Assembly (NCBI RefSeq): GCF_007997285.1
Contig: NZ_VORX01000003.1
Span: forward strand, 496,001-560,000
Direction: 5' to 3'
DNA from: Gelidibacter salicanalis
GTDB taxonomy: Bacteria; Bacteroidota; Bacteroidia; Flavobacteriales; Flavobacteriaceae
DNA length: 64,000 nucleotides
Each line of letters opens with the position of its first letter. The first letter of the stretch is position 1. Made by a program: the position numbers and the translations under genes. Of this stretch, positions 1-64,000 are shown piece by piece. A model generated the notes under the pieces. That model was not told the origin of the DNA. It made no database searches and saw nothing but the letters and a program-made list of their open reading frames with translations.

Positions 1-858
1 TTTGAAGAGACACAAGTAGAGGATGGATTTTTTGTACTGACCTGTCAAAATGAAGAGCCACGGGTTAAAGTTGTCCAACGCGAGATTGACAGTAATTATA
101 TACAATTTCACTTTTGTTTAAAGGGCTCCAGTAAATTTATGTTTAATGAAGGCCGCTACGCTTTGGACATTATGGAAGAAAATTCGCTTCTGCTGTATAA
201 TCCGCAACGCGATCTGCCCATACATTTGGAAATGCAGCCCAACACGTGGTTGGTGTCCATTTTGATCTCCATCAAAAAATTTCACGGTTTATTTTCCCAA
301 GAAGCCGATTACATCACTTTTTTAAGTGATGACAATAAAGATAAAAAATACTATAAAGATGGCAAGATTTCCCCTTCTTCGGCCATAGTGCTGACCCAAT
401 TGATGCACTACAACCTGAATTCATCCATTAAAAACTTATACTTTAAGGGAAAGGCGTATGAATTGTTGAGTCTGTATTTTAATAGGAGTGAAGATGCGAA
501 TATTGAACAATGTCCATTTTTGGTGGATGAAACCAATGTCATCAAAATAAGAAAAGCCAAAGATATCATCATTTCCAGAATGGCCGAACCGCCCACATTG
601 CAGGAGCTATCTGATGAGATTGGGCTGAATTTGAAAAAATTAAAAGAAGGTTTCAAACAGATTTATGGGGATACCGTGTATAGTTTCTTATTTGATTATA
701 AGATGGAAGTGGCGAGAAAGCTGCTAGAATCAGGAGAACATAATGTTAATGAAGTTGGTTTAAAAGTTGGCTACAGCGCATCGAGTCATTTTATTGCGGC
801 ATTTAAAAAGAAGTTTGGTACCACACCAAAAAAATACCTAATGTCCTTATCTTCGTAA
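1..858 (+). CDS. AraC-family transcriptional regulator, 5' end outside window
   Basis: The reading frame is open from base 1, so the gene starts upstream; the first in-window ATG (139) is internal. The visible 285 residues are an N-terminal ligand or dimerisation region of unknown specificity and a C-terminal AraC-type double helix-turn-helix. The second helix-turn-helix shows the typical pattern NEVGLKVGYSASSHFIAAFK followed by KKFGTTPKKYL. It acts as a cytoplasmic DNA-binding regulator. The adjacent ferrochelatase suggests a link to haem or iron supply, but nothing in the sequence names the ligand. The family assignment is firm; the target is inferred. Confidence 0.9.
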   Translation, partial: FEETQVEDGFFVLTCQNEEPRVKVVQREIDSNYIQFHFCLKGSSKFMFNEGRYALDIMEENSLLLYNPQRDLPIHLEMQPNTWLVSILISIKKFHGLFSQEADYITFLSDDNKDKKYYKDGKISPSSAIVLTQLMHYNLNSSIKNLYFKGKAYELLSLYFNRSEDANIEQCPFLVDETNVIKIRKAKDIIISRMAEPPTLQELSDEIGLNLKKLKEGFKQIYGDTVYSFLFDYKMEVARKLLESGEHNVNEVGLKVGYSASSHFIAAFKKKFGTTPKKYLMSLSS

Positions 859-940
859 ATTATAAATGGCTTGCTGGTTTCTAAGACCTAAAGGCTTGAA
901 AAAAGTGACCTTCTCAAGAAGGTATGATAAAAACTGTTCA

Positions 941-1975
941 ATGAAAAAAGGAGTACTACTTGTTAATCTTGGGTCGCCAGAGAGCCCAACACCTGAAGAT
1001 GTTAAGCCTTATTTAAGTGAGTTTTTAATGGACGAACGCGTCATTGATGTACCACTTTGGGCGCGAACGCTTATTGTGAAAGGCATTATTTTAAACACAC
1101 GACCTAAGGCATCTGCGGAAGCCTATAAAAAAATATGGTGGGACGAAGGCTCGCCGCTTATTGTGATTTCGGAGCGGCTTCAAAAAAAGATTCAGCAACA
1201 AACGGAACTACCTGTGGCCTTAGCCATGCGTTACGGAAGTATGACCATTAAAAAAGGGCTTCAAGAATTGGTCGATAAGGGTGTAGAGGACGTGTTTTTA
1301 ATGCCACTTTACCCGCAATTTGCCATGGCTACCACTGAAACCATTTTAGTTTTGGCCGAGGAAATCCGTAAAGAGCATTTTCCAAATCTTAAAATATCCG
1401 ACTTAAAAGCCTTTTACAATCGTGAAGATTATATAGATGTGCTTTCAAATTCCATTGCCAGACATTTGGAAAATAATCCCTACGAACATTTGCTCTTTTC
1501 GTATCACGGTGTTCCGGAACGTCATATCCGCAAGCGCGACATTACGAAATCGCATTGTAAAATCGATAAGAGCTGCTGCATCACGCCATCGCCAGCACAC
1601 GAATTTTGCTACCGTCACCAATGTTTGGAAGTGACCCGTTTGGTAGCTGAAAAATTGAATTTGGCGCCGGGAACTTATTCCAGCTCTTTCCAATCGCGAT
1701 TAGGATTTGATCCATGGTTACAACCACCAACGGACTTGACAATTGAACGTTTTGGGAAACAAGGTGTCAAAAAAATGGCGGTCGTTACTCCAGCGTTTGT
1801 GAGCGATTGTCTGGAAACTTTGGAAGAAATTGCTATGGAAGGCGAAGAAATTTTTCACGAAATGGGCGGTAAGGATTTTACCACCGTACCGTGTTTAAAT
1901 GACGACGCCGAATTTGTAGCATTACTGTCCAATTGGATCAATGATTGGGCAATTTCTGAAACCGTCACCGCATAA
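941..1975 (+). CDS. hemH: ferrochelatase
   Basis: This enzyme inserts ferrous iron into protoporphyrin IX (or coproporphyrin III), the last metal-loading step of haem synthesis, in the cytoplasm or at the inner membrane face. The 344 residues match the family's usual length. Visible marks are the N-terminal GVLLVNLGSPESP, the catalytic-His motif SYHGVPERH (His189), FQSRLG, and the C-terminal VVTPAFVSDCLETLEEI with the conserved Glu residues. The frame is open from 866, but ATG 941 starts right before the conserved GVLLVNLG segment, so I chose it. It is the first gene of a run that continues with a MATE exporter and hemJ. Confidence 0.95.
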   Translation: MKKGVLLVNLGSPESPTPEDVKPYLSEFLMDERVIDVPLWARTLIVKGIILNTRPKASAEAYKKIWWDEGSPLIVISERLQKKIQQQTELPVALAMRYGSMTIKKGLQELVDKGVEDVFLMPLYPQFAMATTETILVLAEEIRKEHFPNLKISDLKAFYNREDYIDVLSNSIARHLENNPYEHLLFSYHGVPERHIRKRDITKSHCKIDKSCCITPSPAHEFCYRHQCLEVTRLVAEKLNLAPGTYSSSFQSRLGFDPWLQPPTDLTIERFGKQGVKKMAVVTPAFVSDCLETLEEIAMEGEEIFHEMGGKDFTTVPCLNDDAEFVALLSNWINDWAISETVTA

Positions 1976-3327
1976 TGGCTAATGATTCTTCACAGGATTT
2001 GGGTACTAAACCCATAAGCAAGCTTATTATTAAGCAAGCGTTGCCGGCGTCTATCGGGATTTTAGTGATGTCACTAAATATTTTGGTCGATACCATATTT
2101 GTGGGGAATTGGATTGGTGCCACGGCCATTGCCGCAATTAATGTGGTATTGCCCGTGTCATTTTTTATTGCTGCCTTAGGGATGTCCATTGGTATTGGTG
2201 GTTCCTCCATAATTTCGAGAGCGCTTGGAGGGAATAATTATCAAAAAGCCCTCAAAACCTTTGGCAATCAGATTACCTTAACCTTGGTGTTAACCATGAC
2301 CTTGGTAACAGTCGGTTTGCTTTTTTCTAATGCCATTATCGATTCTTTTGGGGGTCGAGGTGCCATTTTTGAACCGGCTAAAACCTATTATGAAATTGTG
2401 CTTTACGGCGTACCTGTTTTGGCACTTTGCATGATGGCCAACACGGTGATTCGCGCGGAAGGCAAACCGAAATTCGCCATGTATGCCATGATGATTCCGT
2501 CGGTCAGTAACCTGATCATGGATTATATTTTTATTTATGTATTAGATTACGGAATGGCGGGCGCTGCTTGGGCCACCACATTATCTTATGTGTTTTGTTT
2601 AGCATTTATCATTTGGTTTTATGCCTCCAATAAATCAGAACTAAAAATTAATTTTTCTCATTTGGGATTGAATTTCCCAATCGTTAAGGAAATTTCATCG
2701 CTTGGTTTTGTCACGCTTGCCCGACAAGCCGTCGTGAGTATCACCTATTTATTTATGAACAATATTTTGTTCGATTTGGGCGGCGAAACTTCCGTAACAT
2801 CTTACGCCATTGCGGGCCGGATGTTAATGTTTGCCATGTTTCCTGTTTTAGGGGTTACCCAAGGCTTCTTGCCAATTGCAGGATTTAATTACGGTGCAGA
2901 AAATTACCATCGGGTTAGGGAAACGCTAAACATTGCCATTAAATACGCCGCTATTTTAGCCTCTATCGTATTTATTGTCTTGATGATTTTTCCGGAACAA
3001 ATTACCCGAATGTTTACTACGGATGCTGAGGTGCTCCGTCAGGCGCCCAACGATATGCGATGGGTGTTTGTCGCAACTCCTATTATTGCCTGGCAATTAA
3101 TTGGAGCGGCTTATTTTCAAGCCATTGGGAAAGCAATGCCAGCATTATTGCTAACCTTATTACGGCAAGGGTTTTTCTTTATTCCCCTCATTTTAATTTT
3201 ACCAAAATTTTTCGGCGAATTAGGGGTGTGGATTTCCTTTCCAATTTCCGATATTTTGGCCACTATTGTGACCGCTTATTTTTTGAATCGTGAGGTTAAG
3301 AAAAATTTAATTCCCAAAGATGTTTAA
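1975..3327 (+). CDS. MATE family efflux transporter
   Basis: A polytopic inner-membrane protein of 450 residues with about 12 hydrophobic segments in two similar halves, the normal size for the MATE (DinF/NorM) drug and metabolite antiporters driven by Na+ or H+. The start codon overlaps the hemH stop in a TAATG arrangement, so the two are translationally coupled. Its place between hemH and hemJ suggests a role in porphyrin or haem homeostasis, but that is inference from position; substrate cannot be read from the sequence. Confidence 0.9.
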   Translation: MANDSSQDLGTKPISKLIIKQALPASIGILVMSLNILVDTIFVGNWIGATAIAAINVVLPVSFFIAALGMSIGIGGSSIISRALGGNNYQKALKTFGNQITLTLVLTMTLVTVGLLFSNAIIDSFGGRGAIFEPAKTYYEIVLYGVPVLALCMMANTVIRAEGKPKFAMYAMMIPSVSNLIMDYIFIYVLDYGMAGAAWATTLSYVFCLAFIIWFYASNKSELKINFSHLGLNFPIVKEISSLGFVTLARQAVVSITYLFMNNILFDLGGETSVTSYAIAGRMLMFAMFPVLGVTQGFLPIAGFNYGAENYHRVRETLNIAIKYAAILASIVFIVLMIFPEQITRMFTTDAEVLRQAPNDMRWVFVATPIIAWQLIGAAYFQAIGKAMPALLLTLLRQGFFFIPLILILPKFFGELGVWISFPISDILATIVTAYFLNREVKKNLIPKDV

Positions 3328-3340
3328 TTAATTTTACGCC

Positions 3341-3889
3341 ATGGAATATTACAACTACATCAAAGCCTTACATCTTATTTTTGTCATCACTTGGTTTGCG
3401 GGGTTGTTTTACATTCCCAGATTATTTGTCTATCAAATTGAAGCCTCTCAAAAACCCTCACCTGCTAAGGAAATTTTAGGCGAACAGCTGAAATTGATGG
3501 CGAAACGGCTATGGAATATCATTACCTGGCCTTCTGCTATTCTCGCCACATTTTTTGCAATTTGGTTGATTGTATTGATGCCGGCGTGGTTACACCAAGG
3601 GTGGATGCACGTGAAATTGGCATTCGTTGTCTTACTGAGTATTTACCATCTAAAAACCCATCAATATTTCAAACAACTGCAACGTGGCCAAGTCACGAAA
3701 ACCTCCAATTTTATGCGACTCTGGAACGAAGGCGCGACCTTTATTCTATTTTCCGTCGTATTTCTGGTGATTCTAAAAAATTCCATCAATTGGATTTTTG
3801 GGGTAATTGGCATCATTGTTTTAGGCGTGCTGTTGATGCTCGGCTTTAAAATCTACAAAAATATACGGGCAAAAAATCCAGACGCTTAA
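3341..3889 (+). CDS. hemJ: HemJ-type protoporphyrinogen IX oxidase
   Basis: A 182-residue integral membrane protein of the UPF0093/CopD-like HemJ family, which oxidises protoporphyrinogen IX to protoporphyrin IX. The N-terminal segment KALHLIFVITWFAGLFYIPR contains the family's conserved His; further hydrophobic segments lie at about residues 55-80, 85-105 and 125-175. It starts 13 bases after the MATE stop and so shares the hemH operon. HemJ makes the substrate that HemH uses. Family assignment is strong. Confidence 0.9.
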   Translation: MEYYNYIKALHLIFVITWFAGLFYIPRLFVYQIEASQKPSPAKEILGEQLKLMAKRLWNIITWPSAILATFFAIWLIVLMPAWLHQGWMHVKLAFVVLLSIYHLKTHQYFKQLQRGQVTKTSNFMRLWNEGATFILFSVVFLVILKNSINWIFGVIGIIVLGVLLMLGFKIYKNIRAKNPDA

Positions 3890-4002
3890 CTGCAGTGTTC
3901 TTTACAGTAGTCTCATGGAATTTAAGAATCTAATGTTGGACATTTTCAAAAGTGGCCATTTGGTGTGATTATTGCTATATTTATCCCGCTACAATTTTCT
4001 AA

Positions 4003-5454
4003 ATGAAACTCAGACGACTTTCCTTACGCGTACGTATCTTTTTTGCTATGATTTTATTGGTGCTAATTGCGTCAGTGCTTATTGCCGCTGTTACCATATA
4101 TCAATACAATGAAGAAGCACAAGATTACCATAGAGATCGTTTAGAGCGGAAGGAAGACAATATTAAGCGACATATCGATTTTGTCATAAGAGAAACCACT
4201 TGGGAGGTGAAAACTGAAAATATCCGGTTGATTTTTATGCATGAGATTTATAAAATTGCGGATATCCATCAATTACAAGTTAATTTACTCGATTTGGAAG
4301 GCGGATTAATTAAATCATCTAAGTCGAGCATTGAAGGCGACACCATCGCAAAATGCTTAAATGCAGATATTTTAAATAATCTTTCCAACACGGCAGAACA
4401 TCGGTATGTTGAAAAAACCACACTCAACAATCAAACCTTCCAATCGTCCTACACCTATATTACAGACAAAAAATTTAAACCTATTGCCATCTTAAATTTG
4501 CCCTATTTAGAAAATGATGAATTTTTAAATAAAGAATTGCGCGAATTTTTAGAGCGCTTAGGCTATGCGTATTTGGTGATGCTCGTTTTAGCAATTGTAT
4601 TGGCCTATTTTCTTTCAAAATACATTACAAAATCGCTAAAAACAATTAGTGATAAAATCAAGGAAACCCGACTGGGTAAACAGAATAAACGCATTGAGAT
4701 TGAATCATCAAGCGAGGAAATTGCTACGTTAGTAAATTCCTATAACAGCATGATTGATGAATTGCAAGCAAGTGCCGTAAAATTGGCAACTTCAGAACGG
4801 GAAGCGGCTTGGCGTGAGATGGCAAAACAGGTAGCCCACGAAATTAAAAATCCCTTGACGCCAATGCGCTTGAGTGTGCAAAGTTTTCAGCGCAAGTTTA
4901 ATCCTGAAGATCCAGATATTCATCATAAAGTTGAGGAGTATAGCCAAACCCTTATTCAGCAAATTGATACCATGAGTTCCATTGCTTCAGCATTTTCAAA
5001 TTTTGCCAAAATGCCCGCTCAGCAAAATGAAACCCTTAATGTGGTGCATATTGTGAAATTGGCTTTAGATATTTTTAGCGAAGATTATATTGTCTTTATT
5101 GCCGATGAAAAAGAAATCATTGCCCAATGGGATCGGACGCAATTAATCCGCGTGGTGACCAATTTAGTTAAGAATGCGACCCAGGCCGTTGCTGAAGATA
5201 AAGATCCAAAAGTTGTGGTAAGCGTCATGTCTGAAGATCAATTGGTGAAAATTTCTGTTGCTGACAACGGCCGTGGAATATCTGAAGAAAATATTCCGAG
5301 AATCTTTGAGCCTAAATTCACCACCAAATCTAGCGGGATGGGCCTTGGTTTGGCGATGGTAAAAAATATCGTAGAGACCTACAAAGGCACCATCACCTTT
5401 ACCTCTCAAAAAGGGAAGGGCACCACTTTTACCGTAACATTCCCAAAACAATAA
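4003..5454 (+). CDS. membrane sensor histidine kinase, NtrY-like
   Basis: A 483-residue transmitter with this order: transmembrane helix (about residues 9-32), periplasmic sensor (about 33-185), second transmembrane helix (about 188-206), HAMP-like linker, HisKA H-box [14 protein letters not shown] (His279), and HATPase domain with N-box [13 protein letters not shown] near the middle and G-boxes [19 protein letters not shown] and [14 protein letters not shown]. The H-box with NPLTPM is typical of NtrY-class kinases. No response regulator lies next to it, so its partner is elsewhere. The signal sensed is unknown. Confidence 0.92.
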
Positions 5455-5534
5455 GTTGGCTGTAAACGCAGGTATCTTATGAAATTATTCTTAATTTTCA
5501 ATTTCTGTATCTTTAAATGTTTCCCTGCACTCCA

Positions 5535-5561
5535 TTTGAGGAGCTGGCGAGTGTAAATTTG
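5535..5561 (+). promoter_or_regulatory. candidate Bacteroidota promoter of the enoyl-CoA hydratase gene
   Basis: TTTG at 5535-5538 and TAAATTTG at 5554-5561 match the Bacteroidota -33/-7 consensus (TTTG and TAnnTTTG). The 15-base spacing is shorter than the usual 17-23. The -7 box lies 34 bases before the ATG at 5596. Confidence 0.4.
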
Positions 5562-5595
5562 CAGGATTTAGATCTAAACTTTAAAAAATAACATA

Positions 5596-6378
5596 ATGTC
5601 ATACGAAAACATATTATCCAAAACTAAAGATGGTATCACTACCATAACCATTAACCGTCCCAATAAGCTAAATGCTTTAAACAAAGCCACCATTAATGAG
5701 CTTAACCAAGCGTTTAAAGTTGCTAATAAAGACAAGAAAACCAAAGTCATAATCGTTACTGGTAGTGGCGAAAAAGCTTTTGTTGCAGGTGCTGATATTA
5801 GTGAATTTGCCGATTTTGATGTAGAAAACGGTGGCAAGCTTGCCGCCAAAGGACAGGAGTTACTGTTTGATTTTGTTGAGAATTTATCCACGCCGGTAAT
5901 TGCCGCAGTTAATGGTTTCGCATTAGGTGGTGGACTTGAATTAGCGATGGCATGTCATTTTAGAGTGGCCAGCGATAATGCTAAGATGGGTCTACCAGAA
6001 ACTTCATTGGGCGTGATTCCAGGATATGGTGGAACCCAGCGTTTACCGCAATTGGTAGGCAAAGGTCGTGCTATGGAAATGGTGATGACTGCAGGAATGA
6101 TTGACGCCGAAACTGCCAAAGCTTATGGCTTAGTGAATCATGTGACCACTCAGGAGGAGCTGATGCCTTTATGTGAGAAGATTGCAGGCAAGATCATGCG
6201 TAATTCTACAGTGGCCATAAAAGGCGCTATAAAGGCGATTAACGCCAATTATAAAGATGGGGTTGATGGATACAAAGTAGAAATCAAGCAATTTGGTAAG
6301 TGCTTTGGAACCGAAGATTTTACGGAAGGCACAACCGCATTTTTAGAAAAGCGTAAGGCTGAGTTTCCAGGGAAATAG
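5596..6378 (+). CDS. enoyl-CoA hydratase/isomerase family protein (crotonase-type)
   Basis: A 260-residue crotonase-fold enzyme that adds water to trans-2-enoyl-CoA in fatty-acid or short-chain acyl-CoA breakdown. The oxyanion-hole segments are KAFVAGADISEF and ALGGGLELAMACHFRVAS. Both catalytic glutamates of true hydratases are present, one in GGLELAMAC and one in PETSLGVIPGYGGTQRL, so hydratase activity is likely rather than isomerase. Length is typical. It is monocistronic with its own promoter-like sequence and a hairpin terminator downstream. Confidence 0.92.
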   Translation: MSYENILSKTKDGITTITINRPNKLNALNKATINELNQAFKVANKDKKTKVIIVTGSGEKAFVAGADISEFADFDVENGGKLAAKGQELLFDFVENLSTPVIAAVNGFALGGGLELAMACHFRVASDNAKMGLPETSLGVIPGYGGTQRLPQLVGKGRAMEMVMTAGMIDAETAKAYGLVNHVTTQEELMPLCEKIAGKIMRNSTVAIKGAIKAINANYKDGVDGYKVEIKQFGKCFGTEDFTEGTTAFLEKRKAEFPGK

Positions 6379-6420
6379 AACGCAGAAGACGCTGATTGCG
6401 GTGATTTTCACTGATTGTAT
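6376..6420 (+). repeat. short dispersed repeat (AACGCAGAAGACGCTGATT type)
   Basis: Directly at the stop of the enoyl-CoA hydratase gene lies a degenerate copy of the same short repeat seen around 10.8-12.2 kb (AACGCWGATGACGCGGATT followed by GATTTTCACTGATT-like sequence). Its copies near 11-12 kb flank a GxxExxY gene. No coding potential. Confidence 0.5.
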
Positions 6421-6583
6421 AGGACAAAATAACCCTTTGTTGTTTAATTTTCAATCTTTATTGAATCATCTATCAACTGTCTTGTCGATTAAGATGGGCA
6501 ATTGTTCTAGTTTGTTACAAGTCTTAAAGAACACGGATAACCTTGATTGGGTTGATTTTCAAAGATCAATTGATACATATAAA

Positions 6584-6615
6584 AAAATGCGAACTAAATT
6601 AATAGTTCGCATTTT
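6584..6615. terminator. bidirectional hairpin terminator between convergent genes
   Basis: A 12-bp perfect inverted repeat (AAAATGCGAACT / AGTTCGCATTTT, arms 6584-6595 and 6604-6615) with an 8-base loop and flanking A and T runs. It lies between the enoyl-CoA hydratase gene (+) and the S46 peptidase gene (-), so it can end transcription from both sides. Confidence 0.85.
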
Positions 6616-6666
6616 TCCTTTTAGTCTTAATTCTCACTTCTAAAAGCGAAGCGGTCTTAATACTAT

Positions 6667-8823
6667 TTATAATTTTCCACCAACAATCGTCAATTCATCA
6701 ACAATGTGTTTTGCGTTGGAATATTTGTCAATCAACCAAAGTACATAACGGATATCAACATTAATAGTACGTTGTAGGTCGCTATCAAAAATAACATCAC
6801 CAGCCATTGCTTCAATGTTACCGTCAAAAGCCAATCCGATCAATTCGCCTTTTCCGTTAATGACAGGAGATCCTGAATTACCACCAGTAATATCATTGTC
6901 TGATAAGAAGTTTACTGAAAGTTCGCCTTTCTCATTCGCATAACGGCCGTAATCTTTCTTCTCATAAATGTCTAGCATCTCTTGAGGTAAATCAAACTCA
7001 TCGTCATTTGGAACGTATTTAGCAACCATCCCTTTTAAAGTGGTGTAGTTGTTCACGGCTGCATCATTTCTGTCATCAGCAGGTAATGCTCTCACTTTCC
7101 CGTAGCTTAAACGTAAGGTTGAGTTGGCATCAGGATATTGAATGTTGCTCAACTTCGACTCGCGCAATCCAGCCACCATCTTTCTGAAAGCCGCTTGATA
7201 ATTATTTTCAGGTTGTACCAAGTGTTCTGGTTGCTCTCTGTATTTAGTCAATAACTGACCAGATAATTTGTATAACACATCATTTTCTAATTTAGAAACA
7301 TCAGGATTTGCCAAGAAAGCTTGTACATTTTGTTTAGAAGAAAAGATGCTGGTATCAAAAGCAGAATCTACAAATGCTGTAAAATCATTAGTGTTCTTAT
7401 CAGCTATTTCCTTAACCATTTCTGGAAGCGGATAATTGGTTTTCGATGCGTATAGATTTAACTGTTTTGCCAAAATTTCCTTTTCTAATGGCATATGAAA
7501 ATCTTTAAAAGATGCATCGATCATCGGCTGTAATTTAGGCATCATATTTTCGCGAGCAGCTTCATTAGATTCAGCATACTGTTTTAAAGCACTACCTAGT
7601 CTTGAAGGCAAAGCAGCAAATTTACTCGCACGTAAAATTCCTGTTAAGTAATTGTCGTGTTGTGCCTTTTCATTGGTCAATTTATAATAAGCATTAATAT
7701 CAGAAATTACATTTCCATATTGTGCTTTATTCTCTTTTTTATTGGCCCACTTGTTAAAAGCATCTTCAACCTTAGTTTTGGTGGCAACAGTTTTATGATC
7801 TGTTAAAGCATCAATCATCCCGCCACGATTTTTCCAATAGTTGGCGATACTTGCGTAAGAAGACGCATACATTAAGTTGATGGCTTCATCACTATCCATG
7901 TATTTCTTCATCACATCCATGCTCAATTTTGAACCTTCAACCCAAGCAGGATAAGCATACTTTACGTTTTGTTCAACGCCTTGTGCTGGCATCCAACGAT
8001 TAGTTCTTCCTGGGTAACCCAAGATCATTGCAAAATCGTTTTCTTTAACGCCATCAAGACTTACAGGAAGATGGTATTTAGATTTTAACGGCACGTTTGC
8101 AGTGGAGTATTCTGCAGGATTTCCATCTTGGTCCGCATACACTCTGAATAATGCAAAGTCGCCAGTATGTCTTGGCCATTCCCAGTTATCGGTATCGCCA
8201 CCGTATTTTCCTACACTTTCTGGAGGTGTACCTACCAAACGGACATCTTTATAATCTTCATAAACGAAGTAGTAGAATTCATTGCCTTGATAAAATGAAC
8301 GTACAGAAACGGTATATTTTCCACCTTCATTATTTTCTTGCTCAATTTTGGCAATTTCTCTGTTGATGGCAGCTTCGCGATCTTTTTCAGACATGCCAGC
8401 ATTAACTTGTGATAGGATGCGTTTAGATACATCATCCATTCGTACAAAGAATCTTACGAATAAGCTTTCTGGTTTTAATTCGGCATCTAAAGATTTAGCC
8501 CAATAGCCATCTTTCAGGTGATTTCTGTCTGCCGATGATAATTCAGCAATAGCATTGTAACCACAATGGTGATTGGTTAACACCAAGCCACTATCAGACA
8601 CAATACTGGCAGTACAACCACCATTAAATTGAACAATAGCATCTTTTAAACTACGGTTATTAACGCTGTAAATTTCTTCAGCAGTCAATTGAAGTCCCAT
8701 TTTCTGCATGTCTCTGTGGTTAAGACGCTCAATATGCATCAAAAACCACATGCCTTCATCTGCTTTAATCGCCGATGAAAACGTCATCATAAAAATGGTG
8801 AGGGAGAGCAATAATTTTTTCAT
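6667..8823 (-). CDS. S46 family dipeptidyl-peptidase, DPP7-like
   Basis: A secreted serine exopeptidase that removes dipeptides from peptide N termini, feeding amino-acid uptake in the periplasm. The mature 718-residue form starts at ATG 8823, directly before a signal peptide (LLLSLTIFMMTFSSAIKA); the frame is open 21 codons further up. The catalytic His region is VLTNHHCGY (His85/86) and the catalytic Ser is in TGGNSGSPV (Ser650). The residue 18 positions after the Ser is Gly668; in characterised S46 enzymes Gly here marks DPP7 (hydrophobic P1) and Arg marks DPP11 (acidic P1). So DPP7-type specificity is predicted by family knowledge, not proven. Confidence 0.92.
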   Translation of the reverse strand: MKKLLLSLTIFMMTFSSAIKADEGMWFLMHIERLNHRDMQKMGLQLTAEEIYSVNNRSLKDAIVQFNGGCTASIVSDSGLVLTNHHCGYNAIAELSSADRNHLKDGYWAKSLDAELKPESLFVRFFVRMDDVSKRILSQVNAGMSEKDREAAINREIAKIEQENNEGGKYTVSVRSFYQGNEFYYFVYEDYKDVRLVGTPPESVGKYGGDTDNWEWPRHTGDFALFRVYADQDGNPAEYSTANVPLKSKYHLPVSLDGVKENDFAMILGYPGRTNRWMPAQGVEQNVKYAYPAWVEGSKLSMDVMKKYMDSDEAINLMYASSYASIANYWKNRGGMIDALTDHKTVATKTKVEDAFNKWANKKENKAQYGNVISDINAYYKLTNEKAQHDNYLTGILRASKFAALPSRLGSALKQYAESNEAARENMMPKLQPMIDASFKDFHMPLEKEILAKQLNLYASKTNYPLPEMVKEIADKNTNDFTAFVDSAFDTSIFSSKQNVQAFLANPDVSKLENDVLYKLSGQLLTKYREQPEHLVQPENNYQAAFRKMVAGLRESKLSNIQYPDANSTLRLSYGKVRALPADDRNDAAVNNYTTLKGMVAKYVPNDDEFDLPQEMLDIYEKKDYGRYANEKGELSVNFLSDNDITGGNSGSPVINGKGELIGLAFDGNIEAMAGDVIFDSDLQRTINVDIRYVLWLIDKYSNAKHIVDELTIVGGKL

Positions 8824-8976
8824 GTTATAAGAATATTTGTGAGGGCTAAAATTATTGAATTTTTGGGGGTTTATGACGACTTTCAACTGTTAAAACACTG
8901 TTATTTTTTAAACATCTGTCACGTTATAAATATTTGATACTAAGTAGTTGATTCTAGTTTCTACATTTTGTAGCCA

Positions 8977-9005
8977 TCATAGCGATGTGTTTGGCAGTAA
9001 CTTTG
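8977..9005 (+). promoter_or_regulatory. Bacteroidota-type promoter of the radical SAM gene
   Basis: TTTG (8977-8980), 17-base spacer, TAACTTTG (8998-9005). This is a full match to TTTG-N17-23-TAnnTTTG. It decides the start of the next gene: the in-frame ATG at 8985 lies inside the promoter, so ATG 9048 is the likely start. Confidence 0.65.
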
Positions 9006-9047
9006 TGGTCTTATCTCATTAATAGTAATCCCCATAAATCCCTAAAA

Positions 9048-10121
9048 ATGGACTCAAACCCAACTATTAAAGGTCGTGGTGCACAAATTAACCTACGCAA
9101 TAAATTCTTTGAATTGAGTCATGAAATGCGTGATGATTTTTTAGAATATTGCGCTAAAGAAGGGGAGGAGGCCGATAAGAATAAAACGCTTTATTTGGAA
9201 GTGTTCCCAAAGACCATTGTCAATAAAGTGGACAGTCCTGATGTGGGAATGGGTTATTCTATGAATATGTATCAAGGGTGTGAGCACGGATGTATTTATT
9301 GCTATGCCCGCAATACTCATGAGTTTTGGGGTTATAGTGCGGGACTCGATTTTGAACGCCGCATTTTAGTAAAAAAAGATGCGCCCCTTCTGTTGGAAAA
9401 ATTCATCACAAGGAAAAGCTGGCATGCATATCCTATTGTGATGTCTGGGAATACGGACTGTTACCAACCGGCTGAACAAAAATTTAAATTGACCTGTCAA
9501 TGTTTGGAAGTGTTTCTAAAATACAAGCATCCGGTAGGCATCATTACAAAAAATTCTCTGATTTTGCGAGATCTGGATTTGCTAAAAGCACTGGCCAAAG
9601 ACAATTTAATTGCGGTGAATCTGTCCATTACTTCGTTGTCCGAAGAAACCAGGCTGGTGTTGGAGCCAAGAACGGCAACCATCAAAAAACGTTTGGAAAC
9701 TGTAAAAATCTTGTCTGAAAACGGTATTCCTGTAAATGTGATGATGGCACCTATCATTCCGTCCATTAATAGTCACGAAGTCTTACCCTTAGCCAAAAAA
9801 GTGTCAGAAATGGGTGCTTCGAGTATGGGCCACACCATTGTGCGACTAAACGGGGCCATAGGCGAAATCTTTTCAGATTGGATCAAAAAAACGATGCCGG
9901 ATCGGGCGGATAAGGTTTTGCATCAGATTGCAAGTTGCCACGGTGGAAATTTAAGCGATTCACGCTACGGAACACGTATGCGTGGCGAGGGAGAGATTGC
10001 CAAACAAATCAACGACATGGTGACATTGGCTAAGCTTAAATATTTTAAGGGCAAAGCTATGCCTACTTTAAATACGGCACTACACGAGCAGTATAAGGAT
10101 GGGCAATTGAAGTTGTTTTAA
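9048..10121 (+). CDS. PA0069 family radical SAM protein
   Basis: A 357-residue radical SAM enzyme. The 4Fe-4S cluster ligands are in GCEHGCIYCYAR (Cys78, Cys82, Cys85; the CxxxCxxC spacing). The N-terminal motif KGRGAQINLRNKF and the later YARNTHEFWGYSAGLDFERRI and VMSGNTDCYQPAE blocks are typical of the PA0069/SPL-like subfamily, whose reaction is not established. Stop is directly followed by the convergent HD-hydrolase stop, with no spacer. Confidence 0.88.
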   Translation: MDSNPTIKGRGAQINLRNKFFELSHEMRDDFLEYCAKEGEEADKNKTLYLEVFPKTIVNKVDSPDVGMGYSMNMYQGCEHGCIYCYARNTHEFWGYSAGLDFERRILVKKDAPLLLEKFITRKSWHAYPIVMSGNTDCYQPAEQKFKLTCQCLEVFLKYKHPVGIITKNSLILRDLDLLKALAKDNLIAVNLSITSLSEETRLVLEPRTATIKKRLETVKILSENGIPVNVMMAPIIPSINSHEVLPLAKKVSEMGASSMGHTIVRLNGAIGEIFSDWIKKTMPDRADKVLHQIASCHGGNLSDSRYGTRMRGEGEIAKQINDMVTLAKLKYFKGKAMPTLNTALHEQYKDGQLKLF

Positions 10122-10778
10122 TTATTTCATTCCTTGCCATTCCGCATAAAACTGCTCGAGGAATTGTTCCATGAAGACATGGCGTTCAATAGCAACTTTT
10201 CGGCCTGTTTCGGTATTCATTTTATCTTTTAGAAGTAATAATTTTTCGTAGAAGTGATTGATGGTAGGAGCGTTTGATGCTTTATATGCTTCTTTGGTCA
10301 TTGCTAAATTTGGCGGAATCTCGGGATCGTATAAGGCTCGATTTTTAAAGCCCCCATAATTGAAAGTTCGAGCAATCCCGATAGCTCCAAGAGCATCCAA
10401 TCGATCGGCATCCTGAATGACGTCAAGCTCCTGGGAAGTAAAATTTTGGGGCTCATTTCCACCTTTAAAAGAGATGTTTTCTATGATGTTCACCACATGC
10501 TCAATGACGTTTGAATCTACATTAATCTTCATTAGGAACTCGCGTGCTACATTTGGACCAACCGTTTCATCGCCATTATGGAATTTACTGTCGGCAATGT
10601 CGTGGAGCAATGCCCCGAGTTGAACCACAAATACATCAACGTGTTCTGTTTTGGCTATAAGCAAGGCATTATTTAGCACCCTTTGGATGTGGAACCAATC
10701 GTGTCCGCCTTCGGCGTTTTTCAGTTGGGATTTGACGAAGGAGATGGTTTGTTCAATTTGATTATGTTTATTTTCCAT
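10122..10778 (-). CDS. HD domain phosphohydrolase (YedJ-like)
   Basis: A 218-residue cytoplasmic metal-dependent phosphohydrolase. The HD motif is visible as H26-x3-H30 near the N terminus, LGALLHDIAD (His59-Asp60), and IQDADRLDALGAIG, the pattern of the YedJ/YpgQ subfamily that hydrolyses nucleotides. Substrate unknown. It converges with the radical SAM gene and has no operon partner. Confidence 0.88.
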   Translation of the reverse strand: MENKHNQIEQTISFVKSQLKNAEGGHDWFHIQRVLNNALLIAKTEHVDVFVVQLGALLHDIADSKFHNGDETVGPNVAREFLMKINVDSNVIEHVVNIIENISFKGGNEPQNFTSQELDVIQDADRLDALGAIGIARTFNYGGFKNRALYDPEIPPNLAMTKEAYKASNAPTINHFYEKLLLLKDKMNTETGRKVAIERHVFMEQFLEQFYAEWQGMK

Positions 10779-10787
10779 GTGAAAGAG

Positions 10788-10810
10788 TAGAACGCTGATG
10801 ACGCGGATTT
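10788..10810 (+). repeat. short dispersed repeat, inverted relative to the copies downstream
   Basis: AACGCTGATGACGCGGATTT preceded by GTAG. The same sequence occurs in the opposite orientation at 11041, 11286 and 11531 (GCTAAATCCGCGTCATCTGC on the + strand), so the repeat faces the GxxExxY fragments from both sides. The remaining bases from 10811 to 11040 are AT-rich and show no gene. Confidence 0.65.
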
Positions 10811-11040
10811 TTATGATGGTCGCAGATTGCTTTAAATTACTTCTGGTAAATGATTAAGAGTCGTTAATTTAGCAGTAATCCGATCGTTAATTCTTAAGGA
10901 TTTAGATAATTAGATAATGAAATTCGTATGAATGGCAAAGTAGTTATTCTACTCTAATTTTTTACTTATTAGAAAAAGTTCATAAACGATTGTGGATCGT
11001 GAATGTGCGTTATAGAGAACTAAAAAATCAGTTAAAACCA

Positions 11041-11530
11041 GCTAAATCCGCGTCATCTGCGTTCTACAATACATTTAAAATTTATTCGAAAATATTATCC
11101 GTTTTATTTGAGGCGTTTTTCCAAAATTCAGCAGTAGTCCAACTTCAATTTCTGTGGTTTTGAGTTAGTTTATAAGTTGAAATTCATGTGCTTCGCAAAG
11201 TGACTCAGCTGCTTTAATATGTATAATCGGCAGTTTCTGAATGCTTTTAACTATTTAAATTAACAATTATGAGAATTAAAAATCAGCTAAATCCGCGTCA
11301 TCTGCGTTCTACAATACATTTAAAATTTATTCGAAAATATTATCCGTTTTATTTGAGGCGTTTTTCCAAAATTCAGCAGTAGTCCAACTTCAATTTCTGT
11401 GGTTTTGAGTTAGTTTATAAGTTGAAATTCATGTGCTTCGCAAAGTGACTCAGCTGCTTTAATATGTATAATCGGCAGTTTCTGAATGCTTTTAACTATT
11501 TAAATTAACAATTATGAGAATTAAAAATCA
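11041..11530. repeat. two identical 245-bp tandem copies of a decayed GxxExxY 3' fragment
   Basis: Bases 11041-11285 and 11286-11530 are identical by eye and head to tail; the diverged GxxExxY gene starts a third copy at 11531. Each unit holds the short GCTAAATCCGCGTCATCTGC repeat plus about 170 bases that, on the minus strand, encode the end of the GxxExxY protein with an in-frame stop (LIN*LKTTEIEVGLLLNF). The two units are therefore copies of an already broken gene fragment, duplicated recently enough to stay identical. Confidence 0.92.
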
Positions 11531-11564
11531 GCTAAATCCGCGTCATCTGCGTTCTACAATAGGT

Positions 11565-11944
11565 CTAAAATTTATTCGAAAATATTTTCCGTTTTATTTG
11601 AGGAGTCTTCTCAAAATTCAGCAGCAGTCCAACTTCAATTTCTGTGGCTTTGAGAAAGTTTATAAGTTGAAATTCGTGCGCCTCACACAAAGATTCCGCA
11701 GCTTTAATTTCAATAATAACGGTTTCCGATACAATTAGATCAGCATTATATTCCCCAACTATTTGATCCTTATAATGAACATTGATTTGTTTTTGTCGTT
11801 CTACAAAAACACCCAAACTTTTCAATTCAATGAACATCGCTTTTTCATAGACTTTCTCCAAAACCCATAACCTAATTGATTATATACATTGTAGAAACAT
11901 TTCAAAATAAGATCCGTAGTTTCTGAATGTTTAGAGTTGTCCAT
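11565..11944 (-). pseudogene. GxxExxY (PD-(D/E)XK-like) protein gene with a one-base frameshift
   Basis: Reading down the minus strand from ATG 11944 gives MDNSKHSETTDLILKCFYN then VYNQLGYGF; the frame then shifts at the A run 11860-11863, and LEKVYEKAMFIELKSLG continues in another frame to 11565. Together they form a normal full-length GxxExxY protein of about 126 residues, with the name motif GYGFLEKVY and nuclease-like core (VGEYNADLIV, VIIEIKAAE). One missing base restores the frame. It is either a pseudogene or a sequencing error in a homopolymer. A TTG at 11861 could start only the truncated C-terminal part. Function of the family is not established. Confidence 0.85.
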
Positions 11945-12190
11945 CAAGTAAATGTAATAAGGAACAAAAAAATCAGTGCAAATCTGCTAAATCAGTGTGA
12001 TCAGAGTTCAACAATTTAACATAAAACCGTAGATTTTGAATGTTTTTAACTGTTTATCTATTATCAATTATAGAGAATTTAAAATCAGCTAAATCCGCGT
12101 TTAACAGTTTAACATAAGTTCCATAAAATAGGCAACAAAAAATCAGTGAAAATCAGTGAAAATCAGCTAAAATCTGCCAAATCAGCATTC
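11945..12190. repeat. cluster of short AATCAGYTAAATC-type repeats
   Basis: This stretch has no gene. It is made of many near-copies of AAATCAGCTAAATCCGCG and AATCAGTGAAAATCAG, several head to tail (12142-12185), plus a diverged copy of the TTTCTGAATG...TTTTAACT segment found in the 245-bp units. It is the distal flank of the GxxExxY unit. Confidence 0.7.
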
Positions 12191-12194
12191 CATC

Positions 12195-13184
12195 CTACTT
12201 CAGTCGCGCAGGTTCCACCCATTTAAACTGATACGAATTTTCCGGTATCTTCATTCGGTCAGCTAAGCGTTTCATACGGTCTGGAAGTTTCATCAAATAA
12301 TCTCTAGCTTTCTCAGCATCATCAGATAAATTTTGGACATTGCCAATTTCCCATCGCTTGATTAACTTTTCCAAAATGTCCACATAATCGGCTGAGGTGT
12401 ACACTCCAATACGCTGCGCAGTATTTGAAAACTCTTCAAAAGCAGTTCCAATCTGATCGCCAGATTCTCTTAGGAAATGTGCCGGCATGGTGATTTTTTG
12501 CTTCATCATAGTTTGAAATGCAATCATCATCTGACTCGGATCTACTGCAAATATGCGCTCTACAAATTCTGCGTAAGCGTGGTGGTGACGCATTTCATCA
12601 CCAGCAATAATGTTACACATTTTAAAGAGCGATTTATTCCCTTTTTCTTTGGCAATTTTCGCTACGCGATTATGGGACACATAAGTCGCCAATTCTTGAA
12701 AACTGGTGTATATAAAGTTTTTATACGGATCTCTATCCGTACCAATATCAAAACCATCAGCAATGAGATGCTGGGTGGTTTTTTCAATTTCTTTCATGTT
12801 CACGCGGCCTGATAAATAAAGGTATTTATTCAGCACATCGCCGTGTCTGTTTTCTTCAGCCGTCCAATGGCGTACCCATTTTCCCCAAGAATTACGACCT
12901 ACCTGATCTACACCTTCAACATCCATTAACCACGATTCGTAAGTTGGTAACGCTTCTTCAGTAATCATATCGCCCACTAAAACCACCCAAAAGTCATAAG
13001 GGAGTTCTTTAGAGAGTTCACGTATTTCTCGTACCTCTTCAAAAAAGTTATCACCTTCTGAATTCGGCAAAAAATCTGTGGGTTGCCAAATTTGTTCGGC
13101 GGGGATTAAATATTTTTGAATGAGTGATTCGACGTCTTTTTCCAGATGCTGCATCACTTCCAATCGTACATTCTTTTGAGACAT
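12195..13184 (-). CDS. acyl-ACP desaturase (soluble di-iron fatty-acid desaturase)
   Basis: A 329-residue soluble desaturase that inserts a cis double bond into acyl-ACP chains using O2 and ferredoxin. The two di-iron ExxH motifs are TAEENRHGD (Glu111, His114) and AGDEMRHHHAYAEF (Glu197, His200). Length and the FIYTSFQELATYVSH helix fit the family. It sits 11 bases downstream of plsC on the same strand, so an operon for membrane lipid synthesis is likely: PlsC places acyl chains whose unsaturation this enzyme sets. Confidence 0.93.
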   Translation of the reverse strand: MSQKNVRLEVMQHLEKDVESLIQKYLIPAEQIWQPTDFLPNSEGDNFFEEVREIRELSKELPYDFWVVLVGDMITEEALPTYESWLMDVEGVDQVGRNSWGKWVRHWTAEENRHGDVLNKYLYLSGRVNMKEIEKTTQHLIADGFDIGTDRDPYKNFIYTSFQELATYVSHNRVAKIAKEKGNKSLFKMCNIIAGDEMRHHHAYAEFVERIFAVDPSQMMIAFQTMMKQKITMPAHFLRESGDQIGTAFEEFSNTAQRIGVYTSADYVDILEKLIKRWEIGNVQNLSDDAEKARDYLMKLPDRMKRLADRMKIPENSYQFKWVEPARLK

Positions 13185-13195
13185 AATGTTGTAAT

Positions 13196-13933
13196 TTAGA
13201 GATGAATATTTGAAGAAATCGTCTGTTCAACAGTCCTGATCAATTCTTCCTTATCTACAAAGGTAGCAATTTTGAGAGGTTGATGTACCGTGAATTTCAA
13301 ATGATTTCCGATACCCATAGGAAATTTACCATAGCGCAACATCTTCCACGAATTGTTAATGCTGATAGGTACAATAAGGGCTGACGGTGCTTTTCTCATC
13401 ATAACTTCCAAGCCTTTTGTTTGAAAAGGTTTAGGAACGCCAGTTTTACTTCGGGTGCCTTCAGGGAAAATTACTGCGGCATGTTTGGTGTTTTCAATGT
13501 ACTCTCCAAATTTCATAATGGCAGGTAAAGCTTGCCTCGGATTTTTCCGATCAATAAGTACAGAGCCGCCATGACGCAAATTGTAAGAAACACTCGGAAT
13601 GCCTTTTCCCAATTCTTTTTTTGCGATAAACTTCGGGTGGTGTTTACGCATGTGCCACATGATTGGCGAAATATCGTACATGCTTTGATGGTTGGCCACA
13701 ATAATAAGGGGCTGGTCCGTTGGGATGTCGTGAGGATTGGTAAAAGTGAATCGCGTACCTAATACATTAAGACAGCGAATCAAAAAAAACTGCAGCCAAT
13801 CGACACTAATCTTATGTGCTTTATATCCAAAGACATTGAAACAGATCCATTGGATAGGATGGAACACTATTAAAGTGATTCCAAAACAGATGAGATACAA
13901 AACTGTTAGTGGGTAAGCCAATATTTTTCGCAT
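13196..13933 (-). CDS. plsC: 1-acyl-sn-glycerol-3-phosphate acyltransferase
   Basis: A 245-residue membrane-associated acyltransferase that turns lysophosphatidic acid into phosphatidic acid. The HX4D catalytic motif is NHQSMYD (His82, Asp87), and the substrate-binding FPEGTRSKTG block follows at about residues 154-163. One or two N-terminal hydrophobic segments anchor it. It is the promoter-proximal gene of the pair with the acyl-ACP desaturase. Confidence 0.93.
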   Translation of the reverse strand: MRKILAYPLTVLYLICFGITLIVFHPIQWICFNVFGYKAHKISVDWLQFFLIRCLNVLGTRFTFTNPHDIPTDQPLIIVANHQSMYDISPIMWHMRKHHPKFIAKKELGKGIPSVSYNLRHGGSVLIDRKNPRQALPAIMKFGEYIENTKHAAVIFPEGTRSKTGVPKPFQTKGLEVMMRKAPSALIVPISINNSWKMLRYGKFPMGIGNHLKFTVHQPLKIATFVDKEELIRTVEQTISSNIHL

Positions 13934-13969
13934 CCTACAAAATTAATAAAAAGTCAGGCTACAAACCTA

Positions 13970-14362
13970 CTAATAAATGGCAATGCACCTATTGTTTTTA
14001 CATTCTAATTGTTGCGGAGGGCTGACAAAGGAGCAGTCCGAAATTAAGCCACATTCTGTATTCATTAATTTTTCCTGTTGATTATAAGTAGCGACTAAAT
14101 TAGAGAGTTTGAGCGTGTCAATAGATGTGGAGTACACCAAGTATCCCCAAGGGCCCCCGCACGGTTTACTTCCTAATGCTATGGATCGGCATTCAAATGC
14201 TGCGTTGCAAACGGAAGTATCTGCTAAATTTTGAATGGTCGTTTTCATCTCATTTAAATTGTCACGCATTTCTTCACAGGTCATAGCGTCTTGGTTATCG
14301 CATGTGTTAGCACTTAACACTATAAAGAGCGAACTTAAAAGAAATGTGAGGATTGTTTTCAT
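13970..14362 (-). CDS. hypothetical cysteine-rich secreted protein
   Basis: I do not recognise the family. The 130 residues start with a clear signal peptide (ILTFLLSSLFIVLSANT) and contain nine Cys residues (21, 29, 52, 58, 68, 104, 110, 121, 126), suggesting a small disulphide-rich periplasmic or outer-membrane protein. The Cys21 context ANTC does not fit a lipobox well. It stands alone between plsC and the bacilliredoxin terminator; nothing in its neighbours suggests a role. Confidence 0.7.
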   Translation of the reverse strand: MKTILTFLLSSLFIVLSANTCDNQDAMTCEEMRDNLNEMKTTIQNLADTSVCNAAFECRSIALGSKPCGGPWGYLVYSTSIDTLKLSNLVATYNQQEKLMNTECGLISDCSFVSPPQQLECKNNRCIAIY

Positions 14363-14415
14363 GGGAAATTATTTTAAGATAGATGTTAAATTTTCAATTG
14401 GTTGCGTATAAAACC

Positions 14416-14448
14416 AAAAAAACCACAGTAAAGTTACCGTGGTTTTTT
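14416..14448 (-). terminator. hairpin terminator of the bacilliredoxin gene
   Basis: A 15-base stem (AAAAAACCACAGTAA / TTACCGTGGTTTTTT) with one mismatch and a T run on the minus strand, lying 25 bases after the bacilliredoxin stop. Confidence 0.75.
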
Positions 14449-14472
14449 ATAATTTTAAGACTGTTTTTTTTT

Positions 14473-14883
14473 TTAGCAGTGCTCATTATAAGCATCTACA
14501 AGGTTTTCTGCAATTAACTCAGCAGGTCTGCCTTCAATATGGTGACGCTCTAACATGTGTACCAATTCGCCATCTTTAAATAAGGCCATACACGGTGAGC
14601 TTGGAGGAAACGGAACCATAAGTTCTCTGGCTTTATCCACGGCTTCTTTATCTACACCTGCAAAAACGGTCACGATATGGTCAGGACGTTTTGCGTTTTG
14701 TAAACTCATTCTAGCTCCTGGACGTGCATTTGCTGCAGCACAGCCACAAACTGAATTCACAACAATTAAGGTTGTGCCTTCTTTTGACAAGGCTGAATCA
14801 ACGTCTTGAGCGGTGTGCAATTCTTCAAATCCAACTTTGGTCAAGTCTTCTCGCATTGGTTTTACTAATTCTGCTGGATACAT
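14473..14883 (-). CDS. BrxA/BrxB family bacilliredoxin
   Basis: A 136-residue thioredoxin-fold protein of the YphP/YqiW family, with the CGC active site in VVNSVCGCAAANARPG (Cys46, Cys48). In Firmicutes these proteins remove bacillithiol from S-bacillithiolated proteins. Many Bacteroidota encode the family, so a low-molecular-weight thiol role is likely here, but that extension is inferred. It has its own promoter-like boxes and terminator. Confidence 0.93.
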   Translation of the reverse strand: MYPAELVKPMREDLTKVGFEELHTAQDVDSALSKEGTTLIVVNSVCGCAAANARPGARMSLQNAKRPDHIVTVFAGVDKEAVDKARELMVPFPPSSPCMALFKDGELVHMLERHHIEGRPAELIAENLVDAYNEHC

Positions 14884-14932
14884 ATATTTTTAATTTTCAA
14901 GATTAATATTAGACCCCGATACTTCGAGACTG

Positions 14933-14961
14933 CAAAGATACGGAAAAATCTGCTTCTCAAA
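14933..14961 (-). promoter_or_regulatory. Bacteroidota-type promoter of the bacilliredoxin gene
   Basis: On the minus strand: TTTG (14961-14958), 17-base spacer, TATCTTTG (14940-14933). It matches the consensus fully and lies 50 bases before the start codon at 14883. Confidence 0.65.
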
Positions 14962-15053
14962 GTAGTTCTTAGTAGTGAGATTGAATGCTGCCATTCGTGA
15001 TTTCTATCCAAAAAATTCAAGGGATATTTTCAACTAAAAAGCTTGAACTATAG

Positions 15054-15061
15054 TATATTTG
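15054..15061 (+). promoter_or_regulatory. candidate -7 box of the TerB-DnaJ gene
   Basis: TATATTTG matches TAnnTTTG and lies 26 bases before ATG 15087. No clear TTTG is present at the -33 distance. Confidence 0.4.
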
Positions 15062-15086
15062 AAGTTCAAAAAATTAAAAATTACAG

Positions 15087-15860
15087 ATGAATTTTTCAAA
15101 ATGGATAGGCGCAGGTTTAGGATGGTCTTTTGGAGGTCCTATTGGCGCTATAATAGGAATGGTTTTAGGGAGTATTGTTGATTCTCTTTCAGGAAATGGG
15201 ACGCCGCTTTTAGGGGACTGGCAATCGGATCAAAAAAGACGCCCCACTTACAGAAGTGAACCCCAAGCGCGACCGCAAACCCAACCGGGAGATTTTGAGG
15301 TCAGTCTTTTAATCTTAGCTTCAGTAGTGATCAAAGCTGACGGCCATCAGGACCAAAGGGAGTTGGATTATGTGCGTCAACAATTTGTAGGGATGTATGG
15401 GCAGGATCGCGCCAATCAAGCTTTTAAATTATTTAAAGGCATTAACCAGCAACACATACCGGTGCGCGAGGTATGTCTCCAAATACAGCGAATGATGGAT
15501 CATCCGTCTCGCTTGCAACTTTTGCATTTCCTTTTCGGAATTGCTAAGGCCGATGGGATGGTGACCGATAGTGAAGTTAAACAAATCTTTACCATTTCTG
15601 GCTATTTGGGCATCAGTTCTCGTGACTATGAAAGTATTAAAGCGATGTTCTACAACAGTAGCGATAACGCTTACAAAATTTTAGAAATCACCAAGGACGC
15701 CACGAATGACGAAATTAAAGCCGCGTATAGAAAGATGGCCAAGAAATACCATCCAGACCGTGTGATTCATTTGGGGGAAGAACATCAGAAAGGAGCTGTG
15801 GATAAATTCCGTCAGGTGCAAGAGGCCTATGAAAAACTTCAGAAAGAACGCCGTTTTTAA
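15087..15860 (+). CDS. TerB / DnaJ domain co-chaperone (DjlA-like)
   Basis: A 257-residue protein: Gly-rich hydrophobic N-terminal hairpin (residues 5-35, [20 protein letters not shown]), a TerB-like helical region (about 70-180, with [17 protein letters not shown] and [15 protein letters not shown] repeats), and a C-terminal J domain (about 193-257) with the HPD motif at 222-224. J domains stimulate the DnaK ATPase. The layout matches DjlA-type membrane-linked co-chaperones. It is monocistronic. Confidence 0.9.
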
Positions 15861-16015
15861 ATAGTACGCTATGCAAACTCTTAGTGTTATTTCACTATTG
15901 TTTTATGCCGCTTACGTCTCAAGTATATTAAATATTTATTAATTTAGTTTCACCTAAACTGCATCGTAAATTCCTGTTTTAGCAATGGGAGAGATGTCTT
16001 AAAAAAAGCTACAGC

Positions 16016-17029
16016 ATGCAACTTATTCTTAAGCCCTATATTTTAAAATTAAAACACACTTTTACCATTTCAAGAGAATCACGTGATGAACAACCGTCTT
16101 TAATTGTCCAATTAAGAGAAGATGGTTTTTCTGGTTATGGAGAAGCAACGTCCAATCCATACTATAACGTCAGCATTAAAGGAATGATGCGGGATTTAGA
16201 ACAAATAGAGCCTCTTATTGCAGATTCCTCAGGAATGCCTCCCGAAGAATTTTGGGAGAAAATGGCCTCACAATTGCCAAATAATAAGTTTGCATTATGC
16301 GCATTAGACTTGGCCTATAATGATTTGTATGCCAGAAAAGAAGGTAAAAAATTGTATGAATTGTGGGATTACGATATTGACAATAATCCACTCTCTGATT
16401 ATACAATTGGCATTGATACGATTGAAAAAATGGTCTCTAAAATGGAGGAAATGCCGTGGCCTATTTATAAAATTAAATTGGGATCTGATCGGGATATTGA
16501 GATTGTAAAAGAATTGCGTAAGCATACCGATGCCGTTTTTAGAGTGGATGCCAATTGCGGATGGACGGCAGATGAAACCATTGCTAATGCCATTGCGCTA
16601 AAAGAATTGGGCGTTGAATTTATCGAGCAGCCCTTACCAGCAGACGATTGGGAAGGTCATAAAAAAGTTTTCGAAAACTCCGTATTACCAATAATTGCCG
16701 ACGAAAGTTGCCAGGTTGAAGCAGATGTTGAAAAATGCTACCAGTATTTTCATGGCGTAAATGTGAAATTAACTAAATGTGGCGGACTCACACCAGCCCG
16801 ACGCATGTTGGTACAGGCAAGGCAGTTAGGAATGAAAACCATGGTAGGCTGTATGACGGAATCTACAGTAGGTATTTCAGCCATTGCCCACTTATTACCG
16901 CTGTTGGATTATGTGGATATGGACGGAGCGTTATTGTTGGGCGAAGACATTGCTACTGGCGTAAGTCTTGAGGATGGCAAGGTCATCTACAGCGATTTGA
17001 ACGGAACTGGCGTTACATTAACCGCGTAA
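16016..17029 (+). CDS. dipeptide epimerase (L-Ala-D/L-Glu type), enolase superfamily
   Basis: A 337-residue muconate-lactonising-type enolase-superfamily enzyme. Visible are the KxK catalytic lysine (YKIKLGS), metal ligands in VDANCGW, EQPLP and IADESCQ, the second catalytic lysine in NVKLTKCGG, and the C-terminal DMDGALLL, the DxD motif that binds the dipeptide amino group. It interconverts L-Ala-D-Glu and L-Ala-L-Glu, used in murein peptide recycling. The next gene starts 4 bases downstream, so the two form an operon. Confidence 0.92.
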   Translation: MQLILKPYILKLKHTFTISRESRDEQPSLIVQLREDGFSGYGEATSNPYYNVSIKGMMRDLEQIEPLIADSSGMPPEEFWEKMASQLPNNKFALCALDLAYNDLYARKEGKKLYELWDYDIDNNPLSDYTIGIDTIEKMVSKMEEMPWPIYKIKLGSDRDIEIVKELRKHTDAVFRVDANCGWTADETIANAIALKELGVEFIEQPLPADDWEGHKKVFENSVLPIIADESCQVEADVEKCYQYFHGVNVKLTKCGGLTPARRMLVQARQLGMKTMVGCMTESTVGISAIAHLLPLLDYVDMDGALLLGEDIATGVSLEDGKVIYSDLNGTGVTLTA

Positions 17030-17033
17030 TTTA

Positions 17034-18059
17034 ATGACCGTTGAACACTTTCCGGATCGGACCATTACTGTTGCAGGTCAATCTTATCTGTATTTTGGAG
17101 GCACGTCATATTTGGGAATGGCCACGCATCCTGAGTTTCAAGACTTATTGATTAATAGTATTAAGACTTGGGGGACGGCCTACGGAAGTTCTAGAAATGC
17201 CAATATAAAATTGAGCATATATCAAAAGGCAGAAACTCTATTGGCAAAAATTATTGGCGCTGATGCCGCACTAACGGTGTCTTCAGGTACTTTGGCAGGA
17301 AAAATTGTGATTGATCACTTGTCAATAGAACACCAGAAATTTTACCACTACCCCAAAACGCATCCTGCTATTTTAAAATCTTCTAGTCTGCCCTTATTCG
17401 TTAACGGAGCCTTGCATCCTGATTTGACGAATACTGTAGAGGAAGCCATAGTTATAACTGCTGATGCGTTATTGTCGTTGGCCGTAATACCTACTGATTT
17501 TGATTTTCTGAACGCTATCTCACCCAGCAAACGCATTACCTTAGTGCTGGATGAATCCCACAGTTTAGGTGTGGTGGGACCTTTTGGTGATGGCATTTTT
17601 AAAACCGTTAATCATCCGCGAATCGTACAAAAAATAATGATCAGCTCTCTAACCAAGGCTTATGGCTGTTCTGGAGGGGTCATTGGGGGAGATCAACACC
17701 TCATTGAGATTATTAAGAATGAAGCCGTGTTTGTTTCGGCAGCAGGCATGAATCCTATATTCTTGCAAACTTTGGTGGATGGTCAAGATTTACTGCAAAC
17801 TCAACTCAAAAAATTGAGAACTCATCTTCAGTTTTTATTTGAGGATACACATTTGCCCAACAATTTTATTTACAATTCGGATTATCCTGTGATCTATTCT
17901 TCTAGCGACGGTATTTTTGACTACCTAAAATCCAAAGGCATTATCATCACTAATTTTAAGTATCCCAATTATGATACGCTGATGAATCGGATTGTGATTA
18001 CTGCCAACCATACAAAATCCGATTTGCAACAATTAAAATCGGCTTTGACGTTATTCTAA
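17034..18059 (+). CDS. PLP-dependent aminotransferase-fold protein (AOS family, KBL/BioF-like)
   Basis: A 341-residue fold-type I PLP enzyme of the alpha-oxoamine synthase group. The PLP-binding Asp lies in LVLDESHSLGVVG (Asp173) and the Schiff-base Lys in SSLTKAYGCSGG (Lys208). It is about 40-50 residues shorter than typical BioF or KBL. Coupling to the dipeptide epimerase (4-base gap) suggests it works on a product of peptide or murein catabolism; the reaction is not known. Confidence 0.85.
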   Translation: MTVEHFPDRTITVAGQSYLYFGGTSYLGMATHPEFQDLLINSIKTWGTAYGSSRNANIKLSIYQKAETLLAKIIGADAALTVSSGTLAGKIVIDHLSIEHQKFYHYPKTHPAILKSSSLPLFVNGALHPDLTNTVEEAIVITADALLSLAVIPTDFDFLNAISPSKRITLVLDESHSLGVVGPFGDGIFKTVNHPRIVQKIMISSLTKAYGCSGGVIGGDQHLIEIIKNEAVFVSAAGMNPIFLQTLVDGQDLLQTQLKKLRTHLQFLFEDTHLPNNFIYNSDYPVIYSSSDGIFDYLKSKGIIITNFKYPNYDTLMNRIVITANHTKSDLQQLKSALTLF

Positions 18060-18603
18060 AAAGAAACCCTTCAAATTTAATTATGTACTATTTTACAAAA
18101 ATGGTACCGTGCTTCACTAATGTTTTTGCTACATCTAATATGTATCGGGTGACCACCATGAGACAATCAATTCTCAGTTTATAAATAGTAGCACCCAGTT
18201 CTCTAAAGATAGGAAACGCTTAAAGGATCATCAAAAAGCCTAAAAGCTAATGTTTACTTATAGAAGTTTATTGCAACATGAAAGTAAGTCAATTTCTGAT
18301 TTGATTTTTTTAAACTTTCCGATGTATTTAGAAATATTTCTACTAAGCCATACTACTACTTCTAAATTTTATTGATGTTAATATCGTTCCACACTATTGT
18401 GGTTGCGAAAAAAACTCATTATATTAGTTAAATTAACTTAAAATATAAATCTAATGTAAAAATCATCTAAAACTTTTGCTAATTCCTTAGTAAATCATTT
18501 TAAAATATGATTTAAATTGTAAAACGAGCATCTGCATCTAACACGTGTTTTTGTGCAAAAACCATCTTTGGAGTTTTATTTTTAACTAATCAATCACAAA
18601 CTT
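18060..18603. other. 544-bp intergenic region upstream of the SusC-like gene
   Basis: AT-rich, no gene, no tRNA and no strong hairpin seen. It should hold the promoter of the SusC/SusD operon, but I found no full TTTG-N-TAnnTTTG match; the nearest is CATCTTTG at 18563. Confidence 0.6.
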
Positions 18604-21600
18604 ATGAGAAAAAAAATTAGAGTTTCCTTCCTTGTTGTTTTTACCACATTAAGCTCATTTGTATTTGCTCAAAATATCACGGTCAGTGGTACAGTTTCTA
18701 ATGCAAATGGAATGCCATTACCAGGTGTAAGCATCCAAGTCAAGGATTCAAATTCGGGAACAACCACTGATATTGATGGAAAATACCAAATATCAGCAAC
18801 GAAAGGAGTGGTTTTAACATTTTCATATTTAGGATTTAAAACCCAAGAAGTAATAATTTCAGATACTACGCTAAATGTTAATTTGTTAGAGGACGCGTCT
18901 GCCTTGGACGAAGTGGTTGTTACTGCTATGGGGATTTCCAGAGAGAAAAAATCTATTGGATATTCGGTTCAGGAATTGAAATCAGAAGATTTAATGAAGA
19001 CACCGGAAAGCAATTTAGTCAATGCTTTATCTGGGAAAATTGCGGGGGCTCAGATTTCAAGCCAAGGCGGCGCTCCAGGTCAAGGTGCAAGGATAATTAT
19101 TAGAGGTATTAACTCGTTAGACCCAGGAGCCAACAACCAGCCTTTGTTTATTGTTGATGGTGTTCCAGTTAGTAATGATCAATTTACTGCAGGTGGAGGT
19201 GCCGGTAGAGCTGCCACCAATAGAGGGGCAGATATTAATATGGAGGATATTGAAAATTTAACTGTATTGAAAGGTGGAGCAGCTACTGCTCTGTATGGGG
19301 TTAGAGCGTCCAATGGCGCTATAATAATAACTACTAGGAAAGGAAGGGATGGGAAAGCCTCTTTTAGTTTTTCTTCAACGACAACTGTGGATGAAGTCAA
19401 TAAATTTCCTGAAACTCAAAAAACATATACTCAAGGTTATAAAGGCGTTTACGACCGTGATAGTTTTTGGCCATCTTGGGGTCCTACCGTCGAGGAAGCT
19501 CGGGCATTAGATCCTACTCATCCTAAGGAAATTTTTAATAATTATGAAAATGCCTATAAGACTGGTCATTCCAATAATATTCATTTTAGTGCTTCTGGAG
19601 GAAGTGATAAAGCGACTTTTTATTCGTCTTTTTCTAGGTTTGATCAACAAGGAGTTTTGGATTTCTCTGCCTATAAAAAGACAGGGGCTAAAATTTCTGG
19701 AGATATAAAACTGTCAGATAAATTTAAAGTGTTCAGTTCTTTGGATTACGTCAATTCTGGTGGTCCTAAAATACATGCCAGTGACTTTAATGAAAGATTG
19801 ACCTATTGGGCACCCGCCAAGGATGTTAGAGATTACGAATTTACAGACGGCCCCTTAAAAGGCACAATGAAAGGTTATGAAGGTGATGGAGCCGGAGGGA
19901 ATAATCCCATATATGGGAACAAAGTGAATAGATATGTAGATAACGTAGATCGTTTTTTTGGAAATATTGGGTTCAATTATAACCCTTTCGAAGGATTGAA
20001 TATCAATTACCGTTTTGGAATGGATTATTATTCTGACAAACGTACCGCAACGGCTCCGGGGAGAACTGGGATTGCAGGAGAAAATTATTTTGAAGATAAT
20101 GATGATGGCTATATATCTGAAACGAGAATACTAAGCAAAGATCTCACTTCCAACATAATGGTGTCCTATACCACAGCATTAAATGAAAAATTTGACTTGA
20201 CGTTAAGAGCTGGTTTTGACGTTTTTCAGCGTGGTTACGATAGAGTTACTACCAATGGAAATGAATTAGAAGTTTATAATCTTTATCATTTGAGCAATGC
20301 CGCATTAATTACAACGTCTCAGTTAATAACTAAAACAAGAACTGTCGGCCTTTACGGGGAACTAGGTTTGGCTTATGATAACTTCCTTTATCTAACGGTA
20401 ACAGATAGAAATGATTGGGCGTCTACCTTGCCTAAGAATAATAGATCTTTTAATTATCCTTCCGTTAGTGTCGGTTATGTATTTTCTGAAAATTTTAACA
20501 TGCCAGATTGGTTTGATTATGGTAAGCTGAGAGGTTCTTGGGCACAAATTGGAAAAGATGCTGTTGGGGCCTATTTAACTTCTGATGTTTACAGGGCTAC
20601 AGCGAGTAACTTTCCTGTGGGAGACGTTACTGGTTGGACCCGACCGGATAACAAAGCGGATCCTTTACTAAAGTCTGAATTAACCACAGAAATTGAATTT
20701 GGAGCAGAACTAAGATTCTTCAAAAATAGACTTGGTTTAGATGTTTCTGTCTATAAGTCCAATGCAGCAGATCAAATATTGGGTGTACCACTTTCTTATT
20801 CTTCGGGATATAGTTCTTACACAACCAATGCTGGAGAGATTGAGAACCGAGGTCTCGAAATTATGTTGAATGCAACTCCCATTCGAAATGAAAGTTTTTC
20901 TTGGAATATGAACGTGAATTTTTCGTCTAATAAAAACGAAGTGGTTTCAATAAAAGAAGGGATTGAAAATATATTTCTCGAAAGTAATTTTGGATATGCA
21001 GGTAGTTCTGCTTCCCAAGTTTTACACGTAGGAGAACCTTATGGAAACATTCTTGGAAGAAGTTTTGCCAGGTATTATGATAATCCTGCAGATGCGGCCG
21101 CTTTGACTTTAGATAGAAGCAGACCTTTATTAATTGGTGCCGATGGGTTTCCAATTATCAATACTACTCAAAAGATTTTGGGGAATTCTACTCCAGACTG
21201 GATGATGAATATTGGTAATGAATTCACCTATAAAAATCTTACACTTGGTTTCAATTTTGACTTTAGACAAGGTTTTGAAAAGTATAATAACTTAGACAAT
21301 TACTTTGCGGCATTTGGGATTGCGCCATATACAGAAAACAGAGATCAGACCATCGTTTTTGAAGGATTTAAAGCAGATGGAACACCTAACACTACTCCAG
21401 TTTTCTTAGGACAGGGTATAGGTCCAGATGGTAAAAATTATGGAGATGGTTATTATAGAGTGAGACATCGTGGAGCAACTGAAAATTTTGTTCAGGATGC
21501 CTCTTGGATTCGTCTAAAAAATGTAAGACTGAGCTATGATTTGCCGAAATCGTTATTGGACAGAACCGTAATAAATAGAGCGACTTTAACAGCCAGCGGG

Positions 21601-21741
21601 ACTAATTTATGGTTGAAGACAAAATTTACAGGTTTTGATCCTGAAGCTTCAGAAAGTCAAGGAAATGCTGATGGTTTTGCAGGCTTAGGCGCGTATCCTG
21701 GATTAAGGTCTTATGCACTTACTTTACGTATGAATTTTTAA
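18604..21741 (+). CDS. SusC/RagA-family TonB-linked outer-membrane transporter
   Basis: A 1045-residue TonB-dependent porin that pairs with a SusD lipoprotein to import oligomers. Order: signal peptide ending in VFAQ, a carboxypeptidase-like beta-sandwich (about 25-105, with SGTVSNANGMPLPGVSI and TTTDIDGKYQI), TonB-box-like LDEVVVTAMG (about 102-111), plug domain with SGKIAGAQISSQGGAPGQG and LYGVRASNGAIIITTRKG, then a 22-stranded barrel ending in aromatic residues. Length is typical. The SusD gene follows 94 bases later. Substrate cannot be read; the neighbouring epimerase and peptidases make peptides plausible. Confidence 0.95.
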   Translation: MRKKIRVSFLVVFTTLSSFVFAQNITVSGTVSNANGMPLPGVSIQVKDSNSGTTTDIDGKYQISATKGVVLTFSYLGFKTQEVIISDTTLNVNLLEDASALDEVVVTAMGISREKKSIGYSVQELKSEDLMKTPESNLVNALSGKIAGAQISSQGGAPGQGARIIIRGINSLDPGANNQPLFIVDGVPVSNDQFTAGGGAGRAATNRGADINMEDIENLTVLKGGAATALYGVRASNGAIIITTRKGRDGKASFSFSSTTTVDEVNKFPETQKTYTQGYKGVYDRDSFWPSWGPTVEEARALDPTHPKEIFNNYENAYKTGHSNNIHFSASGGSDKATFYSSFSRFDQQGVLDFSAYKKTGAKISGDIKLSDKFKVFSSLDYVNSGGPKIHASDFNERLTYWAPAKDVRDYEFTDGPLKGTMKGYEGDGAGGNNPIYGNKVNRYVDNVDRFFGNIGFNYNPFEGLNINYRFGMDYYSDKRTATAPGRTGIAGENYFEDNDDGYISETRILSKDLTSNIMVSYTTALNEKFDLTLRAGFDVFQRGYDRVTTNGNELEVYNLYHLSNAALITTSQLITKTRTVGLYGELGLAYDNFLYLTVTDRNDWASTLPKNNRSFNYPSVSVGYVFSENFNMPDWFDYGKLRGSWAQIGKDAVGAYLTSDVYRATASNFPVGDVTGWTRPDNKADPLLKSELTTEIEFGAELRFFKNRLGLDVSVYKSNAADQILGVPLSYSSGYSSYTTNAGEIENRGLEIMLNATPIRNESFSWNMNVNFSSNKNEVVSIKEGIENIFLESNFGYAGSSASQVLHVGEPYGNILGRSFARYYDNPADAAALTLDRSRPLLIGADGFPIINTTQKILGNSTPDWMMNIGNEFTYKNLTLGFNFDFRQGFEKYNNLDNYFAAFGIAPYTENRDQTIVFEGFKADGTPNTTPVFLGQGIGPDGKNYGDGYYRVRHRGATENFVQDASWIRLKNVRLSYDLPKSLLDRTVINRATLTASGTNLWLKTKFTGFDPEASESQGNADGFAGLGAYPGLRSYALTLRMNF

Positions 21742-21835
21742 ACAAACATGAAATACTCATTTAATATATCAACGTGCATGGATATTTAATTTTAAGTATT
21801 CCATCTGACAAGAAATAACAATTAAAAATATACAG

Positions 21836-23242
21836 ATGAAAAACAAAATATATATATTCTTTTTAATCTTATCAACCGTGATGAGCTGTGATGATTATTT
21901 AGAAATTAATGAAAACCCCAATGGAGCCACAACTCCACCAATAAAGGGTTTGCTGTCAAACGTAACGTACAATTCAGCGATAAACGTTTATCGAACTGCT
22001 TATACGACCAATTATTATGTTCAATATTTTTCCTCGCCTAATGCAGGGAGTACTACGGATATTCAAGATCGAGTCAGTACAAATTCAATCTGGAATAATA
22101 TCTATAGTGTAAGTTCCGATATTTACGATATGGAAAAATTTGCTATGGAGAACAACTCCGTTGAATATATTGGCGTAGCAAAGACTCTGATGGCACTAAA
22201 TATGGGAATGGCTGTCGACATTTATGGAGACATTCCATATACTGAATCGTTTTCTTTTGAAACTATTACCCCTTCCTATGATGATGATGAGGTTGTGTAT
22301 TCTGAGATACTAACTTTGTTAGATGAAGCCTTGGTTGCATTTAACCAGACAAATGAAGGAGAAGCGTTAACTGCTGCGAATGATTTTATTCACAATGGAA
22401 ATATTCAGGCCTGGAAAAAAACTGCTGAAGCTTTAAAAGCTCGATATTTGAATCATCTTTCTGCAACTTCCAAATATGATAAAGCAGGTGTTTTAGACGC
22501 GTTAAGTAAATCTTATACATCTAATGCCGACGATGCAGCACTTACCAATTTCCAACAGAGAAATCCTTGGGCTCAGGTGGCAATTAATAACGCTGGTCTC
22601 ATTTTAGATGGTTGGCTATCTGAACAAGTTGTTGATGCTATGAATGGAACCACTTATGGTGTTTTTGATCCTAGGCTGCCAAAAATAACAAATCCTCTGC
22701 CCGATGGCTCTTATATTGGTACTGAAAATGGTTTCGGAAGGGTTGGAGATGGTACGGTCCCTTATGAGGTTTATTTAAGCACGGATGGATATTATTCCAG
22801 TCCTGAATCACCACTATTTATAATTACTTACCCAGAATTGAAATTTATAGAAGCTGAGGTGCAGCTGAGAGATAATAAACCAACGGAAGCTTATACTGCT
22901 TATTTAGAAGGCATTGAAGCACACATGAAGAAATTGAACGTGGCGCAAGGAGATATAAATAGTTATTTAAGCAATCCGGTTGTAGCCGTTGGGGCTAGCA
23001 ATTTAACCTTAAAAACGATTTTTAAAGAGAAATACATTGCGCTCTTTTTAAATCCTGAATCATGGGTGGACGCTCGAAGAAATAACTACGATTATCAAGA
23101 TTTTACTATTCCAGTAAATCATAATACTAATTTGGGTGGGCAATTTATTAGACGTCTTGATTATCCCGATGCAGAATATGAAAGAAATGCAGCTAACATA
23201 CCAGATGTGGATTTGCTGACCAAGATTTGGTGGGATAAGTAA
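21836..23242 (+). CDS. SusD/RagB-family outer-membrane lipoprotein
   Basis: The surface substrate-binding partner of the SusC-like porin, 468 residues. The N terminus carries a lipobox (STVMSC) followed by DDYLEINENPNG, a start common to the SusD-like group 2 (SusD/RagB nutrient-binding) family. TPR-like helices and the family's C-terminal WVDARRNNYDYQDF and RRLDYPDAEYERNA blocks are present. It shares the operon with the SusC gene and ends at a strong terminator. Confidence 0.94.
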   Translation: MKNKIYIFFLILSTVMSCDDYLEINENPNGATTPPIKGLLSNVTYNSAINVYRTAYTTNYYVQYFSSPNAGSTTDIQDRVSTNSIWNNIYSVSSDIYDMEKFAMENNSVEYIGVAKTLMALNMGMAVDIYGDIPYTESFSFETITPSYDDDEVVYSEILTLLDEALVAFNQTNEGEALTAANDFIHNGNIQAWKKTAEALKARYLNHLSATSKYDKAGVLDALSKSYTSNADDAALTNFQQRNPWAQVAINNAGLILDGWLSEQVVDAMNGTTYGVFDPRLPKITNPLPDGSYIGTENGFGRVGDGTVPYEVYLSTDGYYSSPESPLFIITYPELKFIEAEVQLRDNKPTEAYTAYLEGIEAHMKKLNVAQGDINSYLSNPVVAVGASNLTLKTIFKEKYIALFLNPESWVDARRNNYDYQDFTIPVNHNTNLGGQFIRRLDYPDAEYERNAANIPDVDLLTKIWWDK

Positions 23243-23284
23243 TACACATTAAATGTAAATCTACCTGATAATGGAAAGAGCACT

Positions 23285-23328
23285 AAAAAGCCGATTAGAT
23301 ATCTGTGAAGATATCTAATCGGCTTTTT
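23285..23328 (+). terminator. strong hairpin terminator of the SusC/SusD operon
   Basis: A perfect 20-bp inverted repeat (arms 23285-23304 and 23309-23328, centre AGATATCT GTGA AGATATCT) with a GTGA loop, closing AAAAAGCC/GGCTTTTT pairs and a T run. It follows the SusD stop by 42 bases. Bases 23329-23514 show nothing else. Confidence 0.92.
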
Positions 23329-23619
23329 ATTTATTTTGACTCTTACAATTGTCTATATAAAGATCTCTTAGCTATATCCTGCCATTTATTCTGATATAGA
23401 ATGGTTATTCCATTAAAGTAGTGAACACCTGCTGATGTCGTCTATTTAAGTAAACAGAATATGACTAATTTGTATTCAATTATTAAACCGTCATGAATCA
23501 TTAAGATCTAACTTATGTATAATTTTAGTTCCAAAATAAAAGATAACTTTAGAAATTGTAAATTAAACGTAATGTCTATGAAAAATACCGGTTGTTCAAA
23601 TAGTTTTTATCCTATAGAT

Positions 23620-24894
23620 ATGGGGTCCCAATCTGTTCGCTATATTTTTGTTATATTTCTTTCTTTACTACTCTCAAACTGTAAATCGGCTAAAGTTTCC
23701 AAGCAGCTGGAAAAATCGTTGACTTCAAATTTCTTTGACCATCAATTTACTGGTCTTTTGGTTTACAATCCAAGAACTAAGGACACGATCATTAATCATA
23801 ACGGCGAGCGCTATTTTACACCGGCGAGCAATACCAAAATTTTTACGTTATATACGGGTCTACACTATTTACCCGAGAAAGTTCCAGCCTTTAAATATAC
23901 TGTGCATCAGGATACATTGATTGTAAAAGGAACTGGAGATCCAAGTTTTTTGCATCCGTATTTTAAGGACAGCTCGGCTTTGGAGTTTATGAAAAATTAT
24001 AAAGCCATCAAATTGGTCACGGATAATTACAACAACGAAAAATTTGGACCAGGTTGGGCCTGGGAAGATTATGACAGATATTACAGTACGGAACGGAGTG
24101 CCTTTCCTTTGTATGGGAATGTGGTTACCATTTCAAACACGGACGATTTGGATACTTATCCGAAGTTTTTAAAGTCTCAAACCACGTATACTTTACTGGA
24201 CAAGCGCCGCGACTTTAATGCCAATAATTTCTATTATAAATTAGACGGAAAGACCAGTACAGAAGTCCCATTTGTTTTGGATACAACCATAGTGAAAGCC
24301 CTTTGGAATGATCTTCTACCTAATAGAGTAGAGTTTATCCCCTATACCACAGCTAAAACCGATCAGGTATTTTACAGTATTCCTACAGATAGTTTATTCA
24401 AGCGCATGATGCATGTAAGTGACAACTTTTTGGCAGAACAGATTTTAGTAATGGCCTCCTCAACAATTTCTGATACTTTAGATGCAGACCCCATCCGGAA
24501 ATCGATTCTGGAAAATCAACTCAAAGATTTGAAACAAAAACCGAAATGGAGAGATGGCTCCGGGTTAAGTAATTACAATCTCTTTACTCCATTATCTTTA
24601 GTTCAAGTTTTGGAAAAGCTTTATGCCGAAATTCCAAGGCAACGGCTGTTCAACTTTTTTCCGGCAGGTGGTGTTAGTGGGACTTTGAAAAACTGGTATT
24701 CGGGAGTGGATGGTCCTTACGTATTTGCCAAAACCGGCACGTTGTCTAGCGCGAGTACTTTAAGTGGCTATTTGCTGACTAATTCTGGAGAGGTTTTGAT
24801 ATTTAGCTTTATGAACAATAACTACAATACATCTTCCAATAAGGTCAAAGAACATATGCAGGCTGTACTGGAATATTTAAGGGATAATTACTAA
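23620..24894 (+). CDS. dacB: D-alanyl-D-alanine carboxypeptidase/endopeptidase, PBP4 type
   Basis: A low-molecular-mass penicillin-binding protein that trims or cleaves peptidoglycan peptides in the periplasm. The three active-site motifs are SNTK (Ser70, Lys73), SDN (267-269) and KTG (371-373). I chose ATG 23620 because it directly precedes the hydrophobic stretch VRYIFVIFLSLLLSNC, a lipoprotein signal with a lipobox; the frame is open up to 23515, which would put 35 extra residues before it. The protein of about 424 residues is a probable lipoprotein. Confidence 0.88.
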   Translation: MGSQSVRYIFVIFLSLLLSNCKSAKVSKQLEKSLTSNFFDHQFTGLLVYNPRTKDTIINHNGERYFTPASNTKIFTLYTGLHYLPEKVPAFKYTVHQDTLIVKGTGDPSFLHPYFKDSSALEFMKNYKAIKLVTDNYNNEKFGPGWAWEDYDRYYSTERSAFPLYGNVVTISNTDDLDTYPKFLKSQTTYTLLDKRRDFNANNFYYKLDGKTSTEVPFVLDTTIVKALWNDLLPNRVEFIPYTTAKTDQVFYSIPTDSLFKRMMHVSDNFLAEQILVMASSTISDTLDADPIRKSILENQLKDLKQKPKWRDGSGLSNYNLFTPLSLVQVLEKLYAEIPRQRLFNFFPAGGVSGTLKNWYSGVDGPYVFAKTGTLSSASTLSGYLLTNSGEVLIFSFMNNNYNTSSNKVKEHMQAVLEYLRDNY

Positions 24895-24903
24895 ATGAAA
24901 GTT

Positions 24904-26370
24904 TTACTTGCCATAGAATATAGCATTTTTAAAATTGCTTTCTTTGGCTTTTAAATCGATCAGAAACCCGTTGACCACAGCATAGTCCACGCTGCCATCT
25001 TTTTGGAGTACAAAATTAGGGTTGTTGCCAATATTGACGTAAAATCCTGGGACTTTTTGATCCGCATCCAATATGTTAATAGGTAAGGACACTGCTTTCT
25101 CTGTGGATGGAAAATCAGCAACGCGCACATAGGTATAGCCTGATTTTAGCAGACTATAAATATCCATCTTTTCAAGCTCTTTTAAGGATGGAATGATGTC
25201 AGGATACACTTTACCTTCAATAAGTCGGTAACCAGTAGCATCAACGGTATCGTAGCCATAAAATGTGGAGAGATCGCCTTTATCGACAATGCTGCCCACA
25301 TTGTAAAAATCGGTTTGGTCTTTATCTTGGATTTCTGAATGGTTAATTCCAATATCTAAAATATAATCTTTACCCAAGAGTTTATGGGTGAAGCGCTCTA
25401 TTTTCAAATCGAATAATTTGCGATCATTCTGGGGGATTTTCTCGTAATCTTCAATAGGAATGTTTTTATAATCGCCATTGGCAATGGTATAACAAGCAGA
25501 TAGAATAGATACAAAATTTAGCTTTCTAATTTCCTGTTTCTCAACATCATTTTTATACCCACCAGACTCGATTAAAATGGCACTTGTTCCCCATTTCTGA
25601 ATGTTATCTCCAAACGCACGGGGTTCAAAATCGTCATTATATCGCCCCACTTGACCGGGCGCGTATTTTTGAATGATGTTGTTCATAAACACAATGACTT
25701 TCATTGCCTTACCCCGCACCTCATTGATGTCTTTTTCGTAATTGTAGGCAGGTGCCAAATATGATATAGTGGCTGGTTTGGGTGTGCGCTCCGCGTTATA
25801 ATAGGTGCTTTGGTCGTGAAGATTGAATCCGAAATCGGCATCCAAACTGTCTCTAATACGCTTTAAAATCTGTCCTTCTGGAGACTGCAACATAAGCGCA
25901 TCTCTATTGATGTCAATCCCTAAAGCATTGCGTCGGGTAAACACTTCTGCCCCGTCAGGATTCAACATGGGCATAAAATGAAGCGTTAATTTACTTAACA
26001 AGATTTCTTTTTCAGCCTTAAAATCAGGACTGTTCAGAAAGTTAAAAATATCAAATATGGCTTGCGTAGCAGTAGGTTCATCACCATGCATCTGCGACCA
26101 TAAAAACACACTCGTGTCGCCGGTACCGATACTGATTAAGCTAATGCTTTTTCCTTTGATGCTTTCACCGACTTTCTGAACAGTGTAGGCGGGTTTGTTT
26201 TTTAGGTTGTTGATGAGCGGCTGGATTTCATCATGTTTCATCCGACGTTTGTCTAAACTCGGCTCTTTATACTTTGAATAGCTGTCATAAAGACTAGTGG
26301 TCATGTCACTGATTTGCGCGGTTACTGAGAATGATAATACTGCGAGGACTAATGAGAGTATGTATTTCAT
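24904..26370 (-). CDS. M14 family zinc carboxypeptidase
   Basis: A secreted 488-residue metallocarboxypeptidase with signal peptide (LSLVLAVLSFSVTAQ). Zinc ligands are in SQMHGDEPT (His95, Glu98) and FNLHDQ (His185); the catalytic Glu is in AILIESGG (Glu268). The substrate-binding arginine is in DINRDAL. The catalytic domain covers residues 40-310; the remaining C-terminal part is unassigned. It converges with dacB with only 9 bases between stops and lies 5 bases downstream of the amidase gene, so the two minus-strand genes form an operon. Confidence 0.9.
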   Translation of the reverse strand: MKYILSLVLAVLSFSVTAQISDMTTSLYDSYSKYKEPSLDKRRMKHDEIQPLINNLKNKPAYTVQKVGESIKGKSISLISIGTGDTSVFLWSQMHGDEPTATQAIFDIFNFLNSPDFKAEKEILLSKLTLHFMPMLNPDGAEVFTRRNALGIDINRDALMLQSPEGQILKRIRDSLDADFGFNLHDQSTYYNAERTPKPATISYLAPAYNYEKDINEVRGKAMKVIVFMNNIIQKYAPGQVGRYNDDFEPRAFGDNIQKWGTSAILIESGGYKNDVEKQEIRKLNFVSILSACYTIANGDYKNIPIEDYEKIPQNDRKLFDLKIERFTHKLLGKDYILDIGINHSEIQDKDQTDFYNVGSIVDKGDLSTFYGYDTVDATGYRLIEGKVYPDIIPSLKELEKMDIYSLLKSGYTYVRVADFPSTEKAVSLPINILDADQKVPGFYVNIGNNPNFVLQKDGSVDYAVVNGFLIDLKAKESNFKNAIFYGK

Positions 26371-26375
26371 AATTA

Positions 26376-27035
26376 CTATAAAGTTTTAATAGGTGCTGAC
26401 TTTAAATTGAGTTTGCGAGTGCCTTTTTTAACCGCCTTCATAAAGTCTTCTCCTGGATCTGTTTTTTGAGTCCGGTAGCCTTCATCAACCTCCAACCATA
26501 ACTCATGACCTTCAAAATTAGTATATTGATAATGTCCTATTAAGTACTCAATTGGATATTTTTCAGCCAAATACTTCACCAACCAAATGTTGGCTTTAAT
26601 TTGTGCTTTGGTTAACGGCACCTCTTCAGTACCCCCTACGTTTTCAACCCCAATAGCGGTATGGTTTAAACCGATAACGTGGCGTGCCATGGTGGTTTCT
26701 GGCATTAGGCGGTAAATGGTCCCATCTACATCTACTAAAAATTGTGAAGACACATTTAAGTCGCTGGCATTCACCAAATCCGGTCTGCTTGGTAACGTGA
26801 TGGGATGGAAGGCATTAAAAGATTTTTCGAGTGTCGGAATGGCCGTCCAATGTAACACAATCATTTTAGGGGTGATGGTAGGCGTATCTTGTTCCAATCC
26901 GTATCGCGAAGCCATATATTCGTTAGTAAGTTGAATGCGCTCCTCATTAAAAGTTATAGGCTTATCAACGATAGTTTTTGAAGTGCCACAGGCAGTAAGA
27001 ATTACTAAAATGATGCAAAAAAGGAAGTGTTTCAT
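26376..27035 (-). CDS. N-acetylmuramoyl-L-alanine amidase, amidase_2 lipoprotein
   Basis: A 219-residue zinc amidase that cuts the lactyl-L-Ala bond of murein or anhydro-muropeptides. It has a lipobox (ILTACGTS, Cys16). The fold's metal-ligand motifs are VLHWTAIPT (His62), LNHTAIGVENVGG and LIGHYQYTNFEG. It is first in an operon with the M14 peptidase, which may then trim the released peptides. Confidence 0.9.
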   Translation of the reverse strand: MKHFLFCIILVILTACGTSKTIVDKPITFNEERIQLTNEYMASRYGLEQDTPTITPKMIVLHWTAIPTLEKSFNAFHPITLPSRPDLVNASDLNVSSQFLVDVDGTIYRLMPETTMARHVIGLNHTAIGVENVGGTEEVPLTKAQIKANIWLVKYLAEKYPIEYLIGHYQYTNFEGHELWLEVDEGYRTQKTDPGEDFMKAVKKGTRKLNLKSAPIKTL

Positions 27036-27187
27036 GTGTGTATTTTTATCGTTTTATAATGGACACATGCTGTTCGCTATTAATCACTTCCCCAGGTGAT
27101 AAAGCTTTTGGCATGCTCGTTTCATAATATGATCTTAGTTAGTAATCAAAGTTAGCGAATTAATTGTTTACAAAAGTGCTGATTACG

Positions 27188-28348
27188 CTAGCCTCTAAAC
27201 AAAAAGAAATCCTCCTTCATATCCTCAATTTGGGCATCTTCATTGGTGATGATGTAATCGATGGCTTGTGAGGTGAATTCATCACCTTTCGCCGTAAGCG
27301 AGACGATGTTCTGGTTAATGAGGATCATATTGTTTTTTAAGGCCAGGTCTAACACTGTTTCACTTTTCACTTTTTGCCAATTGATGTGTTCGTTTAGATG
27401 GTTAACGTGTCGTTCTCGCACTTCGCTATGATTTTTCAGGTGCAGTAAGAAGGTGAGGAGAGACACTTCAATGCGCTGTTGTTTATCACGATACATTACG
27501 GCAATTAAGCCTTTGCTAGGAGCAAATAAATAAATGAGTAAGAAGACCACACCAAGCATGGTGGTAATAGATCCGGCAATGGAAGCATCTAGCCAATGCG
27601 CCATCCAATATCCCGAAATGGCACTAAAAACTCCAAAAAACACGGCAAGTCCGAGCATTTTTTTTAAATCTGTAGTCAATAGATACGCGCAGGCCGCGGG
27701 GGCAATCATTAACGCGACCACTAATATGGCGCCTACCGCATCAAATGCACCTACCGTAGTGACGGATGAAACCGTCATCAAACCGTAATGAATAACTAAG
27801 GGTGAGAATCCGAGCGAAGCTGATAATCCGGGATCAAAGGTGCTCACTTTTAATTCTTTGAAAAACGCAATCAATAATCCGATGGTAATGGTCAAAATAG
27901 TACCAATTACCCACAATGATTTTGGACCAATATCGGTACCGCCTGCGGTGAGTCGGTCGAAAGGCGCAAAGGCCAATTCTCCCAATAATACCGCATCAAC
28001 ATCCAAATGCACGTCGTTTGCATTTTTTGCTATCATGATGACGCCGATACTGAATAAGGCCGGAAACACTAAACCAATAGCAGTGTCTTCTTTAACCAGT
28101 CCGGTTTTCTGTATGCGTTCTACTAAAGCCACGGTAATAACGCCTGTAAAAGCCGCTAATAAGATAAGCCACGGCGAGTTGAGGTCTTGGGTGATAAAAA
28201 ACCCAACCACAATGCCAGGCAATATGGAATGGCTGATAGCGTCGCTGATCATAGCCATTTTACGAAGCACCAAAAAGGTTCCCGGAATGGCGCAGGCGAT
28301 GGCCACCAAACTAGCAATAAGCTGTATTTCAAACTGGGCGCTATTCAT
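27188..28348 (-). CDS. metal ABC transporter permease with C-terminal winged-helix-like extension (distal copy)
   Basis: A 386-residue ZnuB/TroC-type inner-membrane permease for a divalent metal. About 8 hydrophobic segments fill residues 10-280, with GDAISH-like ISDAISHSILPGIVVGF near the start. The last 90 residues (LLTFLLHLKNHSEVRERHVN ... LTAKGDEFTSQAI) are soluble and look like a small winged-helix, unlike the usual 270-280-residue family length. Its start overlaps the stop of the upstream permease gene by 8 bases. It is the last gene of the metal-import run. Confidence 0.9.
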   Translation of the reverse strand: MNSAQFEIQLIASLVAIACAIPGTFLVLRKMAMISDAISHSILPGIVVGFFITQDLNSPWLILLAAFTGVITVALVERIQKTGLVKEDTAIGLVFPALFSIGVIMIAKNANDVHLDVDAVLLGELAFAPFDRLTAGGTDIGPKSLWVIGTILTITIGLLIAFFKELKVSTFDPGLSASLGFSPLVIHYGLMTVSSVTTVGAFDAVGAILVVALMIAPAACAYLLTTDLKKMLGLAVFFGVFSAISGYWMAHWLDASIAGSITTMLGVVFLLIYLFAPSKGLIAVMYRDKQQRIEVSLLTFLLHLKNHSEVRERHVNHLNEHINWQKVKSETVLDLALKNNMILINQNIVSLTAKGDEFTSQAIDYIITNEDAQIEDMKEDFFLFRG

Positions 28349-29468
28349 GTGTTTTGATGTTTTGGTTGTATAGGTTGGCCGCGGTCTTAAATCCTTCTTC
28401 CGTTAAGCTCCACATGGTGCCGTCTATAGTCACGTAATTTTTATCTACTAATTTTTGAAGTGTTTTGCGCGTAAACCCTTGGAAGTTATTGAGAATTTTT
28501 ATGGTATGTGGATGCGAAATATCGTCGTGTGTTTCAGCAATGTGGTACATAAACGAGAGTGTTTTTTGAAATTCTAAATCTCGTCGGTTGCTAATAAACC
28601 TAATCTGCCGAAACAGCAATCCCCGGCTGGGCGAAAAAACAAAAGAAAAAATGACAAACACGGAAGCCACCAAAACAATGACTGGTCCCGTGGAAAGATT
28701 GTCCTGACTGGCGCTAATGGCGGTGCCGAACACGCCGGAAAATGCTCCAAAAATAGCCGCCAATAAGACCATCGTGCTTAAACTGTTTGTCCATTGCCGT
28801 GCAGCAGCAGCGGGTGCTAATAACATGGCGCTCATCAGCACAACGCCTACCGTCTGTAAGCCTAAAACAATGGCCAAGACGATGAATGTGGTGATAAGAA
28901 TATCAATAATCTTGGTGTTAAACCCTAGGGTTTTGGTATAGTCAGCGTCAAAAAGTAGAAGTTTGAATTCTTTCCAAAATAAGAACATGACCACGACACA
29001 GATGCCGGTAATGATGGCCATGAGCCACACATCACTTTCTACTAAGGTTGCGGCTTGCCCGAAAAGATACTTATCCAATCCTGCCTGATTGGCGTTGGGT
29101 TGCTTTTGAATGAAGGTGAGCAGGAGCATTCCAAATCCAAAAAACAAAGAGAGAATTAAACCTAAAGCCGTATCCGATTTTAAATGGGTTTTACTGATGA
29201 TGCCTCTGATCCAGAACGTACCGAGCAGTCCGCTGACCAAAGCGCCAATTAATAAGGTATTACTGTCTTTAGCACCAGTGATCAGGAAGGCCAAGGCAAT
29301 TCCTGGGAGGGCGGCATGAGAGATGGCATCGCCCAGTAGACTTTGTTTTCGCAATACTGCGAAACTACCGAGCATACCGGTAACCGCGCCCAAAATGGCA
29401 GTGCCTAACGTGATGGTGCGTAGTGTATAATCACTAAACACTAAAGAAAAGTACTCTTGTAAGTTCAT
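28341..29468 (-). CDS. metal ABC transporter permease with C-terminal DtxR-like winged-helix extension
   Basis: A 375-residue TroC/ZnuB-type permease, paired with the next gene to form a heterodimeric channel. Hydrophobic segments cover residues 15-285, starting with RKQSLLGDAISHAALPGIALAF. The C-terminal 80 residues (FQKTLSFMYHIAE ... TRKTLQKLVDKNYVTIDGTM, SLTEEGFKTA) resemble the helix-turn-helix part of DtxR/MntR regulators. A 191-base spacer separates it from the ATPase gene; it shows no gene, only a GGGAAGG/CCTTACC-type repetitive stretch. Confidence 0.9.
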   Translation of the reverse strand: MNLQEYFSLVFSDYTLRTITLGTAILGAVTGMLGSFAVLRKQSLLGDAISHAALPGIALAFLITGAKDSNTLLIGALVSGLLGTFWIRGIISKTHLKSDTALGLILSLFFGFGMLLLTFIQKQPNANQAGLDKYLFGQAATLVESDVWLMAIITGICVVVMFLFWKEFKLLLFDADYTKTLGFNTKIIDILITTFIVLAIVLGLQTVGVVLMSAMLLAPAAAARQWTNSLSTMVLLAAIFGAFSGVFGTAISASQDNLSTGPVIVLVASVFVIFSFVFSPSRGLLFRQIRFISNRRDLEFQKTLSFMYHIAETHDDISHPHTIKILNNFQGFTRKTLQKLVDKNYVTIDGTMWSLTEEGFKTAANLYNQNIKTHE

Positions 29469-29659
29469 AAGTTGTTCCTGAATACTAGGAATTTTATTGG
29501 TTTACTGTTATCTATTAAAAAGGCAGAAATTTAAGTGGTGTTGACCCTTCCGTCATTAAGCTTTTCCCTAAGCTTAAAGCCACCTTACCTTGAAAAAAGG
29601 GAAGGAATTTTTGTTTATTACTAAGACTAGCTGCCAACTGCATACTTCCGACTGCCAAC

Positions 29660-30451
29660 TTATTTTTGCACACTCACTTTATAATTAATTCCATAGGTCT
29701 TGGTCAAGTTGTCGTCATTAAAAATATCCATCACCGGACCTGTGGCAATTTTCTTAACATTCAAAAAGGTCACCCAATCAAAATACTCGGGTACCGTTTG
29801 GAGATCGTGATGCACCACAATGACGGTTTTGCCCGCTTTTCGCAATTCTTTTAAAATATTGATAATGGCGATTTCCGTGGTAGCGTCCACCCCCTGAAAA
29901 GGCTCGTCCATAAAATAGATGGAAGCATCCTGCACCAAGGCTCTTGCTAAAAAGATGCGCTGCTGCTGTCCGCCAGAGAGCTGACTGATTTGCCTGCTCT
30001 GAAATGCGAGCATGCCTACTTTCTCTAAAGCTTCTAGTGACGCCTTCTTTTCCTTGACGCCTGGACGTTTAATCCAACCCAATTTGCCATAGGTTCCCAT
30101 CATGACCACATCTAGTGCGGTGGTGGGGAAATCCCAGTCTACGCTGCCTTTCTGTGGTACGTAGGCTACCAACGACCGTTGTTTGTGGTAAGGCTTTCCA
30201 TAAATACTGACACTGCCAGCAATAGGTTTCAGGATGCCCAAAATGGCTTTAATGAGCGTAGACTTACCAGCCCCATTAGGGCCTACAATAGCCATCAAGA
30301 CGCCTTCCGGAATTTCCAGATCAATATCCCAAAGCACTGGTTTGTAATTATAGGCCACGGTTAAATCGTCCACTTTAACGGCTAATACTCCGGTGGAAAC
30401 TGGAGCCTCATCCTTGGAATGTGCATTTTTTATGGTATCCATTTGTTTCAT
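29660..30451 (-). CDS. metal ABC transporter ATP-binding protein
   Basis: A 263-residue ABC ATPase that powers the metal importer. Walker A is GPNGAGKST (residues 57-65), signature [15 protein letters not shown], Walker [11 protein letters not shown], and H-loop VVHHDLQT. About 28 residues precede the domain, so a start at the second Met is also possible. It is transcribed with the permeases and the TroA-type binding protein. Confidence 0.93.
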
Positions 30452-30539
30452 GTCTTATAAACCCCTTATGTTTAAATAATGCCGAGTTCAAATTTATTGG
30501 CTTTACCTGATTTTTAAAATTTTGTCAATACTTACAGTG

Positions 30540-30655
30540 TAACGGCCCGTTTTAGCCCTGATAGTAGCGGCATCCTTTTTTGATTTTTCATCAAAAAAGA
30601 CCTGCCCGTCCGTTCAGGCGGGTACAGCGGATAGCAGGAACAGCTTCAAATAACT
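30540..30655. repeat. GC-rich intergenic repeat common in flavobacterial genomes
   Basis: The block GCCCTGATAGTAGCGGCATCC, an inner hairpin (CTTTTTTGAT / ATCAAAAAAG, around 30576-30601), CCTGCCCGTCCGTTCAGGCGGG and ACAGCGGATAGCAGGAACAG form a partly self-complementary unit. I recognise these sequence blocks as a repeat frequently seen between genes in Bacteroidota. It lies between the ATPase and binding-protein genes and may act as a partial terminator or mRNA stabiliser. Confidence 0.6.
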
Positions 30656-30671
30656 CAAAATGTTAAGCCAC

Positions 30672-31583
30672 TTATTTCAACGCGTTAACAATGGTGTTGA
30701 CATTGTGTTTAAACATGCCAATATACGTCCCTTCCGGGGTGCCATCGTTGCCTAATGCATCGGAAAATAACGTGCCTCCAATCTCAACAGTGTATTTTTT
30801 GGAGTTTACCGCAGCCTGCAAAGCTTCAATAGTGCGTTTGGGGACAGAACTTTCCACAAAAATGGCTTTGATTTTTTTAGCAATAATAAAATTTGCTAAA
30901 TTCTGAACATCCATTACCCCAGCTTCCGTTGCTGTAGAAAGCCCTTGTAGGCCCACCACTTCAAATCCGTAAGCTTTGCCAAAATAGTTAAAGGCGTCAT
31001 GGGCGGTAACTAAAATGCGTTTTTCTCGTGGAAGGGTGTTGATTGTCGCTATGATTTCCGCGTCCAAGGCCTTTAGATCTTCGAGATACTTCCTTCCGTT
31101 AGCTTCAAATATGATTTTGTTTTCAGGATCGGTTTCTGAAAGTTTCTTGACCACATAAGCTGTAATACGTTCCCAATTCTTGACGTCAAACCAAATATGA
31201 GGATCGTAATTGGAAGCAAAATTATCTGATCCAATCAAGGTTTTTGGGTCTAGAGCGTCAGATACGGCAATGGTTTGCAAATTCTGACTTTGCATCTTCT
31301 CAAAAACTTCAACAAGTTTGCCTTCTAGATGTAGGCCACCGTAAAAAATCAAGTCGGCATTTACTAGTTTAGTCACATCTCCTTCGCTGGCTTTATACAG
31401 ATGCGGATCAACGCCAGTACCCATTAACCCTTGAATATTGAGCTTGTCGCCGCCAATGTGTGTCACTAGATCCGTAATGAGCGTGGTGGTGGTGACGATG
31501 TTGAGGTTGCCGTTATCATTTGTATTATTTTTACAACTGACTAAAGTTGAAAACGTTAATAATATGACTAAAATATTTTTCAT
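30672..31583 (-). CDS. TroA/MntA-type metal-binding lipoprotein of ABC importer
   Basis: A 303-residue cluster A-I solute-binding protein that captures Mn2+, Zn2+ or Fe2+ outside the inner membrane. The lipobox is STLVSC (Cys17). Predicted metal ligands are His61 (VDPHLYKA), His129 (YDPHIWFD), His195 (VTAHDAFNYF) and Asp275 (LFSDALGNDG). Three His and one Asp is the TroA pattern. The blocks VESSVPKRTIEAL and EGTYIGMFKHN also match TroA. Its ATG overlaps the stop of the upstream porin-like gene by 4 bases. Confidence 0.93.
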   Translation of the reverse strand: MKNILVILLTFSTLVSCKNNTNDNGNLNIVTTTTLITDLVTHIGGDKLNIQGLMGTGVDPHLYKASEGDVTKLVNADLIFYGGLHLEGKLVEVFEKMQSQNLQTIAVSDALDPKTLIGSDNFASNYDPHIWFDVKNWERITAYVVKKLSETDPENKIIFEANGRKYLEDLKALDAEIIATINTLPREKRILVTAHDAFNYFGKAYGFEVVGLQGLSTATEAGVMDVQNLANFIIAKKIKAIFVESSVPKRTIEALQAAVNSKKYTVEIGGTLFSDALGNDGTPEGTYIGMFKHNVNTIVNALK

Positions 31584-32380
31584 TTGTTTCTCTTATTGGT
31601 TGGAATTCTTACACTTAGCCCTGCACTAAGTAAAAGGTCTTGTCCTTTAGTGATACCTCTGCCCACTGAAGCATCTATTTGCAAATCGTTTGAAATCAGA
31701 TAAGTCAACCCCGAATTCCAGAGAAGACTTCCCGTACTATTTTCAGGCGAATCTCCATACACCTCTGCAAATGCTCCGAGTTGCTTGGTGATTTCAAATC
31801 CAAAAGCAACCGTATAAATATAGGCGATTTCTGAAGAATCATCTTTCCATTCCGCTCCAATATTGTATCCTAAATTAGATCTATCACTTAAAGTATGATT
31901 AAAGGCAAAAACAAATTTAGCACCGGTTGTTTCTGGCTTGTAATCTTTACTAGCCAGAAATGGTAGATATAAGTGGCCCAAAAAGCCAATTTCCGGACGC
32001 CAACCATTTTCTTGTACTATTGTTGTTTTAAACCCCAAAAGTAATGGACTAAACCCTCTGGAGTTCTCATTTTGTGAGTTTGACTTATGTTTAACGCTTT
32101 CCTCTTCAAAATTCCAACCGACGCGCAGTTCTACATTACTAATTATACCATACCGAATAAGGGTCGTGTTATATGTAAAAACTGTCGTGCTTATTTTATG
32201 TTCTTTATAAGATTCATAAAAGGCCCCTGTTTCTATCTGAAGAATTCCTTTTGGCAAGGCTGTGGCAGATTCGGTCGCATCCGGGCGGTCAGTAATTAAA
32301 GGCTCTACTAACGTGTTTTCCTGCGCATTGACGGCATCCACGCCCATCCCGGTTAATAGAATGAAAACCAATTTTTTCAT
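31580..32380 (-). CDS. outer-membrane transporter-like beta-barrel protein (phenol MetA-type family)
   Basis: A 266-residue protein with a signal peptide ending in VNAQ and alternating amphipathic strands, starting with LITDRPDATESATALPKGILQIETG, which is characteristic of the transporter/MetA-pathway phenol-degradation-like barrel family. It is the first gene of the metal-import operon, with a 4-base overlap to the binding protein, so I infer that it is the outer-membrane entry route for the metal. That role is not shown by the sequence. Confidence 0.75.
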   Translation of the reverse strand: MKKLVFILLTGMGVDAVNAQENTLVEPLITDRPDATESATALPKGILQIETGAFYESYKEHKISTTVFTYNTTLIRYGIISNVELRVGWNFEEESVKHKSNSQNENSRGFSPLLLGFKTTIVQENGWRPEIGFLGHLYLPFLASKDYKPETTGAKFVFAFNHTLSDRSNLGYNIGAEWKDDSSEIAYIYTVAFGFEITKQLGAFAEVYGDSPENSTGSLLWNSGLTYLISNDLQIDASVGRGITKGQDLLLSAGLSVRIPTNKRNK

Positions 32381-32445
32381 GAGTCTAAATATAATTTACG
32401 AAGGTACTAAAAAAATTGTAAAGCTACACTTAACTGAAATTTTTA

Positions 32446-32461
32446 TTTAGATAGGTCTAAA
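32446..32461. promoter_or_regulatory. candidate DtxR/MntR operator
   Basis: A perfect palindrome TTTAGATAGGTCTAAA (6-bp arms, 4-base centre) midway between the divergent metal-import operon and the dtxR/mntR gene. Length and TTTAGnn...nnCTAAA form resemble known DtxR-family boxes. It could repress both directions when metal is bound. Confidence 0.6.
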
Positions 32462-32486
32462 AAATAAGTTCACCAGTTTATATGCT

Positions 32487-32494
32487 TATATTTG
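32487..32494 (+). promoter_or_regulatory. candidate -7 box of the DtxR-family regulator gene
   Basis: TATATTTG matches TAnnTTTG and lies 26 bases downstream of the palindrome and 19 bases before ATG 32513. An AGGAAGA sequence at 32503-32509 can serve as ribosome binding site and favours the ATG at 32513 over an upstream in-frame start. Confidence 0.5.
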
Positions 32495-32512
32495 TTTGAA
32501 TACAGGAAGAAC

Positions 32513-33169
32513 ATGATCACACTCACGGAAGAGAATTATATAAAGGCGATTTTTCATTTGGGCAAACAAGGCTCTGCGACTGTTAGCACGAATGCTTTAG
32601 CGGAAGCGATGCATACGAAAGCCTCGTCTGCCACAGATATGATTAAGAAATTGGCAGAAAAAAATTATGCCAACTATAAAAAATACCAAGGCGTAAGTTT
32701 AACGGCTGAAGGGAAGCTGGTGGCCTTAAATATTATCAGAAAGCACCGTCTTTGGGAAGTGTTCTTGGTGGATAAACTTAATTTTACTTGGGATCAGGTT
32801 CATGATGTCGCAGAACAATTGGAGCATATCAAATCTCAGAAACTCATCGACGAATTGGATGCTTTTTTAGATTTCCCGACACATGATCCACACGGCGATC
32901 CTATTCCGGATAAACACGGCAAGTTTGAGCACGTTGAAAAAACGAGTCTTTCTAATGCCAAAGAGGGTGGGAGTTATGTGTGTGTGGGTGTTAACGACAG
33001 TTCTGTCGATTTCCTTAAATATTTAGACAACAATGACATCGCCCTTGGTACTACCATAAAGGTGTTACACAAGGAGCCCTTTGACCATTCCATAAAAATT
33101 GCGATTGATGGACGAGAATTGATGGTCTCTCAAGTAGTAGGGAAAAACTTATATCTCAAAGAAAATTAA
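32513..33169 (+). CDS. DtxR/MntR-family metal-dependent repressor with FeoA-like C-terminal domain
   Basis: A 218-residue regulator: N-terminal winged helix (ITLTEENYIKAIFHLG, STNALAEAMHTKASSATDMI, LTAEGKLVAL), dimerisation domain with metal-binding residues (HRLWEVFLVDKL, HDVAEQLEHI, DFPTHDPHGDPIP), and a C-terminal FeoA/SH3-like domain (about 145-218). It binds Mn2+ or Fe2+ and represses metal uptake. It faces the TroA-type ABC operon, with a palindromic site between, and feoAB lies just beyond. Confidence 0.93.
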   Translation: MITLTEENYIKAIFHLGKQGSATVSTNALAEAMHTKASSATDMIKKLAEKNYANYKKYQGVSLTAEGKLVALNIIRKHRLWEVFLVDKLNFTWDQVHDVAEQLEHIKSQKLIDELDAFLDFPTHDPHGDPIPDKHGKFEHVEKTSLSNAKEGGSYVCVGVNDSSVDFLKYLDNNDIALGTTIKVLHKEPFDHSIKIAIDGRELMVSQVVGKNLYLKEN

Positions 33170-33202
33170 ATCGCAAACTCAAAGTTATGAATTGGTGTTT
33201 AA

Positions 33203-33264
33203 TTTGTCATTCCGTTAATTTGTCATCCTCTGTTGCTATTGTCATTCCGTCGTAAGGAGGAATC
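33203..33264. repeat. short TTGTCATTCCG repeats
   Basis: Three near-copies of TTGTCATYC in 62 bases, the last as GTCATTCCGTCGTAAGGAGG, a sequence type often scattered between genes in Bacteroidota. No gene. Confidence 0.45.
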
Positions 33265-33318
33265 CCATCATACCCAAGATCCCATCACAAAAGGAATCAC
33301 GCAACGCCCAAATAACAA

Positions 33319-33459
33319 TCAATGACACTTGTCACAATCATGAGCGTCACTAAAAGCTTTTTTGGCCTTAGGTTTCTTCCAAAAGAATTTCTTGATCAAA
33401 AAACTTAACGCAAGTCCCAGAGCTGTAAGGGCTAATATGGTTTGAATTGTGTCGTTCAT
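33319..33459 (-). CDS. FeoB-associated Cys-rich small membrane protein
   Basis: A 46-residue ORF: one transmembrane helix (TIQTILALTALGLALSFLI), a basic linker (KKFFWKKPKAKK) and a short tail ending DAHDCDKCH with a Cys-x-x-Cys pair. This layout matches the small Cys-rich proteins found next to FeoB in many bacteria. It lies 57 bases downstream of the feoB stop on the same strand and so is the third gene of feoA-feoB. A role in binding or handing over Fe2+ is inferred. Confidence 0.8.
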   Translation of the reverse strand: MNDTIQTILALTALGLALSFLIKKFFWKKPKAKKAFSDAHDCDKCH

Positions 33460-33516
33460 AATGGTTTGATTTTCATTGTTCAGGGCGATATAATGGCTGC
33501 TCCTAAATGATGCTTC

Positions 33517-35616
33517 TTACTTTAAAAGTTGGAAAGCAATCAATGCTATAATATACGCAAAAGCACTCATAATTACAAGTTGCAAAAGAGGCCATTTCCA
33601 CGAATTTGTTTCGCGTTGTACAATGGCCAAAGTACTCATACATTGCATAGCGAAAGCGTAGAACAGGAGCAAGGAAATTCCTGAAGCAAAGGTAAATAAT
33701 GGACCCCCTAGAATAGGGTTGACTTCTCCTGCCATGCGGTTTTTGATGGTTTCTTCATCATCACTTCCCACGCTGTAAATGGTCGCCAAGGTGCCTACAA
33801 AAACTTCACGCGCGGCAAAAGAACTGACCAAGGCAATTCCAATCTTCCAATCATAACCCAGCGGTCTGATGGCGGGCTCAATGGCGTGGCCGGTAATACC
33901 TAGAAATGAATGTTCTAATTTTTGGGACGCCACGTGTTCGTGTATTTCTTCAGCGCTGAGGTTTTGGTCAGCATATTCTGTTTTGATGATTTCTTCGGCG
34001 TTATTGAATTCTTCACCAGGTCCGTAGGAAGCCAAAAACCAAAGTACAATGGAAATTGCCAAGATGATTTTACCTGCCCCAAAGACGAATGATTTGGTCT
34101 TTTCAATTACCGTTAAGACCACATTTTTAAATAACGGCAATTTGTAATTTGGCATTTCTACCACAAAAAAGGTTTTGCTTTTAATTTTCAAGATTTTATT
34201 CAATAGCATGGCGGATACTAAGGCGGCACCAAAGCCTATCAAATACAGCAGCATTAAGGTCATGGCTTGGTAGCCGAGCCCTAAAAAGCGTCCGTCAGGA
34301 ATGACCAGCGAGATGATGATTAAATACACAGGTAAGCGCGCAGAACAGGTCGTAAAAGGCGTCACTAAAATAGTGATGAGGCGTTCCTTCCAACTTTCAA
34401 TATTACGGGTAGCCATAATTGCGGGAATGGCGCAGGCCGTACCTGAAATTAAAGGCACCACACTTTTTCCGCTTAAACCAAAACGACGCATCCCGCGATC
34501 CATTAAAAAGACCACCCGACTCATATAGCCGCTTTCTTCCAGCACGGAGATAAAGAGAAATAAAAATGCAATTTGCGGAATAAAAATGACAATGCCGCCC
34601 AAGCCCGGGATGATGCCTTCGGCCAATAAACTGGTAAAAGCACCAGCAGGAAGCGAATTCTTAGTCCATTCGCTCAGCGCCGCAAAGGAAGAATCAATAA
34701 AATCCATCGGCACGCTCGACCAATCATAAATGGCCTGGAAGATGGTCAATAAAATCAAAAAGAAGATGACGTAACCCCAAATTTTATGGGTTAAAATACG
34801 GTCCAATTTGATGCGTAGATCTTTGGCCGTGTTCAAATCGATAGTTTGGCCTTCCTTAAGGGTATTGTTTATAAATTGATACCGTTTTATGGTTTCTTTT
34901 TGCTGAAGTCTTTTCAGGTCGGCTTTAGACTTTGTCTTAAATTCTGCAACGGCGTCAATTTCGTTCCTGTCAGTCTTCCCAAAATTAACATCTTGGGTAA
35001 TGACCAGCCACAATTTGTAGAGCAATTGATTGGGAAATGCCTTTTGTAAATTTAAAAAATATTCGGGGTCAATTGCAGAAGCGTTCATACAAGGAGCTGT
35101 TGACAGTTCCTTGTAATTTGTAATCAATTCCTTTAATTCAGTAATGCCATTTTTTTTACGCGTACTTACTAAGGCAATTTTAGTATTGAGGTGTTCTTCT
35201 AAATAGGGAATGTCTAAAGTAATCCCTTTGTAACTCATCCGGTCCGCCATATTGATGACCAAAATAGTTGGAATTTCCAAGTCTTTAATTTGGGTAAAAA
35301 GAAGAAGGTTACGTTTTAGATTTTCAACATCGCTGACGACGACGGCAACGTCAGGAAAGTCTTTATCATTTTTGTTAAGCAGCAATTCAATCACCACATT
35401 CTCATCTAAAGACGAGGCATTTAAGCTGTAGGTCCCGGGTAAATCAATGATATGCGCTTTTACGCCGCGCGGAAGTTTACAGATACCTTCTTTCTTTTCA
35501 ACGGTAATTCCAGGGTAGTTTCCTACCTTTTGATTCAATCCGGTTAAGGCGTTGAACACTGAGGTTTTTCCCGTATTCGGATTCCCGATTAAGGCAACAT
35601 TAATTTGCTTACTCAT
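33517..35616 (-). CDS. feoB: ferrous iron transport protein B
   Basis: A 699-residue inner-membrane Fe2+ transporter with an N-terminal cytoplasmic G domain: G1 GNPNTGKTS (residues 11-19), G3 DLPGTYSL, G4 INMAD. Two Gate-like membrane regions follow (about 285-700), including LFISVLEESGYMSRVVFLMDR and SGTACAIPAIMATR. Its ATG directly follows the feoA stop with no gap, so the two are coupled. Confidence 0.96.
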   Translation of the reverse strand: MSKQINVALIGNPNTGKTSVFNALTGLNQKVGNYPGITVEKKEGICKLPRGVKAHIIDLPGTYSLNASSLDENVVIELLLNKNDKDFPDVAVVVSDVENLKRNLLLFTQIKDLEIPTILVINMADRMSYKGITLDIPYLEEHLNTKIALVSTRKKNGITELKELITNYKELSTAPCMNASAIDPEYFLNLQKAFPNQLLYKLWLVITQDVNFGKTDRNEIDAVAEFKTKSKADLKRLQQKETIKRYQFINNTLKEGQTIDLNTAKDLRIKLDRILTHKIWGYVIFFLILLTIFQAIYDWSSVPMDFIDSSFAALSEWTKNSLPAGAFTSLLAEGIIPGLGGIVIFIPQIAFLFLFISVLEESGYMSRVVFLMDRGMRRFGLSGKSVVPLISGTACAIPAIMATRNIESWKERLITILVTPFTTCSARLPVYLIIISLVIPDGRFLGLGYQAMTLMLLYLIGFGAALVSAMLLNKILKIKSKTFFVVEMPNYKLPLFKNVVLTVIEKTKSFVFGAGKIILAISIVLWFLASYGPGEEFNNAEEIIKTEYADQNLSAEEIHEHVASQKLEHSFLGITGHAIEPAIRPLGYDWKIGIALVSSFAAREVFVGTLATIYSVGSDDEETIKNRMAGEVNPILGGPLFTFASGISLLLFYAFAMQCMSTLAIVQRETNSWKWPLLQLVIMSAFAYIIALIAFQLLK

Positions 35617-35844
35617 TTACAGAATCTCTATTAATATGTGAAGTGCAGTCTCTTTTCTGATGGCCAAATGGGTGCCGTTGATGTTAAGATACATGGGGTC
35701 AGAAAAATGTGCGAGTTGTACCAGCTCTACAAAATTGCCCGGCAAACAGCCCATTTCCAAAAGTTTTAAAGGGATGTGTATAGACGATACGTCAGTAATG
35801 ATACCACGTTGCCCTCTTTTGAGATGTGCGACTGTTACTTGCAT
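35617..35844 (-). CDS. feoA: ferrous iron transport protein A
   Basis: A 75-residue SH3-like cytoplasmic partner of FeoB, with the typical KRGQRGIITDVS, LLEMGCLPGNFVELV and NGTHLAIRKETA blocks. It is the first gene of the feo operon, abutting feoB. Confidence 0.93.
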   Translation of the reverse strand: MQVTVAHLKRGQRGIITDVSSIHIPLKLLEMGCLPGNFVELVQLAHFSDPMYLNINGTHLAIRKETALHILIEIL

Positions 35845-35970
35845 CCTTATTTAGATTGATTTTAAAGAAGCAAAAGTAAATATAAATATTTAGAGGGTCA
35901 ACCTTAAAATATTAAAGTTTCAAGTTTTTGGTGTTTCAGGTTTCTATTGCTTGAAGTTTCTTTTTTTAAA

Positions 35971-36009
35971 ACATTTCAATTTCAATTTCAACTTCAATTT
36001 CAATTCCAG
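35971..36009. repeat. TTTCAA simple repeat
   Basis: About six imperfect TTTCAA units in a row just after the SCO gene stop. Low-complexity, no gene. Confidence 0.6.
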
Positions 36010-36016
36010 CCTTTCA

Positions 36017-36682
36017 CTAATCTCGTTCTAGAATTGCAATGTCTTCTAACAACTGTTCAATATCTTCCGCTTTAGTGCCGTCATAAAAACCTCTAATTTG
36101 ACGTTTTTTATCAATCAGCATAAAGTTTTCCGTGTGAATCATGTCGTAAGCATCACCATTACCGTCAGTTTTAACCGCCAAATAACTCTTTCGGGCGAGT
36201 TCATAGATTTGTTTTTTATCTCCCGTAACTAAGTTCCACTTGGCATCTTTGACGCCTTTTTCAATGGCGTAGCGCTTCAATTGGGCAACGCTATCAATTT
36301 CAGGGGTCACGGAGTGGGAAAGCAGCATGATTTCATCATCATTCATAATCTTCTCTTGAATTTGCACCATGTGATCCGTCATAATTGGGCAAATGGTTTG
36401 ACAGGTGGTAAAAAAGAAATCGGCCACATATATTTTGTCCTTATAATCTTCTTGGGTAATGGTGTCCCCATTTTGATTGATCAGGCTAAAATCGGCAATC
36501 GTATGATATTTGCTTTGGTGCTGTACGGTACTGTCTACCATTTCAAAATTGACCATTGAAGGTTGATAAATGGGCAGAACTTTTTTTGGTGTGAGAATAT
36601 TAAATATGATGGTGACAATGATGATCGAGAGAACCAATAATACGATAGCAAAATACTTATAGTCCTTAAAAAATGAGAGCAT
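36017..36682 (-). CDS. SCO1/SenC family copper-binding / thiol protein
   Basis: A 221-residue membrane-anchored thioredoxin-fold protein that delivers copper to cytochrome oxidase or reduces its Cys pair. One N-terminal transmembrane helix (FAIVLLVLSIIIVTIIF), the CxxxC motif in TTCQTICPIM, and the conserved His in DMIHTENFMLID are present. ATG 36682 lies right before the membrane anchor. The frame is open to 36745, but a -7-like box (TATTTTTG, 36728-36721 on the minus strand) lies in that stretch, which favours the shorter form. Confidence 0.88.
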   Translation of the reverse strand: MLSFFKDYKYFAIVLLVLSIIIVTIIFNILTPKKVLPIYQPSMVNFEMVDSTVQHQSKYHTIADFSLINQNGDTITQEDYKDKIYVADFFFTTCQTICPIMTDHMVQIQEKIMNDDEIMLLSHSVTPEIDSVAQLKRYAIEKGVKDAKWNLVTGDKKQIYELARKSYLAVKTDGNGDAYDMIHTENFMLIDKKRQIRGFYDGTKAEDIEQLLEDIAILERD

Positions 36683-36777
36683 TTTTAATGATTTTGAGGA
36701 TGTTTTGAAAGATTTCTGTGCAAAAATACGATAGATAAGCGTCAAAAAAGGTATTTTTAATGCTAAAATCTGCTGTC

Positions 36778-38709
36778 ATGAAAAACCTGTTCTGCTTCCT
36801 CTTTTTGTTGGGTTGCACGTGCCTTTACGCTCAAAACCAGCAGCAGACTGCCATCGTTGAAGCAGAAATGAAATCGGCCCTAAAGCGCATGGCGTTTCGT
36901 GCCAGCCCAAACACCGGCAATTACGATGTTAAATACCACAGATTGGAACTGGAGGTGGATCCTTCAGTGGCAAAGATCACAGGTGTTGTGACCACATATT
37001 TTGAAGCGAAGGCGCCCCTGAGCGACATTACTTTTGATTTGGCCACTAATATGACGGTATCGCAAGTCCTGCAACGTGGGGCTGTTTTAGAATTTACCCA
37101 TAAAGCATCTGATGAATTGGCCATCAAACTATCACAGGAACAGCAAGCGGGAATTTTAGATTCAGTAACCATACATTATTCCGGAAATCCAGTAAGCTCC
37201 GGATTTGGATCATTTGAGGTGAACAAACACAATGGTAAGCCTATTCTATGGACACTTTCTGAGCCTTATGGCGCCAAAGGTTGGTGGCCTTGTAAGCAAG
37301 ATCTGATTGATAAGATTGACGCTATTGATGTATACATTACGACGCCCAAAACGAATCCGAGCGGCGATGCTTACGTCGCGGTTGCTAACGGCTTGGAGCA
37401 ATCCCAACGCAGTACAGCTACCACTAAAACAACCCATTTTAAACACCAATATCCTATTCCTGCTTACCTCGTGGCCATTGCGGTGACCAATTATGCGGTG
37501 TACGCAGATACGGTGCTCAACAACGGCAAGCCCTTTGAGATAGTAAATTATGTGTATCCCGAACAATTGGCCAAGGTTAAGGCACAGACTCCAATTACGG
37601 TGGACATTATGAAGCTATTTAGCGAGCTCTTTGGGGAATATCCTTTTGCGGATGAAAAATACGGTCACGCCCAATTTGGTTGGAATGGCGGCATGGAGCA
37701 TTCCACAGTCTCCTTTATGGGCAGCTTTGACAGGAGCTTAATTGCCCACGAACTAGGACACCAGTGGTTTGGTAATAAAGTGACCTGTGGCAGCTGGCAA
37801 GACATTTGGCTCAACGAGGGTTTCGCAACCTATATGAACGGACTGGTGGTGGAACATTTAGATGGTGAAACACCGTTTAAGACTTGGAAACAACAGACAA
37901 TCAACTCTGTAACCTCCAGAAGTGGAGGGGCGGTGTATGTGAAAGATTCAGATACGCTTAATGTAAATAGGGTGTTTGACGGTCGCCTATCTTATAACAA
38001 AGCTGCGATGGTGTTGCATATGCTGCGCAAGAAATTGGGTGACGAAAATTTCTATAAAGGGCTGAACACCTATCTCAATCATCCAGACCATGCCTACGGG
38101 TATGCCAAAACGGAAGATTTGCTGGCCATTATGAATGCCGCTAGCCCTCAAGATGTATCTGAGTTTTTCCAAGATTGGGTTTATGGTGAAGGGTATCCTA
38201 CTTTTCAATTGGAGTGGTATCAATCAACTTCAAAGGAAATCAACTTCGTTTTAAATCAAACCCAAAGTCATCCGTCGGTCTCATTCTTTGAAACGGATTT
38301 ACCGGTGCGTGTCATCGGCGCTTCCGGAATAACCCTAGACTTGGTTTTAGAGCATTCCAAAAATCAAGAACATTTTATAAAACCAGTCAATTTTAAGGTG
38401 GTAGATGTGTTGATTAATCCAGAATTTGATATTATTACAAAAACTACTGCTGCCGTTTTAAGTATCGATCAGCAAAAGATGGATGTAGACGTCTCCGTAT
38501 ATCCTAATCCCACGTCCCATCTGATTCGTCTTAAAAAACCAGATCATCTTAGGGTAGACAGGATCAACATCTATACTATTTTGGGTCAACGGGTGTATAC
38601 TTCAGGTTGGACCCCTAGTATTGACATCACTACATTGTCTTCAGGTTTATTCATCATTGAACTGCAAACTAACATGGGTAAGCTTAATAAATCGGTGTTA
38701 AAAAACTAG
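36778..38709 (+). CDS. M1 family aminopeptidase with T9SS C-terminal sorting domain
   Basis: A secreted gluzincin of about 643 residues. The signal peptide ends at CLYAQ; ATG 36778 directly precedes it. Zinc motif HELGHQWFGN (His324, Glu325, His328) is followed by NEGFATY with the third ligand Glu347, the correct 18-residue spacing. An upstream GGMEHSTVSF carries the aminopeptidase exopeptidase-type motif. The last 75 residues (VSVYPNPTSHLIRL ... INIYTILGQRVY ... LSSGLFIIEL) are a type A T9SS sorting domain, so the protein is exported to or beyond the cell surface. Confidence 0.93.
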   Translation: MKNLFCFLFLLGCTCLYAQNQQQTAIVEAEMKSALKRMAFRASPNTGNYDVKYHRLELEVDPSVAKITGVVTTYFEAKAPLSDITFDLATNMTVSQVLQRGAVLEFTHKASDELAIKLSQEQQAGILDSVTIHYSGNPVSSGFGSFEVNKHNGKPILWTLSEPYGAKGWWPCKQDLIDKIDAIDVYITTPKTNPSGDAYVAVANGLEQSQRSTATTKTTHFKHQYPIPAYLVAIAVTNYAVYADTVLNNGKPFEIVNYVYPEQLAKVKAQTPITVDIMKLFSELFGEYPFADEKYGHAQFGWNGGMEHSTVSFMGSFDRSLIAHELGHQWFGNKVTCGSWQDIWLNEGFATYMNGLVVEHLDGETPFKTWKQQTINSVTSRSGGAVYVKDSDTLNVNRVFDGRLSYNKAAMVLHMLRKKLGDENFYKGLNTYLNHPDHAYGYAKTEDLLAIMNAASPQDVSEFFQDWVYGEGYPTFQLEWYQSTSKEINFVLNQTQSHPSVSFFETDLPVRVIGASGITLDLVLEHSKNQEHFIKPVNFKVVDVLINPEFDIITKTTAAVLSIDQQKMDVDVSVYPNPTSHLIRLKKPDHLRVDRINIYTILGQRVYTSGWTPSIDITTLSSGLFIIELQTNMGKLNKSVLKN

Positions 38710-38750
38710 CGATTAGAATCGCTTTAGTTTCCTAACTGCACTTAAAAGAT

Positions 38751-38758
38751 TACTTTTG
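38751..38758 (+). promoter_or_regulatory. candidate -7 box of rseP
   Basis: TACTTTTG matches TAnnTTTG, 30 bases before ATG 38789. No clear -33 TTTG. It overlaps the alternative in-frame start at 38756, so it supports 38789. Confidence 0.35.
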
Positions 38759-38788
38759 TGCCTTATAATTTTTTCTGACATACTATCA

Positions 38789-40132
38789 ATGGAGTTTATT
38801 ATTAAAATTTCTCAATTTTTATTGAGTTTGTCCCTGCTTATCGTATTACACGAGCTTGGACATTTTATACCAGCACGACTATTCAAAACACGCGTAGAAA
38901 AATTCTACTTGTTTTTTGATATCAAATACAGTCTATTTAAGAAAAAGATTGGCGATACCGTCTACGGAATTGGATGGTTGCCCCTTGGAGGCTATGTAAA
39001 AATTGCTGGAATGATAGATGAAAGTATGGACAAGGAGCAGATGGCATTACCACCACAACCTTGGGAATTTCGTGCTAAGCCCGCTTGGCAGCGTCTGATT
39101 ATTATGTTAGGTGGAGTTGCGGTCAACTTTGTATTGGCCTTACTGATTTATATTGTGATGGCGTTTACTTATGGCGATACTGATATTTCTGTAGCAAGCA
39201 TCAAGGGCGGGTATTTAATTGATAACCCATTATTAACAGATTTAGGTTTCAAAACTGGCGATAGAATCATGAGCGTTGGGGGTAATAAGGTAGTCAAGTA
39301 TTCAGATATCAATACCAATCTGATTGGTGCTGAAACGGTAACTCTTGAACGTGATGGTGCGGAGCAAACCATCAGCTTGCCAGAAGACTTTTTAGGTCAG
39401 CTCACAACAAATAAGCACGAAGGTGGGCTATTCACTTTAAGGAGACCATTTTTAGTAGAGGCTGTGAGCGATACTTCTTTAAATAAATCGGCAGATCTTA
39501 AGAAAGGGGATTTGGTGAAGTCTATCAATGGTAAATCAGTGGAATATTTTGATCAAGCCGAAGACGTTTTAAAAGAATTTAAAGAGGAAACTGTTACTGC
39601 AGAAATTTTAAGAGATGGTCAAACCAAACGTTTGGATCTACAGGTTGATGAGTCGGGTAAATTAGGAGTTGTCATTGGGGGCTCACCGGATGATTGGGCA
39701 AAGTTGGGTTATTTTGATATTGTAAGGAATGAATACTCGCTTGGGGAAAGTTTGGGCATTGGCTTTAACAAATTCACAAGCCAAATTACCGGATATTTCA
39801 CCCAATTAAAAATGATTTTCAGTCCGAGTACTGGCGCTTATAAAGGTGTAGGCGGTTTTAAAGCCATCTTTGATGTGTTTCCGAGCTCATGGAGTTGGGA
39901 GTATTTTTGGTCCATTACAGCGTTCCTTTCCATCATGTTGGGGGTGTTGAACTTGTTGCCAATTCCTGCACTAGACGGTGGACATGTCATGTTTTTACTT
40001 TACGAAATGATTTCAGGTCGTGCACCTTCAGAAAAGTTTTTAGAGCGTGCACAATTGGTCGGATTCGTGATTATCATCATGTTAGTATTATTCGCCAATG
40101 GGAATGATATTTTTAAAGCAGTAACAGACTAA
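38789..40132 (+). CDS. rseP: RIP site-2 metalloprotease RseP
   Basis: A 447-residue intramembrane zinc protease that cuts membrane-bound anti-sigma factors and leftover signal peptides. The zinc motif HELGH is at residues 21-25 in the first transmembrane helix, and the second ligand segment is LLPIPALDGGH near the C terminus. Two PDZ-like domains lie between (about 125-220 and 220-300). Length and architecture match. Confidence 0.95.
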   Translation: MEFIIKISQFLLSLSLLIVLHELGHFIPARLFKTRVEKFYLFFDIKYSLFKKKIGDTVYGIGWLPLGGYVKIAGMIDESMDKEQMALPPQPWEFRAKPAWQRLIIMLGGVAVNFVLALLIYIVMAFTYGDTDISVASIKGGYLIDNPLLTDLGFKTGDRIMSVGGNKVVKYSDINTNLIGAETVTLERDGAEQTISLPEDFLGQLTTNKHEGGLFTLRRPFLVEAVSDTSLNKSADLKKGDLVKSINGKSVEYFDQAEDVLKEFKEETVTAEILRDGQTKRLDLQVDESGKLGVVIGGSPDDWAKLGYFDIVRNEYSLGESLGIGFNKFTSQITGYFTQLKMIFSPSTGAYKGVGGFKAIFDVFPSSWSWEYFWSITAFLSIMLGVLNLLPIPALDGGHVMFLLYEMISGRAPSEKFLERAQLVGFVIIIMLVLFANGNDIFKAVTD

Positions 40133-40149
40133 AAATTTTTCAAAATTGT

Positions 40150-40180
40150 TTTGTTCAAGTCAAAAATAGCAATATATTTG
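40150..40180 (+). promoter_or_regulatory. Bacteroidota-type promoter upstream of tRNA-Asn
   Basis: TTTG (40150-40153), 19-base spacer, TATATTTG (40173-40180), a full consensus match. The tRNA starts about 150 bases later, so the primary transcript would have a long 5' leader that is removed. The leader shows a short hairpin (ATAAGGT / ACCTTAT, about 40191-40209) and no ORF of note. Confidence 0.6.
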
Positions 40181-40328
40181 CAACCTCAAAATAAGGTATT
40201 AAACCTTATTCCCTAGTTCAGATAGAACTTTTGGAAACGTTCTTTAAGAGATAAATAAAAGCCGCATTGTAATCAGGAATTGAAAAAATCATGATAAATC
40301 AAGAAAGCTAAATTATATTAATTAACCT

Positions 40329-40402
40329 TCCTCCTTAGCTCAGTTGGTTAGAGCATCTGACTGTTAATCAGAGGGTCCTTGGTTCGAGCCCAAGAGGAGG
40401 AG
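40329..40402 (+). tRNA. tRNA-Asn (GTT)
   Basis: A 74-base cloverleaf: acceptor TCCTCCT / AGGAGGA, D-arm TAGCTCAGTTGGTTAGA, anticodon arm CTGACTGTTAATCAG with GTT, T-arm CTTGGTTCGAGCCCAAG, discriminator G. CCA is not encoded. A tyrosine recombinase gene follows, so its 3' end is the likely attachment site of an integrative element. Confidence 0.97.
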
Positions 40403-40407
40403 CAAAC

Positions 40408-40437
40408 AAAGAGTTACATGAAAATGTAGCTCTTTTT
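40408..40437 (+). terminator. hairpin terminator after tRNA-Asn
   Basis: AAAGAGTTACAT, GAAA loop, ATGTAGCTCTTT, then T's. One G-T pair in the stem. It ends tRNA transcription 6 bases after the mature 3' end. Confidence 0.8.
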
Positions 40438-40632
40438 TGTTTTTGGTAGGTTTTCAATTTTTATCAGTGTTTGTAAGGTTCAATAGGACTATTAAGATAA
40501 TTTGATCAAATGACAACTTGCCAACTTTTTCTATATAAAAGGTTACCTATTAGGTTACCATAAAATAAGAAAAGGTTACCACTTTTTAAGTGTCCTAAAT
40601 GTATGCCAATCGTTTAACTAAAACTTTTGGTC

Positions 40633-41838
40633 ATGAATAAAAACAAATTATCTATTCGCTTTGTTATTGTCAAAGCAAAAATCAACAAGAACAATAAGTG
40701 TCCACTGTCCTGTAGATTGACATATCTAGAGAAAAGACATGCTTTTAATACTGGACTTTTCGTAAACCCTAAATTCTGGGTTTCTAAGAACCAACAGGTG
40801 CTTTCAACATCAAGCCAACATGATTATTTAAACAAGCAGTTGCAATTGATCGCTTTGAAATTGAATCAATCTTTTTTGGAACTTCAAATCAATCAAAATG
40901 AATTTACCGTTCGCGATGTTTATAAGCAATATAAAGGCGAGACCATTCAAAAGGAATATGACACGGTACAATTTTTCCAGGAGTTTCTAACGTCTCAGGA
41001 AAAGCTGATTGGTAAAGAAATCAAATTTGTAACATGGAAGAAGTTTGATTATGTAAAAAATGATGTCCAATCTTTTATAAAATGGAAGTTCAAAGTAAGT
41101 GACTATCCTTTAAAAAGTTTGCAGTTGCAATTCTTGTACGATTTTCAATATTATCTAATGGTTGAAAAGAACCAAAAGCAAATCACTATAAACAAGTCTC
41201 TTCAAAGATTCAGGAAGCCTATTAAAATTGCTATCGCAGAAGGTTTCTTAGAAAAAGATCCATTTCTGTTGTATAAAGCGAAAACAGTAAAACCTATTGT
41301 AGTTTTTTTAGATACTGATGAATTAAGCCGTTTAGAATTTAAGGTGTTTGATCATCCAAAATTACAGCTGGTTAAAAACCTCTTTATTTTCTCATGTTAT
41401 ACGGGGTTGGCGTATCATGAAATTGCAAATTTAGAAAGCAAACACATTATTAAAGGATTTGATGGTAATTTGTGGATTGAGATGATGAGGGAAAAGACAT
41501 CAAAACCTTTTTCGGTGCCACTTTTACCAAAAGCTATAGAGGTGCTAAATATTTACCAGAATTGTATTGGTAGGATATTCCCTAAAATTAGCAATCAGCG
41601 TTATAATACATATTTAAAAGAAATTGCCGCGCTCACTGGAATAGATAAAAATCTAACCACACATACTGCCAGAAAAACCTTCGCTTCAACAGTATTGTTA
41701 TATAATGATGTGCCAATGGAAATAGTAAGTGAGCTACTTGGGCATTCCAATATGAAGATTACTCAAGACAGTTATGGTAAGATTGTACAGAGGAAAATAA
41801 GTATAGAAATTGAAAAGTTGAAAAAGAATTTGCAATAG
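40633..41838 (+). CDS. tyrosine-type site-specific recombinase (integrase)
   Basis: A 401-residue integrase. Order: N-terminal arm-binding domain (about 1-95; CRLTYLEKRHAFNTGLFVNP is typical of Bacteroidota integrases), SAM-like core-binding domain (about 95-200), catalytic domain (about 215-400) with His344 and Arg347 (HTARKTF), His371 (LGHSNMKI) and Tyr381 (DSYG). The first catalytic Arg, expected in TGLRxxE, is not there (TGLAYHEI), a change also known from the CTnDOT integrase. ATG 40633 is preferred to the TTG two codons earlier. It lies next to tRNA-Asn and so should drive integration there. Confidence 0.93.
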   Translation: MNKNKLSIRFVIVKAKINKNNKCPLSCRLTYLEKRHAFNTGLFVNPKFWVSKNQQVLSTSSQHDYLNKQLQLIALKLNQSFLELQINQNEFTVRDVYKQYKGETIQKEYDTVQFFQEFLTSQEKLIGKEIKFVTWKKFDYVKNDVQSFIKWKFKVSDYPLKSLQLQFLYDFQYYLMVEKNQKQITINKSLQRFRKPIKIAIAEGFLEKDPFLLYKAKTVKPIVVFLDTDELSRLEFKVFDHPKLQLVKNLFIFSCYTGLAYHEIANLESKHIIKGFDGNLWIEMMREKTSKPFSVPLLPKAIEVLNIYQNCIGRIFPKISNQRYNTYLKEIAALTGIDKNLTTHTARKTFASTVLLYNDVPMEIVSELLGHSNMKITQDSYGKIVQRKISIEIEKLKKNLQ

Positions 41839-42265
41839 AAGCAAATCATTTAATTACCATCATTCTTATTATAAATCGAATAAAATAGGTAAATAAACAT
41901 GTCAAGTTTCTCTAAGTTAAAATAATCAGTAGAATGTGTTAGACTTGGCTGTTTTATTTTACCTAATTGAGAAAAAATGTAAAACCTTAATGAGCTAGTA
42001 GTCTATAAGAACTACTTTCTGCACTACCCAATCATTGCTGATTTGTCCAAATATTGAAGTTAATTTATTTATACTGGAATGGATCAAAATAGACAGATTA
42101 GATATAAATCAATTTAATTGTGCACCTGTCATCAAATTTTATATTTTCGTAAGAAAAATAACATATTAGATTGAGGAAAACAAAATAAGGAAACCCTCAA
42201 GTGTTAACTTTATAACGCATAGAACACTTATAAATCGCCAAATAGACTAACTTAAACTTTAGAGA
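41839..42265. other. 427-bp intergenic region downstream of the integrase
   Basis: Strongly AT-rich. I see no gene, no convincing hairpin with T run and no match to the tRNA end. It may hold recombinase arm-binding sites and the promoter of the following lipoprotein gene. Confidence 0.5.
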
Positions 42266-43138
42266 ATGAAAAACCAAATTTTAAATTTCAGCATTTTATT
42301 AATATTAGTGTCATTTTTAATGATGTCATGTAGTACGGATAAAGAAACTTCTGATATTGATGATAAACCGTTGATTGAAATAAAACAGTACATTAAAAAG
42401 ATAGAACATCAAAATCCAAAGGATTATCAAAAGGGTGCTCAATTTTTTTATAAAAATGGGAAGCTGACTTATATTTATTTAGATGATTGTAGTGGTCAAT
42501 TGCTATATTATGAATATAATAATGATGGAAGAATTTCAAGAGGTTATGAAGGGAGTACGAATTTAACGGGAGATAATTTTAATCCAGAAACTTTTGATTT
42601 AGAATCTTATAAGCAAAATATACACACTAATTATTTCGATTATGTGTATTCGAATAAGAAACTTGTAAAAATGCAACATAATAGAGGTTTTTCAGATTAT
42701 AATTTCATATATAATGCTGATAATAAGGTGGAAAGTATTGAATGTGTAATTCAGAATTCTGATTTAACGGAAAAATTGATATTTAAATATGTAGAAGGAA
42801 AAATAAGCAGCATTAGTAAAAAGAGATTTTATCCATCTAATTCATCTGAGGGCTTAGTAACTTATACATTTGAATATGATGAAAACCCTAATCCCTTAAA
42901 TTTATTGGCTCAGAGTTATGGTCTCATTAATTTAAATACCTGTACTGGTTTAGATGTTTTACAAGCAGATGACATGGGGAATAACCTTTTTCAAAATAAT
43001 GTGACAAAAGTGTATGAAGACGGAAAATTATTATATTCTGCTAGCTACCAATATGACGAGAACAAATACCCAACTAGAATAAACTACACTAAGATTAATG
43101 GACAATCAGGAGTTGAATTGATTACTTATGATAAATAA
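42266..43138 (+). CDS. hypothetical lipoprotein with YD-like strand repeats
   Basis: No family recognised with certainty. The 290-residue protein has a lipoprotein signal (LVSFLMMSC, Cys22) and a series of beta-strand units of the form Y-x-x-G-K-x-x-x-I/Y (FFYKNGKLTYIYLDD, YEYNNDGRISRGYEG, YVEGKISSISKKRF, YEDGKLLYSASYQYDENKYP), like lipoproteins with YD/RHS-like repeats in Bacteroidota. It is probably on the cell surface or in the periplasm. It lies in the cargo section of the element, alone, with no clear operon partner. Confidence 0.65.
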   Translation: MKNQILNFSILLILVSFLMMSCSTDKETSDIDDKPLIEIKQYIKKIEHQNPKDYQKGAQFFYKNGKLTYIYLDDCSGQLLYYEYNNDGRISRGYEGSTNLTGDNFNPETFDLESYKQNIHTNYFDYVYSNKKLVKMQHNRGFSDYNFIYNADNKVESIECVIQNSDLTEKLIFKYVEGKISSISKKRFYPSNSSEGLVTYTFEYDENPNPLNLLAQSYGLINLNTCTGLDVLQADDMGNNLFQNNVTKVYEDGKLLYSASYQYDENKYPTRINYTKINGQSGVELITYDK

Positions 43139-43381
43139 TTTAATATAAAAATGAGATATAGAATCAATTTCTTTATGGTTCGTATTCAATATAGATTCAA
43201 TTATTTAAAAATATTAAGTAATTATTTGATTATTATTTGATTAAAAAAGAAAAGGATATTGAATCAAAATTATGGAAGAAATGTGAAAGAAAATTTACCG
43301 TTCTAAACTTAAATTTAATCTATAAAAATGAGAGATAATATTGTTTAGGTCTTCCTATATCTAAGAAAATTAACTTTAAAT

Positions 43382-43759
43382 ATGACAGATTCAATTAGGG
43401 CACTTGCCAAATCTTACAACAAGCTAGATCATGATTTATTAGATTCCATTCTGGAAGACAATATAATTTATGAAAGTCAAAATGTGCTAGATCCTGTTGT
43501 AGGTAAAGCTAACGTTATGGACTATTTAAGAGCGAAATTTGATGCTATTCGTGTAAGTAATAATCTTGTTCATGCTGAAATTGGCTTTTTATCTGAAAAT
43601 AGTCAGGACCCGTGTATTATTCTATCTCAGGGAAATAAAGATAATAAAGGAGCCCTAATTTTAATTGAGGAAAACAATAATAAGATTGCCAGAATAGATA
43701 TCTGCACTATAGCGCCTCATTGGAGTTCAGCTATTAGAACTGATGAATATCCTAAATAA
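43382..43759 (+). CDS. NTF2/SnoaL-like small protein
   Basis: A 125-residue cytoplasmic protein with the alpha+beta order of the SnoaL/NTF2 cone fold: helix with IRALAKSYNKLDHDLLDSIL, strand DNIIYESQNVLDPVVG, helix KANVMDYLRAKFDAI, then strands ending in ARIDICTIAPHW. Such proteins bind small ligands or act as small enzymes; no function can be assigned. A 243-base AT-rich spacer lies upstream. Confidence 0.55.
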   Translation: MTDSIRALAKSYNKLDHDLLDSILEDNIIYESQNVLDPVVGKANVMDYLRAKFDAIRVSNNLVHAEIGFLSENSQDPCIILSQGNKDNKGALILIEENNNKIARIDICTIAPHWSSAIRTDEYPK

Positions 43760-43921
43760 CCAGCCTGTCCTAGATTTTTGCATAATCAAGTCTTAAAGTA
43801 AAATAATTTTAATTTTTTTAAATTTTTATAAAGTCACGAGTGATTGTTAATTAAACGAACACCCCTCCCTAAGTTGGAGCTGGGCATAGTGCCTCGCCAT
43901 TGTTTATTTAAATAACATATC

Positions 43922-44266
43922 ATGGTAACAATTAAAGATTTTAAGAAAAGAGAAACCAAGACAGGGGATGCATTTTTTGTTTTGGTTTTGCAAGGTGGAA
44001 TAGCACCAGTGCAAAGTAGAAAAACTGGACGCATGTATTTTACAGCAAAAACCTGTACTGTTCCATCAACTTTTGATGAAGAGACGTGTAAGCAGATCAT
44101 TGGTCAGCAATTTCCAGGAGAGATTGTGAAGATTAAAACAGATCCTTACGAATATGCCATTCCTGAGACAGGAGAGATCATTGAGCTAGAGCATCGATGG
44201 GAGTACCAGGACAGTGCATTGACACATGATCTTGCCAATGTATTAGAAGATTCCGAAGTGCTGTAA
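43922..44266 (+). CDS. conserved hypothetical protein of Bacteroidota mobile elements
   Basis: A 114-residue beta-rich protein with no signal peptide. Segments FFVLVLQGGIAPVQSRKTG, MYFTAKTCTVPSTF and QFPGEIVKIKTDPYEYAIPETG suggest a small OB-like or Sm-like beta barrel. Its place before the Sak4-like ATPase and DUF3871 genes suggests a role in element replication or recombination, for example ssDNA binding, but no known motif proves that. The 5' leader (43855-43905) is unusually GC-rich for this region. Confidence 0.6.
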   Translation: MVTIKDFKKRETKTGDAFFVLVLQGGIAPVQSRKTGRMYFTAKTCTVPSTFDEETCKQIIGQQFPGEIVKIKTDPYEYAIPETGEIIELEHRWEYQDSALTHDLANVLEDSEVL

Positions 44267-44284
44267 AGTCAGTACAGTCAACGC

Positions 44285-44310
44285 AAAAGAGCCATTAGTG
44301 GCTCTTTTTT
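44285..44310 (+). terminator. hairpin terminator
   Basis: AAAAGAGCCA, TTAG loop, TGGCTCTTTT plus further T's, 19 bases after the stop of the 114-residue protein gene. Confidence 0.88.
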
Positions 44311-44365
44311 TATGCAATTATATTTCATAACCAACATTTGGTTTAATCCATAAAACTTATTAATT

Positions 44366-45257
44366 ATGCAATTACAACAAGCACAAAGACAGCAAGTTAA
44401 ATTGAGAATTGGTCTTTCAGGTCCTTCAGGTTTTGGCAAAACATATTCTGCTTTATTACTTGCTAAAGGTATTACTAATGACTACACAAAAATAGCAGTC
44501 ATAGATACAGAAAATGGTTCTGCCAGCCTTTATTCACACTTGGGACGTTACAATACCATTACATTACAGGCACCTTTTTCACCTGAAAAATATATCGCAG
44601 CCATTGAAATTTGTGAAAAAGCCAAAATGGAAGTTATCATTATTGATAGTATCACACATGAATGGACAGGAGCAGGAGGGTGCTTAGAAATTCATGATCA
44701 ATTAGGCGGGAAATTGGGCTCCTGTAACTAAAAGACATCAAGGTTTTGTCAATAAAATATTAGAATCCAGTTGTCACGTCATTACAACCGCCAGAACAAA
44801 GGTTGATTACTCAATGGATAAAGATAGCAGTGGAAAGACTAAAGTCACAAAACATGGTCTAAAAGAGATTACACGTGAAGGTTGGGAGTATGAATTAACT
44901 GTAAATTTTGAATTGATCAATGAAAATCATTTAGTTAGATCTTCAAAGGACAGGACTGGTTTGTTTATGAATAAACCAGAGTTTATCATGAATGCAGCCA
45001 CAGGCAGAAAGCTGATGGATTGGTGTAATAACGGAACAGACTTGGATACAGCACGTAAAGAAATAAATGAGTGTGAGACCATAGAGGGATTGCGACATAT
45101 TTATTCAAAATACCCGAACCATCAAACGGTATTAATGTCAGATTTTATGGAACGTAAAGACTTCATTGAAAACGTACATTATGAAATTGTCCCAAATTCA
45201 GAAATTATTGAACCAGAAAAACTTAAAGAAAATGGAATTATTACAAACGCAAAATAG
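44366..45257 (+). pseudogene. RecA/Sak4-like AAA family ATPase, frameshifted
   Basis: The first frame (44366-44731, 121 codons) carries Walker A GPSGFGKT (residues 19-26), DTENGSA and Walker B VIIIDSIT, then ends at GGKLGSC-N-stop. From 44706 a second frame reads NWAPVTKRHQGFVNKILESS, then VITTARTKVDYSMDKD and on to 45257. Together they make a normal phage-type nucleotide-binding ATPase of about 295 residues, broken by a small deletion between about 44708 and 44716 (a few residues of the expected GGK...NW link also seem to be missing). An internal ATG at 44814 could produce only a piece without the P loop. Confidence 0.85.
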
Positions 45258-46212
45258 GCATAGCATTATTGTGCCACAAGAAGAAATTGTAGTAGGCACT
45301 AATAAAGCATTTATTGAGGCTAACACTTTAGAGGTTAGCCTCTCTCATCTTAAAACTGATTGTACAATTCCAGTTTTTTCAAAGGATAATGAATGTACAA
45401 TATCACATCAAGAATTTATAGGTACGGCGTATGATTGTGCCAAGAGCATTTTTAGTGATTATGCAGTCAGTATGCCAGAAGTAAGGGTAAGTCACATAGT
45501 AAAGGGCAGAATACCTTCGGCTATTGGTAAACCCGTCAAGGAATTAAAAGAACACGAAAAGACCATCTATTATGAGCGTATGATGTTTAAAATTGAAATA
45601 CCCGATGTTTATGAAATGATAAATGGAAATTTAGTAAAATTGACTTTAGGGGGTGTAAGGGCGTACAATCAAGAAAATCTTTACAGCAAGAAGACTTTTG
45701 AGAAATTTAAGTTTTTTATTGGCTTTCAAAATATGGTCTGTTGCAACATGTGTGTGACTTCTGATGGATACGTTGGAGAAATGAGAGTAGGGTCTTTAGA
45801 AGATCTAAAAAAGCAAATTTTGGAAGCAATTGGTTCTTATCAAATGCAATATCATTTAGAGAGCATGAAGGCACTTACAAAGCATAAGCTTTCTGAAAGG
45901 CAGTTTGCACAATTGATAGGTAGATGTAGGCTTTATAATTACTTGCCCAAAAAGGAAAAAGTCGAGATTTTGCCGTTTTTATTAAACGATGGTCAAATTA
46001 ACAATGTTGCCAGAGCGTATTACGAGGATGATAGTTTTTGTAGAGAAGATAATGGAGACATCACACTGTGGAATTTTTTCAATTTATTAACAAGTTCCAA
46101 TAAAAGCAGTTATATCGACACTTTTTTAGATAGAAGCCTCAATGCGCACGAGATAACTCAAGCGCTGTCAAATTCACTCAATAACAGAACATCTGTTTGG
46201 TATTTAAATTAA
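45232..46212 (+). CDS. DUF3871 family protein
   Basis: A 326-residue protein of the DUF3871 family, found in Bacteroidota mobile elements next to Sak4-like ATPases and primases. Recognisable blocks are IEANTLEVSLSHLKTDCTIP, VSHIVKGRIPSAIGKPVKEL, GGVRAYNQENLYSKKT, FAQLIGRCRLYNYLP and DITLWNFFNLLTSSNKSSYI. The last part resembles phage DUF932-like proteins. ATG 45232 starts just ahead of the conserved region and overlaps the ATPase frame by 26 bases; the frame is open to 45166, but those residues merely translate the overlapping gene. Function unknown. Confidence 0.85.
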   Translation: MELLQTQNRHSIIVPQEEIVVGTNKAFIEANTLEVSLSHLKTDCTIPVFSKDNECTISHQEFIGTAYDCAKSIFSDYAVSMPEVRVSHIVKGRIPSAIGKPVKELKEHEKTIYYERMMFKIEIPDVYEMINGNLVKLTLGGVRAYNQENLYSKKTFEKFKFFIGFQNMVCCNMCVTSDGYVGEMRVGSLEDLKKQILEAIGSYQMQYHLESMKALTKHKLSERQFAQLIGRCRLYNYLPKKEKVEILPFLLNDGQINNVARAYYEDDSFCREDNGDITLWNFFNLLTSSNKSSYIDTFLDRSLNAHEITQALSNSLNNRTSVWYLN

Positions 46213-46225
46213 TTAACCATAGCTA

Positions 46226-46250
46226 AAAGGCTCATTTCGTATGAGCCTTT
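46226..46250 (+). terminator. hairpin terminator after the DUF3871 gene
   Basis: A perfect 10-bp stem AAAGGCTCAT / ATGAGCCTTT with a TTCGT loop, 14 bases after the DUF3871 stop. The T run is short. It covers an in-frame ATG at 46241, so the next gene more likely starts at 46262. Confidence 0.75.
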
Positions 46251-46261
46251 ATTATAAAATT

Positions 46262-46519
46262 ATGAAAAATGAAGAATTGGCAGAACTGTTCAAATACTGT
46301 TCGCCCAGAAGTATAATGGTAATTACATGGTATGGAAAACTTAAAACGTTGTATTGCCCAATCACTGTAAAAGTCAAGAATGATGTTGGCAACCTGTCCA
46401 TTGGTAATCTGGTTAAGGTTGATGCAATAAAGCTATCTGATACTAGTGTTACAGTCTTTATAATAAATAATAAGGCTTATTACTATTACCATTTTGATAT
46501 TTTAACCCATTTGCTATAA
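46262..46519 (+). CDS. hypothetical small protein
   Basis: An 85-residue protein with no recognised family: a short N-terminal helix (NEELAELFKYCSP) followed by strands (SIMVITWYGKLKTLYC, LVKVDAIKLSDTSVTVFIINN). I chose ATG 46262 because the upstream in-frame ATG (46241) lies inside the right arm of a terminator hairpin. Genes of this size sit between DUF3871 and the primase in related elements. Confidence 0.5.
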   Translation: MKNEELAELFKYCSPRSIMVITWYGKLKTLYCPITVKVKNDVGNLSIGNLVKVDAIKLSDTSVTVFIINNKAYYYYHFDILTHLL

Positions 46520-46662
46520 TGTAATAGCTAAAAGTAACATCTATAGATTGGCTTTATGCTGTATTTTGTTTGAAATTTCTAATTTTATTTATGAAATTAT
46601 CGTTCTTTTGAGATGGTTTAGCCTTTAAAGAAAACCACTGAAAATGAATTTGGGGGGTGGCG

Positions 46663-46685
46663 AAGGTGTCTAGAGATACCTTTTT
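46663..46685 (+). terminator. hairpin with T run just before the next gene (terminator or attenuator)
   Basis: AAGGTGTC, TAGA loop, GATACCTT, then TTT; 8-bp stem with one G-T pair. It lies only 21 bases before ATG 46707, so it could end upstream transcription or act as a leader attenuator. A GGGGGG run precedes it. Confidence 0.5.
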
Positions 46686-46706
46686 CACTACCATTAAACT
46701 ACAACT

Positions 46707-47474
46707 ATGATTATTTTAGAAATACCAAATTTGAAACTTCACGATTTATTGGATGAACAAAAATTTAACCAAATTAAATTGAAGTTTATTAAACTTCATA
46801 ATGGTAATAATTTAGATGGTACTATTTGGAAAGAGCTTGAGAACATTGAAGTTTTCGATTTTGAGTTTACTAATTACCCGGATTCTTATAAATATACTGG
46901 TGTCGATTCTCAATTGTTAATTTATAATAAAGAAAAATTGAAATCCTTAAATTTTTATAAAGATTACTTATTTAAGGCAATCAATGACGCCAAGTTGAAG
47001 GCTATTGGAGAAGTCGAAATTAGACGTAAGAATGAGCAGCGTTATACTTTGGAAGAAAAAATAAGTTTTTATGATGAATTAGAGGAAGAGTTAATTGATT
47101 TTCAAAAAGCGATTTTTAAGACAGAACATTTAGTCGAGAAACTCAAGAACCATCTCAATGAAGCATCCCTGGAAATAAGAGATCATATTGTTGACAAGGT
47201 TGCTGAAATAAATGATAAATACTCCGCAAAACTGTCTTTTAATATTAGTCGAGAAAATTTGGCGCGATTATTCTCCACCTTACATAATGAAAATAAAATA
47301 AGCGCAATTACAATGCAGGAGCTAGCAAGATTCATGAATAAGCATTTTCTTGTTAAAAATAAACCTTTAACATCTAGTTTTCGAAATAGACTTACTCACT
47401 ATCAAAAAAGATCTAACTGGAATGTAACCTCAAAACAAGAGATAAATGAATTACTAGAACATTTAAAGCATTGA
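46707..47474 (+). CDS. hypothetical protein with RteC-like C-terminal region
   Basis: A 255-residue cytoplasmic protein. A charged helical, coiled-coil-like middle (about 90-165; EEKISFYDELEEELIDFQKA) is followed by a C-terminal region (about 185-255) of the pattern LARLFSTLHNENKISAITMQ then ELARFMNKHFLV and FRNRLTHYQKRS. This resembles the C-terminal domain of RteC, the regulator of CTnDOT excision. If the likeness holds, the protein could control excision or replication of this element. The match was made by eye and is tentative. Confidence 0.5.
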   Translation: MIILEIPNLKLHDLLDEQKFNQIKLKFIKLHNGNNLDGTIWKELENIEVFDFEFTNYPDSYKYTGVDSQLLIYNKEKLKSLNFYKDYLFKAINDAKLKAIGEVEIRRKNEQRYTLEEKISFYDELEEELIDFQKAIFKTEHLVEKLKNHLNEASLEIRDHIVDKVAEINDKYSAKLSFNISRENLARLFSTLHNENKISAITMQELARFMNKHFLVKNKPLTSSFRNRLTHYQKRSNWNVTSKQEINELLEHLKH

Positions 47475-47518
47475 TAGCAAGTAGGTGCAATTCCCTGCAC
47501 CATAATCTATACTCGGTT

Positions 47519-47621
47519 TATGCTTGATTTTTAAATATTTGCATGACGAATAATTGAGTCGCATTATGCATCCTAGACTCAATTGTTGGAAGTCATGTTT
47601 AATATTTAAAAATCAAGCATA
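47519..47621. other. large nested hairpin directly before the primase-helicase start codon
   Basis: Three stacked perfect inverted repeats: outer arms 47519-47539 / 47601-47621 (21 bp, starts TATGCTTGATTTTTAAA), middle CATGAC 47542-47547 / GTCATG 47592-47597, inner AATTGAGTC 47552-47560 / GACTCAATT 47576-47584, apical loop 47561-47575. The outer arm ends at the base before ATG 47622, so any ribosome site is inside the stem. A separate GGTGCA / TGCACC repeat lies at 47484-47501. It may be a replication origin, an operator or a translational switch. Confidence 0.85.
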
Positions 47622-49049
47622 ATGTTAAAAGAAGTAAAAACAAGCGACAATCTAAAGTTCTGGACCATAGATGACAAGGGAAAAGTCACTATTATTCAAA
47701 GTAAACTCATAGAGTTTATTTCAAAATCTGGTTTTGCAAAGGCAGAAACCTCAAGCACTGACTATCTGTTGGTGCAACAATCAAGCAATACTGTTAGAGA
47801 GATTGCGGATCATGCAATTGTAGATTTTGTAAAGGCATATTTAATTAAAATAAAAATGCTTGATGTTTACGAGGCATTCATAAGAGGATCTTCAGGTTAC
47901 ATTTCAAAGGCTAAACTTCGTTTTTTGAATACTGTAGAAATGGTAAACGATAAAGATGAATTTGACAGTAGTTGGTTTCATTTTCAGAATTTAAGTTGTC
48001 AAGTTGGCAAAAAATCTACTAGAAGCATATTACGCGAGGATATCGAAGGTAAAATTTGGGAATCCCGAATTATACAACGGGAATGTTTTCCATTGCTTGC
48101 ACAACACCCTTCACAGTTTCAAATCTTCTGCTATAATCTATCAGGAAAGAACAAGGATAGGTTTTTGGCTTTGAAAACATTGGTAGGATATTTACTTCAT
48201 CGGAATCAGGATCCAGGAAATGCTAGAGCTATAATTTTTATTGATGAAAACATCTCATTTGATGGTACTGCGAATGGTGGAACAGGGAAAAGTTTATTGC
48301 TAAGCGCCATTGGGAAATGTAGGGAAGTTTCTGTTATGGATGGTAAAAATATAAAATCAAATAGCTGGTTTAAGAATCAACGTATAAACCGCACAACAGA
48401 TGTGATATTTTATGATGATGTAAATAAAGATTTCTCATTGGAGACTTTATATTCTATGATTACAACAGGGATTACTGTTGAGAAAAAATATCAAGCAGAA
48501 GTATATATTTCTCCTAGTGATGCTCCTAAAATATGTATTTCTAGTAATCATATAGTAGGTGGTACAGGAGGTAGTACCGATATTAGAAGGAGGTGTGAGT
48601 TTGAAGTGTCTAATCATTATAGTGAATCCTATACTCCCGCAGATGATTTTGGTAATTATTTTTTTGAAGGCTGGGATGATCAAGAATGGAATAATTTCTA
48701 TGCATTTATGATGCATTGTGTACAAATATATTTGCGCAATGGGCTAATACATGCAAAACCTATAAATCTTAAAAAGAATGGGTTGATTAATATAACTTCA
48801 GAGGATTTCGTCATGTTTATGGAAATGGGTCTTGTAGAATTGAACCAATGGATTAGTAAGGATATAGTTTTAAAATTATTTATAGAAGAATTTATATATT
48901 GGAATAATATGTCTCCCCATAAAATGACCAAATGGATGAAAGCGTATGCAAAACATAACGGAATTATATATGAGGATCGGAAAGTTGGAGAGAGATATGA
49001 ATTTTATTTAAAATCTATTAAAGAGGAGTTGAGCGATGAAGAAGAATAA
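47622..49049 (+). CDS. SF3-type primase-helicase (DUF5906/P4-like) of the element
   Basis: A 475-residue replication protein. Walker A is NGGTGKSLL (Lys223), Walker B TDVIFYDDVNKD, and motif C APKICISSNH; DIRRRCEFEV matches the arginine finger region. This is the superfamily 3 helicase layout seen in phage- and plasmid-type primase-helicases. The N-terminal 180 residues are not a recognised primase. It likely unwinds the element's own origin, which may be the hairpin just upstream. Its last 14 bases overlap the GIY-YIG gene. Confidence 0.88.
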   Translation: MLKEVKTSDNLKFWTIDDKGKVTIIQSKLIEFISKSGFAKAETSSTDYLLVQQSSNTVREIADHAIVDFVKAYLIKIKMLDVYEAFIRGSSGYISKAKLRFLNTVEMVNDKDEFDSSWFHFQNLSCQVGKKSTRSILREDIEGKIWESRIIQRECFPLLAQHPSQFQIFCYNLSGKNKDRFLALKTLVGYLLHRNQDPGNARAIIFIDENISFDGTANGGTGKSLLLSAIGKCREVSVMDGKNIKSNSWFKNQRINRTTDVIFYDDVNKDFSLETLYSMITTGITVEKKYQAEVYISPSDAPKICISSNHIVGGTGGSTDIRRRCEFEVSNHYSESYTPADDFGNYFFEGWDDQEWNNFYAFMMHCVQIYLRNGLIHAKPINLKKNGLINITSEDFVMFMEMGLVELNQWISKDIVLKLFIEEFIYWNNMSPHKMTKWMKAYAKHNGIIYEDRKVGERYEFYLKSIKEELSDEEE

Positions 49050-49701
49050 AAAATCAGCCGGTATCATCTATACAGTAGAATGTAAAATCACAGGTGAATT
49101 TTATGTAGGAGCAACAACAGGCTCTATTCATCAAAGAGAATTGGATCATACAGAACGTGCGAAACGAGGCGAAAAGGGAAGATTTTATGAGGCTATTTCA
49201 ACACATGGACCTGATGCCTTTGAATGGAGTCAAACAGACACTGCTAACACAACTGATAATCTTGCCAGAATGGAAAAGGAATACATTGCAAATTTTGATT
49301 CCAAGAATAATGGCTTTAATTCGGATTCGGGAGGTGGCATTAAAAAAACTGTATATCAATATAAAATTAATGATGGAAGTCTAGTAAATACTTATCCAAC
49401 ATTAAGTGAAGCCGCAGATGCAGTTAACGCAGCTAAAACAAGTATTGGAAATGCATGTATGGGTCAAAATAAAACCTGTAAAGGCTATCATTGGAGTTAT
49501 AATTTTAGCGTGCCTTTCAATCCAACAGATGATTTAAGAAAGAAAAAAGTCTTACAATATTCTCATTCTGGGAAATTAATAAATGAGTTTAATTCCGTAT
49601 CGGATGCAAGTAAGTTGACAGGGCTATCTAAAACATCTATAAGTCGGGTATGTAGGAATGAACGTGAGAAAAGCGGAGGTTTTATATGGAAATACAAGTA
49701 A
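49036..49701 (+). CDS. GIY-YIG nuclease with NUMOD repeats (homing-endonuclease-like)
   Basis: A 221-residue protein. N-terminal GIY-YIG domain: GIIYTVE (9-15), EFYVGAT (21-27), Arg34, His38, and Glu in MEKEYI (about 78-83). Two C-terminal NUMOD1-type DNA-binding modules follow (VYQYKINDGSLVNTYPTLSE with AADAVNAAKTSIGNAC; VLQYSHSGKLINEFNSVSD with ASKLTGLSKTSISRVC). This is the form of free-standing homing endonucleases. It overlaps the primase-helicase stop by 14 bases, so it is co-translated. No intron or intein is visible in the helicase. Confidence 0.9.
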   Translation: MKKNKKSAGIIYTVECKITGEFYVGATTGSIHQRELDHTERAKRGEKGRFYEAISTHGPDAFEWSQTDTANTTDNLARMEKEYIANFDSKNNGFNSDSGGGIKKTVYQYKINDGSLVNTYPTLSEAADAVNAAKTSIGNACMGQNKTCKGYHWSYNFSVPFNPTDDLRKKKVLQYSHSGKLINEFNSVSDASKLTGLSKTSISRVCRNEREKSGGFIWKYK

Positions 49702-49704
49702 GAT

Positions 49705-49728
49705 AAGGTGCTTCGGCACCTTTCTTTT
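49705..49728 (+). terminator. hairpin terminator after the GIY-YIG gene
   Basis: AAGGTGC, TTCG loop, GCACCTT, then TCTTTT. It starts four bases after the stop and ends the primase/endonuclease transcript. Confidence 0.88.
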
Positions 49729-49830
49729 GACAACAGCATTACTTGGCTAACGAACTTCAGCAAAAGTTATTTATGCATGTTTGCAGTTGGTATGCACATA
49801 TTTTGATACATTTATTGAAAATTAATATCA

Positions 49831-50841
49831 ATGTCTATAACCAAACATGCCATTATTCGCTATCAGGTACTTGATAGATGCTTTAGAAATCCAGGAAAAC
49901 AATATAACATTGAGGATTTATTGGAAGAATGTAATGATGCATTATCAGAATTTGATCCTAAAACCAATGGTATACAAAAACGACAATTGTATGAAGATAT
50001 TAATTTTATGCAATCAGAACATGGTTGGTCAGTTCCTATTGTGAAAACAAAGCGAGGTAGAACTGTTTATTATCAATATGATGATTTAAATTTCTCAATC
50101 AATAACCAACCCTTGAATCAAATGGAGGCAGAGCAACTCAAATCTGCAATGATGGTTTTAGGTCGATTTAAAGGCTTGCCACAATTTGAGTGGATTGAAG
50201 AGTTATTGCCAAAATTGGATCAAACTTTTAGCCTGTCCAAACAGTCTGAAAAAGTCATGAGTTTCGACAATAATGAGTATTTAAAAGGGATTGAACATCT
50301 ATCAGAATTATTCAATGCTATCATATATAACAAAACTTTACTTATTCAATACCACTCTTTCAAGAGTGAACAGCCCAACAGTGTCATATTCCATCCCTAT
50401 CATTTAAAGCAATATAATAAGCGTTGGTTTTTATTTGGTAAAAACCAACATTTTGAAAATTTAACTAATTTGGCATTGGATCGAATAGATTCAATTGAGC
50501 AAGCAGGCGAGAAATTTGTGCCTAATTCAATTGTGGATTTTGAAGAATATTTTGATGATGTAATTGGAGTAACGATACCAGAAGACAATAGCATCACGAA
50601 AATTGAATTAATTGCTAATCCTGGTTTGGCACCTTATATAAAGACCAAACCACTGCATGGATCTCAAAAGACCATTATAGAAGATGATAAAGGTTACACA
50701 TTTTCAATCGAGGTTTTTCTTAATCGTGAATTGGAAAGCGTTATTTTGGGGTTTGGTGAAAATATTAGAGTTATTTCCCCCATTGATTTTAAAGAACTAT
50801 TGACACATAGAATTCAACAGAATCTAAATAATTATAATTAA
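49831..50841 (+). CDS. WYL-domain transcriptional regulator
   Basis: A 336-residue regulator with an N-terminal winged helix (about 1-75; AIIRYQVLDRCF, QLYEDINFMQSE) and a WYL domain (about 150-250; YNKTLLIQYHSFKS, PYHLKQYNKRWFLFG, LALDRIDSIE), then the WCX C-terminal extension. WYL proteins bind nucleic-acid or nucleotide ligands and often control defence islands (for example BrxR, CapW). It opens the R-M island with the same orientation. A TGCACATATT sequence at 49793-49802, upstream of it, recurs in similar form before other genes of the island. Confidence 0.93.
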   Translation: MSITKHAIIRYQVLDRCFRNPGKQYNIEDLLEECNDALSEFDPKTNGIQKRQLYEDINFMQSEHGWSVPIVKTKRGRTVYYQYDDLNFSINNQPLNQMEAEQLKSAMMVLGRFKGLPQFEWIEELLPKLDQTFSLSKQSEKVMSFDNNEYLKGIEHLSELFNAIIYNKTLLIQYHSFKSEQPNSVIFHPYHLKQYNKRWFLFGKNQHFENLTNLALDRIDSIEQAGEKFVPNSIVDFEEYFDDVIGVTIPEDNSITKIELIANPGLAPYIKTKPLHGSQKTIIEDDKGYTFSIEVFLNRELESVILGFGENIRVISPIDFKELLTHRIQQNLNNYN

Positions 50842-50846
50842 TGCAG

Positions 50847-50866
50847 ATTGAATGCACACATTCAAT
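50847..50866. promoter_or_regulatory. inverted repeat upstream of the methylase-kinase gene
   Basis: ATTGAATG, CACA, CATTCAAT: perfect 8-bp arms. It holds GCACACATT, shared with the region before hsdR (60307-60315) and, shorter, hsdM (54395-54402). It is a candidate operator for the WYL protein. Confidence 0.55.
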
Positions 50867-50935
50867 TTAAGTTTGCTCCGAAATCAATTAGAAAATAGTA
50901 ATTGGTATTATCAAAATCAAAAATTTTAAAATTAA

Positions 50936-53437
50936 ATGAAGAAAATTAACCTAAATGTTATAGCATCACTAGTTACTGCCGAGGCGCTTTACAAAAGTAA
51001 CTTGGATGAGAAGGAAGTGATGATTCTTCAAAGTTTCCTTTTGGTTTTAAGAAAAGAAAAGCTGTTGGTATCGAATATTGAAGCAAATAATTTAAATGAT
51101 TTCAAGAATGAAATCAAATTAATTACGGAATCAACACAAAATCAAAGTTTACTTAAAGTTTATAATACCTGGTTGGTTCCAATATTGAATAAAGTACGTC
51201 GACATTATTTGTTTTCTACAGTTAATGCATACGCTAACCTAAGCGACGAATACTTGATGAAAAATGGTAAAGATTTGTTTGACAATCAGTTAAATGGATA
51301 CTTCAATAGCGTAGGGAAAAGAAACAGTGACGCTATTCAACCTCAAGAGTTGACAGAGTTATTCAATTATTTTTTGGATAAAGATAAAGTTATAGATTAC
51401 TACAATCCTTTTGCTGGCTTGGCTTCATTGGCTTTAAATCTCCCACAAAATGTGTCTTATTATGGAGAAGAATTAGAAGAGTTAAGTTGTATGTTGGGTT
51501 CCTTAAGGATGATAATGTATAACTGCCCAAAACATTTCTTACTTAAACACACAAACAGTATTGAAAACTGGTCAGTTGGGTCTGAAAAACGGTATGACCA
51601 CATTGCTTTTAATCCTCCATTTAATTTAAAATTAGATGAAGCATATAATCATTTTTTGCATGTAAGCGAATATGGTTCTCAAAGAAACGCCAATTCTCTA
51701 ATTATCTCAGAATGTTTTAAAAAACTCAATAATGATGGTTTAATGGTCTTATTAGTACCTAATGGTTTTTTATTCAGTAAGCAAAAAAATGAATTAGCTT
51801 TAAAGAAGTATTTAGTGGATAATCATCATATAAAATCTATAATTTCCCTACCAAAAAGGATTTTCGTCTTTTCAGGAGTATCTGCTAATTTGCTCATTCT
51901 GTCAAAATCAGAAGTAGGAAGTACCATTTTTGTTGATGCTACAACTTGCATAAAAAAAGAATCAAGTAAAGTTCAAATTATCGATACAGATCAAGTAAAG
52001 AATGTTTTAAATAGTATTAGTTCTCATTTAAAAAAGGAAATTAAGGTCGAACAAATAATTGAAAATGGATATGACCTCTCTGTTCACAGATATGTTTACG
52101 AGGAACTCAATTTAAATCCCGAGGAAGAACTTCAACTACAACCATTATCGGAATTGGTTATACCTGTAACTAGACAAAAGATTCAGGAGAAATCTGGGAA
52201 ATTTTTGAGAATGAGCGACTTATCTAATGATGAAATTAATTATACAAAGTCTTTCGAAAACTTACTAAATAGGGATTTAAGAGGTAATGCCAATTTACTC
52301 CCAAATCAGTCTCTGTTATTATCATTGGTTTCTAATGATATTAGGCCGACATTTTATAATAAGTACAGTGATGAAAACATATATTACCCATATTTATTAA
52401 CGTTTGCTTGCACAGTAAAAACTGAAATTATTGATGTTGATTACCTTATAATTGAATTGCATAAAGATTATGTGAAAAATCAATTGAACCGTTTAAGAGA
52501 TGGTACTGTAATGTCAAAAATTCGAGTAAAGGAGCTATTATCAATTGAGATTGTAGTTCCATCCCCAGCTGAACAGAAGCAAAAAACATATCTCTTTAAA
52601 GATTTTGTAATTCAAGAAAAGAAAAGTGAAGTTAAGGAGTTAATGCACTCATATGGAATTGATGTTGCAGATGAAAACAGTTTTTTACGTCATCAAATAG
52701 CGGGACGTTTAAAAAATGCAAGAGGGGCTTTTAAATCTATAAAATCGATTTTTGAAAATGAAATCCTTTCTCGAATTCCAGAATTGTACAATTTAAAAAT
52801 AAATGATGCTTTAAATATTAAATTAGGTGATTATATGCAGATTTTAGAGAGGGATTTAAATAGTATAAATCAATCAGTAAATATTTCGAATGAAGCCATT
52901 GATTTCTCTAATATCAATGTCGAACGCATAGGATTGATTCAGTTTACAACTAAATATGTACAAGAAATTAAGAGTAGGACGTCTAATATATTCAAAATTG
53001 ACTTAAATGTTGATCAAAATGCTTTAATTGAAAACCAAATCAAAGAAATCTACATTAATGGTGATAAGGAATTGTTGAGACGGCTCTTTGATAATATTTT
53101 AGATAATGCAGAAAAGCATGGTTTTAATAATACAATATCTCACTTGAACAAAAACGAGATTCTATTCATATATGATTTTAAAGACCTAGAGGTTCAAGTG
53201 GACTTTACCAATACAGGTATTCCCTTGCCAGAAAATTATTCTTGGGAATCCTTTACCAGAAAGGGGAGTAAACATGGGGCAAATGGAGGTGAAGGTTATG
53301 GGGGTTGGTTAATGAATGAAATAATGAAAAAACATGGAGGAAAACTTAGTTTCAGTGATGAGACAGGTGCTGAAGGAATTAATAATGAATGGGCTACAGC
53401 AATTGAGTTATCTTTTCCATTTGAAATAAATAAATAA
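50936..53437 (+). CDS. fusion of N6-adenine DNA methylase, HsdS-like recognition region and histidine-kinase-like ATPase
   Basis: An 833-residue protein of unusual build. Residues 1-130 are helical. Residues 130-380 are an N6-adenine methylase of the HsdM/N6_Mtase group: SAM-binding YNPFAG (156-161), catalytic NPPF (226-229), VLLVPNGFLFS. Residues about 400-550 look like one HsdS half: LSELVIPVTRQK, GKFLRMSDLS, GTVMSKIRVKELLSIEIVVP with SPAEQKQ. Residues 570-833 look like a histidine kinase transmitter: HQIAGRLKNARGAF (candidate His586), N-box LLRRLFDNILDNAEKHG (Asn720, Asn724), FTNTGIPLP (757-765; the usual Asp is Asn), and G2 box GGEGYGG (784-790). A response-regulator-like gene follows one base later. 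HsdM and HsdS are encoded again downstream. I know no described system of this build. Confidence 0.85.
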   Translation: MKKINLNVIASLVTAEALYKSNLDEKEVMILQSFLLVLRKEKLLVSNIEANNLNDFKNEIKLITESTQNQSLLKVYNTWLVPILNKVRRHYLFSTVNAYANLSDEYLMKNGKDLFDNQLNGYFNSVGKRNSDAIQPQELTELFNYFLDKDKVIDYYNPFAGLASLALNLPQNVSYYGEELEELSCMLGSLRMIMYNCPKHFLLKHTNSIENWSVGSEKRYDHIAFNPPFNLKLDEAYNHFLHVSEYGSQRNANSLIISECFKKLNNDGLMVLLVPNGFLFSKQKNELALKKYLVDNHHIKSIISLPKRIFVFSGVSANLLILSKSEVGSTIFVDATTCIKKESSKVQIIDTDQVKNVLNSISSHLKKEIKVEQIIENGYDLSVHRYVYEELNLNPEEELQLQPLSELVIPVTRQKIQEKSGKFLRMSDLSNDEINYTKSFENLLNRDLRGNANLLPNQSLLLSLVSNDIRPTFYNKYSDENIYYPYLLTFACTVKTEIIDVDYLIIELHKDYVKNQLNRLRDGTVMSKIRVKELLSIEIVVPSPAEQKQKTYLFKDFVIQEKKSEVKELMHSYGIDVADENSFLRHQIAGRLKNARGAFKSIKSIFENEILSRIPELYNLKINDALNIKLGDYMQILERDLNSINQSVNISNEAIDFSNINVERIGLIQFTTKYVQEIKSRTSNIFKIDLNVDQNALIENQIKEIYINGDKELLRRLFDNILDNAEKHGFNNTISHLNKNEILFIYDFKDLEVQVDFTNTGIPLPENYSWESFTRKGSKHGANGGEGYGGWLMNEIMKKHGGKLSFSDETGAEGINNEWATAIELSFPFEINK

Positions 53438-53438
53438 G

Positions 53439-54365
53439 ATGATGTATAAAGTTTTATGGTTTGACGATGAGCACGAAACGTTGGAATTAATTAAGCAGGA
53501 GGCTTTATTAAACGATATCCAGCTGATTGGGTATTCCAATGCACGGGAAGGTTTAAAAGCTTTAAATGAGGATCCTAAGCTCTATGATGCTATTTTGTTA
53601 GATGGGCTGTTTTTGAAAAATGAAGATCAATCAAAGGATGATGTCACTGACGAGGCTTTCGGAGAAGTTGCTAAAACATTAGGTTTAATAAAAGAACGCA
53701 ACATCATAATACCCTGGTTTATTTACTCAGGACAACCAAATTTTGTTAAAGACAATAATGTTTTGGTTAATTTATTTAAAGACCAAGCTTTTGCAAACGG
53801 AAAAATCTTTAATAAAAATAAAGATGAAGATTTTCCAGAATTATGTAATGAGATAAAAAAAGCGGTTAATAACCAGCCTATTACTCAAGCAAGACACGAT
53901 AATCTCGAAATTTTCATGATTTTCAAAGATGGTTACTTATCATCAAATGTAGAGGATAATGTTTTACAGCTTTTAATACAGTCACTTCCACAGAATAATA
54001 CAGAATTTAAAGGTATGTTGACTAACATTCGTAGTATTCAAGAGAGTTGTTTTAATAAACTAAAAGGTATTAATGTTATTCCATCAAACCTATCGCGATT
54101 TACAGATGAATTAAAACATTTATCTGGAAATATGACTTGGAATTCCACTTTGAGAAAGTATGAGCCTAAGTCTACAATATATCAAAGTCACGAAATAGAA
54201 TTGTTGCAAAGTTATATTTATAAAACTTGTGGTTCGTATATTCATTATTTGGATAATCAAAACTATGGTGGTTATATGATTTCAAATTATACCATAGAAT
54301 CTTTAAGACAAGGGTTATTAGAAATTTTGTTGTGGTTTAGAAAGACCTATCATGAAAACAAATAA
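53439..54365 (+). CDS. response-regulator-like protein with unrecognised C-terminal output region
   Basis: A 308-residue protein starting one base after the methylase-kinase stop. The N-terminal 135 residues have receiver-domain signs: acidic pair in VLWFDDEHE (Asp9, Asp10), phosphoacceptor in DAILLDGLFL (Asp55), Ser in WFIYSGQPN (Ser97) and Lys in GKIFNKNK (Lys122 or nearby). An insert after the phosphoacceptor (KNEDQSKDDVTDEAFGE) is longer than usual. The remaining 170-200 residues are helical and match no DNA-binding, nuclease or cyclase family I know. It is the clear partner of the upstream kinase-like domain. Confidence 0.8.
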   Translation: MMYKVLWFDDEHETLELIKQEALLNDIQLIGYSNAREGLKALNEDPKLYDAILLDGLFLKNEDQSKDDVTDEAFGEVAKTLGLIKERNIIIPWFIYSGQPNFVKDNNVLVNLFKDQAFANGKIFNKNKDEDFPELCNEIKKAVNNQPITQARHDNLEIFMIFKDGYLSSNVEDNVLQLLIQSLPQNNTEFKGMLTNIRSIQESCFNKLKGINVIPSNLSRFTDELKHLSGNMTWNSTLRKYEPKSTIYQSHEIELLQSYIYKTCGSYIHYLDNQNYGGYMISNYTIESLRQGLLEILLWFRKTYHENK

Positions 54366-54392
54366 TACTCTACAGGACTTTTAAGCCTAGAC

Positions 54393-54402
54393 CACACACA
54401 TT
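54393..54402 (+). promoter_or_regulatory. CACACACATT motif before hsdM
   Basis: CACACATT (54395-54402) matches the core of the sequences before the methylase-kinase gene and hsdR. It lies 43 bases before the hsdM ATG, in an otherwise AT-rich 80-base spacer. Confidence 0.4.
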
Positions 54403-54445
54403 AAAATTATATTTACAAGCCCATTAAAAATAAAGGAAATTACAA

Positions 54446-55927
54446 ATGATTACAGGAGAAATTAAAAGTAAAGTAGATAAAATCTGGGATGATTTCTGGA
54501 CAGGTGGTATATCCAATCCACTAACAGTTATTGAGCAGTTCACATTTCTAATATTTATAAAACAATTAGACGACAAGCAGATTCAACAAGAAAAGGAAGC
54601 CTCCTTATTGGGTCTTCCACTTGAAAAACCAATATATACTGAAAAGCAAAAACCTTTACGCTGGAGCAGTTTCAAGCATAAAGATCCTGAAACCATGTTT
54701 GATCTATTTACAAGACCAAAACGTGAATTGGATGATATTACAGCTTTCGATTTCATGAAAACTATTGGTGCTAAAGGTGGCGAATTTGCCAAGTTTATGA
54801 AAGGTGCCATCTTCATGATTCAGTCCCCAAAGCTTTTGGATAAGGTAGTGCAACAAATAGACCAATTACCATTGGGTAATCGTGATACTAAAGGTGACCT
54901 ATACGAATACATGCTTTCTAAAATAGCAGAGGCAGGTACAAACGGACAGTTTCGTACGCCACGTCATATCATCAACATGATGGTTGCCATGGCGCAACCT
55001 AAGCAAGATGATATTATCTGTGATCCAGCCTGTGGAACAGCAGGTTTTTTGGTAAGTGCAGGCGAGTATGTTTTTGATAATCATAACGATTGGTTTAACG
55101 ACAAAACCTTTCGTGAGCATTTTAATAGTAATATGTTTCATGGGACTGAATTTGACCCGTCCATGTTGCGTATTGCAGCTATGAACTTGCAGTTGCATGG
55201 TATGGAAACCCCTGCATTGACAGGTACTGATGCTTTAAGTGAAGCCAACGGTAACGTGGTGGATGCTTATACCCTTATTCTGGCAAACCCACCATTTAAA
55301 GGGAGTTTAGATTATGACGAAGTAGAAAGTAGCTTATTGCAAACTACGAAAACTAAAAAAACAGAATTACTCTTTTTATCCCTCATATTACGTACTTTAA
55401 AAGTAGGAGGACGCGCGGCTGTTATTGTACCAGACGGCGTCTTATTTGGAAGTTCTAATGCGCACAAAAGTATCCGTAAAGAAATTGTAGAGAATCAAAA
55501 GCTAGATGCAGTTATTTCTATGCCAAGTGGAGTTTTTAAACCTTATGCAGGTGTCAGTACAGCTATTTTATTCTTTACTAAAACCAATTCCGGGGGTACA
55601 GATAACGTGTGGTTTTACGACATGAAAGCTGATGGATATAGTTTAGACGATAAGCGTAATGCGGTAAAAGAGAACGATATTCCAGACATCTTAAAGCGAT
55701 ATTACAGTTTAGATGCTGAGGCCGAGAGAGCGCGCACTGACCAAAGTTTTATGGTTCCTTTTGAGGCGATTAAAATTAATGACTGGGACTTATCTATAAA
55801 TAGTTATAAGGAAATTATTTACAAAGAGATTGAATTTGAGTTACCAGCTTGTATTATTAAAGAGATAGAAGAACTAGACATAGAAAGAAATCAAGCTTTA
55901 TTTGCGTTAAAAGAGATGTTGAAATGA
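54446..55927 (+). CDS. hsdM: type I restriction-modification methylase subunit
   Basis: A 493-residue N6-adenine methyltransferase of a type I R-M system. The N-terminal HsdM_N helical domain (about 1-130) has IWDDFWTGGISNPLTVIEQ; the SAM-binding motif is DPACGTAGF (193-201), the catalytic motif NPPF (281-284), followed by GRAAVIVPDGVLFGSS. It works as M2S (modification) and with HsdR as the restriction complex. Its last four bases (ATGA) overlap hsdS. Confidence 0.96.
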   Translation: MITGEIKSKVDKIWDDFWTGGISNPLTVIEQFTFLIFIKQLDDKQIQQEKEASLLGLPLEKPIYTEKQKPLRWSSFKHKDPETMFDLFTRPKRELDDITAFDFMKTIGAKGGEFAKFMKGAIFMIQSPKLLDKVVQQIDQLPLGNRDTKGDLYEYMLSKIAEAGTNGQFRTPRHIINMMVAMAQPKQDDIICDPACGTAGFLVSAGEYVFDNHNDWFNDKTFREHFNSNMFHGTEFDPSMLRIAAMNLQLHGMETPALTGTDALSEANGNVVDAYTLILANPPFKGSLDYDEVESSLLQTTKTKKTELLFLSLILRTLKVGGRAAVIVPDGVLFGSSNAHKSIRKEIVENQKLDAVISMPSGVFKPYAGVSTAILFFTKTNSGGTDNVWFYDMKADGYSLDDKRNAVKENDIPDILKRYYSLDAEAERARTDQSFMVPFEAIKINDWDLSINSYKEIIYKEIEFELPACIIKEIEELDIERNQALFALKEMLK

Positions 55928-57111
55928 ATAAATCTAATTTACTTCAGAATTTAAATAATCTTAAATTATTACCCTCATCATGGGCTGTTAAAAATTTTAG
56001 TGATGTAGTTGCCGATAATTCTGGGGGAAATAAAAAACTAGCTAAATCTAATTTTTTAGATGAGGGTGATATTGCAATAGTGGATCAAGGAAAAGATCTC
56101 ATTGCGGGATATTACAGTGACCCTGATTTTATGGTTAAAGCTAAGCCGCCTTATGTCGTGTTCGGTGACCACACTAGAGCATTTAAATATATTGATTTTC
56201 CATTCATAATGGGTGCTGATGGGACTAAAATATTACAACCTAAGAAAAGCAACTGTAATTCGAAATTTCTATATTATTTCTTTTTGAGTATAAATGTTCC
56301 TAACGCAGGTTATAGCAGACATTTTAAGTACTTGAAAACCCTGAAAATCCCACTCCCTCCCCTCGAAACGCAAAAGAAGATAACTAGAATTTTAGATGAA
56401 GCAGACAAACTGCAACAATTAGACAAACAGCTCATTGAAAATTATGATGCTCTTACGCAATCGTTGTTTTTGGATATGTTTGGAGATCCTGCTACAAACT
56501 CTATGGGTTGGAGACTTTCAACTATTGAAAAGATATTAGAGACTAAATCTCAAAATGGTCACTATGCGCCAAGACAGGATTACATCAGAGATGGTATTCA
56601 AATGATTCATATGTCTGATGCTTTTTATCAAATTGTGAAACCTGGAAACTTAAAACGAGTAAAAGCCGATGAAAGGCTTATTCTGAAATATGAAATAAAA
56701 TCTAAAGACTTAATTTTGTCAAGAAGATCATTAAATTACGAAGGAGCTGCACAGCCTTGTCTAGTTCCTGAATATGACGAGCCATTGATATATGAATCCT
56801 CTTTAATCAGGTTAAGACCAGATCTGGATATTATCAATACAACTTTTCTTTTTTATTTTTTAAATAATCAAAGAGCTAGACAGAGGTATGTATTGAAACA
56901 TGTTACAAGATCTACTATATCAGGTATCAACAACAAAGGGTTGAATGCGATTGAGTTATTAGTACCTCCGATAAATCTCCAAAACCAATTTGCAGAAAGA
57001 ATACAAGCTATAACAGCTCAAAAGAAACAGTTACAACAAAGCCTTGTAAAATCAGAAGAATTGTTCAATAGCTTATTGCAAAAAGCATTTAAAGGGGAGT
57101 TAATTAAATAA
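55924..57111 (+). CDS. hsdS: type I restriction-modification specificity subunit
   Basis: A 395-residue specificity subunit with two target recognition domains (about 15-135 and 190-350), each followed by a long helical conserved region: LKIPLPPLETQKKITRILDE plus DKLQQLDKQLIENYDAL, and IELLVPPINLQNQFAERI plus TAQKKQLQQSLVKSEELF. TRD sequences set the bipartite DNA target, which cannot be read from sequence alone. Coupled to hsdM by an ATGA overlap. Confidence 0.95.
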   Translation: MNKSNLLQNLNNLKLLPSSWAVKNFSDVVADNSGGNKKLAKSNFLDEGDIAIVDQGKDLIAGYYSDPDFMVKAKPPYVVFGDHTRAFKYIDFPFIMGADGTKILQPKKSNCNSKFLYYFFLSINVPNAGYSRHFKYLKTLKIPLPPLETQKKITRILDEADKLQQLDKQLIENYDALTQSLFLDMFGDPATNSMGWRLSTIEKILETKSQNGHYAPRQDYIRDGIQMIHMSDAFYQIVKPGNLKRVKADERLILKYEIKSKDLILSRRSLNYEGAAQPCLVPEYDEPLIYESSLIRLRPDLDIINTTFLFYFLNNQRARQRYVLKHVTRSTISGINNKGLNAIELLVPPINLQNQFAERIQAITAQKKQLQQSLVKSEELFNSLLQKAFKGELIK

Positions 57112-57112
57112 A

Positions 57113-57343
57113 ATGTATAAAATGAGAACCCTAAAAGAATTTGATGAAATTTTAAAAAACGACAAGAGTATTGAAGAATTAGAATATCAACTTGACGAAA
57201 TGGTTGAAAATTTTAGAAGAGTTGCGGATGATGAGATTAAAATCACACAAAAAGATGCAGAAACTTATGCTGCTCAAGGACAGGAAATTAAGCGTAGATT
57301 GGAATACTTAAAGGAGTATAGAAAATTTAATGGTTGGGATTAA
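57113..57343 (+). CDS. hypothetical small coiled-coil protein in the R-M operon
   Basis: A 76-residue acidic helical protein (FDEILKNDKSIEELEYQLDE, IKRRLEYLKEYRK), starting one base after hsdS (or at ATG 57122, three codons later). No family recognised. Tight spacing says it is made with HsdM and HsdS; it could be an assembly factor or an anti-restriction control protein. That is inference from position only. Confidence 0.6.
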   Translation: MYKMRTLKEFDEILKNDKSIEELEYQLDEMVENFRRVADDEIKITQKDAETYAAQGQEIKRRLEYLKEYRKFNGWD

Positions 57344-57392
57344 GTGAAAGTTATAATGATTTAATCTAAATAAGGTTGATAAAATAAGATGA

Positions 57393-57806
57393 ATGGTAAC
57401 AAAAATCTTTCTGCAACCAAATAAATCCTTTCAACGGATTTCTCATTATAAATCGGAGAGAAGTAGGCTTTTGCAATTACTATATCCAAGCGCATCAACG
57501 AATATTGGAAAGGTAGTGTTTAAAGAAGGGGCCAATAAAGGAATTGTTGTTCGACTTTCGAAAGATCAAATTTTTATAGGCTTTGACAAAACCTTTTTAA
57601 ACTCTCGGCCAAATTTAAATAAAGACCTAACCACAAAATTTAAATCTCTGAGTAATCATATGGAATACAAGATTTATGAGAAAAGCTTAGTATGTATCCA
57701 ATTAAATAAGAATTCATTTGAAGACACCAGAATAGGAATAAAGCAGAGAGCTGCTTTACATGTTTTAACTTTGGAACCATGCTTAACGCAAATTAGAACT
57801 TTGTAG
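57393..57806 (+). CDS. hypothetical protein in the R-M island
   Basis: A 137-residue basic protein, no family recognised and no signal peptide. Strand-rich start (GKVVFKEGANKGIVVRLSKD, IFIGFDKTF) and a helical middle (NKDLTTKFKSLSNHMEYKIY). It lies between the hsdMS run and the AlbA_2 gene, all in the same orientation. Confidence 0.5.
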   Translation: MVTKIFLQPNKSFQRISHYKSERSRLLQLLYPSASTNIGKVVFKEGANKGIVVRLSKDQIFIGFDKTFLNSRPNLNKDLTTKFKSLSNHMEYKIYEKSLVCIQLNKNSFEDTRIGIKQRAALHVLTLEPCLTQIRTL

Positions 57807-57927
57807 AATATGGAAATAATGAGTAATTCATAACATCTGAAAATAGCATTTAAAATGATTGAATTTAGACCATTATCTGTCTAAAATAAAATAAACTCAA
57901 AAGTGGAAAATTATTTAATTTTATTTG

Positions 57928-59571
57928 ATGAAAGAAAATAGCGGTTTAGATAAAAAATCTTTGAGTATAATCTCTGGTAAAAATGCAGATTGGAAAGAAT
58001 TGGCCAAGGATTGTGTTTGTTTTGCAAATGCTCACGGAGGCAAGATATTAATTGGAATTGAGGATCATGAAGAATTACCAAATGCAACTCAAATAGTCTC
58101 AAAATCTTTAATTGAGCAAATTAATAAGCGTATCCCATCTTTAACATTGCAGGTTGGCATTTCCCCTATAATTATAACCGCAGAAAATGGGGGTCAATAT
58201 ATAGAGTTGTCAGTATTTAGAAGTACGCAGTCTGTTGCAAGTACTACTGATGGTCGTTATTATATGAGAGTTTCGGACGAGTGTAGGCCCGTGCTTCCAG
58301 ATCAAATAGAGCGTTTGTTTTCAGAGAAAAGTGCATTCGTTTGGGAAGAAAAAACAGTACGAAAGATTCCTGTTGGGGATTGTGATATCGAAAAGTTTAC
58401 CGCTTTTTTAAAAGATATCAAGTCTTCAGAACGTGTTAGTGCTTTTGTGAAAGAGATGACGACAGAAGAAATTACAGATTATTATTTTTTAACTCATAAT
58501 GGATTTTTGACCAATTTAGGTGTGCTGTGGATCGGTAAACGTAGAGATAGAGCCATTTTACATTATGCGCCCTCTATACAGTTTATTAAATATAACGAAG
58601 AAGAGAATAAAATCTATAAAAAAGTTTGGGATGATTTTTCGCAAAATCCCAAAGAGCTCATTTCTGATATTTTAACGCAAATACCAGATTGGAATGAATT
58701 TACAGAAGTATCGGATGGTATTTTTAGAAAAAATATTTACAATTATCCTCCAGAGGTAATTAGAGAGCTCATTGCAAATGCCTTTGCCCATAGAAACTAT
58801 ACAATGCGTGGCGATATTTTTATAAATCTGCATCACGATAGATTGGAGATACATAGTCCTGGTTTGTTGCCTTTAGGAGTAACCCCAAGCAACATTTTGA
58901 CAAAATCCGTGCAGCGAAACCAATTACTTGCCAAATTGTTTTATGATTTAAAACTTATGGAAAAGGAAGGCAGTGGCTATGATAAAGTTTATGAGGTATT
59001 ATTAGGGAATGGAAAGGAAGTGCCGGAAGTTATTGAAGGAGAGGATAGAGTAGTTGTGACGGTAAAAAAACAAATTATAAGTAAGGACGTTCTAAAATTA
59101 ATGGACAGAGCTTCAAAAGAATTACAGTTAAGGCAACGCGAAGTAATAGTATTAGGATTAATTGCTCAGAATGATGGTGTTTTTGCGGTTGAGCTGTCAA
59201 AAGATTTGAATGTTAATAAACCTAATGGTTTACAGCAATGGCTAGGGCGTTTGCTAGAGTTTGAATTGATACTCACAAAGGGTAAAACTAAGGGAACATT
59301 TTATTATGTAAATCCTGAATTTTTAAGAACTACAGATTTTGTAGAAAAAACCAATCTGAAAAGAATAGAGCCACACCGTCTTCAAGAACTGATTTATGAA
59401 GACTTAAAAAATTATCCAGAAAGCCCTATTAGTGAAATACATAAGAGAATAGGGGAAGAGATTAAACAAAGAACTCTTAAATCCAAATTAGACGAAATGA
59501 TTGAAAATGATTTGATTCTAAAATCTGGAGAAAAGAGATGGACAACCTATTCTATCAACATAAAGCCGTGA
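57928..59571 (+). CDS. AlbA_2 / Schlafen-like ATP-binding protein with winged-helix tail
   Basis: A 547-residue protein: AlbA_2 (Schlafen AAA_4-type) DNA/RNA-binding domain at about 10-130 (DWKELAKDCVCFANAHGGKI, GGQYIELSVFRS, YYMRVSDECRPVLP), a GHKL-like ATP-binding module at about 275-365 (EVIRELIANAFAHRNYT, LEIHSPGLLPLGV, KEGSGYDKVYEVL), and winged-helix units in the last 170 residues. Such proteins are often found inside type I R-M and other defence loci; their role there is not settled. ATG 57928 is the proper start; the TTG before it is in frame. Confidence 0.88.
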   Translation: MKENSGLDKKSLSIISGKNADWKELAKDCVCFANAHGGKILIGIEDHEELPNATQIVSKSLIEQINKRIPSLTLQVGISPIIITAENGGQYIELSVFRSTQSVASTTDGRYYMRVSDECRPVLPDQIERLFSEKSAFVWEEKTVRKIPVGDCDIEKFTAFLKDIKSSERVSAFVKEMTTEEITDYYFLTHNGFLTNLGVLWIGKRRDRAILHYAPSIQFIKYNEEENKIYKKVWDDFSQNPKELISDILTQIPDWNEFTEVSDGIFRKNIYNYPPEVIRELIANAFAHRNYTMRGDIFINLHHDRLEIHSPGLLPLGVTPSNILTKSVQRNQLLAKLFYDLKLMEKEGSGYDKVYEVLLGNGKEVPEVIEGEDRVVVTVKKQIISKDVLKLMDRASKELQLRQREVIVLGLIAQNDGVFAVELSKDLNVNKPNGLQQWLGRLLEFELILTKGKTKGTFYYVNPEFLRTTDFVEKTNLKRIEPHRLQELIYEDLKNYPESPISEIHKRIGEEIKQRTLKSKLDEMIENDLILKSGEKRWTTYSINIKP

Positions 59572-59583
59572 AATAAATAATGA

Positions 59584-59616
59584 AATGTTGATAGGATGTT
59601 GATAGAATGTTAATAG
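59584..59616 (+). repeat. three 11-bp tandem repeats (AATGTTGATAG)
   Basis: AATGTTGATAG, GATGTTGATAG, AATGTTAATAG head to tail, then AATCG, between the AlbA_2 gene and the next GIY-YIG gene, 43 bases before the latter's ATG. It could be an iteron-like regulator site or chance low complexity. Confidence 0.6.
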
Positions 59617-59658
59617 AATCGCAATTGAATAGTTTAAAAGTATATTAAAAATCAATAT

Positions 59659-60231
59659 ATGAATGTTTGGGAAGATCCTTATACTGAAAGTCTTAATGAC
59701 CTTCTTGAAGAAAGTAAAAGCATTTCTATAAAGCTTAAAACGCGATTAAATGCTATTGACTGTCCAACAATAAATGAGCTTTATCTTGAAAAGAATTCAA
59801 GATATCATATTCAAAAAAAATTATTTAATGAATTTGGATATTTACCAAACAGTCGTTTGTATCCAAATAAGGACATTTTAAATGAGTTCAAAGGCTTGTA
59901 TGTCTTTGGTGAAAAGTCTGAAGATAGTGTCTTGCCCATGTATCTTGGAATCTCTAGAACAATCTATAGGAGGTTGAGACAACATGGTTTTGGAAAAAAA
60001 CATAATGAGTGTACTTTGGCCTATATTCTGGCCAATCATGAAAATTTCGAAAGTAAATTTAATTTAGGTAGAGCGCAACTGCCAACTGACCTTTTAAGCA
60101 TGGAAAGAGAAAGAGTCAGGAATTTTAAAGTAGCCTTGTACCCAGTGGAAAGCAATTACGAATTATATTTTCATGAAGTTGCCATAGCAGGACTTCTAAA
60201 AACTAAATTCAATAAATTTAAAACACATTGA
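59659..60231 (+). CDS. GIY-YIG family nuclease-like protein in the R-M island
   Basis: A 190-residue protein. Residues 79-175 fit a GIY-YIG fold: GLYVFGE (79-85), MYLGIS (94-99), Arg104/Arg105, His109, and Glu173 in the last helix. The GIY becomes GLY and YIG becomes YLG, common variants. It has no NUMOD modules, unlike the element's other GIY-YIG protein, so it is a different kind, perhaps a restriction effector. The first 75 residues are helical. Confidence 0.72.
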   Translation: MNVWEDPYTESLNDLLEESKSISIKLKTRLNAIDCPTINELYLEKNSRYHIQKKLFNEFGYLPNSRLYPNKDILNEFKGLYVFGEKSEDSVLPMYLGISRTIYRRLRQHGFGKKHNECTLAYILANHENFESKFNLGRAQLPTDLLSMERERVRNFKVALYPVESNYELYFHEVAIAGLLKTKFNKFKTH

Positions 60232-60291
60232 TTTTCATGGAAACCCTTTAAATGCTAATCTCTTCATATAAATTAATTAGATAATATGGAT

Positions 60292-60314
60292 ATGTGTGGG
60301 TTGTTTGCACACAT
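60292..60314. promoter_or_regulatory. inverted repeat upstream of hsdR
   Basis: ATGTGTG (60292-60298), 9-base spacer, CACACAT (60308-60314). With the next base it contains GCACACATT, the same as upstream of the methylase-kinase gene (50854-50862). The hsdR ATG is 167 bases further on. The rest of 60232-60480 shows nothing else. Confidence 0.55.
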
Positions 60315-60480
60315 TGATTGTAATGTTGTATTGTAAAGCTTATGATAATATCAACTTCTAAAAGTCCTCAGAATAACGAGCAAAAATAAACAAGAGTTTG
60401 AAAATTAGAGATTGACATTCATTAAGGATTTTCATAAGTCAATATTTCCTACATTTAAAGTTTGTGATTAAATCAAGTCT

Positions 60481-63400
60481 ATGAGTAATTTTGAATTTAT
60501 AAAGGATGAATTTCCGGAGTTATATGTCCAATCTATTGAGGCTGAAAAGTTTGCAATAACTGCACCTAAATATGCTGCGTTGCAGTGCAGGATTGTGTTA
60601 GAACTTGCAATCAACTGGCTTTTTGATAATGATCCCGAATTAGTAAGACCTTACGATAATACTTTATCAGCACTCTTGCATCATCCTGAATTTAGAAATG
60701 GTATAAAACCAACCATGTTTACGGAGCTTAACTTGATAAGAAAATCAGGTAATATGGCTGCTCACGGAAATAAAGTAACGCAAAACCAAGCTTTGGTGTC
60801 TTTGCGGAGCATTTTTAGGTTTCTGTCATATGTTAGTAAATACTACAGTGCAGGGAATCTTGAAATTCCGATGTTTAATGAGGATTTAATCAAGAAAGGA
60901 GATACCAATGATTTATCATCAAAGGCTCTTCAGGCAAAATCAGATAAAATTGATAGACTTATTTTAGAGTCTAAAGAGCAATTAGAAAGGCAAGAGTCTC
61001 TCCAAAATGAAAATGAACTTTTAAAACTTCAATTAAAGCAGCAACAAAAAGAATTTAAGCAACGTAAACACAAGCGTCAAGAAGCCATCAAATTTGAAGA
61101 GGCTATTCCTGAATTGAATTCAGAGCAGGAAACAAGAAAGCTGTTAATTGATGTTTTATTGCAGGAAGCTGGTTGGAAGAATCTGCGTAAAGGCATAGAA
61201 AATGAATTTCCAGTGATTGGAATGCCAATTTCGACCAATACTTCAGGGAAAGGATATGTTGATTACGTGCTTTGGGGTGATGATGGAAAGCCATTAGCTG
61301 TAATAGAAGCAAAAAAGACCATGAGTAGCTCTAAACAAGGAAAGCATCAAGCTTTTTTATATGCAAATTGTTTGGAAGAAACGACAGGGCAACGTCCTGT
61401 AATCTTCTACAGTAATGGATTTGAAACACATTTATGGGATGACACTTTTTATCCAGAACGAGAAGTAAGCGGTTTTTATACAAAAGACGAATTGCAATAT
61501 CTAATTGCCAGAAGAGAAACAAGAACTGACTTAAGAAACTTTCAAGTCAATCTTGATATTACTGGTAGACCTTATCAATTAGAAGCTATTAAACGTGTTA
61601 GCGAAGCATTGGTTACAACGTGCCAGGGAGAATTAAAAGGTAAGTCCAGAGAAGCACTTTTAGTGATGGCAACAGGAAGTGGAAAGACCAGAATATCAGC
61701 GTCTATTGTAGATATGCTTACCAAAACCAATTGGGTAAAACGTGTTCTGTTCTTAGCAGATAGAAATGCGTTGGTTACACAAGCTAAAAATGCCTTTAAA
61801 GAGCACTTACCTCATTTGAGTGCTATAGACTTGACTAAAGAAAAAGAAGATAATGGCACGCGTGTGGTGTTTTCAACTTATCCGACCATAATGAATCGTA
61901 TAGATAGTCATAAAAATGAAGACGGCAGATTTTATGGCGTGGGACATTTTGATTTGATAATTATTGATGAAGCGCATCGCTCTGTTTATAAAAAATACGG
62001 AGCCATTTTCGATTATTTTGATGGTCTTTTAATTGGGTTAACTGCTACGCCTAAGAAAGATATTGATATTAATACCTATTCCTTATTTAAAATTGAAGAT
62101 GATAATCCCACATTCGCATATGAGTTAAATCAAGCTGTAAAAGATAAATTTCTTGTGCCTCCTAGGGCAATAGAAGTTCCTGTCAAGTTCATATATGAAG
62201 GTATAAAATACAAAGAGCTCTCCGAAGATGATAAGGCGAAATTTGAGGACACCTTCGATGACGTTGATCTAAACGAAGAGGAAGATTATGTCATAGAAAA
62301 ATCGCAAATTAATAAGTTCTTATTTAACGCTGATACCATAGATAAGGTATTGGATTACCTAATGAACAATGGAATAAAAGTTGAGGGGGGCGATAAATTA
62401 GGTAAAACAATCATTTTTGCAAAAAACCATAAACATGCAATTTTTATTGAAGAACGCTTTAATAAGAATTATCCAGAATATTCAGGCAAGTTTCTAAGAG
62501 TTATTGATAATTACGAAAGTAAAGCACAGGATTTATTAGAAAATTTTTGTCAAGATAAAATAGAATTAGAACCCCAAATTGCGGTGTCTGTAGATATGTT
62601 AGATACAGGTGTAGATGCACCTCGTGTTGTCAACTTAGTTTTCTTTAAACAAGTAAGATCTTATTCTAAATTCTGGCAAATGATTGGCAGAGGAACACGA
62701 TTAAGACCAGATTTGTTTGGTCCAGGCATAGATAAAGAGCATTTTATAATTTTTGATATCTGTGATAATTTTTCCTTTTTTGGTGAGCATCCTGATGGTA
62801 TTAATGCGAGTAGTTCTAAAGCCTTATCACAGCAAGTTTTTGACCTTAAACTGAATATTATTACTACCATTAGGGATAATTCAGATGCAACAATTGAAGA
62901 GGATGAGTTGGCTCAGAATTACACGAACCAGCTTTACACTTTAATTGCAGATTTAGATGAAGAACGTTTTGAAGTGAGAAAACACTGGAGGTTAGTAAAG
63001 GAGTTTCAAAGTCGAACTCGATGGGATAACTTGTCATTAACTGATAATGCAGATATTTCGAATAATTTGTCATTATTACCATCCTATACAAATGATGTAA
63101 ATGAACGTGCAAAGCGTTTTGATTTACTCATTTTAAATCTACAATTAGCAATGCTTGTTGGGAATATGAGTTTGCAAGATCGCTATATAAAAAACATATA
63201 TGGAATAGGTAAAAGTCTTTACAGGAAAAGAAATATTCCAAAGATTAAGGAAAAATTATCTACAATAAATCAAATTCAAGACGAGGAATTTTGGGTAAAT
63301 ATCAATGTCAAGGCTGTTGAAGATATACGTATTGAAATTCGTGACTTATTGAAATTTATTGAAAAAGAAGAGGTCAAAATTATTTACACCAATTTTAAGG

Positions 63401-63918
63401 ATGTTTTACATGAAGATAGAGTTACAGAACATGATATCATGCCTGCTTACACAAGATTGAAGAGTTATCGGGACAGAGTGGAATCATTTATTAGAAAGAA
63501 TAAATCACATTTAGTAATTGATAAATTACACAAGAACATTGCAATCACTCCTAAGGAGCTTGAATTGTTGGAATCATTTTTATTTAATGACGAGTTAGGA
63601 TCCAAGGAAGAGTATATTAAAGAATATGGAGAGGAGCCCTTAGGTAAATTTATAAGATCTGTTGTTGGGTTGGATATTGAAACAGTAAATAGCCTATTTG
63701 CCAACTTTATTGATGACAAAAATTTAAAACCAGTTCAGATTACTTTTATTCAAACACTGATTAACTATTTAAACGTCAATGGCACACTTGATAAAAAGCT
63801 ACTTACCAAACCTCCCTTCAACGAAGCCAATGATAGTGGTGTAATTGGGTTATTTGAAGATGATGATGTGCGGAAAATAGTATCCCTCATTGACACTGTT
63901 AATGAAAATATAGGTTAA
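60481..63918 (+). CDS. hsdR: type I restriction endonuclease subunit R with N-terminal DUF4145 domain
   Basis: A 1145-residue ATP-dependent translocase and nuclease that cuts unmodified DNA. Order: DUF4145 (about 1-120; KYAALQCRIVLELAINWLFD), coiled coil (about 150-205), PD-(D/E)XK nuclease with Asp261 (GKGYVDYVLWG) and Glu276-x-Lys278 (LAVIEAKKTM), SF2 helicase with Walker A ATGSGKT (397-403), DEAH (496-499), SAT-like LTATPKK, and motif VI MIGRGTRLRPDLFG, then the EcoEI/R124-type C-terminal region (about 780-1140). It acts with the HsdM and HsdS encoded 3.4 kb upstream; three other genes lie between. Confidence 0.96.
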   Translation: MSNFEFIKDEFPELYVQSIEAEKFAITAPKYAALQCRIVLELAINWLFDNDPELVRPYDNTLSALLHHPEFRNGIKPTMFTELNLIRKSGNMAAHGNKVTQNQALVSLRSIFRFLSYVSKYYSAGNLEIPMFNEDLIKKGDTNDLSSKALQAKSDKIDRLILESKEQLERQESLQNENELLKLQLKQQQKEFKQRKHKRQEAIKFEEAIPELNSEQETRKLLIDVLLQEAGWKNLRKGIENEFPVIGMPISTNTSGKGYVDYVLWGDDGKPLAVIEAKKTMSSSKQGKHQAFLYANCLEETTGQRPVIFYSNGFETHLWDDTFYPEREVSGFYTKDELQYLIARRETRTDLRNFQVNLDITGRPYQLEAIKRVSEALVTTCQGELKGKSREALLVMATGSGKTRISASIVDMLTKTNWVKRVLFLADRNALVTQAKNAFKEHLPHLSAIDLTKEKEDNGTRVVFSTYPTIMNRIDSHKNEDGRFYGVGHFDLIIIDEAHRSVYKKYGAIFDYFDGLLIGLTATPKKDIDINTYSLFKIEDDNPTFAYELNQAVKDKFLVPPRAIEVPVKFIYEGIKYKELSEDDKAKFEDTFDDVDLNEEEDYVIEKSQINKFLFNADTIDKVLDYLMNNGIKVEGGDKLGKTIIFAKNHKHAIFIEERFNKNYPEYSGKFLRVIDNYESKAQDLLENFCQDKIELEPQIAVSVDMLDTGVDAPRVVNLVFFKQVRSYSKFWQMIGRGTRLRPDLFGPGIDKEHFIIFDICDNFSFFGEHPDGINASSSKALSQQVFDLKLNIITTIRDNSDATIEEDELAQNYTNQLYTLIADLDEERFEVRKHWRLVKEFQSRTRWDNLSLTDNADISNNLSLLPSYTNDVNERAKRFDLLILNLQLAMLVGNMSLQDRYIKNIYGIGKSLYRKRNIPKIKEKLSTINQIQDEEFWVNINVKAVEDIRIEIRDLLKFIEKEEVKIIYTNFKDVLHEDRVTEHDIMPAYTRLKSYRDRVESFIRKNKSHLVIDKLHKNIAITPKELELLESFLFNDELGSKEEYIKEYGEEPLGKFIRSVVGLDIETVNSLFANFIDDKNLKPVQITFIQTLINYLNVNGTLDKKLLTKPPFNEANDSGVIGLFEDDDVRKIVSLIDTVNENIG

Positions 63919-64000
63919 TCTCAAAATGCTATCAAAAAAGTTGGCATATTGGCAATTCGCCTCATTTTTTAGAATTACATATCCTTTGAATAAATTGCCG

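Follow-up and report, generated by a model that had tools for sequence, protein, structure and literature searches.

Our results point, with a probability that we put at roughly 60%, to a soluble two-component system in which a DNA-recognition part resembling a type I methylase serves as the input, and which would act as a plug-in alarm or guard. Its kinase, hereafter MHK, and its receiver-like partner lie on the + strand of the window (the whole 64,000-nucleotide stretch of DNA analyzed here) in a locus that runs from a WYL gene through MHK, the partner, HsdM, HsdS and accessory genes to HsdR. The computed support for this reading consists of the domain make-up, the invariant phosphorelay residues, the pairing, the operator-like element, and the lack of a link to local restriction-modification (R-M) specificity. 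The first-pass annotation of the window was correct on the reading frames, their lengths (833 and 308 aa) and the single base that separates them, and the type I R-M locus that it described was recovered by Pfam and PADLOC profiles (HsdM at 54446, HsdS at 55924, HsdR at 60481). The features of the locus are as follows.

49782..49796, + strand: TGCA-N7-TGCA element 5' of the WYL gene, second operator-like copy (exact match)
49831..50841, + strand: WYL-domain regulator gene, 336 aa, with WYL (E 2.1e-12) and WCX (E 1.3e-7)
50842..50856, + strand: TGCA-N7-TGCA inverted repeat, putative WYL operator of the MHK operon (motif enrichment over loci)
50847-50866: palindrome overlapping the TGCA-N7-TGCA repeat
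TTG at 50848 and TAAGTTTG at 50868-50875, + strand: Bacteroidota-type promoter-like site overlapping the TGCA-N7-TGCA repeat
50936..53437, + strand: MHK gene, 833 aa, with HsdM-like N-terminus, N6-methylase fold, one HsdS-type target-recognition domain (TRD) and histidine kinase
51290..52102, + strand: MHK methylase-fold domain, aa 119-389, bearing YNPFAG and NPPF (Pfam, Foldseek)
52145..52585, + strand: MHK TRD, about aa 404-550 (PADLOC models, family profile)
52565..52765, + strand: single continuous predicted MHK helix, aa 544-610, from the TRD to the H-box (AlphaFold2 secondary structure)
52691-52693, + strand: MHK H586 codon (invariant, 47/47)
53060..53368, + strand: MHK HATPase_c ATP-binding domain, aa 709-811 (Pfam E 1.3e-9)
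53439..54365, + strand: response-regulator-like partner, 308 aa, with divergent receiver (aa 1-145) and helical output domain (aa 146-308)
53601-53603, + strand: codon of D55, candidate phospho-acceptor of the partner
54446..55927, + strand: HsdM, type I methyltransferase subunit (PADLOC MTase_I E 4.9e-176; Pfam)
55924..57111, + strand: HsdS, specificity subunit (Pfam, PADLOC)
57925..59571, + strand: accessory gene, Schlafen AlbA_2 and RecG-C-like HATPase_c_4 protein (Pfam)
59659..60231, + strand: accessory gene, GIY-YIG-like protein (Pfam E 0.0017, below the curated cut-off)
60481..63918, + strand: HsdR, restriction subunit with N-terminal DUF4145 (Pfam, PADLOC)

Independent profiles agree with the earlier description of a methylase, an HsdS-like recognition half and a transmitter-like region in one 833-aa protein. 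Within this single reading frame, Pfam placed N6_Mtase at aa 119-389 (E 4.5e-31) and HATPase_c at aa 709-811 (E 1.3e-9), and about aa 410-567 matched PADLOC type I specificity models (best E 1.3e-9). With a profile of 46 family members, solved HsdM chains aligned with aa 6-408 (E 9.7e-58), solved HsdS chains with aa 397-567 (E 5e-17), and solved histidine kinase chains with aa 577-822 (E 8e-13), while the best Foldseek matches of the methylase fold were HsdM chains, among them 3lkd, as well as 7eew, a type I methyltransferase. Across 47 family members, Pfam at E<=0.01 detected N6_Mtase in 46, HATPase_c in 46 and Methylase_S in 28; at that threshold, the window's own MHK matched N6_Mtase, HATPase_c and Eco57I only, with no match to Methylase_S. 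The E-values from Pfam and the family profile rule out chance resemblance of the domains, and 56 further loci rule out a pseudogene or one-off fusion. A named PADLOC defense protein was likewise rejected: among the PADLOC-DB 2.0.0 matches listed, no model names the kinase-receiver pair, the MHK matches (25 of 26 listed) being methylase or specificity models and the partner having none at E<=0.1.

As a module, the pair is conserved, mainly in Bacteroidota, and the receiver gene stands directly next to MHK in 52 of the 53 loci with room for it. Forty loci were found by two MHK patterns, YNPFAG[LI]A and [DEN]NA[EV]KH[AG]F, so that conservation of YNPFAG and of the N724 stretch is partly selected; neither pattern included H586, the G boxes, motif IV or any of the receiver residues. 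A family search matched 18 genomes, from which 10 further loci were examined, 8 with the pair and 2 (L097 and L098) with receivers of a related type but no MHK; 6 weak matches were left out. Four loci that duplicated contigs already in the set were dropped before counting (L020, same contig as L059; L021, as L086; L089, as L049; L093, as L072). Alignment A5 also omits L063 (truncated MHK), L070 and L084 (cut at a contig end) and L087, alignment A6 omits the partner-less loci L054, L063, L070 and L084, and the later additions L089-L096, minus those dropped, enter the gene-order and operator counts and stand outside A5 and A6. The set of 56 includes L087, in which the sensor is not a methylase and an AAA-type NTPase region takes its place (AAA_22 E 0.0007, below the cut-off). 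Because the loci share descent, all counts given here represent non-independent events.

H586, N724, N759, G761, G787 and G789 are invariant across the 47 aligned MHKs, and in the 13 loci found without an MHK query (the window, 11 from a receiver-protein genome search and one from a receiver-protein plasmid search), the invariant residues, Met1 aside, all fall within the kinase. The candidate phospho-His named by the first-pass annotation is the H-box histidine (H586, 47/47), and the residues of the N, G1 and G2 boxes of the Bergerat ATP-binding domain are likewise present in 47/47, with HATPase_c in 46/47. However, an acidic residue rarely follows the H-box His (E in 2/47, D in 4/47), and the G1 box reads N-x-G where DxGxG is usual, which leaves kinase activity uncertain. 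The helix predicted by AlphaFold2 over aa 544-610 spans from the TRD through H586, with pLDDT down to 63 and 69 over aa 571-590. Model confidence at H586 is thus modest (pLDDT 63-69).

The partner carries a predicted receiver fold with an acidic pocket, a candidate phospho-Asp, Ser/Thr and Lys, and its AlphaFold model (pLDDT 92) matched the receiver 3jte by Foldseek (TM 0.74 over the target). D10, D55 and K126 are invariant (47/47 each), D9 is Asp in 45/47, and position 97 is Ser or Thr in 47/47; of the receiver residues proposed earlier, D9/D10, D55 and S/T97 therefore stand, but K122 (Lys in 24/47) gives way to K126. A non-conserved His, or a partner without a receiver fold, had been named as fatal to the phosphorelay idea; the His is conserved in 47/47, and a receiver fold was found. 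Its divergence puts the receiver beyond the reach of Pfam Response_reg, and the window partner has no Pfam family at E<=0.1, Response_reg included. Identity with PorX was rejected: it held the top Foldseek rank, but with a TM of 0.21-0.22 over the target, and a high rmsd, and Pfam detected no PglZ or other domain in the partner. The output domain (aa 146-308) is helical and weakly DUF4145/HEPN-like, with R198, E202 and H269; hhalign gave only a weak link to DUF4145 (P 0.0027, probability 11%), and the HEPN Rx4-6H motif occurs in 2 of 46 output domains (L023 and L085) and is missing from the other 44. As the motif is missing from the window's output domain, an active HEPN RNase was rejected for the window partner. 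A tie between output domain and HsdR clade was also rejected (clades 1 and 2 with 12 and 8 long and 7 and 4 short partners, raw counts). Some relatives' partners bear an added S1/CSD-like domain, and in L096 the partner is a receiver joined to SLFN_AlbA_2 (E 1.9e-16).

The kinase core diverges in step with the receiver (rho 0.72, n=46; p 0.002, the lowest value attainable with 499 permutations; rho 0.69 on the 35 HsdM-bearing loci), whereas neither follows its neighbors: the kinase core gave rho 0.03 with HsdM (p 0.33) and 0.04 with WYL (p 0.34), and the receiver 0.08 (p 0.17) and 0.04 (p 0.32), respectively. Output domain and HsdM were slightly correlated (rho 0.16, p 0.034).

Expression of the pair appears to have its own regulator. 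In 35 of the 47 other loci with room, a WYL gene lies no more than 4 ORFs upstream of MHK; WYL and hsd genes were called by profiles derived from the window plus a small number of the same loci. A TGCA-N7-TGCA repeat, read by eye and then counted on the same sequences plus controls, precedes MHK in most of the 36 WYL-adjacent loci, exactly in 26 and with at most one mismatch in 34, against 0.04 and 1.5 expected from mononucleotide shuffles. It is also exact in 7 of 40 WYL upstream regions (0.06 expected from shuffles), although in divergent WYL loci one element may count for both genes, and 0 of 37 HsdM upstream regions held an exact match. The repeat is therefore probably the WYL operator of the MHK operon. 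The overlapping palindrome is not significant alone (8.5% of shuffles had arms >=7 and gap <=4), and the promoter-like pattern, which follows the Bacteroidota-type promoter consensus, occurs 5 times on the + strand across the whole window.

The first-pass annotation had suggested that MHK reads methylation state or foreign DNA; comparison upholds the pairing of a histidine kinase that has a methylase-TRD input with a response regulator, but the methylation state of neighboring R-M targets is disfavored as that input. Were the methylase-TRD part to read methylation at these sites and gate restriction, for example by holding back HsdR until the host genome is methylated, its single HsdS-type TRD and its position within hsd loci (35 of the 49 loci with room have both HsdM and HsdS on the downstream side) would be natural. 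We nevertheless consider this unlikely. The TRD has diverged as fast as the methylase domain of the same protein (mean pairwise identity 0.30 for each, 1081 pairs), with no significant correlation with HsdM (rho 0.13, p 0.098, n=35; rho 0.06 in another calculation). Against HsdS it gave raw rho, without permutation, of -0.02 for TRD1 and 0.17 for TRD2, values that say little alone because the HsdS TRDs are near the noise floor. Individual pairs of loci agree: between L019 and L055 the MHK methylase domain is identical and HsdS TRD2 nearly so (94%), but TRD1 is exchanged (20%), and between L071 and L074 identity is 79% in the MHK methylase domain but 30% in HsdM. Moreover, HsdM and HsdS are not downstream in 14 of the 49 loci, of which 3 have upstream hsd-type genes (L025, L028 and L096) and L088 has a weak methylase match only, while the other ten, with the pair or with the truncated MHK of L063, have no HsdM, HsdS or HsdR match within the stretch fetched. 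Co-occurrence of the pair with hsd genes thus holds for most loci, but its tie to restriction as such is not obligatory. The setting is one of defense genes: Druantia III proteins occur in L062, L088 encodes a BrxC-like protein, and 3 of 10 neighboring proteins scanned match GmrSD. A viral-contig scan yielded one distant match (L099), and a search of a phage collection yielded none.

A view of MHK as chiefly an active second methyltransferase, which has a target of its own and is regulated by the kinase part, would fit the strong N6_Mtase scores and the NPPF and motif I-like YNPFAG of the window protein, which has N for D in motif I and, judged by these motifs, could still methylate. Family-wide, however, the catalytic motifs are relaxed while the kinase residues are unchanging, and we regard this reading as distinctly improbable. 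Motif IV is NPP[FY] in 16 of 47 MHKs versus 33/33 HsdMs in the same loci, and departs from [NDS]PP[FYWH] in 28/47 (4 of these solely as NPPL); the motif I Asp is Asn in 41/47 MHKs but Asp in 33/33 HsdMs, and motif I is lost in L026, L027, L029 and L030. With motif IV relaxed and the TRD not tracking the local HsdS, the methylase part looks like a DNA-reading sensor, and not a protector of this R-M system's sites. Some phages destroy S-adenosylmethionine, and the pocket might instead sense this cofactor or its phage-made depletion, in line with the better retention of P158 (43/47) and G161 (44/47) of motif I than of the catalytic N226 (23/47); this, too, is quite doubtful, as YNPFAG was among the two search patterns for 40 loci, so that its conservation is partly selected, and the TRD region, needless for such sensing, is kept family-wide. 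Least probable is a GHKL ATPase without phosphorelay, akin to MORC or RecG-C-type GHKL defense proteins and with a merely structural partner, for although other GHKL proteins occur in such loci, including the window gene at 57925 (HATPase_c_4), H586, D55 and K126 are each kept in 47/47, and kinase core and receiver strongly co-diverge.

We therefore return to the two-component alarm. Since the pair is found with unrelated type I systems, it would be a plug-in guard of defense islands rather than a subunit of one R-M enzyme. An MHK dimer would bring a pair of methylase folds and a pair of identical TRDs to the DNA, in the manner of an M2S1 methyltransferase, with kinase dimerization helices in place of the coiled-coil conserved regions of HsdS. 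The input would be a change in how MHK engages DNA, brought about by foreign DNA, by some specific state of the DNA or by an anti-restriction DNA mimic that displaces it; the signal would run along the long helix to H586, and the phosphate would then pass to D55. The phosphorylated partner might use its output domain, which is helical and perhaps HEPN-like, or in relatives the added S1/CSD-like or Schlafen domain, to act on a target that is more probably RNA or protein than DNA in the way of a classical DNA-binding activator, and the WYL regulator, presumably bound to the conserved operator, would set expression. More tentatively, and with the odds somewhat against it, the repurposed methylase-TRD dimer could be a decoy sensor for foreign DNA or DNA mimics, with a phosphorelay to a HEPN-like or Schlafen effector, guarding restriction under its own WYL regulator across many type I loci and singly beside Druantia- or BREX-like genes.

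We know of no histidine kinase that senses the sequence or state of DNA through a DNA-recognition enzyme. If true, the proposed system would tie restriction-modification to phosphorelay signaling, defense islands would gain a means of sensing DNA, or its mimicry, with a reversible response, and the recognition of DNA may become an internal alarm signal in these bacteria. The old question of how type I restriction loci recognize the time to act would become directly testable, with the invariant H586 and D55 as clean positions for point mutants and the conserved operator-like site as a reporter.

Among known systems, Detocs uses two-component signaling in phage defense, as proposed for the MHK pair, and to our knowledge its architecture is without a methylase or TRD sensor. 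With the HsdM and HsdS of EcoR124I and EcoKI, MHK shares the fold of the N-terminal region, the methylase domain and the TRD; unlike them, it has a kinase core after the TRD and one TRD per chain, its family has a relaxed catalytic motif, and no link to local specificity was found. PrrC is a HEPN-type nuclease. It is also an accessory gene inside a type I locus and acts as one effector that guards EcoprrI and is turned on upon its inhibition, according to the review PMC12707154; the MHK partner has a candidate HEPN-like output, but the MHK locus encodes a separate kinase-receiver pair, whose guard role is proposed here. As with the BrxR/CapW WYL repressors, which PMC12255303 mentions, a WYL gene stands beside a defense operon with a palindromic operator-like site, although the WYL gene here heads a methylase-kinase operon and the TGCA-N7-TGCA site is a putative one derived from the present sequences. 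The first-pass annotation knew of no described system of this build, which holds for the methylase-TRD-kinase fusion, of which we found no description in the literature searched, but not for two-component-like pairs adjacent to R-M genes, which were predicted in 2021. These HEF_HK/Response_reg_2 pairs, reported near R-M genes by Bellieny-Rabelo et al. (PMC8011034, main text, in which "fused" and "fusion" have 0 occurrences), are the nearest known counterparts in the literature searched. PF19191 is not among the 14 Pfam families of the 47 MHK members (E<=0.01), and for PF19192, the window partner has no Pfam family at E<=0.1 (for other members, among the 25 of 26 families listed). Both kinds of pair have adjoining kinase-like and receiver-like genes, an R-M neighborhood, a soluble kinase and a receiver divergent from Pfam Response_reg. 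They differ in that the HEF_HK kinase mostly has a MORC-type HATPase_c_3 at its input and lies most prominently beside type II R-M genes with C5 methylases, though also beside type I, whereas MHK carries an N6-methylase and a TRD in the same polypeptide and resides in type I loci.

The window encodes a genuine fusion, in one protein (MHK), of a type I methylase fold, an HsdS-type target-recognition domain (TRD) and a histidine-kinase core, with the gene of a receiver protein (the partner) adjoining it, in the following arrangement:

40329-40403: tRNA-Asn, upstream of the restriction-modification (R-M)/kinase locus
40627-41838: tyrosine integrase gene, after the tRNA-Asn and upstream of the R-M/kinase locus
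49782-49796: TGCA-N7-TGCA, second copy
49831-50841: WYL regulator gene, upstream of the MHK gene
50842-50856: TGCA-N7-TGCA, upstream of MHK and overlapping a promoter-like site
50936-53437: MHK gene, 833 codons
53439-54365: partner gene, 308 codons, one base after the MHK gene

The partner gene is followed by hsdM, hsdS, a Schlafen AlbA_2/RecG-C-like gene, a GIY-YIG-like gene and hsdR. Given the tRNA-Asn and integrase gene upstream, the R-M/kinase locus may belong to an element that integrated into this 3.78 Mb genome at the tRNA-Asn. Nearby, within 44366-45257, an AAA_24-type ATPase ORF ends early, at 44731, with more reading frames after it, and may be a broken gene; a GIY-YIG and NUMOD1 protein (49036-49701), immediately upstream of the WYL gene, resembles a free-standing homing endonuclease.

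The first-pass annotation had proposed a methylase-kinase fusion with an adjacent receiver, and both were confirmed. For the fusion, Pfam placed N6_Mtase at MHK residues 119-389 (E 4.5e-31) and HATPase_c at residues 709-811 of the same ORF (E 1.3e-9), while PADLOC specificity models covered residues ~410-567. Against solved chains, the MHK family profile matched HsdM over 6-408, HsdS over 397-567 and histidine kinases over 577-822, and the top Foldseek matches were type I methyltransferase chains, followed by the adenine methyltransferase CamA. In the AlphaFold2 model (pLDDT 85.8, pTM 0.66), a single unbroken helix (residues 544-610) begins at the end of the TRD and includes H586, with pLDDT just 63-69 over 571-590. 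The TRD of HsdS likewise precedes a coiled-coil helix, and thus the kinase dimerization helix of MHK appears, from this model, to replace it.

The partner (model pLDDT 92.3) is a receiver protein, as Foldseek matched response-regulator receivers (3jte, TM 0.74 over the target), and searching solved sequences with a profile recovered a receiver at E 1.2e-4; neither PADLOC nor NCBIfam matched it at E<=0.1. Two of the receiver residues named beforehand, D10 and D55, are invariant across 47 aligned partners, but the lysine that is invariant is K126 and not the Lys122 named with them. Residues 146-308 form a separate helical output domain, in which R198 is invariant (47/47) and E202 and H269 each occur in 46 partners. 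This domain is colinear with the N-terminal DUF4145 region of neighboring HsdRs, but the match is weak (hhalign P 0.0027, probability 11%); PMC3710099 assigns DUF4145 to the HEPN superfamily. The HEPN RNase motif Rx4-6H is missing from 44/46 partners, the window's included. Some partners carry an additional C-terminal stretch, with an S1CSD-TOTE-2 match in 5/47 at E<=0.1 (best 2e-6).

The MHK-receiver pair forms a conserved module. Used alone as a query, the partner matched 12/395 genomes from the phylum, counting the one it comes from, and a profile of 13 partners matched 18/397 family genomes at E<=1e-5; the pair was present in 8 of 10 further loci inspected from the profile search, with a related receiver lacking an MHK in the other two (L097, L098). 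Scanning with the MHK alignment yielded 40 loci, 38 with Bacteroidota names and the other two on MAGs named as Leptospiraceae and Fibrobacter. Across 56 non-redundant loci besides the window (the non-methylase sensor locus L087 included), the receiver gene adjoins MHK in 52 of the 53 with room, the exception being L063, in a Kordia relative, where MHK is cut to 399 aa (9983-11182) with no receiver gene behind. A WYL gene lies within 4 ORFs upstream of MHK in 35/47 loci, and 35/49 carry both HsdM and HsdS no more than 12 ORFs downstream (with HsdR as well in 30/46). Among the 14 loci without downstream HsdM and HsdS, hsd-type genes are found on the upstream side in three (L025, L028, L096), a weak methylase match is all that L088 shows, and the fetched stretch of the remaining 10 contains nothing that matches HsdM, HsdS or HsdR. 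The receiver gene also occurs on three Myroides plasmids, and the one examined reads WYL, MHK, receiver, HsdM, HsdS, two further genes, HsdR.

Further, an exact TGCA-N7-TGCA inverted repeat precedes MHK in 26/36 WYL-adjacent loci (expected 0.04), and in 34/36 within one mismatch (expected 1.5), although the motif was spotted by eye in the same sequences later counted. Exact copies precede MHK in 7/20 loci without an adjacent WYL gene and occur in 7/40 WYL, and 0/37 HsdM, upstream regions. In the window the repeat overlaps a Bacteroidota-type promoter-like site, and we infer a putative WYL operator.

Other defense-type genes are present in some loci. In the first 10 kb of L062, DruH- and DruE-like proteins (Druantia III) separate the WYL gene from MHK; gene sizes and places in the first 10 kb of L066 match, as judged from gene layout alone. 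L026 contains a UvrD-like helicase, L088 a BrxC-like ATPase and a large methylase, and L083 a helicase with C3a193 ('poss. alt. Cas3') and then DpdF as its best PADLOC matches; GmrSD domains occur in 3/10 scanned neighbor proteins. A NACHT-domain ATPase gene (L025, 3446-6328) stands immediately upstream of MHK, and a Csx1-type CARF match (L030, 10904-12241; E 0.00033, below cut-off) comes directly after the receiver gene at a locus where the pair is very divergent.

Conservation concentrates on the kinase. All 47 aligned MHKs share H586, N724, F730, N759, G761, G787 and G789, and in the 13 loci found without an MHK query all invariant MHK residues except Met1 fall within the kinase. Methylase motif IV reads NPP[FY] in 16/47 MHKs ([NDS]PP[FYWH] in 19/47) and in 33/33 neighboring HsdMs, and motif I residue 157 is Asn in 41/47 MHKs versus Asp in 33/33 HsdMs, with divergent MHK rows perhaps misaligned at these motifs. 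Because the window's MHK retains NPPF, it may be an active methylase.

Kinase core and receiver diverge together (rho 0.72, n=46, p 0.002, which is the lowest p the test can return; rho 0.69 on 35 HsdM-bearing loci), which, with invariant H586 and D55, lends good comparative support to the phosphorelay proposed earlier. Neither HsdM nor WYL correlates with the kinase core (0.03, p 0.33; 0.04, p 0.34) or the receiver (0.08, p 0.17; 0.04, p 0.32), and the output domain correlates weakly with HsdM (0.16, p 0.034). The MHK TRD, whose correlation with HsdM is not significant (0.13, p 0.098), diverges at the pace of its own methylase domain; the HsdS TRDs at these loci lie close to the noise floor (mean identities 0.18 and 0.21 over 465 pairs). 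L066 and L075 share 69% identity in the MHK TRD but 23% and 20% in the two HsdS TRDs, and L071 and L074 share 79% in the MHK methylase domain but 30% in HsdM. Thus, the sensor does not visibly track the specificity of the adjoining R-M system, leaving unsupported the suggestion that it reads methylation at that system's own sites.

MHK and its partner are best read as a soluble two-component system in which a DNA-recognition module serves as input. MHK would respond to foreign DNA, DNA state or an anti-restriction mimic, and the phosphorylated partner would act as output. Swapped parts support this input/output logic: in L087 (2429-4644) an AAA-type NTPase region (AAA_22 E 0.0007, below cut-off) replaces the methylase ahead of the same kinase-receiver core, and in the L096 partner (9239-10183) a Schlafen domain (SLFN_AlbA_2, E 1.9e-16) replaces the helical output behind a receiver barely detected by Pfam Response_reg (E 0.0075). 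The neighboring methylase-TRD-kinase is one of three MHKs (L025, L095, L096) with an N-terminal HARE-HTH match, above cut-off in L095 only; this domain is described in PMC10853773 as recognizing DNA with modified bases.

For type I loci, PrrC is the known model of an accessory gene that responds when restriction is inhibited (PMC12707154). We found no description of an N6-methylase/TRD fused to a histidine kinase in open-licence PMC papers, and a 2025 restriction-modification review uses none of the terms 'histidine kinase', 'two-component' or 'response regulator' in its main text. The nearest described system is the HEF_HK/Response_reg_2 pair, which lies mostly near type II R-M genes (PMC8011034); the window's proteins do not match its Pfam models. 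L098 (6047-12181), which has a HATPase_c_3 and HATPase_c protein and a receiver-like gene, then an Eco57I-type methylase one gene further along, resembles that kind, yet PF19191 and PF19192 are unmatched there at E<=0.01; it is possibly another methylase-linked two-component locus. The interest of the present system is high because a histidine kinase using a DNA-recognition enzyme as its sensor appears undescribed in the open-licence PMC literature and is directly testable.
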